Assembly (NCBI GenBank): GCA_019925105.1 | Contig: JAHGAU010000040.1 | Location: forward strand, 62,001-126,000 | Reading direction: 5' to 3' | From: Niebla homalea | Taxonomy: Eukaryota; Ascomycota; Lecanoromycetes; Lecanorales; Ramalinaceae | DNA: 64,000 nucleotides | Shown: one piece after another, positions 1 to 64,000 of the stretch | How the letters are laid out: the number at the start of each line of letters is the position of its first letter | Position numbering within the stretch: position 1 is the first letter of the stretch | The notes under the pieces: model-generated | Database searches by the model: none | Seen by the model: the letters and a program-made list of their open reading frames with translations, nothing else | What the model was told of the DNA's origin: nothing | Translations under genes and position numbers: made by a program

Positions 1-359
1 AAGCACTTAAAAGTATTATGAATCCCTTAAAGTAATTTAGCGTATATAAGTGCTATAAAAGACTTCATTAATTAAAGCGTCTTAAGAAAGCTGGGTAAAT
101 ATATAAATATCTTTTTTAATAATATAATTAATATTTTATTTAAATTAAAATAAAGGGACTATATTATTAACTTAAATAATAAAAATTTATTATATAATCT
201 TTTATACAATTTATTCTAAGTAAAGTTAATAAAGCTCCGGCGGTATCTTAAGGATATTATAACTTAAGGTTAAATTTATTATTTAACGTTATTTATAAGC
301 GGTTTAATCCTTTTTATACTTAAGAAAAATAATAGCCTTTATTTTTATATTAATTACTA

Positions 360-2500
360 TAAATTGAATACGGTTATAGTTAAAAATCGATATTTATTAT
401 CTTTAATTACCGAGACTTTTAATCGGTTAAATATCTTTAAACGGTTTATTAAATCGGATTTTAAAAATATTTATTACCGGTTACGGATTAAGTCCGGCGA
501 TAAATAAAAAATAACGTTCCGTATACGTTATAGTTATTTTAAGTATTTTATTATACTATTTAAATGAATTAATACCCCGGCAATCATTTAAGTTTATATT
601 AACCGTACCTTTATTAGTTTTATTAATATAATTTATATAATTTATTTAAACGATATTTTAATATTTAATAAGAATCAAGCGGATTATTAACGTTATATTT
701 AATAGGTCCTTAAATAACTTTATTAATTCTAGTTTTATATTAATTTCGAGAAATATTAATTTAATATTACTTAAATAAAATTCTTAAGGTTTATCGTTTC
801 TATTAAAGGGATTTAAATAAATTAAGAGCGTACTTAAATAATTAAGGATTAACCTATTTTAAAACTTTATTGGGAAATATAGGTTTTTTCAAGCTTTATA
901 AATTTTTATTATCGTTTTATTTATAAATATTTAAGGATAATTAAGCCTTTAATTAATCTGCTTAAAAATAATAAAAAAGGAAAAAAAAACTAACTTATTA
1001 AAGTAAAATAAAACGCTAAATATAACGTTCTATTAACTCCGTAAAATATTTATTAACGCGTTATTATTCCGCTATTTTAACTTAAAATGGGGGGTATAAA
1101 TAAAGACCGATATATCTAATTTTACTATCGTAGGCATTTTATTTTAGTAGTTTAAGGAAAGTTATTAATACTTAATTATATGTTAATCTAAAAAATTAAT
1201 TTTTATTAAATAAAATTATAAAATATATAATTAAGAACTCTTCATTATCGTTATAGCGTTTAAGTAATAGTAATATTATTTAAAAGGAAGCTTTAAAGCT
1301 ATTTAAATATAAACGGATTATAATAATTTCCGGGGGTTTATAAAATAATTAATATTAAGCTTACATTTAATTAAATAAACCTTAAAACTTATTAATTATA
1401 ACTTTAAAGTATTTTATCGTTAAGGTAAAATAAACCTTATTAATCCTTTATTAAGATACTTAAATTAAATCATAAAGGAGTTTGCTTTTTTAATATTATC
1501 TTATTATTTATTTTATAGAATAAGCTTATATTTTAATTTACTAAATTAATAAAATGTGAATAAATAACGGTTATTAATTATTAATTATTATTCGCTTTAA
1601 AAAACATTTAGGTTATTATCTTATAAAAAGAGATTTAATAATTGTTTAAAAAGCCTTATAAAGAATTTAAACCGATTAAATTATTTATTAAGGAACTAGA
1701 AGTTAACGATATATTCATATATAAAATTAAAGATAATAACGTAACGTTAACGTATTTTTATTAAAATCGTAATAATACTTGATGACTTAATTTAAATAAC
1801 TTTATTATTTATAAGGACCGTATATACGTCCCCCGTAATAAAGCGGTTAAAAAAATTTAATTAATAAATATTATAATAACCTATTAACGGGCTACTTTAA
1901 AGTTAAGAAAACGTATAAACTTTTAATTTATAAATATTATTAAAACGGTTTAAGAGTTTAAGTTAATAATTATATTAAAACGTATAATACTTATTAAAGG
2001 ATTAAAGTATTATATTATTGCCCTTATAATAAGCTTATTTTATTGCTTTAATCGGTTATATCTTAAAAAGAATTTAATATAGACTTTATTATTAACTTAT
2101 TTATAAATAAAATTAAAAATAAATATATAAAGATATATAGGTACCTCTTTATTATAAAATAAATTAATATTATTATATTAACGTATTTCTTCTTTAAAGA
2201 AATTATATTATAATATAATACGCTGGTTAAAATCGTAATTAATTAAAAGTCTTTATTTATTAATAAATTCTAAGGGTCGGTATATTATTACGTAAGAATA
2301 AAACGTAAATTAAATATTGCTTTTTACTTATAAACGGATAATTAAATAAAACGTTAAAATTAAGGTTTTAAATAATATTTAAAAACCTTTATTAACTTTA
2401 AATAAATATATTAAATAAAATTATTTTCCTTAATTAAATTTATTTATATAAACTTAAAATACTTAACTTTATATTATAATCCTTTTATAACGATATATAA
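360..2500 (+). mobile_element. RIP-mutated Ty3/Gypsy-type LTR retrotransposon pol relic
   Basis: In one plus-strand frame, codons at 553-567 read as a mutated form of the reverse transcriptase MPFG motif (G changed to K by GG-to-AA, then a stop), and codons at 643-666 read YLNDILIF, where the catalytic YLDD motif has one Asp turned to Asn by a G-to-A change. The two motifs share a frame and are 30 codons apart, close to the spacing usual in Ty3/Gypsy reverse transcriptases. RNase H and integrase would be expected after this in the same direction; the sequence up to about 2500 is compatible, but too degraded to assign residue by residue. The element is inactive. Ends are not defined. Confidence 0.6.
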
Positions 2501-5263
2501 TTATAATCTAGATATTTATTTTAAATTTAAAAATAAATTTATAAAGGAGGAAAGATTTATAATAAAGAATAAAATTAAAATATTATATAAAATACAATTA
2601 ATATTAACGGACCAATAACGCTATATCATTAAATTAATTTAAAAAACGTATAATAAAAAATATAAATTAAAATTATATAACGTTAATAAATTAATAATAT
2701 TAAATGTTAAAAGCCTTAAACGAAAATAATTAAGTAAAAAGCTTACATTTTAATTTATAAAACTTTTTAAAATTAATAATAAAATTAAAATATAAATATA
2801 TTATTTATTCCTTCTTATTATTTATTGAATTTACCCTATTATTTATATTTCTCTTTCAAAGTTTTATTGTACTTACGCCGGCGATTAAATAACGGAAATT
2901 ATAATATAAGTACCCGAATTAATTAATAATAAAAAGGAATAAGTAATTAAAGAAATCATTAATAAGGTTAAAAGTAAAAAAGGTATTTAATATTAAATTA
3001 AATTAATTAATTAAAACCTTAAATATAGTTAATAAACGGACTTAAAGTATTCTTAAGAATTACAAAAATAATATAACGAGATAATATAGAGTAAGAAAAG
3101 ATATAAATAAGGTTATAACGTTATAACGGCGGAAGTTATATATATAGTTAATAATTATATATATATTTAATATTATAGTTTTTTAACCTTTATACGTTAT
3201 CCTCCCGTAAGATTATTAGAGTTTAAGCTTTAATTAATAACTTATTTATTATGGATATTACGTATATAGATAACTTGGTATTATAAAAACGATTATCTTT
3301 ATTATAATATTATAATCAATAAAGGTAACTTTAATAATAACCGTAATAATATTAAAAGGTAAAAAAACGTAAATATTAAATTATAAGCGTTTAATGCGTT
3401 ATTAAGTAAAAAATATTAAATAAATAAAGTTATTAACTAAAGTTATTAAAATAATAAAAATTCGATAGGTATATTTATTACGGTTACGTTGGCGCTTTAA
3501 TAACTTTAATAGTATTATCCGTTATATTACTTTTAATAATATATAGATTATAAGTACTTAACGTTTAACGTTATTAACTTTAACGTTTAACGTTAAACTT
3601 TAATAATATTAACGTATAAAAATAAAAAAATAATTTATAATTCCGCGTTAACGTAGATTACCTTTTTTTTCTCGTTTTTTTCTATATATAAATTAACGGT
3701 ACTTAAATTAAATAGAAAAGGATTATATTATCCTTTTTTTTAATTCTTAATTAAAGGTATTTTTTTTAATGTTGTTTACCGGAGAGGTTCCTTAATTTAA
3801 TTCTGGGGTATTACTTTTAAAAGTTAAAATTAATTCCATTAACGGCGCCGTTAAGGAAAGTATAATTTCCTTTTTTTCTTCTTTAAATAAGGTAAAATTT
3901 ATATTTTCCTTTTCCTTTTTGTTTTTTAAATTACCGGATATTATAAACTCGGGGTCCTATTTCCTTACCTTAAATATAGGGTCAGAAAATAAAAAGTAAC
4001 TCCTTAACGGAATTAACTTTTACGAAGGGCCCGGACCCTTTATATTAAGCTGATTTAATTATTAAACGTTAACGTTAATATATTATTATTAAATTATAAT
4101 TTATTTATTCACTTTTTAAGCCGGATAACCTTTCTTTTTATTAATTGAACGTAAATAATAAACGTTTCTTTTTTAATTTAAAAAACCGATATTTTTTCTT
4201 TAACTTTTAAGGTAACTTAACGGGATATATGTTCCGCCCGATTAACGGTAATTAATATTTAATTAATATTTAACCCGAAAACTTTGAGATCCTAAAGGAT
4301 TTTATTACATTTCTATATGTACCGGGTTTACGCTTTAATAGATTACGTATTAATTAATTAATACTTACGTATTTGTTAAATTATCCGGGGCTATAATTAG
4401 TCCGGGAACTATATATATATTAAAGTAATAACGGTTTAACGGCGTTAAGGATATTTACGCGAAAATAACGGGAAAAGTATTATTTATTATAATATTTATG
4501 GTAAAGTAAAAAACCCCGTGGATTCCAAAGTTTATCCTATAAAAAGCAGATTAAATAAGGCGTTATTATATATATTATTAATATTATATTTATATTTACG
4601 TTAATAATGCGTTATTACGTATACGCTATATTAATTAAAGATTAAGATAAACTTATATATCTTATTAATAAATAAAAATGAATAGACTATTAACGTAAAT
4701 AAAATATTTACGTAATATTAACGTTATTTACTATAATAATAATATGAATAATAAAGGTATATAATTATACACGTATTAATTTATAAATAATTATATAGAC
4801 TTTTAATATATTATATTTATAAAAGTGATTAAAATTATTAAAGAGAAAAAAAAAAAGAAGTTTAAAATAAAATAAAAACCTTATTATAATTATATACCGT
4901 TTTTATATTAACGTTTATTTTTATTATAACGTAATAAATTAATAATAAAGCCTTAAGCGACTATTAATTAATATCATAGAAACTCTTTTTTTATTTACCT
5001 TTTTTTATTAAGCTTTATGAAAGGGTTTTTAATAAGCTTTATAAGTTATATTAATTATTTATTAGCGTAAAGTGCTTTTATTATATTATTATTAAATAGA
5101 TATTACTATATTTATATATATACTTAGAAACCTTTTTCTTTTTACCTTTTTTTACTGGGTTTAATAATAGGTTTTTAATAAGCCTTATACTTAACCGGCT
5201 TTACGTTAGCTTCTTAAATATATCTTTTTATACTTTAAAGATTAACGTATAAAAAGGGAGATA

Positions 5264-5591
5264 ATTATTAATAATTAATATTATCTTTAAATTAACGTTA
5301 TAATAATACATTATATCATTACGATAAGGTAAACCTTAATAAAAAGCCTTAATAATAACTTTAATATATATTATTTATAAATTATAGCTTAATTAATATA
5401 AAGCGGGGTAATTATTACCTTTATTTTAAGTAAAAACTATATTTAAATTTTTTCTAAGTTCTTTAAGAATTAGTTTTACTATTAATTTACTTATTAAAGT
5501 AATACCCAAGTATCCAGACCGTAACGTTACGTCTTCTACACATACCTTTACTAGTCCGGCCGGCGTGCCGCCAGCGGAGTCAGTTTAACAC
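5264..5591 (+). repeat. 328-bp dispersed repeat, heavily mutated copy
   Basis: This copy aligns without gaps in the parts I compared to 8651-8978, and both are 328 bp long. In the first 53 positions every mismatch is T here for C there or A here for G there, so this copy carries more RIP mutations in its left half. The right ends of both copies contain the same GC-rich core (CCGGCGTGCCGCCAGCGGAG). Same orientation and 3,387-bp offset would suit LTRs of one element, but I do not see clear TG...CA termini, so LTR identity is not established. Confidence 0.75.
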
Positions 5592-6163
5592 GGACTAAAT
5601 AAACGAATACCTTATTTAAGTAATTAAGTAAAAGTTAATAAAGTTAGAGTAAAAATATTTATAAGTAAAAATAACCCTTAAAAGGATAAAGGAGCTACGA
5701 TTTAATAAAATAAAATAAAAGGATAAGGATATTACGAAAAATGTTATTATAAAAGCGGAGGAATTAATTATTATTAATAAAATAAATAAATTAAAATCTA
5801 TTTTTTCCCCCGGTATTAAAATATAAAGACCTTATAATCTTTATTTCTTCCGTTTAGGTTTATATATTTATTATACTTCATATCCGTCGATCTTAATTTC
5901 AGTTTTTCTCCTTTTACTTTTTTCTTTCTTTTTAATATTAAACCTTTTTTCCTTTATGGTTTATTATCGTTAATGACTTTTTAAATTTAAAAGTAATTAG
6001 GGCGGCTCTATTAATTAATTACCACTTTAAAGGGTTTAAGGGTTAATTAAAAAACGCTCCGTTAATATTAATAATAATAGATTAACCTTAAAACTTTTTT
6101 TAAATTAAGGAAAAAGCATAGTATTTCTTTTGATTAATTAAGATTTAATAAAAATTACCCTTA

Positions 6164-6345
6164 TTGTTAGGAGCTCAGCATAGCTCATCCTTGGCATCCT
6201 TAGCACGGAGCGGGCTTACCTTGTTCCGCTTGCTTGGCGCGCACCTTCATATATGCAACACCCACATAGCTGCCTACTCAACAATCATACATATTACATA
6301 CATTTTACCCCTTTATACTGAGCACGCCACACTTATTATAATATT
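6164..6345. other. Non-RIPped island inside the AT-rich block
   Basis: About 180 bp of ordinary base composition lie between strongly AT-rich flanks. A 66-codon open frame runs through it, but I see no recognisable domain and regard it as non-coding. The middle (near 6230-6290) loosely recalls the repeat family at 7004-7178, but I could not make a convincing alignment. It may be a late insertion or a segment too unique to be a RIP target. Confidence 0.4.
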
Positions 6346-7003
6346 TTTTGTTATAATACTTTAATTAAGTTATTAATATATTAATATAGTTACCGGTTTC
6401 TTTATTATTATCCCTTTTTTTACTTAATTATTCTTCTAATATAATAGTTTTTATATGGCGATAAGAAAACGACTTAATTAATAAATCGATATCTTTAAAA
6501 AAAAAATATTTAAGTTAAACTTAAAGTTAAATTTAAATTTAAATTTAAAACTTACTTATAATATCGATAATAACGTTAAGCTTATATTTTAAAAACCGTT
6601 TATACTCTTATAATAAAATCGATTTAATTCGTTTATTTTAAATTTTATTATTAAAAGAGTTAAGTGAAGTATACTTAAATACGGCTCTTAAGTAATCTGA
6701 TTTAATGGATACCTTAATATTTTTAATTTTATCTTTGAATCCCTTTTAATTTATTATTCATTTAACCTTAATATTAAATACTTTAAGCTTAAAGCTACCT
6801 TTAACGAAATTATCCTTATTTTATTAATTGTTAACTATAGTTTTAAACTAATTTTTATCCTTAGAAAAAGGCTTTAAAATTAGATTTTATACGGTAAAGG
6901 TAAGGTTAAGCTTATTACCAACGGTAAGTATTTTCCTTTAAAGTATTAAACTTATTATTAATAATAATTATGTATTTATTAAAAAATAAAGATTCCCTTT
7001 GTA

Positions 7004-7178
7004 ATGGTTTGGTGGCCGATGCCTCCAGCCTCGGCCTACCTTCCACATCAGGCCTAGTTCCCGAAGGGGCTTGGCGCACGCATTTACTATACGTATACCA
7101 GCTATATTATAGCTACCTTTATAATTATTATTCTTATTTATTACTAGGACCTACTTACTTTAATACCTTAATATAATA
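7004..7178 (+). repeat. Dispersed repeat family R2, copy A
   Basis: Shares an extended match with 9361-9535: GTGGCCGATG, GCCTCGGCCTAC, a TCAGG/CTAGTTCCCG block and TTACTAGGACCTAC occur in the same order and spacing. A more divergent copy lies at 22571-22734. The right half of this copy is more AT-rich than copy B, again with C-to-T changes. A 68-codon frame here is fortuitous. Confidence 0.7.
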
Positions 7179-8650
7179 ATAGCTATCCGTACTTATACTA
7201 TAACGTCATAATAATTAAAAAATCGATAGGGCCAAGAACCTTATCGCAAGGGATAACGGGCTATTACTGAACGTAAATTACTTAATAGCGGACTAAAAAG
7301 CCTTATTAATCCGGGTAATTAATTGATTAATTAACCTAATTAATAATGGATAAAACCGCTTATAATTCGGGGGGGAAAAACGATAATAACGTTATTCTAT
7401 TTCTATTACCAGGAAATTTATATTAATAAATCCAGAACCTTATTACGGTAAATATAGTTATAGGAATTAAATATATAATTATAAAGCATAAATAACGAGC
7501 TAATTAATATACTTACTCGTTTTTATAGATTTTGAAATATTCATTGAAATAATAATAAAGAACTTAAGTTATAAAATAAAAAGCTTATTATTTAAAACGT
7601 AAAGCTTATTACTTAAATTATTAAGCTTAAAAAATAGCTTGATAATATTATTAAAAAGGAAGCTATATAAGATATCTAAAATTTAAATAATGAAAACGTT
7701 ATTATTAATATTAAAGCCTTAATCCCGAAGATTAAAAAAACATTTATATTACGTAACCCGCGTACTCCGCGTACTCTATAATACTCCCTGTAACCCGGGT
7801 TTATCCCTATATAAAGAGCGAATAAGAAATACTTAAATATACCGCTATTTTACGGTTAAAAAAAGCAATAGGATAATTAAACGTTATATTTTAATTTAAA
7901 ATTCCGTTAAAATACGATTCTTTTTACGTTTAAAGCGGATAAAATAAACTATATACACGATTATTATAAAGATAATATATTCGATTTATTTAAAGCTTAA
8001 GCCGATTTATTCTTAAATAATTTATATACCTTACCGGTTTAAATACTTAAAGATTTAAATAATATATTTAATATAGATAATAAAATCTTTATATATAATA
8101 TTTAACTATATTTACCGGATTTCGGTATAAATAATAAAGAGACGTTTAATAAGTTTTATACTTAATTTTTTATTATAATTATATTTTTAAGTTATTCTAA
8201 GTTTTATAAAATTTCAGTTTTTCGTAAGCTTTTTACTTTAAAGTTCCATTATTAAATTATGGATGGTTTTATTCTTATATTATATCGTCAATTTATCGGT
8301 TATTTACATTAATACGATCTTAACGTATATTAAACTAAGAATATAAGCTCTTAAAGCCGGTCCCGATTACCTTAATCGACTTAAATATTACGGGGCAACG
8401 GTAACGATCTTAAGGAGATTAATAAAAACGACTTTCATAATATTACTTATTATAATAAATATTTAAATTATTTTAAAGTTAAAATAAAACAATATAAGCT
8501 ATATTTTAAATATTTTAAGTTTAATTATAAGCTAAATATTAAAGGAGTACTTTATAATAGTTCCGTATTACTTTTATATAATAAAATTAAAAGGGTCTTA
8601 AATACTTAAAATTAAAATAATACTTAAAGAACCTATTAATAAATAAGCAT

Positions 8651-8978
8651 ACTATTAGCAGCTAGCGCCATCTTTGCGTCGGCGCCATAGTGGTACGTTA
8701 TACTGCTGCGTTAAAATAGGCCTTAACAAAGGGCCTTAATAACGGCCTTAGTATATATCATTTATAAACTATAGCTCAACTGGCGTAAAGCGGGGTAGCC
8801 ATTGCCTTTACCTTAAGTAAAGGCTATACCCTAGTTCTTTTTAAGTTCTTTAAGAATTAATCTTATTATCAATTTACTTATTAAAGTGGTACCTAAGTAT
8901 CCAGACCGTAACGCCACGTCTTCTATACCCACCTTTACTAGTCCCGCCGGCGTGCCGCCAGCGGAGTCAGTCTAACAC
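8651..8978 (+). repeat. 328-bp dispersed repeat, lightly mutated copy
   Basis: Partner of 5264-5591. The left half keeps a mixed composition (for example GCGTCGGCGCC near 8676), whereas the other copy has A/T at the corresponding positions. It therefore approximates the unmutated sequence of this family. The copy ends in GTCTAACAC. No coding potential is visible. It may be an LTR or another non-coding element. Confidence 0.75.
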
Positions 8979-9360
8979 TTACTTTAAGGGTATTTAATTC
9001 TTTAATAAAAACTATAATAATAACGATAATAGCCATTTATTTTATATTAAGCCCCTTTTCGGCTAAAAAGTATATAACCCAGCTATTTATCGGAGAATAC
9101 GTTAATCGACTTAGTTCCCGTCGGTTTTTTCCCGGTTTTTTCCCGGTTTTTTTTAGGTTTATACCAATATAAATACGACTTTTTTCAATATATGTCTTAA
9201 GCAGCCTTTTTTTTTTTTTGAATAATTACGCTTACTTATAATAATTACAATATACCCGGGGCTTTATTTGGATAATATTTTACCTTGAAAATGGTATTAA
9301 TAATAATAAATATAATAAGTAACTCGCAGGAGCTTACCCTCGTAAAGGGGGGGATCGTAT

Positions 9361-9535
9361 AATAATTTAGTGGCCGATGTTTCCTGCCTCGGCCTACTTC
9401 CTTATCAGGTTTAATTCCCGGGGGGGCTTAACGCATACACCTACCATACATACATTATCTATATCATAGCTACCTTCATAGCTATTATTCTCATTCATTA
9501 CTAGGACCTACCTACTCCAGTACCCTGACACCCTT
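9361..9535 (+). repeat. Dispersed repeat family R2, copy B
   Basis: Aligns with 7004-7178 over its whole length, and with 22571-22734 in its right half (CATAGCTATTATT, CAGTACCCTGACACC). The order of conserved blocks is the same in all three copies and all are on the plus strand. No coding potential. Probably a terminal part of a retrotransposon or a short non-autonomous element. Confidence 0.7.
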
Positions 9536-10149
9536 AAAGAGTTTATTAAGGACTCTCCTTAACCTTCTTTATTAGTATTATTTTCTTTATTCACTCGGAA
9601 TAAATTTATAAGCTTTAAACTTTTTTTTTATTCAAGTATTTTTCCTTTTCTTTAATGACTACCCCATGAATAATAGCTTTAATAATTATAACGTTTTTGA
9701 CTTAACGTTTCAGAAGGGTGTTTTATTTCTTATAGGCCTTAATATTAATGATATAATATTTAATAGTAATAAAACCTTATCGGGTATATACCGATTTTAA
9801 CTTATTTAATAAGCCCTTTTTAATAGCCTTCTTTTTTATTTTCCTTTAATTCTATTTTTTAAGAAACTCCGGATCTTTATTAAGGATCTTTAAGAATTAA
9901 ATATATTTATTTAATATATAAAAACGGTTATTATAACGGTTAAATAAAGGAAAGGGAAAGGAAGGTCCTTAATTATCTTTAAAAAAGCGGTGAAAAAGGT
10001 TAATAAAGTAAGAGTTTAATTAATTACGTAATACTATAATAAATATATAAATTATACTTTAATTATTAATTATAGGCTATATAATAACTTTAATATTAAA
10101 AAGTCTACAAAATAGGTTTAAAAATATTAATAATTCAAAAATCTATATA

Positions 10150-10729
10150 TAAATTTTGCGGGGGCGGGGTGGAGTCGCAAATACCAAGGAAACGATATCG
10201 ATTTTGAGCACGCTAATAGTAAGATTTATCCCGGAAGGCCAAAGGACCAGTCCATCCATCGCACTCGCAACGGCCTCACAGTACATGGCTTCAGAACCCG
10301 GCCTCAAAAGCGTCACGGTAAAGGTCTCCCCAGAACGGCCCTAACAAATCTAAAGAAACCTTTACCAGAGATCTCGCTCACCAAAGCCTCGCTTCATCTA
10401 TATATATTGAGGGTAGATACATCAAAATATGCGAGAAACCTAACTTGGCTACGAAGATGAGGTATATAAGGGCCTTTCCTCCAGCTCTCTTCTTTCTTTC
10501 CTTGTAATCTTTCTTGCATTCAGACCTCGATCAAATACCGACGTCACCCATGATAACACGCACCCAGTTCCAGTCCCTGACAGGACCACGATGATGAAAA
10601 TGCAATCTAAGTCATTTCCACCTGTGTTGATCATTCATTGCTCTCCTTGTGTTCACCGACCATCTCAAGATCAACATTGTCGTCTCTCGTTGGTTTCGTT
10701 CCTTGCTTTGAGGTTCACAATACCTTATT
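10150..10729. other. Transition from AT-rich block, no gene recognised
   Basis: Base composition becomes normal at about 10155. Short open frames on both strands (61-62 codons) show no motif I recognise. The segment may include promoter sequence of the ancestral oxidase gene that follows. Confidence 0.5.
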
Positions 10730-12332
10730 CATGCCTTCCAATCCGTTCCCTGCGTCTGTCATAACAGCACTCGTTGTCTTTGTCTCAGTTCCTGTTATTT
10801 CCCTGACGCCACATGCCCTAAAGAGATTCGATCATTTAGACTCCGTCAATAGCCTGCCAAAGCCCTCACTAGCTAGCAATGCTCTCAGGTCAGCCTTGCC
10901 TGGTGTCACAATCCTACCAAGCGATGGTACGGCCTTTGCGAAGTCAATGAAAGTATACTAGGCCCAGGACGAACGTGAAGTTCTTCCAGAGTGCGTATTT
11001 CGGCCGCACGACACTCCAACTTTCAACAGCCGTCAAGATCCTGAAACGCGACTGCGACGGGTCTGAAGGTGATCAAAAGCGTGGAGGGTGGTTTGCAATC
11101 CGCAGCGGTGGCCACTCTCCATTTCCCAGGACCGCAAGCATTCAAATTGGGGTTTTGATCGACCTTAGCCTCTTCTGTGAGGTAACGCCATCTGGGGATT
11201 CAAGAAGTGTAGGTATGGGGACTGGCGCTAGATGGGCCGATGTATCCAAGGTCCTTGATGCAGATGGTCACGCTATCGTCGGCGGCAAAACTTATGCTGT
11301 TAGGGTTGGGAGCTTGACTTTAGGAAGCGGTCTCTCTCTTTTTGCTCCGCGCTATGGTCTAGTCTGTTCTAGCAAATTCTATTACGAGATTGTCCTTGCC
11401 TCAGGCTCCATCGTTACAGCCTTCGAGTCAACTAGTCCAGACCTCTGGAAAGCTCTGAAACGTGGCTCCAACAACTTCGGCATAGTCAGTCATACGCTTT
11501 ACAGCCCGCGCCTCTCCTTCTGGCAACATCTCGAGTGGATTGCTCTACATGCCTAGATTCCAAACCAGTCAGACTCTCGGAGCTTTCCATGAGAATCTCA
11601 TCCAGGCAGATTGGAGTACCACCACTGATACATATAATGAATATTCTCTCGCCTGCTTTTCTTATGTCTAGGCGCTCCGTGCCCAGGTCATCTCTGTCAA
11701 TCTCGTCTACACCAACCTACTCGAGACGAAAAAAAAAATAGCCTACCTGCTGGCGAACCTCATCCTTTGCATCAGTGTGGCGTTTCTGGAGTACTTGCCA
11801 GGCTCGCACACTGACAAGCGCAACAGAGGAAATGAATACGCTTAATCTCCCAGGACGGCGTCAGATCTTCGGTTTTCGCTGCTGTACACGCTTCTTACTG
11901 ATGCTATCCCTTCTCATCGTCGGGACAATTTCCAGGGCCTCGTCTTCACACCTTTGCTGCAGCCCGCTCCTGCCGCCCGCTCCTGCCGCATTGGGTGCGT
12001 AAAGGTGATAAACCCACTCAGCCTTCACAACAGGTCAACAACCTTCTCGTTATTGTGAGCTTGCAGTCCATTGGGACGAAACACAGGACGACAAGCTGGC
12101 GAAGGCGACTACTCGTCCCGCTATTGTGCACATCGAGAGCATTGCGGCAGCCAATAGGACTGGCTATCCATATCCATACTTGAATTACTGCCATGAATGG
12201 CAAAGACCATTCGAAGGCTACGGAAATGAGAATTTCCGATTTTTGCAGGATGTCAGTCGGAAGTATGATCCTGATGGGTTGTTCCAGAGAGGCTGTATAG
12301 GAGGGTTTAAACTCGGCATGACCGATCAATAG
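10730..12332 (+). pseudogene. Decayed berberine-bridge-type FAD oxidase
   Basis: The pieces follow the order of secreted FAD-linked oxidases of the BBE/PCMH family. A hydrophobic N-terminus with a signal-like segment lies near 10760-10840. The FAD-binding PCMH domain runs from about 11030 to 11510, with the typical stretches RSGGHSPFP, IDLSLF, GTGARWADV, LTLGSGLSLFAPRYG and KRGSNNFGIV. A shifted remnant sits at about 11560-11720, and a C-terminal BBE segment with NYCHEWQRPF and FLQDVSRKYDPDGLFQRG ends at 12332. The frame is broken at least four times: a stop with a missing stretch between the N-terminus and the PCMH domain (about 10960-11000), a frame change near 11520, a stop near 11670, and a foreign-looking segment at about 11750-12120. 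In intact relatives the FAD is usually bound covalently by a His in the RSGGH motif, which is still present. It lies beside the RIP block and is almost surely non-functional. Confidence 0.8.
11990..12043 (+). repeat. 54-bp segment shared with 17722-17775
   Basis: The sequence from ATTGGGTGCG to CAGGTCAACAACC aligns without gaps to 17722-17775 with only a handful of mismatches; the central ACCCACTCAGCCTTCACAAC is identical. It lies in the disrupted C-terminal part of the oxidase pseudogene, so it may mark the end of an inserted element. Confidence 0.65.
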
Positions 12333-13274
12333 GTTGACAAGGGTCCACCGGCAGCAAACATGCAATTTCAGAAGGCTCGGATTTCCACAGATTAGCCTTG
12401 GTTGCATACCCCATGACCAATCGGAGCCCGTTTGTATTTCAGGAAGATCCATTTCCTTGCAAGTTAGGTGAATGATGAAGTTGATTCAGGGAGTCCTTGA
12501 GACGGAATCAAAAGGTTTCAGCCAACGATCATCTCATGTGCATCTTACCCCAGCGATCCCTCTACGACCATTCCCCAGCAGCCCATCAAGCGTGATTCCT
12601 CAACCTCTTCCTCTCAAAACCTCACTCAGCTAGCTCAGAACTCTTCGTCCTCCAATCTCTTCTTCGTCTTCGCTCTTCTGATTACAATTCTCACTTTTCC
12701 AAAGAAGCAGTACACCGCAAGGAAGACCTGGGCTGTATCACCCTCCAATAGTCCATCCTTCATGAAAAATTGCTCAGACTTTTATTGCCAACTGTATTGC
12801 CTTGGTAGAACGACACCATGGCGGCGACTGCGTCCCAAAGGAAGGCTGCTTGGGTGAGGCCGGATGTGGAGTGGGCCATTCGGAGTTTATCACGTAGCTG
12901 ATGGAGTTCACATTTTGCCAGATTGCTTCTAGAACGCTCCTCTAACATCAAACCCTCACCATACTTGGCAAGCAAGCATAGAACTTTGTCTGGGGTATGA
13001 GGGTATTCACAACATTCCGAGTATGCCGGTTGTCGCAATATGGTCAGGCTTTCTTCCGCAGAGGCAGAGTCTAGGGTATGAGTTTGAAGCTTGGAATGTT
13101 GAGCGCTTATGGGAGAAAGGTGAAAGCGACGTGATTGAAGGAGTTGGAAGAGTCACGAAGGAGAGCTCCACTTGAGATTGGCTGCTGCTTGGGAACCCTT
13201 CGCAAAGTAGACCTGCGTAGGGTCGTAAGCCTGAGTAAATACCTCTGATAGCTTGTCCGAAATATTCAACGAGC
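12333..13274. other. Intergenic, no gene recognised
   Basis: Two minus-strand frames of 91-92 codons (12760-13038 and 13007-13282) overlap each other in different frames and carry no motif I recognise. They could be remnants of one decayed minus-strand gene, but nothing in them supports a function. Confidence 0.4.
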
Positions 13275-15431
13275 TTGTCCATTCCTGTTCTCTCTATCGC
13301 GGCGAAGACCCGAACGTGGTGGGTCGATGCAAGGATTCAAACGGCTCTAGCAGGTTTTGCAAATGTGATTCCTCCTCGTTGTGGAGCGACCGTGTCGTTT
13401 AAGGACTGTGTTGCTCAAGGTCCCACCGACGATGTGCTGACACTCGGATCAGGTTCCAACACTGGCGTTAACGGCAAACCACCACTGTTATCTCTACCAC
13501 GGCCGGAACGGATAGTGCTAAAGGTACTTACGGGTTGGGTACCATGATCGATCACGCAAGCCTCCGGCAAGACATCACCGTCACTACGACTACGACGGCC
13601 ACCGCAACAGCTGACTCAGGCTTGGAAACGGTCGCAGTGGTTGTTCTTGCGGGAGGGATGGCCTGGTTCCTTGCCGACGCAAGAATCACCAGCTCATTTT
13701 TATTGATCCGACGACTGATGTCTTCCAGATGCCTCGGGAGGAGCGGCTGCCATCGCTGCCCTAGAGCCCCCTGAGAGTGCCCAGGATCACGACGACGACA
13801 AAAACTGCCCCAACCCAGAGAACGATTGCTCGGCATGTGATGGCAAGGCCCAGATGTGCACCACGGGTACAGACTCTGGATGTACGCGACTGGGTCTAAA
13901 GAAGTCTCGTTAATCGTGTAGTTGACAGTATTCTGACATCTTGTGATGATAGGTGCTTGCAAGGAAGATACCTATCCTGTTGACGGTGCTGATGATCAGC
14001 CAAATTGCTCAGATGATGGCTGCAATCCACAAGATGGGAAATGCACGGGGGGTTGACCACTCCGGTTGCGATTGTAAGCAGTCTGATTTTACGGGTTTGG
14101 CCAAATACACGTTTTTCTGCAGCGACTGTGGTGGTGATGATGGCAGCGGGAAATGCAAAGGCGTAAGTCGTGTTGTCCAATCTCGACAAGTCCCTTTCTC
14201 ACGTTATGGACTCGTAGGACCCTGATGAGGACCCTCCGAATCTATGGAAGACTTGCAAATGCACTCCGGAGCTTGATTGGACCACCGGTACAAACGACCA
14301 CCTCGTGAGGAACAATGTTCAGCAACACCAGGCGGCACTCAAGGCATTGCCAGCCATATCGGTAGTCTCGTCCGCCACTCCGCTCCCCAAAGCGACTTGT
14401 GACACCAACAGCGTTTCCGTCATCCCCTACAATGTTTTCAGCCCGGGCGTCTACTCCAAGTTCTGCGATGCCATCAACAGTGGCGACAAATCCAAAGCCT
14501 TGAAACGAAAGGTTAACGCCCACAGGGACGTCGTCTTGGACAAAAGGAAGCGAACGCCTCCACCCAATCCAGACGCTTACGATGGGTACAGCTTCGACCT
14601 TGACTGGACCGGAGGCGATGGATCATGCCCAAGCACTGTCTTCTCCACGATTGCTAACAATGTCTGTAAGCAGCTTCCCCTTTTTACCTTCCCCATCCTA
14701 TCTTCCCACGATCCAGCCCTGATATGATCACTCTAGGCCGGCACATTGGCGGCCAATCAAACGTCATGACCAACAAAGCCAACTTCGATACCGGTTGTGG
14801 CATTTACGCCTACTCCATCTCCGCCCCACCATCCGCCACCCCTCCATCCAGCACCCCACCCTCTCCACCCGCCACCCCCACCGTAGGCTCCATCTAATGC
14901 GCCGAGAATAATCCCAGCTACTCCAAGTGCTGGAAAGACGTCCAGGCCGGCGCCGTTGACCAGTGCGCGAGTAACATGTTCCCGCACTCCCTGGTCGCGA
15001 AGTCACCAGCGCCGACGCGAATATCACGCAGGTTTTACGCAAGGGCGCAGGCGGCAACGGGTACGGTGGCCATGGAATCGTATACATGATGAACATCGGG
15101 TGGTTATCCGGCTGCACCGAGTATCACAAGATGGTTCCCGACAACCCGACGGGCAAGAGCGGCGACGACACCATCTCCTACACGACACTGATCATGTAGG
15201 TCTGCTTGCAGCGATGGTTTGTCGCTTCCCTTCCCCAACCCAGCCCTTCCCCCACTTCCTTTTCCCGCTTCCCTTCCAGTGAGTCTGACCGCTTCCATGA
15301 TACTGGGCACCGGGAACAGCGGTCTCGACGGCTACGTCGACGGCGGGTGCCTGCGGTATGGCTCCTACGCCAGCAACATCGGCGGCGTCTTTGCGTCCCC
15401 GCCGCACCCTGAGCTGTTCTGGAAGCAATAG
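13275..15431 (+). pseudogene. Cysteine-rich secreted protein, fragmented (chitinase-associated type C-terminus suspected)
   Basis: Scattered plus-strand segments look like exons of one extracellular protein. A Thr-rich stretch lies near 13570-13620. A segment with Cys pairs (NCPNPENDCSACDG) lies near 13800-13870, followed by a plausible intron and another Cys-rich exon (about 13952-14056). DCGGDDGSGKCKG ends at about 14163 and is joined in phase by a GTAAGT...TAG intron to an exon beginning at about 14219 (KTCKC, then a basic KRKVNAHRD...KRKR patch). A long exon then carries FDLDWTGGDGSCPS, followed by a possible intron at about 14664-14736. The last pieces (about 14900-15431) are rich in Gly/Asn and end LFWKQ. 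Stops near 14897 and frame changes near 14054 and 15000 prevent a single frame. Such Cys-rich tails occur in fungal chitin-active secreted proteins, but I see no catalytic GH18 core. It may be a pseudogene or a multi-exon gene that I cannot fully resolve. Confidence 0.45.
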
Positions 15432-16280
15432 CCCGACATTTGTGGTCAAAGGATCTTATTCATTTTGAAAGAGCTTGATTCTACATGGCTTCTTCCATCT
15501 TCCCTTATCATTTGTCATTCATACACATAAAAATCAAGGACATTGAGGGTGTTTACCATCATAAAATGGCCAGCCACAGAGTCACGCAACGGAAACCCCC
15601 TCCCGAAGGCCCCCTGTTTTTTTGGGCTCCGCAATCAATTAGAAAGTTTCAAATTAAAACACTATACTTTGAAAACACCTAGAGCTGCCGTCCAATCATC
15701 CATCTCCCACTTCTGAGCGCAGGCTCAAGTGCAACCTCGTGGCGCAGTAATGCGGAGAGACAGTCTCGATCCATTGAGAGCACCACTACAAGGGAGCGAA
15801 GACACTGAAGCGAGGAACGCCCGTTCATTCACGTTTTTAAATGAGCTGCCTTGAAGGCGGTCTATGATTGTGATTCTGTACAGATGAATCTGAATGTATG
15901 CGCATGCTACATACCACACCCATCATCACATTGCAAATCGCTCGGTCTTCATAGTCGCCATCGCTTTGAGATTAAGCATAGTCTGCGAGTGCGGGTCACT
16001 GTGATACTGGCATGATGGCCAGGTCTAGATTATAGGCCCGGATGCTGGTGTTCACTGGAAGAGTAGCAAAATCAACGTATACCTGCTCCGGCTTACGCAG
16101 AATCTTAAAGCGGTTTTCCAGAGGCGGATCGAGAAATAAGCTTTGGCGTATGCACTATAAGCCCAGTAAGCTTTCAATCCGTGAAATATCATCAAGCCGA
16201 CCCAGTATAATACCCCGGGGTATTCGCTTAAGTAAATCCAAGGGGGACGGCTCGACGATTCGTCAGAAGGGCCCATCTTC
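15432..16280. other. Intergenic, nothing recognised
   Basis: Normal base composition, short frames of 64-113 codons on both strands with no domain or signal. No repeat was seen. It contains the 3' flank of the minus-strand gene that ends at 16281. Confidence 0.5.
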
Positions 16281-17099
16281 TTATGTACTGTGCTCCTCTA
16301 TCACCCTACTTGCAGTCGATTCGCGACCCGAAGCAGAGACGTTATGGGGTCTTGTACCGTTCCTTGAGTCTCCGTGCGTATAGTAGAAGTTGAACACATT
16401 GTTTTCGCCCCTCCTAAAGCGTCGCCGCTGGTCAATGCCGAGAAGGATGGCGACGATAATGGCAACGCAAGGAATGACGACGCCGATGACGATCTCGCCA
16501 TTGCGACTGAGGTTTGTATTACTGTTGCTATTGGAACTGGTGGAGGTATTGGTAGGGTTGGAGGACAGGGCGTGGGATGAGCGAGTAGTAGCTGCAGCGG
16601 GGGTCGACGAATCGCTGGTGCCACTTGATGCGTCAATGATAGTCGTGGTGCCATTCACCCCCATGCAGTCCACGCTATAGCTTTGCACGGTGAAAGCAAA
16701 GGTTGTGCATGTGCCTCCCAACGAGGCGGCTTTGGCATCATTGCTGCAATAGGGGTCGGAGTACACAGTCACTAAATTCATGTTGGCGTCAGAGCTGGTT
16801 GGAGACCTCAACTGCATGGAAATCAAGCGGGAAAACTGACCAGTACAACCATACTGCTGCGACTCGCCCAACACTGTGGCAATAAGACTCTTAGCGGTGG
16901 CACCTGGGCGGTCGCAGGGGCCATTGTAGGCGATGGAGGCTTCAGTCGCGTTGAAAGATGTGCCTTCGCAAGAGGGGTCGGGATAGAAAGAAACGCTTGT
17001 GATTGCGAACACGGTAAGAGAGCGAAGAAGCAGAACCAGGAGAAGATGGTTAACGATGCTGAGAGATTGAATCCTATTGAAGAGGGCCATCATAGCCAT
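16281..17099 (-). CDS. Single-pass secretory membrane protein with Ser/Thr-rich stalk
   Basis: A 272-residue protein if translation starts at the Met codon at 17097-17099. The frame is open upstream to 17225, but the added 42 residues are charged, whereas this Met is followed directly by a hydrophobic signal sequence (about residues 10-32). A luminal domain of about 100 residues with six or more Cys follows (PDPSCEG, GPCDRPG, YGCTG, DPYCSND, GGTCTTF, VDCMG), then a Ser/Thr/Asn-rich stretch (about 135-195), one transmembrane helix (IVIGVVIPCVAIIVAILLG) and a basic cytosolic tail (RRRFRRG). The layout recalls fungal wall-stress sensor-like or mucin-like surface proteins. I do not recognise a named family, and the function is unknown. 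No intron is needed. Confidence 0.65.
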   Translation of the reverse strand: MAMMALFNRIQSLSIVNHLLLVLLLRSLTVFAITSVSFYPDPSCEGTSFNATEASIAYNGPCDRPGATAKSLIATVLGESQQYGCTGQFSRLISMQLRSPTSSDANMNLVTVYSDPYCSNDAKAASLGGTCTTFAFTVQSYSVDCMGVNGTTTIIDASSGTSDSSTPAAATTRSSHALSSNPTNTSTSSNSNSNTNLSRNGEIVIGVVIPCVAIIVAILLGIDQRRRFRRGENNVFNFYYTHGDSRNGTRPHNVSASGRESTASRVIEEHST

Positions 17100-17997
17100 C
17101 TTGGCACGGGCATTTTCAAGAGATACTTCTAACAGCGCAAAAGAATGTTGAAGGATGCGAGCAGCCACGTGAATTGGCTGTCCTCTTCGGCAGCGTCTTG
17201 CAGCTCCTGGCCCCGGCTGAGGCACATATGTTTCTGCCGTTCATGCATGATGTACCTAGACTCGATGTTGCTCAGAGATAACATTGCAGTATCACACTCC
17301 ACCACCACGTTTTGAGTAAGTCGAAGTAAGGTTGCAATTTCATCTTCACAGCCAAGGGATTTGGTGACTGAAATGCAACAAGCAGTCTTCAATGCAGCAA
17401 ACAGGTCATAGTGTGTCAAAATGTCAAAAATTGATTTATTGTAAATGCCAAAACGTGTGGCTCCCGGCACACTTTTTTTTTGTGGAGGGTGTGGGGGTCA
17501 TAGTATGAGTTCCTTGTTGATCGATCTCAGGATCGAATCGACCTGCATGGCACCCGGGCTGGCACCCTTGGAAAGACGATTTGGCTAGCGCGAAGCGTCG
17601 ATCGGGAGGCGAGGTGCATGCATGCTCCGCGTATGAACGTGGCACATGTAGTATGCAAGCTGCGGGGACCTGCTGCCTGGAGTCTACACAGACCCTGAAT
17701 GGCGGACGAAGGATCTTTTGAATTGGGTGCGAAAAGTTGATGGACCCACTCAGCCTTCACAACAGGTCAACGACCCTAATTAAGAACATTCAATACATTT
17801 AAAAAGTCAATTCATAAGCTCGGTAAAGGCGGATGAAACTTTATTCCCGTATCCGTTCCCGTCGTAAATCAAAACTGTCACGGTGTCAGGACTGCGATTG
17901 CCTTAGTCCCTCAGACGTGGGTGTGGCTTTGCCAAGCCTTAGCCACAGCGGGCTATAGAGGCTCCCTCACGTCTGAGCGCAGAACCCCGTATTTTTG
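17100..17997. other. Intergenic with a small hairpin
   Basis: No supported gene. A run of short minus-strand frames (69-113 codons) is unremarkable. At about 17898-17990 an imperfect inverted repeat is seen: CTCAGACGTG on the left is matched by CACGTCTGAG on the right, with an inner stem GTGGCT...AGCCAC. The left arm (AGTCCCTCAGA) recurs at about 19236, suggesting a small dispersed element. The AT-rich block follows directly. Confidence 0.45.
17722..17775 (+). repeat. 54-bp segment shared with 11990-12043
   Basis: Second copy of the segment described at 11990-12043, same orientation, 5.7 kb away, in otherwise unrelated surroundings. It lies about 220 bp left of the second AT-rich block. This suggests a shared terminal fragment of a transposable element. 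Confidence 0.65.
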
Positions 17998-18790
17998 TTA
18001 GATTCATATTATCTATAAGTATTTTATTTAAATATTTCTCCCCGCTTAATTTTAAATTTTAAGTATAATATTTAAGTAAAATTGAATATATTTTATATAA
18101 ATAATATTATGAAATTTCTATTAAGTAATTAAGAATAAATTTAAGAAGTTTAAGATTTTATATATAATTCCTATTATTTTATTTTATAAAAATAAAAACT
18201 TTTATTTTTTTAATTAAAGTATATTTTAATTATAAATATATTGAAATTTTTTATTAAAGTTATCCTTAAGGCAAGATTTAATAAATTTCTTACTTAAAAA
18301 TATTTTATATTATAGATTTCTGCTTTTCATTATTATTCTTTAAGCCTTAACGTAAAAATTTTATATATAAAAAATAGGAAATAAAGCGGATTAAGCAAAA
18401 ATTCAAAGTTCTAAGCTTAAACGCGTAGAAGAAAAGGCTATTTATCAGCTACTATTTAGCCCGAATCTACATAGCGTCTAAGGGACTAAGGCAAGACTGC
18501 GATGCTGACAGCCGAGAGCTTAGTCAGCGCGCTAGGCCTAAGTGGGACTAGCGCATGCCTTCCGCACACTTCCATGCATACTGTACCATAGATTTCTCTA
18601 CATAGTTGAAATTCAGTCATATTCACCCTTACCCCTACTGAGTCCCTGACAAAAACTTACTTTTTATTCTTTTATTAAACAGAATAACTTAAACGAAACG
18701 TCATTGGAATATTCAATAATATTCTTTAAATATCTTAATAATAAAAATCTCGAAATAAGCTTATAGTTATATGCCTATCAATCGATAAAA
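17998..18790. repeat. Second AT-rich RIP block
   Basis: Composition drops abruptly to that of 1-10150 from about 17998 to 18420 and again from about 18650 to 18790, with a normal-composition island at about 18420-18640. No open frame. The nature of the degraded element cannot be read. The sharp edges indicate an inserted repeat that was later mutated. Confidence 0.75.
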
Positions 18791-20357
18791 AAAGACTACG
18801 GTCGACCCTCTATGGTAACCTTGATATTGAAGTCAGCTTTATTAAGGTTGGGGACAACGACAACTCCTTCAATGCCTTCTGTATCCGTGAACATTGGGTT
18901 CTGAGCCTTACAAGTGGAGCAAGACTCAGAATCTGTTGGAAATGGTATTTCGCTGGAAGGGTCACTTGGTGATTCCTGGACATTGCAACCTCTTCTCATG
19001 ATGCCAGATATCTGGACTTGGTCCAGCTATATGTGCCCAGATGTGGGGTCCTCAGAAAAGGCTTGGAGGAGCCTTGGTTCCGAGTTCTGCCAACAACGTA
19101 TATGCAGACTGAAGAAAGAATGATTCCATTGTAGGAACAACCCATTCTTATCTGCTCATAACACACTGCCAAGCCCGTTCATGTACCACAAGATCACCAT
19201 AATGCCAAGATTCGTTGATCGATATCACTTGCCTCAGTCCCTCAGAGCGTGTGTGACGATCGCGGCAGGTGCCCCACACGGCAGAAAGGCCCGCTTGTCA
19301 GCATCTAACCCGACGGGGCTTAGATGCCGGCCTTAAGCCCCTTCGGGTTAGGGCCGGGCCCCTTCTCCGCAGCGGCTGACGGAGGAATTCAATTTTGATC
19401 AGGGGCTGCATTGCGCTATCGGCTTAGCGCATTCTTGCAGGCGAATCAGGAAGAAAACGCAATCAAGTGACAGCGCTAAAGCGTGTCCCTATAACGTGTG
19501 CCTGAGTGTTATTTCCGGGGGTCTTGACTTAGGCCAGGGGGCCCCAGCCATCCTCCGTAAAGCGTTTGAGCTTATTGCCGGCCTCCTTTTCGCTATTCCC
19601 GGGTACCCTTGGTAAAACGGAGGATAGGTGGTAAGTATATGTAACTTGAGGCTGCCTTCAATTTCTTGCGATAAGGAAAAGGTGTTAGGCGGTCTGATCC
19701 TAGATATCGTTCCCTCGGAATCCGTGCTTTTGGATTCTTGAATAAAGCTAGGGTGATGCATTCTGATGTTCTTCGAAGTGAGGAGGCCATCCGAGAAGTA
19801 GAATTGGCTGTCGCGCAATGATCGCACGGCGGCAAGCCGTGCTTACCGTAAGAAGAACGGAATCGAGCCTTAGGATTCCACCCTCTTACCTGTTGGCAGC
19901 AGCAATGGTGCTCCTAACGGAAGCGAATGTGTGGGCAATCGTGGATGAACGCTCTTTACAATGATGTCCCCTGCAGAGTGCCACAAACTTCAATGATGCA
20001 GGCAGCAGTAGTAGCAGCAGTAAGTACCTATTGCGTTATACTTGCTGGGCGTCCCATCATCTCAGAACTGAGGTCATGTGGATAGTCGAGCCGTGGCGTC
20101 TACTCCTGGTATCAGGAATCAAGAAGTCTTGTATCATGTCTCATTTCTTCAAACGGTTTCGTTATAGGCTACAAGAGTCGTTGTATTACGCCTGCACATC
20201 GCGATTCGGAGGCGTGGAAACGCTTCTCTGCTTTGGCTAGAGCTCCGAGGAATGGGAGACACGTACGCCAGGGTAGTTTTGTTTCCTATTACGAATTGAA
20301 CTGGAGATACATTATGTCCAACATGAGATTCAATAAGCTGAGACCGGTGGCTCTCCG
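18791..20357. other. Intergenic, no gene supported
   Basis: Short frames only (67-112 codons). One minus-strand frame at 18796-18999 has a few natural-looking features (CSTCKAQNP and an acidic stretch) and might be the tail of a lost gene next to the RIP block. At about 19290-19370 a GC-rich inverted repeat is formed by TAACCCGACGGGGCTTA and TAAGCCCCTTCGGGTTA, spaced by about 10 bp; it could form a strong hairpin. Confidence 0.4.
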
Positions 20358-21845
20358 TCAATACTCGCGAGTCAATATCTCGGCGAAGTGAAGTAGTCTC
20401 ACACTCCACGCATCAAACACCGGGACCAAGAGCCCCACAAATAGCGCAAAAATGTAAAAGTGCCATCCCGTCCACCTCTTACAACCCTCAGACTTGCTGC
20501 TCGGAGCCGCTGTGGTAGACGCGGCAGCAGGCGCAATCTTGACCATGCTGAGTTGGAATGTTGTGTTTGGGTTCATTGTCGGCGAGGACATACTGGTTGG
20601 GGTGTAAGTGACTGTGACAGTCTGGTACTGGGTAAAGATTGAGATTGTCGGTGGGCTTGATGGTGGAAAGATGGAGGTAGGAGGGGAGGTGAGTGTCAGA
20701 AATTGGTCCATAAGTGGGGCCGAGATCCCGATTCTGGAGATTTCCGTGAGGTTTGTGGGTCTGGCTGTCTCAGTGGGTGGCGAGCTCGAGTTTAAAACGA
20801 CAAGGTTGGAGGCCGTTTGAATGAGCGGCGTTGCTTTTCCAGCCGAAAAAATTTCAGATGCTTCAGTAGTCTGGATCGGAAGCGATTCGTCGATCGACAT
20901 AGGGGCTCCCATTGCTGATTCCTCTGGAATGGTTGTTGTTTGAAACGGTGCAGCAATGAGTTGGCCTATGTTTTGGCTGGAGATGGGTCCTGGCACGGAA
21001 ACAGGGGCCTCCGGGTCCAATTGCATGAAGGACGACGTTTGCAGGTCTGCAGTACCAATCGTAGAGACGACTTGTATTTGCACGGCTTGAGTGACAGAAC
21101 GGCCAATGGTTGTAACTGCTGCAGAACCCTCCGCAGAGAGCGGTGCGTCTATGCCTGCACCAAAAGGGCCTATATCCCTTGTAGAGGGAACAACCGATGA
21201 AGAGTTGATTTGGTCAGCATCCTGCGCAGCTGGATACGACGAGCTCGTGAGCGGAGCTGTGAATGCAGCCTTGGGAGCTGGAATTGATGTCAATGTCGAG
21301 GAATTCCCGACACCTAATGTGCAAATATATTCAGCTTTGCCATCGAAAACAGGAACAATGAATTGAGTCGTAGCAGGCAGGTAATGGGTAGCGCTGGCTG
21401 TCACGGCTGTCAATGATAATCCCCTCAGTACTGAAGTCGTATTCGTCACCGGAAAGCTAGAATGGTTCGAATTGTGTTCGTGACAAGGGTCATTATCCAC
21501 CAGCGGTCCGTCTACAGCGGAATTTGGACATCTGCGTACAATCGGGAGGGCAATCGGGCTGGTTGCTGGAGCCCGTTGACTTGAGAGGAGCGGGTGCAAG
21601 ACAAAGCAACCTTGGCCCGATCCAAAGGTGAATGTTGTTGTTGGGTCATATGTGATGGTGGAGAACGTCGAGCAAGGATTTATTCCGCGCTGGTCTGTAT
21701 TCATAGCTGCTGTAAGGAGTATCGTATATGTCATCAGGACATAGAAAATGTTACTACATCGTGAACAAAAAGATGACATTGTCAAGTTGACTGAAAGGTT
21801 AGAGGTCACGTTGACTGCAATAAGGTACAAGCTGCGTGATAGCAC
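20358..21845 (-). CDS. Ser/Thr/Pro-rich surface protein with C-terminal membrane anchor
   Basis: A single uninterrupted frame of 495 codons. Residues about 30-48 form a hydrophobic segment that may act as a signal sequence; translation could also start at Met23. An N-terminal region with a few Cys (PCSTFSTITYDPTTTFTFG) precedes a long region rich in Ser, Thr, Pro, Ala and Ile with many potential O-glycosylation sites and several N-glycosylation sequons. Near the end a basic segment (CKRWTGW) leads into a hydrophobic stretch (about 465-485), FALFVGLLVPVFDA, that could be a transmembrane helix. No catalytic domain is visible. Fungal cell-surface glycoproteins commonly look like this. The function is unknown. 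Confidence 0.6.
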   Translation of the reverse strand: MLSRSLYLIAVNVTSNLSVNLTMSSFCSRCSNIFYVLMTYTILLTAAMNTDQRGINPCSTFSTITYDPTTTFTFGSGQGCFVLHPLLSSQRAPATSPIALPIVRRCPNSAVDGPLVDNDPCHEHNSNHSSFPVTNTTSVLRGLSLTAVTASATHYLPATTQFIVPVFDGKAEYICTLGVGNSSTLTSIPAPKAAFTAPLTSSSYPAAQDADQINSSSVVPSTRDIGPFGAGIDAPLSAEGSAAVTTIGRSVTQAVQIQVVSTIGTADLQTSSFMQLDPEAPVSVPGPISSQNIGQLIAAPFQTTTIPEESAMGAPMSIDESLPIQTTEASEIFSAGKATPLIQTASNLVVLNSSSPPTETARPTNLTEISRIGISAPLMDQFLTLTSPPTSIFPPSSPPTISIFTQYQTVTVTYTPTSMSSPTMNPNTTFQLSMVKIAPAAASTTAAPSSKSEGCKRWTGWHFYIFALFVGLLVPVFDAWSVRLLHFAEILTREY

Positions 21846-23247
21846 TGAAGAAGTCGCTTGATCTCACAAAACAGCAGACAGATGGGATGATTAGCATTCT
21901 TGAATTCGAAAAGCCTAATGGGCTCACAAATGTCGGTTGACAACGGCAGGCAGATCATGGAGGCACAAGGGCTGACCGCAGTCAAGCCTCGAACTGCGGC
22001 GTTCAGCCATGTTCGATACCGCCCCCCAAGATTGGGGGTGCTTTTTGTTAGCCGGTGTAGGCATGGTGGTGCGGACATAGAGTGCGGGCGAGGAGTGTTA
22101 TTGGAGCCGTCATGCAGGCGATGCCAAGACACCCTGATGGCTCGTGTAGATATCATCACATAACCGTACATCTCAGTATGTCTACTCGTTTTCCCGCAGA
22201 CACCTTTTGTCTTCTGTCATAGATCATCAGATAGATCATACACCATACACACAAGGCATACACACTCATTTACCTTTTCTTTGGGGCACCTCGACTGGCG
22301 CAATGATTGCGCTTGGACCTCGTATTCGTAAGAAGCGGCTTGAGAAATGGAGGGACAGGTAGTACGGAGCGTAAGTGATCACGTCTGTACGGCCTTCATC
22401 TAGCCAAACAGGAAGGTGGAAGTAGTGCACACCTTCGATCCGACCAGTCGCCCAGTCTTTGAGTCACTATCACATCATTAGTCAACCAATTATCAACGTA
22501 GCTCATCACAACCTCAATGAGTGTCCGACCCTCGTCTAAGCCAAATTATGATTCGTCGTCGGCCAGGACCTAAATAGTGGTTCCAGCACCTGCGCCTTGC
22601 TCCCAGGCTCGGCCTACTTGCCCCATGAGGAACACCTACCATGCGTGCACCACCTGTATCATGGCCACCTTCATAGCTATTATTGGTTCATTACTTGACC
22701 CACCTCATATCAGTACCCTGACACCTCTTTTATCATCCTCAAGCATTTCATTTGGACATTTTATGTCCGTCATCGTTTAATGAAAAGCTCGGCTAAGTCG
22801 GTGCTGATTTTCGCAGCCTTCAGACACCGGTGATTTGGTCGCAATGTAACGTCTGGAACGCGGAGCGGCAAGAAAAGGCTGGGGACAAGCGAGGGATATT
22901 TCTGGTCTCTTTGCTTTGCAGACACTGTCCCATGCTAGTCATACAGCCACGGAGGACTAATGCATCGGACGGCTCAATGTGTACGAAGATCTTCTCACAC
23001 TGATAGCTCGACAGCCTGCGACTGGTGATGATGCAGAACCAGGTGGTGCCGCATGCTACCATATCGTCCTCACTCTTCGCGGACTTTTGGTCTGCACTCA
23101 GTAAGCCATGCTTTTACCTTTTAAATCACTAGGTCTCTTTATTTAAGGTGAGAATGAAACGACTCCGAACAAAACGCCCTCAAGTGCATTGTGCGATTTT
23201 ATTCTCCTCAGACCTCAGTCACACGAAGACCTGGAAGATAGGCGAGC
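21846..23247. other. Intergenic with one dispersed repeat copy
   Basis: No supported gene. Frames at 21806-22171 and 21900-22163 are on opposite strands of the same sequence and show no domain. The R2 repeat copy at 22571-22734 is the only feature I recognise. The last few hundred bases should contain the promoter of the DUF3176 gene. Confidence 0.45.
22571..22734 (+). repeat. Dispersed repeat family R2, copy C (not RIPped)
   Basis: Matches 9361-9535, most clearly in GGCTCGGCCTACTTG, CACCTACCATGCGTGCA, CACCTTCATAGCTATTATT and CAGTACCCTGACACC, in the same order. Base composition is normal, so this copy escaped or postdates the mutation process that hit copies A and B. A short deletion relative to copy B is evident after the first block. 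Confidence 0.6.
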
Positions 23248-25206
23248 ATGGCGAACAACTATCCCAATTCCCATCTTGCTCTTGATCAAGCCCGAAAGAC
23301 GTTGTCGGATACACGGTATAGTCTGGTGTCTGCATCTTCCAAGACAACAGTCCAACGTCCTTCGTCAGCCTTCTCCGCCGGAATCGTCTCCTTGTACTCG
23401 GCATTGATCACCGACTTTTGGGCCCTGGAGATCCTTAATTGGTTTCTGGCAGCGATAGCGTTTGCGGCCATCTGTCTTACCCTGGGATTACATCAAGAGA
23501 GACCGGTTCCACAATGGCCTTCGAACATCACTCTAAACTCCTTGCTTTCTCTCCTTTCTTTGTTGGGTCAATGGGGTCTTACTGGTCTTGCTGCTAAATT
23601 AATCGGGCAATTCAAATGGCTGTTCTTCGTTCGAAAGGACCGACCCTTGAAGCACTTCGACACGTTTGATGAGGCCTCGAGAGGCCCTTGGGGAAGCTTT
23701 CTTCTCTTGATCAAGGGCTGGCCCACGTGAGTAATCGCGTTACCATGAACGTGAGCTCTGCGCTTGAATAACCCATCTTGCAGAGATCTGGTCTCGCTGG
23801 CAGCTCTCGTTGTGCTTGGCACACAGGCTTTTCAGCCCTTTGTGCAGCAAGCTGTAACTTATCCACTGCGTCCTGATCCTGCAGGGAATGCCACCATGGA
23901 CCGAACAACTACTTTCTCGGCAGTCGATGGCCTAGGTACAAACTGTGAGTTCAAGCAAAGTATTCGATATTAATTGGTGCTTTGGAGCTGCACCAACCCG
24001 CACAGAAATTGGAGAGCTAACGCCTGGCCAGTCACCAAAACCTATCTCATAAACCAAATGAAAGCAGGCGTCTTCAATGGCCTTTACAACCCCAATGCAA
24101 CCCTTTCGGATGTCCCTGCTTCATGCAAGTCTGGCAACTGTACCTTACCCGTCCACTATTCGCTTGCAATTTGTGCATCGACAGTGGATGTGACTCCACT
24201 TCTTCAAAAGATCTGTTTACCATCGAGCCAGACCCAGTGCAACTATACTCTCCCCAGCCCTAACGATTCTCTCGCAGGTCCAAATGATGTTATGGGTCTC
24301 CTGACGACATCATACCCTTCACCATCCTCTGTTGCCTTCGCCAACTCAAGCCCAATCATAGACTTCTATACCTTTCTGATCTCCAACAAAACATCGCAAC
24401 CACTCCTCCTTGAATCCGCGCTCCACCTTTGCGTGCAGCGTTATAACACCACTGTCACGGACGGGAAGACGCTCACTCAACAAGTCGGTTCCTCCTTCGC
24501 GGATCTCAGCCACGTCAATCCTTACAACGTATCGGTACCCAACGAACCCGGTACGGATTACGTGATGGGTGGCTACTCCTTCTCGTCAATGACAGATTTT
24601 CTCGCCAGCGTCTTCCGCGGCCGCTATACGATCCAGAACGACATACCCACTTACGGCTCCGATGCCATCGAGGTGCTCGTCGATGCCCTGCTGGTCCCTC
24701 CCTACGACCTGGCAGCTATGCAGATAGTCCTTGCAGGCGTGGCAACCGGCATGACGAACGCGTACGTGTTTTTGACTCCCTCCTTCCTCTCAACTTACCT
24801 CCCACACTCCCCGCCCTTCAATCGGACTCACTAACCAACACCTTTCCCCCCCCACAGCCTCCGCTCGAATCCCTGGTCCTCTCCCGTAACCGGAACATCC
24901 TACACCATCCGCCCCTACGTCTCCGTCCGCTGGGCCTGGCTCACCCTCCCTGCCTTGCTGGTCCTCGTCTCGCTGGTCGTGCTACTATCAACCATCACCC
25001 AAACCCGTCGGCGCAAAGTGAAAGTCTGGAAAAATAGCGCTGTTGCGACGTTGAGAGGGCTGGGCGGGGACTTGCATGCGGAACTGGGCGGGCTGGAGAG
25101 AACAAGCGCGATGGAGGAGGCGCTAGAGGGGAGGAAGGTTCGGTTGGTGAGGAGCGAGGGGGATGAAGGGGGAGAGGGATGGAGGCTCGTCAGGGGGGTT
25201 AGGTAA
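23248..25206 (+). CDS. DUF3176-family multipass membrane protein
   Basis: Four exons give 572 residues: 23248-23726, 23784-23944, about 24032-24761 and 24858-25206; the sum is a whole number of codons. The first and third introns have clear GTGAGT/GTACGT donors and CAG acceptors; the acceptor of the second intron is my best fit. The N-terminal part has the features typical of DUF3176 proteins: DFWALEILNWFLAAIAFAAI (helix), WPSNITLNSLLSLLS, QFKWLFF, and the FDTFDEASRGPWGS block before a further helix. A long extracellular region with CKSGNCTLP and paired Cys follows, then a final helix (about residues 475-500) and a basic, charged cytosolic tail. These proteins are widespread in Pezizomycotina and their role is unknown. 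No sign of damage. Confidence 0.85.
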
Positions 25207-25868
25207 CGTGAAGGTTCTGGAGCGCAGAAATTGTTGCATTGTACGGTACGAAGTGGAGTTGAGCTGAGTTCATGCACTTTTAGATTTGATCATCTCAAAT
25301 ACTATAATGAGCCTCCAGTTGTACTGATGACAATATATAACACCTTGCGTCCTGCAAGCTACCACGCTTCCCCCATGACCACCTTGTCTGTTCAAAATAA
25401 TTGCAACCAGCAAGTTCAAAGGACTCCGTAAAACGAGCATCAGCCATGTTCACTCCGCATCTCACCAGTCCCCGTTGCGGACGCCATGGTCGAAATCCCA
25501 ACCCAGCTCCACTTGATTGAATTGCAGAAGCTGATCGTCCTGCTCGGACTCTTCGTTGCTACCCTCGGTCTCTGGCCCAGCCTCTCCAGCAGACTCTTCC
25601 GCAGCGTTCCCCCAAGCGCTGTCCGGCCCAGCAGGGGGCATCGACGTCGCCTTGGCCATTCTTCGCTGAGCTCCTCTGGCGTCACGCCTTGACCTTGAAA
25701 TTCCTGGTCCTTGGCTGCGGCACGATGCTCCTTGGTGGGCGTCGCGTTGCTTCTGCTTGACTGGATTGTTCGACCTCGTAAATCCGAATTTAGTGTGTTC
25801 ACCATCCTTGGCAATGTGACCTGTGCTCTTGCACTTGTGACACTCTCGCAAAACTGGTCCAGGACAGT

Positions 25869-26345
25869 CGTCAATAAGGTGGCCAGTCTCCTTGCAGATG
25901 GGGCACTTGCGGTTGGTACACAGCGATTTTGGATGGCCCATTTGACCGCAACCGAAGCACTTTCCGATAAAGGCCCTTGGCTCTGGACAAGCTGAGGCAA
26001 GGTGCCCGATCGCATGCCAGTTGCGGCACTCCTTGTCCTTCACCTTTCGAGGGCACGTGCAGTCTTTGGCTTTGTGGCCTGGTCTGTCACTGTTCGAGCA
26101 GATCAACGTATATTTGGTCCTCGGCACTCGTCAACAAGGTGGCCAGTCTCCTTGCAGATGGGGCACTCGCGGTTGGTACACAGCGCTCTTGGATGGCCCA
26201 TCTGACCGCAACCGAAGCATTTTCCGGTGAAGGCCCTTGGCTCCAGACAAGCTGAGGCAGGGTCGCCGATCTCGTGGCAGTTACGGCACTCCTTGGCCGT
26301 CACCTTTCGCGGGCGCTTGCAGTCTTTGGCTTTGTGCCCTGGCCT
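25869..26345 (-). repeat. Tandem duplication of a CCHC zinc-knuckle block (258-bp period)
   Basis: The plus-strand sequence starting at 25869 (GTCAATAAGGTGGCCAGTCT) recurs at 26127 with few changes, and the similarity continues for about 220 bp. Each unit encodes about four knuckles in the order CxxCxxxGHxxxxC, CRNxHxIGxxASAC, CFGCGQMGHPxxLC, CPICKETGHLxDxC. The left unit has a damaged knuckle (W for C in CRNWH; NS for a Cys in CSNSDRPGH). The two units are in different reading frames, so the duplication itself, or a later indel, broke the coding frame. Confidence 0.75.
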
Positions 26346-26873
26346 CTCACAGTTCTTGCAGAGACGCGAGTTGATCTGTTTCCGGAATGCTTCGGCGCTT
26401 GCGAGACTGACGTATCCTGCTTGTGGCAGCGTCGATTCAACGTGGGCAGTGACAACGATCCTATTGACCATATTCCAGGTGAAGAATTTTTTGAGATTGG
26501 TCGCCCAAGATCGGCTGCTGGCGATGATCTCACCCTCGTCATTGTACTGGTCGTTGCCGCCAGCAAGCTCTTCCCTGTCCTCATCATCATCGAAGTTGCA
26601 GTTCTTGTCTCCGACGACGACGAGCATGTCTTCAGGTCTCGTAAGCGCCACGTTGAGACGCTTCGTGTCAGTCACGAACCCCAAGCCTCCAATGCGGCTT
26701 CGGCTGACGACCATATCAAATATGACACATTTGTTTTGCGATCCCTGCAAGGAATCGATTGTGTTGACTTTTATGTCATAAATATTGCGTCTCTGCCAGA
26801 ATGCCGCCTTGCTTGCGGAATCGAAGGCTTGCCGGTATGCTCTGACCTGAGCGACGTAGGGTGTGGCAACGGA

Positions 26874-27017
26874 GATATCTCTTGCGCGGAATGCCGTTGA
26901 CGCGCATGCTGATCTCATAATTGAGATTATATATTTACCAATTTGTATATTCGTAGGGTATCTGTTGGGATAAAGATATATCTTGCACGGAATGGTGTGG
27001 ATGCGAGCAGGTGCTCG
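26874..27017 (-). repeat. Short direct duplication at the helicase break
   Basis: About 43 bp beginning AGATATCTCTTGCGCGGAAT at 26874 recur at 26974 as AGATATATCTTGCACGGAAT, 100 bp apart, followed by similar GATGCG/GACGCG sequence. On the minus strand both read as a segment like STxFRAR, part of the helicase linker before the C-terminal motifs. The duplication lies at the inner edge of the non-homologous segment (26930-27360). Confidence 0.55.
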
Positions 27018-30000
27018 ACGAAATGCAAAGACTGAATAATTTTGTGGAGATTCGGCCTAGGATGGGACGAGTTGGACAGAGTCACACCGTTGCTCACGCA
27101 TCATGATGAATATAACACCACATTCACGGTTTATGTACGAGTGACGGAAAAGAGATGTTGTGAACATCCAGGTGTCAAGTACACAATATTCAGCAAATAT
27201 GAAGTATTAGTCAAAGCTAACAAGCATATGTTCCTTGATTGTAGGACTGATATGACCAATAGTCTAACAATATCTGGCAGGAATCGTTTCCTTCGGTCTC
27301 AGACTTGCTGCCAATGTTTAAGCGGTCATATCAAAAGAACATGATCGGAGCGTCTTTCTGATTATTCTGCTAGGCGTTGCCGAGGAAGTTGATGGCCTCA
27401 ATGGCGAGCAGGCGACGGGTCAAGGCTGTTTCTGGGCCGTCTCGCAATATGCATCCGTAACAAGCATCCTTGGGGTAATCATTCAATTTGCGACGGTCCG
27501 ATGCTGTTCATCCAGTTGGAAGATGGGGTAATTACAGTCATACATGCGCTTAAAGACAGACTTTGCCATGGCATTCGCGAAGATGTTGATAGGCTTGCGA
27601 GTAGATGCGTTCTTCTTGAATCTGGTTTTGACTATGGGGCCGAGCTGTTCCAGATCCCCAACCAAGATGACCGACTTGATGCTATTGACATTGTGCATCA
27701 CAGGTAGCAATGTGGCCAGTTCTTTGTCCTGTAGGTCTTCATCAATAGCAACTATTCTTGCTGCAATAGTCTGTCTCAGAAGAGGTGCAGCAGCGTTCGA
27801 AGTTGTGGAGAGCACGAATGGGTGGTCCAAGAGTGTTCTGACCATCAGCTGGCGGGAGACACTTCTGAGACTTGGTTGTTCCGGCTCTGGCTCTTCATCC
27901 TCCGCGTACGGATGGTCACTGGCCTTCTTCTTGAATTTGCTCTCAATCGTGGCGTGAGGATCTAAGAAGATATCAAGAAAGGCCTGATCTCTGGAGTCAT
28001 CGCATTGGCCGCGGGTCATGCCTTTGGCGAAGTGACGTACAAAGTCGGTGTTAAGGTCGCCGTTCTGGTCGACTATCCCAACGTGCTGGAGGGCGTGTCT
28101 CCAGAGACCGCCTGCCTTCAGCCGGGTGTGCCCCAGTGCGGGGGATGCCTCGCCGGACACTGACTTGAACGGTTGCGTGCCATGAAGATATTTCCGCCAC
28201 TCGCGTCGCCCTTCGGTCAATTCGTCTGAGTCCGTTGTAGCGCCGGGAGATTTAGATGTGGTGGCGGGACATTTGTATGTGGCGAGTTTTCGAGAGCTGC
28301 GTACAGAGCTGGGTACGAGCTTTGTAGGTGTCTTTGAGGAGCCAGCAAGCTTTTTCGAGATTGGCAATGGCGTTGCAGCAACCGCGGCGTGAAACCGCTG
28401 GTGCATCCAGATGATCATATCGCTCTCTAAACCTTGGTTATGGTAGCGAATGACATCGATCTTCTTGGCAGGATCTTCCTGTGCACTGTCCCAGAATCTC
28501 ATACGTTCCACTAACTCGTCGACAGCTGCATTAGAGGGCGCACAGAACAACGCAGGGTAGTTAAAGGCCTTGCAGACACCCATGAGAGCTGCGAGGAAAG
28601 TACTTTTGCCTGCCTCTGCCGATCCCTCGAGCAACTTGAACAGGTGTGGGCTATGCGTAATGTATTTCAACGCCTCACGCTGGGTCCAATTGAGCGAGTT
28701 GAGCAGTTTGACAACTCGTGGTATCTCGGACGCTGGCAGGGTGTCTGGCTGGAACAGCATGTCGCTGACGAATTCAGGTGAGTGGTCGGTAGCTAAAAGA
28801 AACTTTCGGATAGTCTGCAATCTGTCAAGGTTAGTATCTCGGGACGGGTATAGAAGGCGGGCAGCACAGTCGACTAAGCGCTTCGGTGCCGTATCATTCA
28901 CATCCGGACAGAGGAAAAGCCTCGTGGTTGACTGTTCTAACATGTCTGGTTCGGGGCTGTCGATTGTCAAGGGATCGTACGTGACACCGGGGGCGCGTCG
29001 AACAAGCAATGTGAGATCGCCGAAATCCACCCGTTGCGAGCGAGTCGCAATGACAGTGTAGGGCCTGATGCACGTACCAAGTCAGCATTACTGTACAGTC
29101 TGGACGCTGTTGCGGGTGGATGGGCTGGTTTGGGGATCCACTTACCAACATTCCTTGGGCATCACGTTGGGATTTGGGCTTTCCTCGAAAGTGAGAACTC
29201 CTTTGCTACCCTCACGCAAAAGGTTTCTGATCATGGGGTTGTCAGGGCCATTGCCGTGGGCGGTGAACAGGTTGATCTTGTCTCCTGGCTTGCTGGCAGT
29301 AGCGGGCACGAAGCAAAGAAACAGAGGCGTCTGTAGCGAGTAGACAACGGCGTCAAACTCCACATCAGCTTCCCTCATCTCGCGATACCCAAACGTGAGT
29401 GCGTATTGAGCAATGTTCCTGTAGTACGTCTGGGGTAAGGGGGGCTCTCGATCAACCTCGGGGCCACAGGCAATTCCCCATTCAAGCCTGGGTTTTGTCA
29501 GTGTACGTTACTTTTACTTCAAATTTGAAAATAGTGCACTTGCATATATTTGTCCTGATATTCCGGATTTCTGCTCTTGTACTCGCTAAAGGGCTCATGC
29601 TTCCTGTCTTCCGCGAAGCGGTCCATCAACATGTCGAAATTTTTTGCAATTCTCTCGCCCGGTTTGTGGAAGTAAATACAGAGAGAACCGCTTGATGTCA
29701 AGCGCTCGAAGAAGTATGCTTGATTTTGACTCAGGGAATGCTTGAAGTTTGCTCGTTCATTGAGGTGACGGGTTTCGGTTTTTGAAGGATCGTAGTGAAG
29801 GTTCAGGCGCCAGAGTGAATTGTGTTGGATCATTGTATCAACTTTAGTGTCATCGTGCAGCTCGTCAGGCTTCTCGCTGACTCTTTCCAATGTATGTCGA
29901 TAGGTCGGAGACTCTGGATAAATGACAATCTGCTGGCGAAAGAAATGTTTGTCCTTGCGAAGAGGTTTTTCATGGATGGGGAATCGTGCGGTCACAGCAA

Positions 30001-30766
30001 TGTAGCTCTGATGTCTAGTGTCGTAACACATGTCCACACGTATGCGGCATGGGTCTGTGGCTTTAGTATTGACCAAGGTTCCCTGGGTGTCAAAGTTTTA
30101 GCTGATGGCGGTCCAATTGGTATGCAACATCGGTGAACTTACTAATTTGACGCCTCCCAATTCTTCAAGCGTACCAGCGAGTACGCATGTCAAGATGGTC
30201 TGATTCTTCTCGACCAAGGGCGGAGCAGCAACTTTAGCGGCCAAAAAGGCTTCTATCGTAGCCCGGGCCCGGGCGCCAGCAATCTCGGCAGCACTTGGCG
30301 TGTCTTCTGTCATTTTACTGGATTCTGCAATGACTTGCTCATCTGCCATGTCGAATCTGCTGTGGCATTAGCTGTTGGGTACTTCATCGAGGTGCAGGAA
30401 GCCATGATGAACGAAAAGAATACGGAGAGGATGGCTGATGATGGTGTTACATGATGATGATGTGCGCCAGATGCTTGGACATCTGGCTTGGTGGAATGAG
30501 AATCCTCTCAGAGTGTCGCGTGAGAGTAGCAATTCCACGTATCGACTCACCTCAAATTAGAGTATATCTTTAACTAAGATAATATTGAAAAACAAAAATG
30601 GAGAGACAACAGAAATCCTCTAAGGCTGGAGAGAAAGAGGAGAAAATGGGTGGGAAGTAGGAAGCTTTTATGTGAGATGGAAACATACGCTAGCCGGCTA
30701 GCGTGCAACTAGCGTGGGTCGAAGTTTGACACAGGACGTCGTCTGAGGGGGAAACGCGTCACCATT

Positions 30767-31172
30767 GGCATTCACCCCTATGAAGTCTCAAATGAAGTAG
30801 AAGCTCCACTTACGCCACCATATTCTAGACAATGTGTCGAGGATTTTGTCTGCTAGATACGAGCATAGGCATTCACACCTAAGGATGAAGTCTCAAATGA
30901 AGTAGCAGCTCCGCCCACGCCATCACAATCTGGACTATGTGTCGAAGATTTTGTTTGCTAGATACGAGCATAGTCGTTCACACCTACGAATGAATTCTCA
31001 AGTGAAGCGTTATGTCAGCGTTCAAATTCACATCATGTGAAAGCTGCATTCAGACCTACGGATGAATCCTCAAATGAAGTGTTATGTCGGGATTCAGATT
31101 GTTATCATGTGAAAGCTCCACTCACGCCACCACTTTCTTAACAATGTGTGGAGGTTTTTGTTTGCTGGATAC
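30767..31172. repeat. Degenerate tandem repeat of about 70-125 bp units
   Basis: Four units begin with a variant of CATTCACACCTA-(C/A)GGATGAA followed by TCTCAAATGAAGT: about 30767, 30868, 30973 and 31046. Units A, B and D also share CCACTCACGCCACCA... and CAATGTGTCGAGGATTTTGTTTGCTGGATAC-like tails (given here as similarity, not as a single read), and units C and D share TTATGTC and ATCATGTGAAAGC. It lies 420 bp upstream of the helicase start codon. No coding potential. Possibly a minisatellite or an old terminal repeat array. Confidence 0.75.
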
Positions 31173-32317
31173 AAACAAATTGAGGGGTTGGAAGGCGCTA
31201 GGATAGTCTGCTGCGGAAGATGAGCCTCGCTCAGAGAAAGCTGAAGATATCTAATGATGCCATGGTTGGCCATCTCGCCTTTAGTAGTGTTGCAAAGCGA
31301 GGGGATGTTGATTGAGGGTTCGAGTGAGGGGTTGGGAGGTTACCACCGGATTATTTTCAATAGCATTTGGTCGAAAGTGTTGAGTGAAGGTTGGAAAGAT
31401 CATCATAGCAAATTGAAACTCCGGATGCAGTATCAAGTCAGATGTGGCCCTCACTGCCACCCACGCCACGTTTGCCATTTGAGTTGACGCTGCAGGTCCA
31501 TTACCCCTAGCTAATCACCAATCAGATTGGCCCTAAAATAGACTGGAGACCCTGAGAAACGAGCAACGCTGCAATTGTCCTGCGTTCGCGGATAAGACAA
31601 CAGAAAAAGCTGCACCGCCTATACATCTTGCACACTTACACGTCTCACACGCCCTACATGACACGTACCTGAGAAGACACCTCACGACCAGTTGCCTCCA
31701 TCGCAACAAGCATAGAAACTCTATGATAGAGCTGAAGAAATTGAGATATGTGCAAGACTTCCCTGCACCTGACGTAACGCCTGGTCCCCACATGCTCCCA
31801 CAAGTCCAGGCCAAAAAGCTCGCATTTTTCTTGAAGAACCTGAGTACTCAGCAACGTCTTCGGAGCTGCAGAGGATTGCAGTGGTGTGCCGACCTTGTTT
31901 TGGCTACAATGAGGTGCCCGTAGAGCAATTGCGAGGGCAACCGTGAGAATGAACTCAAAAGGACGAAGTCAAGGATGACCGGACCAAAGGGTATGCGATG
32001 GCCAGGGGTCGTGGCGACGGTCTGTCAAACCCCAGGTCTGCCTAACGGGGTCATAATTAAAGACCCTCGACTAGCTAATGGTCACACGGTCAATGGAAGC
32101 GAAAGCTTTCTCATATCAGCAGCGCGTTCTTAATCACGACCCCGACCGAATCCAAAGGACAACACCAAAGGACTAAAAGCTCGCATTATCATGACATCTG
32201 CTCATAGATGCGTCCTCTTGAGATCGTTAGCATGGGACTTCTTGGGAAATTCTACGGATCAGTGATTGACACTTGTGAAGCCGGCTATGTCCACTTTGAA
32301 GCCAGCCACATCGACCG
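31173..32317. other. Intergenic, nothing recognised
   Basis: Short frames (65-93 codons) on both strands without domains. Composition is normal. It separates the tandem repeats from the plus-strand helicase fragment and may include decayed sequence of that paralogue. Confidence 0.45.
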
Positions 32318-32900
32318 ATGAAAGATTTCGGAGATGACCACCTACGTTCAATAGACCCAAATTGCGCTCTCACGCACATTGGCAAAAGCCCACACCTCTT
32401 CAAGATCCTGCAAGGTCCTGCCGGCACGGGTAAAAGCACCGTTCTCGCACCTTCCATGGGCATTTGTAAGGCATTCAATTGCTCGACGCTTTTCTGCGCG
32501 CCTTCCAACACAGCAGTAAAAAAGCTGGTTGACAAGATCCAAAAGTTGGATGGTAGGCTTAACGTCATTCGCTATCAAAACCAGCGACTGAGGGTGACAT
32601 GGTTGTCCATATGCATGCGAAGTTTCGCGGCAGACGACTTTGAACCCACCAACACCGCAGCAATCGTATTCAAGTTCAGCCTAGACTTGCTGAGGCCTTC
32701 GTCGCTTCTTCGCTTCTTCAGTTCCGCCCCGCTCCTCCCCTGAAGCCTCTCCCGCCTGCCACCGAGGCCTAGAGAGAATGGCTGCTGTGTGTGCAAGGCA
32801 CTACATCGTTCAAGAATCTGTCCAACGCCGCGTCCCCGTGCATCGGCAGCCGCCTTCTCAAATCCCTACAACGTCATATAGAAAATCGCGGTTATGGAGC
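32318..32900 (+). pseudogene. Fragment of a second UPF1-like helicase, inverted relative to the first
   Basis: A frame of 141 codons from 32318 includes SPHLFKILQGPAGTGKST, ICKAFNCSTLFCAPSNTAV and LDGRLNVIRYQNQ, which align with SPHLFKLLEGSAEAGKST, VCKAFNYPALFCAPSNAAV and VIRYHNQ of the minus-strand helicase. After a stop at about 32743 a second frame (from about 32770) continues the homology with REW...GTTSFKNLSNAASP against REW...GTQPFKSVSGEASP. Here Walker A is canonical (GPAGTGKST). Both ends are missing: there is no Q motif and no Walker B. It is a truncated, frameshifted paralogue on the opposite strand, 2-5 kb from the other. Confidence 0.8.
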
Positions 32901-33193
32901 GTCTCTTAGGGGACGTGTCTCACCCTTAGTGGGACAACATATAGAGGACGGAGGCAAAGAGCTAGGGAGTGACTACCAGTGACACATTGTTCTCAGGTTG
33001 CCCGAGTATTGATGACCTCGGGTGGTGAAGCTACATAGATCCTACGTTGTACTCAAAGGTACTATGAGAAGACTCAGATGTGCAGTACTGAAGTTTCCTC
33101 GGCTTGGAGCAACCTCCTGCTAGACCCTTGCTCCTTCAGTATTATATTACGGATGGTCATAGATGGAGCGACGTTACATAAATTGTATGACAG
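32901..33193. other. Short intergenic gap
   Basis: No gene. It includes the 3' flank of the N-methyltransferase gene, which ends at 33194. Confidence 0.4.
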
Positions 33194-34852
33194 CTAAGCC
33201 ATTTTTGCAAGCGCCTGGCGGTCCACGCCATTTGCATTCGTTGGGAACTTCTCCAAGATGATAATGTCCTGGGGTACCAAATGTGAAGGAAGTTGGGCCT
33301 GCAGTGTCTTGAAAATTTGCTGCTGGATCACTTGCCTAGCCTGCTGCTGAAGTGGCTGATTGCTGAACGTGTTTGGCGGCCGGCCCTGATGGTCGGTGGG
33401 GAATCGGAACATGACCCTGCCGCGCCCGCTTGACGGCTCAAGACGGTGAAAGATTGCGTCCAGACCACCACGTTGGGAGTGCTGCCTCGCCCAGCTGATT
33501 TCGACCTGATAGCCTGCTTGACTGGCGAGGTTGGTCAGGTCCACGGCCGAGAGCGAGGGGCATCTCTGGCTCTTTTGACGGACGGAAGAAAGCCAATCTG
33601 GCTCCTTATCTCCTACACCTTCCTTGAGCGCGTCAATTACATGCCTCTCGAAGATGGTTTTGCTGTAGGGAATGTTGCTCAAGGCGACTACGCCAGGATT
33701 AGAGACTTTTAGATGATGCATGAGGGCTTCATCATCCAGTTTGTGGTCCATGAAGTCGATCCACTCGTCATTGCTGACCTCATGTATCTTCTGTTGCGCT
33801 ACTCCTAGTTTTTGCTCCCGATCCTTAACATGGATGATGGCAGCATACCGATATGAGGCCAACTCATTGTTTGCTTTCATCTTCTTGGGGACAACCTGGA
33901 CATGCTCAATGAGATTGGGAAACTGGCTTGGCAGGCTGGTGAAAAAGGCCGGATCGACCAGCAACTCCAACTCTGCTTGTGCTATTTCCGTCATTGCTTC
34001 TCGAACCTCCGCCTGGCTCACCTCTTTCCCTTCCCCGTGGAGAGCTTTACTGACCAGGAAATCTTTCTGAAGAGCATAGGATCGTATATCGCCAACGAAT
34101 ATGGTTTGAACGCTGTCAAGTTGAAGGATGCCTTCTACCACCTCAGACAGGTAGTCGCGGCTGGGAAAATACTGCGCAACTGAGTTGATTATGACGACGT
34201 CAGGACGGCCTGATCCTAGTAGGTGAAGATCCGTTGCTGTGCCTTGGTACACGTGGACTTTGTCCGCCAAGCCGACCGATCTTGCCATCGCAGTAACAAA
34301 GTCAACTGCACTTTGGGAGATTTCAAGCCCGAGATAAGAACTCAACTTCTCGGAGATGCTGAAGAGGACCATTCCAGAGCCTGTTCCAAGCTCGAGGACG
34401 TTGAGCGGACGCCCGCTGGTGCAGGCAAGGATCGTTTCAATCGTGTCGTCCAGCCACTCGTTCATCCGCCCTTTATCTAGTGGCCTCCCGTCATATGCTG
34501 AAACCCAACCGGTAAAATCCCGTCCGACGGCTTCATGCTGCGTGCTGTTTTCCATGGCCGCGTACACATTCCCATCGAAAATAGTCTCCCATAGCTGTAC
34601 GTGCTGCGTTCCGTATTCATCACCGGACTGTCCTTGACCCTCCACCTCGCTCTCGATGGCACGCTTGTGTAGTGTGACAAACCCGACATTTTCGGCGTCT
34701 GGACCCTCTTGTAACACTACGGCAGCATCTTCGACAGACGCCTGGTCGCGTATGAGCTGCTCGACTTCTTCCAAGTCAAACTTTCCCCCTGGGGTATAGA
34801 AATGTTCGTCCATCTGGCCTCCGTCCTTCAGCGGACGTTCCCAGAAGGCCAT
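33194..34852 (-). CDS. NRPS-derived N-methyltransferase with adenylation-domain remnants
   Basis: One frame, open from 35161; the Met at 34850-34852 gives 552 residues and is the first after which similarity appears. The centre is the SAM-dependent N-methyltransferase domain that sits between the A8 and A9 motifs of fungal N-methylating NRPS modules (enniatin/cyclosporin synthetase type): GRDFTGWVSAYDG, then motif I VLELGTGSGMVLF, DVVIINSVAQYFPS and FVGDIRS. The N-terminus (FDLEEVEQLIRDQASVEDAAVV) resembles the stretch after A8, and the C-terminus (QAQLPSHLVPQDIIILEKFP) is the last part of an A domain. The A10 motif, normally NGKVDR with the catalytic Lys, reads NGVDR: one codon is missing. 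There is no A-domain core, carrier or C domain. It is either a degraded NRPS or a freestanding N-methyltransferase. The MT core looks intact. It is divergent from the PKS-NRPS across 2.3 kb. Confidence 0.75.
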   Translation of the reverse strand: MAFWERPLKDGGQMDEHFYTPGGKFDLEEVEQLIRDQASVEDAAVVLQEGPDAENVGFVTLHKRAIESEVEGQGQSGDEYGTQHVQLWETIFDGNVYAAMENSTQHEAVGRDFTGWVSAYDGRPLDKGRMNEWLDDTIETILACTSGRPLNVLELGTGSGMVLFSISEKLSSYLGLEISQSAVDFVTAMARSVGLADKVHVYQGTATDLHLLGSGRPDVVIINSVAQYFPSRDYLSEVVEGILQLDSVQTIFVGDIRSYALQKDFLVSKALHGEGKEVSQAEVREAMTEIAQAELELLVDPAFFTSLPSQFPNLIEHVQVVPKKMKANNELASYRYAAIIHVKDREQKLGVAQQKIHEVSNDEWIDFMDHKLDDEALMHHLKVSNPGVVALSNIPYSKTIFERHVIDALKEGVGDKEPDWLSSVRQKSQRCPSLSAVDLTNLASQAGYQVEISWARQHSQRGGLDAIFHRLEPSSGRGRVMFRFPTDHQGRPPNTFSNQPLQQQARQVIQQQIFKTLQAQLPSHLVPQDIIILEKFPTNANGVDRQALAKMA

Positions 34853-37115
34853 CGTCAGTGCCTTAGTCTGCCTCTGTGTCTGCTCGTTGATTGGGACATG
34901 CACCCTTAGGTCTACTGGCGTAGGAGAGTTCCTGTGGTGAGTACGTATGTCTGCGATCTTAAAGCCATCCCCAGTGATAGGCAAGCAATATTGTGCGCAA
35001 GAACATGGGGCTTGGGGGGGGGGATAGGTGACCGCGATTCGTTTCCCGCAAGAGCGATGCGGACACGCTTCTCGAACCTCTCGGATGCCGGCTATCACGC
35101 AGTGCAGCTTCTCGTTGAGATCATGTGCAGAAAGCCCCCATTCAGGAATTGTAACCTGCATGTCACGGCATTGCGTGATAGGACTTCCTCGGTCCTCTTT
35201 TGACTTCTCCGGGTTCTATTACCGTCCACACAGCAGCTACCAGCGATGGATTTTTTGGAGTACGGTAGTGTGGACCCACTACCCGAGTGGGGTAGCGCGC
35301 CGATTAGTGGACTTCTTAGGTTTCTCCCGTCCCCTTACAAACTCGGGATATATGCTGGATTGCCGCCATGTGCTAAAAGCAGAAAGAGAACCTCGATCTG
35401 CTATTGATAGTGTTGAGATCGCGCGCATTAGGTTTTCACAGCATATTATAGCTCTCAAAATGGGCAATCTGGCTGGAAGGCCCCCCCAATGTTTCCAATG
35501 CTCCCAGATGCACCAAATTCAGAGCAGTTCTAGGCCCCGGAGATATCCCCACTCTAAAAACATACGTTGCGCATGACATCGTTCACCTCCATTGTCGGTG
35601 CGTCACCCCACTCGAACATGAGGTGGTTTCCAAACTCTAATGGCTGATACATTATTCCCTTAAGGTAGGCGGAAGGAAAGGACCGCGTCCCCCACCGTGA
35701 ACCCTAAATCTAATTTGCTCGATCCCTACGTGTTTGTAGTGTTTTCTATTGGCCTGTCTCAGGACCTGAGCTACAGGGACCTCGCCATCGAGGCACCCCC
35801 GCCGTGGCCCGGCCACGGGGTGAAGCCAGGGCTGAGAACCTCCCCGCAAGAGCTGGGAACCTGGGGCTATCTATATAGAGCTATGTACACAAAAGGATTG
35901 GGCGGGTGGGCAATTTTGATAAGAGCCGTTGTCCAAGGAGGTCCTCAATGATGAGATGAAGAACTCAGGTATTTAGGTGAGCTGGCTCACACAAATCTCT
36001 GAGTTCCCCCGCGCGGCCCCTGAAGAGCCGCTTAGCCGACAGGTGGCCACTCCGCATATCCGGCAAACTACACCCTTCACAATTCCGCCTGGGCCGGAGA
36101 TTTGCATAGTAGTCTGTCAATTGTCGTTGTATACTCTAAGTCTTACAACAGCAGTCACGAGTCAGGCGTAAGTCAACCGGGGGGTTGTACCCTCCCACAA
36201 ACGGCAGAGCACGCTCATTGGTCTTACCTTGCATCAACTGGACAGGTCTTCTTCTCTCCTGCTCAATATGATCATGCATTTGCCTGAAGCAGTATAGAGA
36301 ATTTGCTTGTATGATTACGTAAATGATTCTTCCATCTGAGAACGACGCAACACTCCACCTTTCAGCTTACTTATACGGGTGACTTTATAGTTACAAGTCC
36401 CCTTTCTGTCAGACAGGATGTATTTTCTCAGCACATCACACCTCCACGGATTTCCAGGGACCAGTCGATGTATCCTCGTAATGCTCTTTAGGCTGCTATG
36501 CACCACCTGTGGAGACGTATTCTTTGCCAAATATTCGCACACGTTGCGATCCTCGTCATCTCTCTTGACGTGTGTGATACATATCGCCACTCATGAAGCG
36601 TGTTCTATTCACAATAGGTCTGTGATTCATGAAGGATCCACGAATGACGGAACCTGGCTCGCGATCTACAAAGTGGATCTTTACTACCGTGCATGACACC
36701 AATCTCGCCAGTCAGGGAACCTGCAACCTGATCCAGGCCTTCTCATGTGTGAGAGGCTATTCATGCAAGAGACCGCAAATCAAGAGGGAGATCTGCGAAG
36801 TGCATTTCGGGTGTCCTCGCAGTTTGTGTTCGCCGTATGTTGGTCTCATCAAGGGACCATTGCGGTTAAACATGGCTTTCCAATGGGATGACGCGATTTC
36901 TTATTGGCTAGGGTATGCAGCTTATCTCATGGAGGTGTCTCTGCCTGACATCACGACTCGCGATAGGTTGTCCAGGTTTATTATGTCTTCAGTGAAAGAA
37001 GGACACAACCCTCCGACAGTACCATTGCCATTTGACTGAGTGACCCGCTGTAGAAGAGCTCCAATCGTTCCAAACAGATCTTCCGTTATTCATTGTCCAT
37101 CCTGCCAAACCTGCC
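34853..37115. promoter_or_regulatory. Divergent intergenic region between N-methyltransferase and PKS-NRPS
   Basis: About 2.3 kb between the two start codons. It should hold the promoters of both genes. The minus-strand frame of the methyltransferase stays open to 35161, but that extension has no recognised similarity. Short frames (up to 182 codons at 35028-35576 and 136 codons at 36629-37039, both plus strand) have no domain I recognise. I found no binding site that I could assign to a specific regulator. Confidence 0.4.
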
Positions 37116-40100
37116 ATGTCAGAGCGACCCCCTCTGGCTGTCGTTGGCTATGCTTACAGAGCACCTGGTGTCGGTAGAAAGGGTCTTTGGGAGTTCCTAG
37201 AAGAGGGAAAATCTGCGTGGTCGCCTATTCCACCTGACCGTTTCAATCAGGATGCATATCATCACTCAGACCCAGAAAAACCTGGTTTCATCTCGTCCAA
37301 AGGGGCTCACTTCCTGCCGGACGACATATACGCTTTCGATCCATCTTTCTTCAAGATCAGCGCCGAGGAAGCCCGCGCTATGGACCCGCAGCATCGACTT
37401 CTGCTCGAATGTGCTTTTGAGGCTACAGAGGACGCTGGCCTCACAATCCCCGATCTCCTCGACTCTGACGCGGGCGTATTTGCAGCCGGCGTCGACTCGG
37501 AATATAACGTTGCCATGGCGGATGATATGCCAACTTCGTCAAAGTACATGGCGCTTGGCGTTGCGCCAACTATGTTCGCCAATCGTTTATCTTATTTCTT
37601 CGGTCTTACCGGGCCGAGTATCACCGTGGACGCTGCCTGCGCTTCCAGCTCCTATGCACTCCACCTCGCATGTCAGAACATTCTAGCCGGGGAATGCTCC
37701 ACAGCCTTTGTTGGAGGCACGAAGCTTCTCAACGGCCCGACTCAATGGAGTGGGCTGGATACGATGGGGTGCGTGAGCTATACCCAAAACCCAATTATTG
37801 GCAGAGGACCGTTATCATAGGCTGACCTGACACCTAGGACACTGTCATCAGAGGGCAAGTGCTTTTCGTACGACACCAGGGCGTCAGGTTTTGGAAAGGG
37901 CGAAGGGGCTGCCTGTATAATTATCAAGCGATTTTCAGACGCACTCGCTTGCGGTGACCCGGTCCGAGCCATAATCCGCAATACGGCCTGTAATCATTCA
38001 GGACGCACACAAGGAATCTCGATGCCATCCCGCGCTGGTCAGGAGGAGCTTCTATTTAGATTGCACCGCGATATTGGTGTCCAACCCAGCGAAACTACGT
38101 TTGTGGAGGTAAGGCATTGCGCATGTGTTTCTAGAATTATACGAAGACTTATTGCGGAAGGCTGTAAAATGCACGTGCAGCAAGCTAAATTTGGGTATAG
38201 GGCCATGGAACTGGAACACCAATTGGGTAAGCGTTCATTCATATGGGCTTTCACGTCCCACTCAGTCCTTCCTGCTAATAGACCAGAGATCCAATCGATG
38301 CTAGCGCCATCTCGTCGGTGATTGGAAGTAGCAGATCTCCTTCTGATCCAGTACATATTGGGTCAGTGAAATCAAATCTGGGGTCAGTTTTCTCCTGCTC
38401 TCTACTTCAGGGAGACTCTGACGCTGAGAGTATGCCTGTAGTCATCTCGAAGGTGCTAGTGGTCTGATCTCAATCATCAAATGCATCATGATGCTGGAGC
38501 GCGGAGTCATGCTGCCCAATGCCAATTTCACAGAGCTGAACCCGAAGATTGAGCATCGCGAGCGTTTGAAGGTAAGTTTGTGAAGCTGCTAGAGCCCAAT
38601 CTATGTGAGGATGATGAATAGATGGAGCAGGTACTGGCCAAGTCGGCACCATGGCCGTCTGGTGCGTTGAAAAGAGCCTGCGTGAGCAATTTTGGTTTGT
38701 CCACTCCTACCAGGAAATAAATCCTGAAGCAAATTCCATGCTTTCCGCTCACACAAGGAAGGTTTTGGTGGCAGTAATGCGGCAATACTACTCGAAGAGG
38801 CGCCAAAGACCCCTTCCCAGGAGAAACGCGACGCGCCCAGTGGTAAAGTAATTCACCACAATATCGACAGCGTTCGATCCGAAGAAAGAACTGATCATGA
38901 CGGATCTGTAATCACAATTACAGGTAGAGAGAAGACGGTCTTGCCAGATCCCCGCGCAACCGATGGCATTTTTGACCATCTATTTCTCTTCTCCGCACAG
39001 TCTATGAACAGTCTTGAAGCCTATGTGTCTTCTTTCGAGAAACGTTTGGAAGAGGCGCCAAAGTCTTTAGAGTCAGTCAAAGACCTTGCCTTCACACTTG
39101 GGCAGCGAAGAACACATTTTGCTCATCGGCTCGCTGTGGCGGCAAACTCCACAACGTCCTTGAAGGATCAACTGAGATCAATACCGAAGGTTACAAAGTC
39201 CGGGAAGACAAAGAACCCTATCGTCGCATTCGTTTTCACCGGACAAGGCTCGCAGTACTTTCAGATGTCTGCCGGTCTTCGACAATACAGCGAATTCGGG
39301 GAAACCATCCTCGCCGCTGAGCAACAACTCCTGAAACTTGGGGCCGCATGGTCTTTGACAGAGGAGCTTGATAAGGATGAGCACATGTCTCGGATTAATG
39401 ATGCTGAGATCAGTCAGCCCGCGTGTACCGCCATCCAGCTCGGCCTTGTTGTTCTGCTTCAATCATGGGGTGTCTTGCCAGTAGCGGTACTCGGCCATTC
39501 CAGCGGGGAGATAGCCGCTGCATTCGCGGCAGGCCTTGTCTCTTTCAAGGCTGCGATCGCGATTGCCTATTTCAGAGGCATCGCTGCCTGCAAAGTCCTC
39601 AAGGATACCAGAGTCCAAGGAGCAATGTTGGCAATCGCGACTGATGCTGAGGAGGCACAAAAATTCTTCGACTTTGCGATTGGCTATGCAGTCGTTGCGG
39701 CATTCAATAGTCCGAAGAGTGTGACCATCTCCGGTGACGTAGCTGCCATCCAGCATATTCAAGAGCTGGCGAAGAAGCAGGGTCTCTTCGTTCGAAGACT
39801 GAGAGTGGGGGTGGCCTATCACTCCCGCCATATGGAACGAGTTGAAGACTCATATCTAGCCTCCATCCAACCAATTTGCTCTTCTGACCAGCCATCACTG
39901 GGTGAAGCATCAACGAAACCATGGTTCATATCTTCGGTCACTTGCCAGAGAGAGTCTGCAGCTGTCGCCCAAGCATCATATTGGGTCAGAAATCTACTTC
40001 AACCAGTTCAATATCTGAACGCAGTGGAAGCCTTGTTCTCGGAAAGTGATAACAGTAATGGCAAAGTCAGAGTACCAGACGCCATTGTCGAGATCGGCCC

Positions 40101-43100
40101 ACACTCAGCGCTACAAAGTCCTACGAAGCAGATACTAGAACGGATCACATCAAAGAATGGCCAGAACCCTCAAATGCACGTGACATATTTTCCCTCGCTT
40201 GTACGCGGCAAGGGGGCGACTACGACTCTGCTAAATCTCGCTGGAAACTTGTTCACAATAGGATCAGAGCTTGATCTTACTGCAATCAACCAGACCAACT
40301 ACTCTCGGGTCCAGGTTATCAAGAATCTCCCATCGTATGCATGGAACAAGACCGCCAGATACATACATCAATCCCGAGTTGCAACAAACAGGCTTCACAA
40401 TGGAACACCTTATAACCGGCTTCTCGGCTGGAAGAGCCCCTATAGCGAAGGGCACGAACAAGCATTCAGGAATGTTTTCACTCTCGAAGACATGCCCTGG
40501 ATTCGGGATCATGTCGTCGCTGGGGACATCCTTTTCCCTTTCACTGGTTTCGTATCCCTTGCCGTCGAGGGTTTCAGATCGCTCAATTCCACCTTGTCGC
40601 AGGGTGTGGTTATACAAGAGCTCCATGTCACCACAAGTCTGAAAATCGAAGAGGACCAGCGCATTGACATTACCACCAAATTCCGACCGGCAGTAACTGG
40701 TACAGAGACGGTTTCGTCGAGCACCTGGGCTTTTGAGATTTTGACTTGGTCAGACTCTTACGGCTGGACAAGACATTCCTACGGCCTCGTTGAGGCGGAC
40801 CATAGTCCCGAGTCTCTCTCGAGAAGCCCAAATGTTCGATCTGCCTTAAGGACACTGGATGACAAAAAACTGCAACACGGGGATGCACAAGACGAGTACG
40901 CTCTTCTACAAAAAAACAGTGATCTTACTTACGGTCCGACTTTTCGTAATATGGTCCACCTTTGGCGCGCACCGGGAGTCACCGTTCAGACAATGGTTTT
41001 GCGCCATTTGGAACCTGACGCCCATGCGGTCCCTGAAGCATCTCCAGTCACCGTTGACCCTCCTACCTTAGACACCGTATTTCACTCGCTCGGTGCCATG
41101 CGAGGGGGAAATGGCGACATGTCATCTATTGTACCTTCATATTGCCTTCGATGGCGAATTTCCAATTTCATTTGTGCGGACGCTGGGCGAGAATTCTCCA
41201 TTGTTGGCAGACTTTTGGGTCGTGATGAGAGGTCGGGTACTATGCACGTGCAATTCGTCATATTCGATGTATCATCAACTTCGCCACCGAAGCCTGTCGC
41301 AGAGATCGGCCCCGTCAAGCTACAATGCATCGCCAGACCGGATGCACAGGATCTGCGCTTCCCAGATAGCTATGCGATCAGGCACGTGCCGTACGTGCAT
41401 CTCCTAGACACACAAGTCCTTTCCGAGATGGTTCAGGGGGCCCCGGCGGAAGTAGATGAACTACGGCGACGGCGTGATCTGGACAATGCTGCGATCTATT
41501 TTCTATCGCGTATGCTCGAGGAGTGTGCAGACGACGACCCGTCGGGCTTACCTTCTCACCGCGCTAAGTTCATCGGCTGGGCCAAACGTACTGTCATGGC
41601 ACAGCAACCTGCTATTCCTGATTCAGTGACCCTGATCGATAAGGTCTCATCCTCTAATGATGCAGGAAAAATGCTGTGTGCAGTTGGTGCACAACTGCCC
41701 CAAATACTACGCGGGGAACAGCAGCCACTGAATATTATGCTTGAGGATGGCCTACTCCAGCGTAATTATGAGCAGTATGACGGATGTAATCGCGTGAACC
41801 AAGCAGCAGGAAGATACATTGCACGTTTAGCAGAATGTGACCCTGAACTCAACATACTGGAGATTGGCGGGGGTACTGCAAGCGCTACGCTGCCTATTCT
41901 CGAAGCCATCCAGAGCGCAACAGTAGGAATGGTGTCATCCTTTCATTATACTTTTACCGACATCAGCGCGGGCTTCTTCGACAATGCCCGCATGAAATTA
42001 TCACAATGGACGGAGCGGATGACCTACAGTAAATTGGACATTTCCCAGGACCCCCTCGCACAAGGATACAATGCTGAGTCTTACGATGTCGTTCTCGCCA
42101 GCAATGTCCTCCATGCCACGCCGGACATTGTTGCAACCTTGAAACACGCCAAGGCCGTACTCAAACCCAATGGGAAGCTCGTTCTTATGGAAGCTGTGCA
42201 AGACGCTGCACCCCATTTCTTGCCATTTGTCTTATTGGATGGATGGTGGCTGTCGAAGGATTCTTACCGCTCACCAATCGATGGACCTCTGTTAACTAAA
42301 GTATTGTGGAGCGATGTGCTCGAAGCAAACGGCTTCTCTGGTGTCGAAGGTCATGTGGATGATTACCCAGGCCAGCCAGAGCATCTTTTTTCTACAATGT
42401 GGTCGACAAAATACGGCGTCATATCGGCTCCAGGCAAGGAAGAAGTCGATCTATCAATCACGGTCTATCATTCTTTCCCCGTGGAAGGAAATATTGAATT
42501 TTTCAAGGCTGTCTCTGATAATCTTACTCATGAGCTAGGCAGTACATCAAGGATGAGGCACCTTCTACAACATGAAAACGACGAGAAGAACCCTCTCTGC
42601 GTCATTCTGGACAGCCAGCAACATAGCGTGTTGAGTGATCTGTCAACGGAGATGTTTAGGAGACTGAAAGGCCTCCTCATGCAGGCATCCAGCTTGCTTT
42701 GGGTTTTGCCGGAGAAATCCCATCCAGACGCCTCAATCATTACAGGGGTGTTGCGCTCTCTGCGCCTTGAAGCAAGCTCGAGCAAGTTACTCCTACTCCA
42801 AGCTCCTTTCAATGCACATGGTGCTAGAGCGATTGCGCGGGTCGTACAGCATATGACCTGGGATCCAAGATCGAAAATCGGTAATGAACAAGAATATTCT
42901 CTGATCGACAACAAGATACATGTCCCGCGACTTCAACTCAACGAAGCTCCAAGGAAGACATTTATCGAAGAGGCGGGAGGATCGACGAAAAAGGAGGAGA
43001 ATATCTGGGATGCGGACGGCGCAATCGAGATGACAGTGGATGTCGTTGGCAGTCCTGACCCTGTATTCTTCCGGCACAGCGACATCCTGAATACAGAACT

Positions 43101-46100
43101 GGGCGATAACGAGATTGTCGTGCGCGTTGGGGCGGTTGGCATGAACTTCCGGGACCTGCTCCTGGTCCTTGGGACTCTATCATGGCATGCCCCTGGCCTT
43201 GAGGGGGCTGGCGTTATTGTTGATGTTGGGTCCCGAGTAAGCGACTTGCAGATTGGCGACCGTGTCTTCTATGTTGTCCACGAAGCTGGTATGGCAAACT
43301 TCGTGCGGATGCCGAGCTTGCGCGCCCACAGACTTCCAGTCGGTATAGACATGGTTGATGCAGCATCCATGCCAGTTGCGTACGGTACGGCGATCACGAG
43401 TATCATCGACGCTGGTCGCTTGCAGAGAGGAGAAACCGTCCTCATTCATAGTGCATCAGGAGCAGTCGGACAGGCCTGCATCATGATTGCTCAGCAAGTA
43501 GGCGCTCGCATATTTGCTACAGCAGGCTCAGTGAGTAAGCGAGAATTCGTTGCACAAACCTTTGGCATTCCGACAACTCAGATCTTTTCGAGTCGAACCT
43601 CTGAGTTCAAGGATGAGATATTACAGGCGACGGATGACCGAGGGGTTGATGTGGTTGTCAATTCACTTAGCGGCCACCTACTTCAACAGACCTGGGAGTT
43701 GATCGCAGAGAATGGTAGGTTCATCGAGATTGGAAAGAAAGATCTCCTCGAGAACAGCTATCTCCCAATGAGACACTTCGACAAGAATGTGACCTTCAGC
43801 GCTGTTGATCTACGGAAAGTCGCTACCGCGAGACCCCAAGCAGTTAACGAATGGCTGTCGAGCATCGCTCGCATGGTCGAAGGTCAGGAAGTCATGCCTA
43901 TTCGCCCAGTGACCGGCATCCCCATTTCTCAAATCAAGACAGGCCTGCGGAAGCTACAGTCCGGTCAGAACATTGGCAAGATTGTTGTTACCTTGGGACC
44001 CAATGAGACTGTGATGGTAGAGCGCCCCTCGCTATTGAGCGCACGGTCGGGGAGTCTGTTGGACAAAGATGCCACATACTTAATTTCAGGTGGGACTGGA
44101 GGGCTCGGTCGCGCTTTAGCACCTTGGATGATCGAGAAGGGTGCTCGAAATTTAGTCCTCTTGGGGCGCAGTAGCACTCCCAGCGCAAAGGTGGTTGAAT
44201 TACTCAAACGATATGAAGGCACCGACGTCTGCGTCAGGGCTCTTTCCTGTGATGTTGGCTCGCGCACTGACGTGATCCGCACTACCGAGGCTTTGAGGGA
44301 CCTTCCTCGAGTGCGCGGTATAATCCATGGGGCTCTTTACTTGCGAGTAAGTGGACATGACGTCGAGCATTGCTTCAACACTGACTGTGCTTGAGGATGC
44401 AATATTCGTTGATGCTACATCTGAAGACTGGCAGCAAGTAATGGGACCTAAGGTCAAAGGAGCGTGGCACCTACATGAGCTCTTCCCGAACCTCGATTTC
44501 TTCGTATCCTTGTCCTCTATGACCGGCCTGGTTGGCAGGATTGGAACCTCGTTGTATGCTGGTACTTCGGTACGTTCTAAATTCCGATCGTATAGTGGGC
44601 TCGTCGCTAACAGAAGGTCGAGACATTCCTCGACGCATTCTCAGAATATCGATTCAAGCTAGGATTACCCGCTGTTGCTCTTGATTTGCCCATCGTCGAA
44701 GACGTTGGCCTTGCAGTCGAGCGTGGCACGATTGAGCAGGTCAAAGCTCACCTAGGCGTCACCATAAGTGAAGACCAATTCTACACACTGATCGAAGGAG
44801 CCATCGTTGGGCCATCATCTGGACTCAACGCGGATGGAAGAAGTCTATCGTGGAAATTAGCTTCAAAATCGGAAATTGATTTCCTGGCTTGGGAGCATTT
44901 CAACCCACTGTCCGTAATGCGGCGTCAGCGAACAGATTCCAGTGGCGTGAAAGCTAGTTCCGATAAAAACAATAAGCTTCAGGACCTTGTCAGAGACGGG
45001 TCTCCCAAGCTCCTTATGGATGCGTTGAGCGACAAAGTATCGTCCATTACGATGATCGATAGAGATGACATTACACCCGATAGGAGCTTGAATGACTACG
45101 GCCTCGACAGCTTGTTCTCCTTGGAGCTTCGTAACTGGATTCGGCGAAGTTTGGATGTTGACGTGGCGCTCAAGGACATCACTACCGCAAGAGACTTAAA
45201 GGCTCTTGTGGACCAGATTCTCCTCCTTAGGAACAGTACGGGATCCGCATCGACGCTCCCACAAAGCAAAAACCTTCCGAATGCCCTTGATGAAGATGAG
45301 CTGATATCCGACAAGCCCTTGAATGAGATGCATCTGCTTGGTGTAAGAGACGAAGAGCGAGAAGACATTCAGAAGTACCTCCAGTCAATTGGCATTGACG
45401 TCTTTAACATAGAATCGGTATTGAGCTGTGCACCAGTACAAGAAGGAATCCTGTTCGCCCAGTTGAAGAGTCAGGGGCGTCAATACTGGGAGTGCTTGAC
45501 GCTGAAACTAACACCAGAAGGTGCCAACGGATGCGTCGATATTGACAAGGTCGCAGCCGCCTGGAAAGCCCTCTGCGTGGCGCAACCCATGCTCAGGACC
45601 GTCTTTACGAGCTCTCCATCGAGCATAGGCGCGTTCCAGCAAATCATCTTAAAGAAGACGGACCCTTCCATTTCTCGTGCGACCGTTGACTTGCAGGCAG
45701 GGCTCAAATCGATCCTAGAGACCATGAAAGAGCCCCATTTTGCAACGGCACAACCACCACACCATTTACATCTCACCCAGGCTTCTGACTCTGTCGTTTA
45801 CGCGTCCTTTTACATGAACCACGCTCTCTTCGATGATAGATCGTTCCGACTCATTGGTCAGCAGCTCCGTCAGGCGTACGTAGATCTGGCCAGTGTGACC
45901 AAAGGTCTCGATATTAGCAGGTACATTAGGTGGGTCCGGGATCATCCACAGCCCGCGAAAGACTACTGGACAGCCCACCTGACTGGCACTGGACCGTGCC
46001 TCATCTCAATTCTGACATCTTCCGAGACAAGCCTGTTGGATAACAACTCTCCACCTTACATTGATGTATCAATCAACCAACTACGCATGCTCCATCCATT

Positions 46101-49100
46101 CTGTCGCCAACACGGTGTAACTGTGGCTAATGTAGTGCAAGTTGCATGGGCTGTCGTCCTACGTCAGTTCAACGAATCGCAGTCAGCGGTTTTCGGCTGT
46201 GGCCAGTCCCAAGTAGGGGCAGTTGAAGGTGATGAAACTACTTTGGGGCCGCTCCTTGCGAACATGATCTGCAGGATTGATGTGGGTGAAGGAATGACAC
46301 CTCTGGAATTGTTGAAGAAGGCAAGAGAGGACTCAATATGTGCCCTGGACCTCCCTAGCTATTCAATGGGGGAACTTCATGAGGCCATTGGGCTTGGGAG
46401 TTTATCACTTTTTGACACGGCAATGACAATCGTTCGTTATCCTCCTGAAAAGCCTACGACTGCGGATGGAATTCGGGCAGAATGTTTACTGCCAGAGGAA
46501 AACCCCACTGAGGTAGGTACTTCGGCCCATCTAGAATACTCCTGTATCGCGCTGACGTCACATACTTACTCTCCAGTATGCCGTGCTGGTGGGTGTAGGC
46601 TATGACAACGACAGCATCGAAGCAAGGTTGTGGTATGATGCTACCAGGGTCTCTCGGTCTTTAGCAGCACAACTCGGACCGTTATTTACGGCGGTGGCAA
46701 TGAAGATTGTCGATGACCCAGAACAGTCGATTGAAGCTCTCGAGTCGTCAATCAGTAAACCTTCAGCGGCCTTTTCAGCTCAAGATATTGCAAGAACCAT
46801 ATATCGTGAAGCGGCTTCTCAGTGCGAAATCGCGGCCAGCTCACTCGAGGACATCTATCCCTGCAGTCCTTCACAGCAGCAGCAGATCCAGGCATCTGTC
46901 CAACAAAAGCATGGGGGCTGTTTGGACCAGTACGTCTTCAGAGTGCCGAAACATTCATCACGGACCCGACTACATAACGCGTGGGATGCGGTGGCAGCAG
47001 TCAGCCCTACACTACGTACACGTATCGTATCCCTAAAGCAGGGTGGTATCTATCAAGTCACTGTGAGAGCCACGCCGGGCTGGAATGGAGAGGTGTCCCT
47101 CTCTGATTATATCCAATGGGACAGGGACTTTCGGATCCGCTATGGCGGGCCCCTATGCCGATTCGGCGAGGTGGATCAGCCAGACGGCGAGACATACTTC
47201 ATTCTCTCACTGCACCCTGCAATCCACGATCCATGGACACTCCGACTTATCGTGAATGCCGTAAGGACGGCATATAATAATCATGGCGAGCCACCACCAC
47301 CTTTCCCGTCTTTCAGCACCTATATGCGCCACTTATCAGGTCGCAAAAATCAGCAAAAGGCACAAGTTTTTGGGAGAGCTTGGCCTGCGTGGTCCGACGA
47401 AGCCTCAATGCAGTTCCCACATATGCCTCACGGTGCACCTGAGCCAGATCTCTCCGGTTCGAGCTCGTTGGACATCCCAATGCCCAGTACTGGTTCAAGT
47501 AACGGAGGTGTGCCGAGGGCACTTGCTGTGCTCCATGCTGCCTGGGCATTGTGTCTCTCAAGGCTGAGTGGAGACAGTAAAGCCTGTTTCGGTGTTCATG
47601 TGGACGGCCGTAATATACCAGTTGACGGCATTGCTCGCATGAACGGGCCACTTGCAGCCGTTGTTCCTTGTACCATAGACCTGGCCACGTTAGCAACCGG
47701 CGAGTCGCTTCTTGGAGCTGTCCGTGAACACGTAGACTCCGTGACGCCATTCCTTCGCATATCAAGCTCAACCGAAACATCTACGGACCACGACATGGAA
47801 TCGGTGTCACAATCATTCCGGAATATTCTCATTGTTCAGAGCGATCCTGCATCACTTGGGCAAACCGGGTCGCTAGAGCTTCTTGAACTCATACAGACAA
47901 GATCATCAGAAAGCTCGCTCAATGGAGCCAGGCTAGTAACACGCTGCAGTATCTTAGCCGAAGAGACTCTACGCATCGAGATACAATACGACAAGCAGGT
48001 CATCTCTCCAGAAGACATTGATATCCTGTTGGTGCAATACAAGCATGCCATAATGCAGCTCCTCTTGAAGGCCACGGCCCCATTGGTAGATCTGGAGCCT
48101 GTGAGTGATCACGAGAAGTCAATACTCCTCGATTGGAACACAAACAGCCCCAGCCGCGTGGATGCATGCATCCAAGATCAGATAAGCGATGTAGCTAAAC
48201 GACAACCTTCTGCCCCTGCCGTTTGCTCTTGGGATTACGACCTCGACCACGGACATCTGGATGATCTCTCGGATCGAATGGCTGTTCTGCTACAAGAAAA
48301 GGGCGTCAAAGCTGGGACGATGATGCCATTCTTCTGCGAAAAGTCTGCCGTAGCTGCCATCATCATGGTTGGAATCTTGAAAGCTGGAGGAACTCTCGTC
48401 GCCATGGACTTGGACCATCCCGCCCAAAGGTTGGCCACTATCCTGAAGGACGTTGGTGCGTCTATAATCATCACCTCGTCTGCGTTGTGCGAGAGGGTCA
48501 AGGAAAAGGTGGAGGCTAAGATTACTGTTGTTGTCGATATGGAGAGCGTCCAAAGTCTACCCACCGGCAGTCATCGAATTGTCATCCAACCTTCGAACAC
48601 ATGCTACGTCGTCTACACTTCAGGGAGCACAGGCAAACCCAAAGGGATTGTAATCTCACACTCCAACTTTGCCACGAGCGTGCATCATAATCGCGGCCTC
48701 TTTGGCATGACAGCAGCAACCAGGACTCTGCAATTCTCCAACTTCATTTTCGATGCGGTCATGTACGAAGTCTTCATGACCTTGGTATCAGGAGGCTGCG
48801 TCTGCTTCGCTCAGGAATCAGAGAGACTCAATGATATCCCGGGTGCCATCCAGCGCATGCGTGTCAATTATGCAATATTGACACCGTCTACAGTCACGGT
48901 TTTCAGGCCTTCCGATGTGCCAACTTTGCGCACGTTGTTACTTTGTGGGGAGACCTTCTCAAAGGACATGGTAGAGCGATGGAAACATGTCCGGCTTATC
49001 AATGGTTACGGGCCTGGTGAAACGACCGTCTCATCGTCACAATGTGTGTTGTCACCTACTTCTGGCATACACCATCTAAATATTGGACGACCTGTTGCTT

Positions 49101-59036: not shown

Positions 59037-59413
59037 TATGTCGACTGTGAAGTTCTAAAGGTTTAATAAAGGAACTTCTATAGAATGAGGGAGGTTGAAT
59101 TGTTGCACACTCGGACACGGATAAGGGAGCGGCCGATGATGATCTAAGACTTGACGTCGCTACCAGTCAAAAAGGTGGAGAAGTTCGCCCCATGACCCAG
59201 GGACATCACGAAAAGCAAAGCTTCTCAAAAAGTCAAAAGAAGATTTCCCCACAATCGATGACGGCTGATCGATGCAGGGATCGATGCAGGGATGTCAAAT
59301 GAGGCTAGCGTTGGTCAGGCTGGTTTAACGTACAAAGTGAAAGCGCGCGCTCACTTATTCGCCTCGCGTCAATTCATGGCTCCCATTATCGGCAGATTTC
59401 GTTTGTTGGAGCA
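59037..59413. promoter_or_regulatory. Divergent promoter region
   Basis: About 380 bp between the start codons of the DUF4243 gene and the UBE3D-like gene. A 13-bp tandem duplication (GATCGATGCAGGG twice) is present at about 59267-59292. No assigned regulator site. Confidence 0.45.
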
Positions 59414-60986
59414 ATGGAAGTCGAGATGCAATACTTCTCGAGGATAGGATCAGTAGATCGAACCAACTTCAAGTTGTATGCTGAATATCTACCTAACCTG
59501 CGACAAATAAATGTATTCGCTACTCTCCCCAGTCCTAGCTGGAAATGGACCAGAGCCTTCAAAATCCTACCCAATACTCTCCAAGTTTTTCACAGGATTG
59601 GTTCCGCTGATGAGGACGATCTTGAAGTGTCCATGTCACTACCCTACTTTCTGAAGGAGGCCCATTGTGCAGAGTATGACGCGTCCGCAATGTTTGAGCT
59701 GCCTATCAGCAAAGAGACTACGCACCTCTTTTGGCGTTTGGATGCAGATCCAGGCTCTCCCTGGGCAATACAGCGACGACTCCTAGACACAAGCTCCATG
59801 GAAACTTGGTCCGAGCGTGTACTCCAATCTGGAGCTCAGGTTGCATGCGCCAAGTGTTTCCACCCACTAACTAAAGGTGTCAATGAGTGGAAGAACCTCC
59901 CCAGTGGGGGCTGGGCCGATATGATGGATCTGTGGCACTGCCACAAGCCAGACGTACCTTGTCACACCTCAAAGAATGCTGGGAGTGCCAAAGGCTACGC
60001 AGCGGCAAGGATCCTTAAGCCTTCTGAAGACTGTGCCCTTGTCGGTGTTGGCTCCTTCTACTTCGCAAAAGAACACATGTTAGATCTTGAGGTAAAGTGA
60101 CTCCTTTCTTCCACGCTCCATCGTTCGATACGTCATTCCGAACCTATCCATATATGTTTGACATGGGCATAAAGAAAGTGGCCTTGATCAGACCAATATC
60201 ACCTTCATGGCTAGGTCACCGATACAATTGCCCTAGATAGAACAGAGCGTGGTTTACCGTCGTGGTCGAACCTTGTGCTCCGGCATGATGGGTCAACACG
60301 AACTGGTATTCGCCTCCCGCCCTGCTATTTCATCGCTTTTTTCGAGAGTAGAAGAATCACTGCGAGATTAATGCAAGGGGTACATGCCCACTAATATCTT
60401 TGTAGATCAGCAATGAGAGTGGCGCAGCTGTCAAGTGCAACAAGTGCAGTACTCAAGTCGGGAATGCTGCCCTCCCGGATCATGTTCAGATCTACAAATG
60501 GGCTGTTGCAGTAAAACCTCCAGAGACTGAGGCATGGGACTCGCTGGGTCTGCAGAAGGTCTTTGCCGCCCATTTGCTGGCCATCATTGAGGAGACAGCC
60601 GTGCGAAGATTCATCGTTCATAGTGGAAATGGTCACCGTTCCCAGGACGCCTTATTGGTGGGCCTTCTGAAAATTCAGACCATGACTGAGGACAGTGCTG
60701 ACAGCGCTGACAGATCTGGGTCTTTACTCCACACCTCATCTATCAAACCAAGCAAACGCGCAAATTCTCACTTAACAAAGGCATTCGAGCCATGAAGGTC
60801 TTTTACAAAAAGGCCTCGAACACGCCTGACATGGTCGTTAATGCTCGCATGAAAGATGAAGACATGCAACTACCAAGTGCCTCACTTAAGGAATTAGAAG
60901 ATACACTGCACACGAGCACAATGGAGATCCTTCCGGAACCACATCGCAAACATGACGAATGGAATATTGGACTACTGGAAAGCTGA
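59414..60986 (+). CDS. UBE3D-type ubiquitin-conjugating-enzyme (E2)-binding protein
   Basis: Three exons (59414-60091, 60406-60657, 60714-60986) give 400 residues. The family signature CAKCFHPLT followed by WKNLPSGGWADMMDLWHCHKPD is clear in exon 1 (residues about 155-190), preceded by LYAEYLPNLRQINVF and followed by GVGSFYFAKEHM. Exon 2 adds CNKC, a second Cys pair, and exon 3 starts IWVFTPHLIY, with GIRAMKVFYKK and a terminal DEWNIGLLES. These proteins (HECT-like E3D/UBE3D) bind E2 enzymes such as UbcH10 and have HECT-like activity reported for the human member. The second intron (60658-60713) is short and joins ALL to IWVF in phase; without it the frame would be lost. The start codon is the first Met in the frame; a second lies four codons on. 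The gene ends 40 bp from the stop of the next gene. Confidence 0.8.
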
Positions 60987-61026
60987 AGTCTGTTTCCCCC
61001 TCATTGACTACCACGTTCGTGCTGTA

Positions 61027-61680
61027 TCATGATCCCTTCACCCCTAGAGCGGCAGAAGCCTTCTGCCAAAGCGCCAACCTCCCATCATCGGGATTCGCGC
61101 CTATGCATCCCACATATGCGTCCCATCCCGCCTGTCCTCCCGCCGCCAGACCCTGCTCAATCTGTGGTGTACATTTACCACTATCCTTCAAATACCACGC
61201 CGCGCTCCCAAAATCATAGTCTCCATACATGGTCAGCACGTTCAACGCCTTCACTGCATCGTCCCCCACATCTGCAGCATGAGATTGCAGCGCAGCGATG
61301 CTCTTGAAATATTGCAGGTTGAACTGAGCAGACTGCATATTGCGTGTGCCCTTCCCAGGGACAGGGACGGTTCCGGGCGCGGGGTGCGCGTACTTGAAGG
61401 AACCGGATTCCTTCATCATGGTTGCGATGATCCCGGCTGCGACGCCATTGTCGGTGATGCCGTAGGTGGTAAAGGAGTCGGAGATGAAACCGGCGGCTTT
61501 GTCGGCGGTGACGCAGTCGGTGAGGCTCGGAGGGCAGGATGATGTGGAGGGGTCGATTTGCTTGAGTTGCGCGGCCGTGACTGTTATGCCCGCGGCACGT
61601 GGGAAGGCGTGTGGGTACGCCAAAGTGGAAGTTGACAATGCAAGCGCCAGCGCTGCTGAGATGATTGGTTTGGTGTACAT
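61027..61680 (-). CDS. Small secreted protein, lysozyme-like fold suspected
   Basis: A single-exon frame of 217 residues. A classical signal peptide (MYTKPIISAALALALSTSTLA) is followed by a probable Kex2-type region ending FPRAAG. The mature part has four Cys (SSCPPSLTDC and GKCTPQIEQG...YVGC), which could form two disulfides, and a helical pattern around AAGIIATMMKESGSFKYA. The motif MMKES...NMQSAQF recalls bacterial and fungal lysozyme-like or chitosanase-like proteins, where a Glu following a helix is catalytic, but I cannot assign the family with certainty. Similar secreted proteins are common in Ascomycota. The frame overlaps a longer open frame (61214-62026) in another phase, which I regard as a shadow. 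Convergent with UBE3D. Confidence 0.75.
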   Translation of the reverse strand: MYTKPIISAALALALSTSTLAYPHAFPRAAGITVTAAQLKQIDPSTSSCPPSLTDCVTADKAAGFISDSFTTYGITDNGVAAGIIATMMKESGSFKYAHPAPGTVPVPGKGTRNMQSAQFNLQYFKSIAALQSHAADVGDDAVKALNVLTMYGDYDFGSAAWYLKDSGKCTPQIEQGLAAGGQAGWDAYVGCIGANPDDGRLALWQKASAALGVKGS

Positions 61681-62555
61681 TTGATGTTCCTTCTGTTGCG
61701 GAAGGCACTGTCTCGAAGCTGGAGATGTGAAGTCGTCTAAAGTCTTGAATACCTCGCCGAAGATGATAGGAAATTATTGACTCTGGAAATGTGGTGTCGG
61801 CAGGAACTCGCCAGCGATTTATGTGCCACGACCATAATGCTCCCCATGTTGTCGCAAGAAGGGTGCGCGATAACAATTGCACAACGGACCCAGAAACAAA
61901 CAATGCGCATTCAACAACGTCCCAAACCCTTCTGCTGGACGGTGTGGGCGGGGCGCCTTCGCATTCTTGTAGTACCAGCGTCTCAACCTTTTTGCTCTTG
62001 CTCCCCGCACTTAGAACATTGAACAATCGTCTCCATTTTGCGCTTCACAATAACAGGCCTACGATCTCCACGGCTGAAACAGCCTTTGTTTTCAACCAAT
62101 CAACGCGCGCGTTCTCGGGTCTTGGCATTGCTTTTCGAAACTTGATGGTACGCACGCGGTCAGTAGAAGAAGGCACATGTGCCAGCCAATCAAGGAGTGG
62201 AAGAAGAACCTAAGTGACGGGGGTGCTCGGTCGGAGTACGGCGATTACAATATAAACTCCGTATTGTCCTCTGCGTCCCTATGGCCCTCCCTGCCGACGC
62301 TGGAAGGATGGAGTTTTGCGCTGTTGGGGTTAGCGTGGAAGATCGTCATGGGGCGAATCAGTGCGAGTGTGATGATTCGCTCCTACTCGGCCTGGCTCCC
62401 TCAAGGTTTGATTAGCTGATACATCAATCCTCTTTCTTGAAGATCCTCCTCGAGAAATCACGTGAACCCTTCGAGGGCGTCGTGAGCATATCGACGCAAC
62501 TTAGCACTAGAGACCCTAGCACCGTCTCCGGCGAATTAGATACTCAATAATACAC
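61681..62555. other. Intergenic, no gene recognised
   Basis: Only short frames (60-140 codons) overlapping on both strands. The first few hundred bases should hold the promoter of the secreted protein gene. No repeat seen. Confidence 0.45.
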
Positions 62556-63004
62556 CTATGGCCTCTGAAATCTAGGCGTTGAGCACGTACACCTGCGCCT
62601 GAAAAAGTCTTCGCTCCCGCCCCTCCCCCTCCACCGCACTCCCCCGCCACCACCACCACAATCCAACAATCCGTTTCGCCTCCACCTCATCCACGCCCTT
62701 GCCACCCACGAGAACGCATCCTCCCACTGCCAAACCACCGCCTCCTCCCTCCGCACCATCCTCTCCTTCCCGATCCCCGCCTCCTCCTCCTCGGATTCCT
62801 TCACGTACGGACACGCCCGCGCCCTCCTCCTCCTCCTCCTCCTCCTCCTCCGGTAGCAGCAGCAACGACGTCAACTGCGCCGGCTCCACAATATCCTTCA
62901 CAACCCACTCGCCGTGGCTCGTCGACCCGAGGCTTCTACCCTCGAAGATCTGTTCGTGGTGCCGGAGTACTGCAATAGGGGGTAGAACTATGGGACCAGT
63001 CTGC
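62556..63004 (-). CDS. Possible low-complexity protein, frame uncertain
   Basis: Reading leftwards from about 63004, one frame gives a natural-looking stretch (LPPIAVLRHHEQIFEGR, GEWVVKDIVEPAQL) up to a poly-Glu tract coded by a GAG/GGA repeat. After the tract a second frame looks natural (ACPYVKESEEEEAGIGKERM, VWQWEDAFSWVARAWMRW) to a stop at 62556. The change of frame at the repeat (62823-62851) could be a real indel, an assembly problem, or a sign that this is not coding. No start codon can be set (the frame lacks an obvious Met before 62901) and the family is unknown. Confidence 0.35.
62823..62851. repeat. CTC/GAG trinucleotide microsatellite
   Basis: About nine CTC units in a row on the plus strand, poly-Glu on the minus strand. 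Located in the possible low-complexity gene. Confidence 0.9.
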
Positions 63005-63317
63005 TGAGGGCGCTGGCGAGGGGGGCGCGGCGAGGCTGGAGTGGAGTGGAGTGTTTTGAGGGGGGTGTGAGCGGAGTATTGGGTTTATAAGGGAGGGAGA
63101 GTTGTGGGGATGAAGGTCGAAGGGGAGGGATTGGTTAGGTTGGCTGGGGGGTGATGGGGGTGACGAGTTCGGAACGAATCGAGCACCGCGATCAATGCGC
63201 TTCAGGGGTGATCGGATCCCGTGCGTCGAACGAGATTGGAGAAGTCTAATCGAGAGATGGATCTTTACATATGAACTGGGCCCGTCTTCAACGCTGAAAG
63301 TGTGGGTTTGTCCAAGA
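63005..63317. other. Intergenic
   Basis: G-rich, purine-biased plus strand at 63005-63170. No gene or repeat recognised. Confidence 0.4.
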
Positions 63318-63495
63318 TAGAAGGAGCGACCCCCAACCGGACAGACCTACCAATCGGACAGTATAGATAACATCGTACCGGGATTCTAAATGCTGACACC
63401 CCAGGGCGCTTCACGCAACAACATGTAGCATAGGGTGCGTATTATCTGTACTGTCCGGTTGGTAGATCTGTCCAGTTGGGGGGTCACCCCTTCTA
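63318..63495. mobile_element. Foldback / MITE-like element with ~52-bp terminal inverted repeats
   Basis: The left end (TAGAAGGAGCGACCCC..., 63318 on) matches the reverse complement of the right end (...GGGGTCACCCCTTCTA, to 63495). The arms continue as CCGGACAG, CCTACCAA and GGACAGTA on the left, mirrored on the right over about 52 bp with a few mismatches, leaving about 75 bp in the centre. There is no coding capacity. Terminal TA at both ends would suit a Tc1/mariner-derived MITE, but the target-site duplication is not certain. Confidence 0.7.
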
Positions 63496-64000
63496 GGGTT
63501 AGCAGCTCAGGCGCACAGCCTTGTCGCTCTCCCGCTTTTTCCGGCAGTGCTTTCCATTTTGGAGGGAAGATCGCGAGGTGGTTGTCCAATCATCACCTCT
63601 CAATCTCCATCCGCTGGCGGCGAAGGATTTTGGCAGGATTTACTACCACCAGGAGAGCAGTATGTTTGTCAGAGAGTCGCCTGGTCAGGCAATCAGGCAT
63701 GGCCTGCTGTCTGTCAGGTTGTTATCCATGACCCAGAAAGACAGCCATCTGATTCGCTCACGTGTCAATCTGTCATTACCGGCGTGATAAGGCTCTCAGA
63801 AAGTCAGGATGACAGCATCGCGTGCCGATGTGGGTATCAGACTTTTACTCGTGCTGCCGATCTTAGCAGTGGAGATTGGACTTTGCAAGGATGCTGGCTT
63901 CAACGAAAGTTTTGGATCCATTAGTGTCTGCAGCAAGCGTCGCACTAACGGAACGCCAGCCAGCATGATCATGAGGAAGTGCAGGCTTCCATTCCTGAAC
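63496..64000. other. Window end, no gene supported
   Basis: Three overlapping plus-strand frames of 88-125 codons (63435-63924) show no domain or signal. The longest, 63547-63924, has several Cys and Trp but no recognised family. It may belong to a gene continuing past the window only if spliced. Confidence 0.35.

What the first reader, a model, noticed from the sequence alone, without database searches (positions are those of the whole stretch)
37116..51946. PKS-NRPS hybrid with a complete reducing PKS and three C domains, lacking TE and reductase
Seen: KS, AT, DH, cMT, ER, KR and ACP motifs with their catalytic residues, then two C domains back to back, one A-T, a third C and a serine-less carrier-like end. 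Known: fungal PKS-NRPSs of the fusarin, tenellin and cytochalasin type end KR-ACP-C-A-T-R and use a trans ER. Here the ER looks intact in cis, there is an extra C domain before A, and the end is C rather than R. Inference: product release and chemistry differ from tetramic acid pathways. This is the best candidate in the window for an undescribed system.
Basis: partly seen in the sequence, partly recalled or inferred. Interest (0 to 1): 0.88.

Follow-up and report, generated by a model that had tools for sequence, protein, structure and literature searches.

The report
Fungal polyketide-peptide synthase with silent domains
A giant fungal enzyme that probably joins a polyketide chain to one amino acid and closes the product into a ring keeps two parts that have lost their catalytic residue, and it sits next to a separate methylating enzyme that looks cut out of another peptide synthetase.

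Summary
Window 37116-51946 (+) is one intact ten-exon gene, 4,755 aa, ordered KS-AT-DH-cMT-psiKR-ER-KR-ACP-C1-C2-A-T-C3-T*. (1) C2 is catalytically silent: 27 of 28 domains of its clade lack the second His of HHxxxDG, against 0 of 125 other C domains, yet C2 stays conserved. (2) C3 is terminal-type: it clusters with 20 of 22 terminal C domains; best solved relative TqaA CT. The serine-less end is a conserved carrier-like fold, without Ser in 27 of 27 family members that reach it, window included. (3) A divergent gene, 33194-34852 (-), is a stand-alone NRPS-type N-methyltransferase, and 7 of 8 long named synthase relatives share a contig with such a gene. Best reading: reduced, C-methylated polyketide plus one N-methyl, perhaps aromatic, amino acid, closed by C3 as a macrolactone of the thermolide or PF1163 kind; not a tetramic-acid hybrid. 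Relatives at 61-78% identity exist, none seen to be characterised, so it is a new variant, not a singleton. The product is unproven.

The parts
37116..51946 (+). PKS-NRPS gene, ten exons: 37116-37768, 37838-38108, 38201-38226, 38287-38382, 38442-38571, 38622-38694, 38762-44346, 44396-44569, 44623-46512, 46577-51946; 4,755 aa
   Evidence: splice model without stops; long relatives
37131..38784 (+). KS domain (spliced over exons 1-7), Cys in DAACASSS, HGTGT
   Evidence: PF00109, motifs
39214..40197 (+). AT domain, GHSSGE
   Evidence: PF00698 6e-45
40411..41292 (+). DH domain, HVVAGDILFP
   Evidence: PF21089 and PF14765, motif
41458..42399 (+). C-methyltransferase domain
   Evidence: PF08242 6.8e-18
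43024..43977 (+). cis ER domain, SASGAVGQA
   Evidence: PF13602, PF00107 and PF08240; matches solved ERs over its length
44062..44868 (+). KR domain; Ser/Tyr present, Asn of YxxxN replaced by Ser
   Evidence: PF08659
44974..45195 (+). ACP, DSL serine present
   Evidence: PF00550
45409..46723 (+). C1, condensation domain with NHALFDD motif; lies in a clade rich in C domains that follow an E-sized gap
   Evidence: PF00668; tree; gap count
46844..48097 (+). C2, condensation domain without catalytic second His (LHPAIHDP)
48098..49711 (+). A domain, code DAYLLCGVS plus K in PLTNSGKIDR
   Evidence: PF00501 1.2e-62
49832..50011 (+). T domain, LGGNSIR
   Evidence: PF00550
50177..51448 (+). C3, terminal (CT-type) condensation domain, RHALYDV
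   Evidence: tree; TqaA CT best in PDB
51587..51796 (+). T*, carrier-like stretch without phosphopantetheine Ser (CGGDLV)
51807..51930 (+). in-frame 18/36-bp tandem repeat coding the E/K-MNG tail
33194..34852 (-). stand-alone NRPS-type N-methyltransferase (A8/A9 stub, nMT, A10 stub), 552 aa if it starts at ATG 34852; frame open to 35215
   Evidence: one match in the genome
34853..37115 (.). 2.26-kb region between the divergent N-MT and PKS-NRPS starts, possible shared promoter
   Evidence: positions only; inference

Best explanation
The gene encodes a single-chain iterative PKS-NRPS that makes a polyketide-amino acid macrocycle. The PKS half builds a C-methylated, reduced chain on the ACP using its own ER. 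The A domain loads one amino acid, perhaps Phe/Tyr-like, on the T. The divergent stand-alone N-methyltransferase, an A-domain C-terminal part carrying an nMT, methylates that amino acid in trans. C1 forms the amide; C2 no longer catalyses and serves as a structural platform next to A. C3, a CT-type domain, releases the chain, most likely by attack of a polyketide hydroxyl on the aminoacyl thioester to give a macrolactone. The pseudo-carrier T* occupies or gates the face of C3 where an acceptor carrier would dock. Shown: domain order, missing residues, CT clade, N-MT kinship and linkage. Inferred: chemistry, substrate, trans methylation, ring closure and the roles of C2 and T*.
For: Intact frame and domain set. 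C3 groups with 20 of 22 terminal C domains, SH-aLRT 98, with no internal one in that set of 45 rows (quick tree, no bootstrap); best PDB match TqaA CT at 2.5e-27, next family 1e-11; predicted fold closest to TqaA T3CT/CT. The 28-row C2 clade lacks His in 27, the other 125 C rows in none; C2 identity to eight relatives is 55-69%, like C3 (51-72%), so it is not visibly decaying. T* lacks Ser in 27 of 27 members that reach it (window included), of 29 printed, and models as a carrier-like helix set, block pLDDT 69-94. N-MT: best PDB match by sequence and fold is the interrupted A-M-A domain 5wmm (8e-42; 4.4e-32, TMq 0.63), SAM motif kept. Linkage: 7 of 8 long named synthase relatives share a contig, by equal contig length, with an N-MT relative, six of them within two locus-tag numbers. 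A code shares D, A, Y, G, K with PscyB Phe DAYAVGGICK and Tyr/Phe DAYTSGGICK (PMC5941284 Table 1, passage seen). Product-class precedent: macrolactones with an ester between polyketide and amino acid (PMC9961484, passages); 13-membered melearoride/PF1163 macrolides with an N-demethyl congener (PMC8305465 and PMC7763435, passages).
Against: No product, RNA or enzyme data. CT domains can also release by hydrolysis, oligomerisation or an external nucleophile (recalled). The A code of the window matches the aromatic codes at only 5 of 10 positions and varies among relatives. KR lacks the usual Asn, so its activity is uncertain. Linkage was seen for 12 of 33 synthase entries; of the 21 without, nine are on contigs over 25 kb. 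The N-MT search admits only proteins of 0.55-1.75 times the query's length, so it favours stand-alone relatives by design. Thermolide synthase and PF1163 genes were not available for comparison. Trans action of the N-MT rests on linkage and homology alone.
Confidence: 0.6

Rival explanations
1. Same assembly line, but C3 releases by joining the chain to a separate nucleophile (amine, alcohol or second acyl chain), or dimerises it, giving a linear ester/amide or a diolide rather than a one-unit macrolactone.
For: C3 is CT-type, and C domains at chain ends are known (recalled: cyclo-oligomer synthetases, wortmannamide and FUM14-type release) to do intermolecular chemistry; the conserved T* could be a relic of an acceptor carrier.
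Against: T* lacks Ser in 27 of 27 members that reach it, so it cannot be loaded; no second synthase or acyltransferase family was listed for the 30 flanking ORFs scanned.
Confidence: 0.25
2. The NRPS half is decaying: E-like domain lost, C2 dead, T* dead; the enzyme now releases a polyketide or simple amide and the rest is relic.
For: Three of 11 proteins with a readable ACP-to-C1 stretch keep an extra E-like domain that the window lacks; C2 and T* lack catalytic residues.
Against: C1, A, T and C3 keep their motifs; C2 and T* are about as conserved as C3 and the losses are shared by nearly the whole family, which recent drift would not give; no stops or frameshifts.
Confidence: 0.08
3. A conventional PKS-NRPS with a mis-called end, making a tetramic acid or pyrrolinone after release by R/DKC.
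For: Overall HR-PKS fused to C-A-T layout is shared with those hybrids (PMC7421883 passages).
Against: No R or DKC family listed in the frame; stop at 51944; the printed relatives that reach the end finish the same way; cis ER present.
Confidence: 0.02

Closest known systems
Uncharacterised PKS-NRPS relatives in Cladobotryum mycophilum (P0003), Teloschistaceae lichens (P0006, P0010, P0014, P0021, P0048, P0059, P0091) and Aspergillus terreus (P0216)
   Same: C1-C2-A-T-C3 order and silent C2 in these nine; T* in eight of nine (P0003's model skips it); PKS domains where the model covers them; linked N-MT in eight of nine
   Different: P0003 and P0010 (and P0002) carry an extra E-like domain between ACP and C1. 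Models of P0048, P0059 and P0091 lack most of the KS, and P0216 begins late in the PKS. P0003 bears the source name 'valA' and its N-MT 'dtxS1'; I could not trace or test these names.
Fungal PKS-NRPS of tetramic acid/pyrrolinone type (tenellin, fusarin, cytochalasin)
   Same: iterative HR-PKS fused to C-A-T (PMC7421883 passages)
PKS-NRPS macrolactones: thermolides, metacridamides, versicolide, georatusin; PF1163/melearorides
   Same: polyketide joined to an amino acid by an ester (PMC9961484 passages); PF1163/melearorides are 13-membered macrolides, with an N-demethyl congener (PMC8305465 and PMC7763435 passages)
   Different: their synthases were not at hand; similarity is by predicted product only. 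That PF1163 holds N-methyl-Tyr and torrubiellutins N-methyl-Phe is recalled.
TqaA terminal C domain (PDB 5dij, 5dlk, 5ejd)
   Same: best match of C3 by sequence and fold
   Different: about 24% identity; TqaA ends at CT without T* (recalled)
TioS interrupted A-M-A domain (PDB 5wmm)
   Same: A8/A9-MT-A10 order matches the N-MT gene in sequence and fold
   Different: here the A-domain core is absent and the unit is a free protein; the name TioS for 5wmm is recalled
Trans N-methyltransferases PscyA (cycloaspeptide) and DtpB (ditryptophenaline)
   Same: separate N-MT gene serving an NRPS (PMC5941284, passages)
   Different: homology of PscyA/DtpB to this protein was not tested; in the cycloaspeptide case modules accept N-methyl amino acids fed to the culture

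Membership tests
Fungal tetramic-acid-type PKS-NRPS | HR-PKS fused to C-A-T | tested here: met
Fungal tetramic-acid-type PKS-NRPS | terminal R or DKC domain | tested here: not met
   none listed by Pfam; end is C3-T*
Fungal tetramic-acid-type PKS-NRPS | inactive cis ER with trans ER partner | tested here: inconclusive
   cis ER matches solved ERs over its length; no ADH-type family among the 30 flanking ORFs scanned; activity not testable
Fungal terminal C (CT) domains | groups with terminal C domains | tested here: met
   set of 25 C3 and 20 of 22 terminal rows, SH-aLRT 98; TqaA best
Fungal terminal C (CT) domains | catalytic His in xHxxxD | tested here: met
   RHALYDV; family C3 25 of 25 keep H
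Fungal terminal C (CT) domains | macrocyclising activity | not testable with these tools
   needs enzyme or product
PKS-NRPS macrolactone synthases (thermolide type) | ester between polyketide OH and amino acid carboxyl in the product | not testable with these tools
   no product known
PKS-NRPS macrolactone synthases (thermolide type) | sequence kinship to the thermolide synthase | not tested
   sequence not at hand; the JACS 2020 paper seen only as a reference entry
NRPS N-methyltransferase (A-M-A) | nMT fold with SAM motif between A8 and A9-A10 | tested here: met
NRPS N-methyltransferase (A-M-A) | embedded in an adenylating A domain | tested here: not met
   no AMP-binding core listed in the ORF, only a sub-cut-off AMP-binding_C end; first 40 of 84 hits are 467-592 aa (length-limited search)
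Trans N-MT of PscyA/DtpB kind | homology to PscyA/DtpB | not tested
   sequences not at hand
Catalytic NRPS C domain (for C2) | second His of HHxxxDG | tested here: not met
   window and 26 of 27 other clade members lack it

The most novel reading that the evidence does not exclude
Fungal megasynthases keep catalytically silent domains as working parts: C2 as a fixed platform between C1 and A, and a serine-less pseudo-carrier after the terminal C domain that gates ring closure by sitting where an acceptor carrier would dock. The pseudo-carrier would then be a general part of fungal CT release, since it recurs in many fungal NRPSs outside this family, and the partner N-MT would be a methylating module evolved by excising the C-terminal part of an A domain.
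Probability: 0.35. Interest if true: 0.78.

Novelty: new variant of a known kind. Interest (0 to 1): 0.6.

Why it matters
It marks a conserved PKS-NRPS lineage, uncharacterised as far as the searches here show, shared by lichen fungi, Cladobotryum (Hypocreales) and Aspergillus, with a simple two-gene unit and a testable product class. It also offers a handle on two points of fungal NRPS logic: why silent C and carrier domains are retained, and how terminal C domains choose ring closure over other release. If the PF1163/melearoride class belongs to this lineage, it gives a genome handle on those antifungal macrolides.

Tried and rejected
Valactamide/valA: P0003 is named valA by its source. Of six papers listed for 'valactamide' I opened four at the matching passages and found no gene data there; two were not opened, and the key synthesis paper is not held. 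Left open. Cladobotryum genome paper PMC10989895: a term search found neither valA nor PKS-NRPS. Torrubiellutin: two papers listed, passages of one, no gene link; Conoideocrella luteorostrata does hold an N-MT relative, P0154. PF1163: passages, no gene cluster seen. ERG3-like neighbour (52759-53868) as a self-resistance gene: the genome has a 48% match over 119 residues on contig C3, and two ERG3 copies are common (recalled), so not claimed. C1 as plain LCL-type: non-family rows of its clade follow an E-sized gap in 10 of 16 cases against 1 of 46 other internal rows, so an E-associated origin is preferred; against this, the four rows nearest to C1 (P0221, P0229, P0230, P0235) follow their T directly. 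The organism could not be named; many PKS fragments and lichen relatives suggest, only weakly, a lichen fungus. Paper searches: 10 of 10 used; none was made for serine-less carriers or tandem C domains, so no claim is made that these are absent from print.

Limits of counts: searches list the best 120 of 1146 and of 2792 hits. The C2 clade is the 28-row starred set; one HH row (P0041) joins it at support 88 and is counted outside. The other 54 N-MT lengths, compared by eye, add none. Of the 21 without a match, 12 are on contigs under 25 kb and nine are not. The scan is a loose regular expression: of 153 proteins that end in C, 86 gave no carrier-like match, 2 had Ser and 65 did not; about eight of the 65 matched at a wrong place. 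The T* rows were chosen by a pattern that excludes Ser, so they show alignment, not frequency. Column 10 of the A code was mis-extracted; the Lys is read. The tree used 49 of 179 proteins. 'E-like' rests on recalled motifs, not on a family model.

Full report
Observation. The stretch 37116-51946 (+) holds one gene. Nine GT..AG introns of 44-92 nt, placed by hand on conserved motifs, join ten exons into a frame without stops; moving the acceptor of intron 8 to 44622, as most relatives suggest, gives 4,755 aa. Pfam places KS, AT, DH, MT, ER, KR and PP-binding, then Condensation, Condensation, AMP-binding, PP-binding and Condensation.

C2. In the HHxxxDG motif C1 reads NHALFDD and C3 RHALYDV, but C2 reads LHPAIHDP. 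Among 155 C-like rows from 49 proteins, 28 form the C2 clade and 27 of them lack the second His (20 Pro, 5 Arg, 2 Tyr), while the 125 C rows outside it keep it; two E-like rows are set aside. C2 is 55-69% identical to eight relatives, C3 51-72% and C1 61-77%, so C2 is kept at a similar level without its catalytic residue.

C3 and the tail. In a quick tree C3 lies with 20 of 22 terminal C domains and no internal one (SH-aLRT 98); the two left out, from P0005 and P0024, are long branches. By sequence its nearest solved domain is TqaA CT (2.5e-27, next family 1e-11), and the model of T-C3-T* (mean pLDDT 79, pTM 0.82) is nearest to TqaA T3CT/CT. After C3 follows T*, with helices like the true T in the model (block pLDDT 69-94) and GGDLV where T has GGNSI. 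Of 29 family tails printed, window included, 27 reach this point and none has Ser: 26 Leu, 1 Val. In a loose pattern scan of 153 proteins that end in C, 27 large NRPSs outside the family show GGD followed by Leu or Ile after the terminal C domain, 2 proteins show GGDSI, and 86 give no carrier-like match. So the serine-less end is conserved in the family and recurs outside it.

C1 and the E-like domain. Non-family rows in C1's clade follow a gap of about 580-600 aa, room for T plus E, in 10 of 16 cases, against 1 of 46 other internal rows; the four rows closest to C1, however, follow T directly. P0002, P0003 and P0010 carry about 424 aa between ACP and C1 that read like an E domain (recalled motifs) without its second His; of 11 proteins with a readable stretch 3 have it and 8, the window included, do not. 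In the window this is certain at the DNA level, since ACP to C1 is one open exon; in relatives it depends on gene models. A Zymoseptoria brevis NRPS without PKS (P0235) has C1-like and C2-like domains in tandem. I infer that the NRPS half came from such an NRPS fused to a reducing PKS.

The partner gene. The frame 33194-35215 (-), divergent from the synthase, is a methyltransferase with weak A-domain ends. From ATG 34852, a start chosen from the length of relatives, it codes 552 aa. It matches the interrupted A-M-A domain 5wmm by sequence (8e-42) and by fold (4.4e-32, next 1.5e-7; mean pLDDT 80), keeps GTGSG, lacks the adenylating core, and gave one match in the genome. The first 40 of 84 hits are proteins of 467-592 aa, in a search that bars proteins over 1.75 times the query. 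A. terreus (tags 0010000300 and 0010000600), the more distant Truncatella and three unnamed entries also pair: 12 of 33 entries in all. Wetmoreana P0006 has no partner listed; its contig is 20 kb. Nine unpaired entries are on contigs over 25 kb.

Mechanism. Shown are the parts. Inferred: chain building with C-methylation and cis reduction, one amino acid loaded by A (code DAYLLCGVSK, sharing D, A, Y, G, K with the Phe and Tyr/Phe codes of PscyB), N-methylation in trans, amide formation by C1, ring closure by C3. This would give a polyketide-amino acid macrolactone like thermolides or versicolide (PMC9961484, passages) or the 13-membered PF1163/melearorides, of which an N-demethyl congener is known (PMC8305465 and PMC7763435, passages). 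The link to any of these is a prediction.

Against. There are no expression or product data. The KR has Ser where Asn is usual. The aromatic prediction is weak. CT domains have other release modes. The source name valA on P0003 could not be traced, so a characterised relative outside the held library is not excluded.

Comparison and novelty. Tetramic-acid-type membership fails on the terminal domain. Membership in the CT class is met by clade and motif, not by activity. Relatives at 61-78% identity over their aligned stretches make it a family, not a singleton; none was seen to be characterised in the capped listings or in the papers listed by ten searches, of which I opened only some. I file it as a new variant of a known kind, with the conserved silent domains as the most interesting part.

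Noticed in passing
Proteins outside the family, e.g. P0013, P0015, P0049, P0062: A carrier-like stretch with Leu/Ile in place of Ser (GGD[LI][VILM]) follows the terminal C domain in 27 large NRPSs outside this family; I have not searched print for it.
   Followed up: partly
52759-53868 (-): FA_hydroxylase (PF04116) gene, ERG3-like by recall, convergent to the synthase; a 48% match over 119 residues sits on contig C3. Could be a plain second copy or a resistance copy.
   Followed up: partly
51807-51930: In-frame 18/36-bp tandem repeat coding a K/E-MNG tail at the end of the synthase.
   Followed up: no
1-10000: Very AT-rich block (17-28% GC) with a sharp change to about 47-50% GC from 10 kb on, as in RIP-affected isochores.
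   Followed up: no
26103-29081 (-) and 32300-32743 (+): AAA_12 (with a zinc knuckle) and AAA_11 ORFs, and a separate AAA_11 fragment on the other strand near the N-MT.
   Followed up: no
57587-58432 (-): Questin oxidase-like (PF14027) ORF downstream, near PSMD12/CSN4-like and HECT_2 ORFs.
   Followed up: no
P0235, Zymoseptoria brevis NRPS: C1-like and C2-like domains in tandem inside a PKS-free NRPS, suggesting that the C-C pair predates the PKS fusion.
   Followed up: partly
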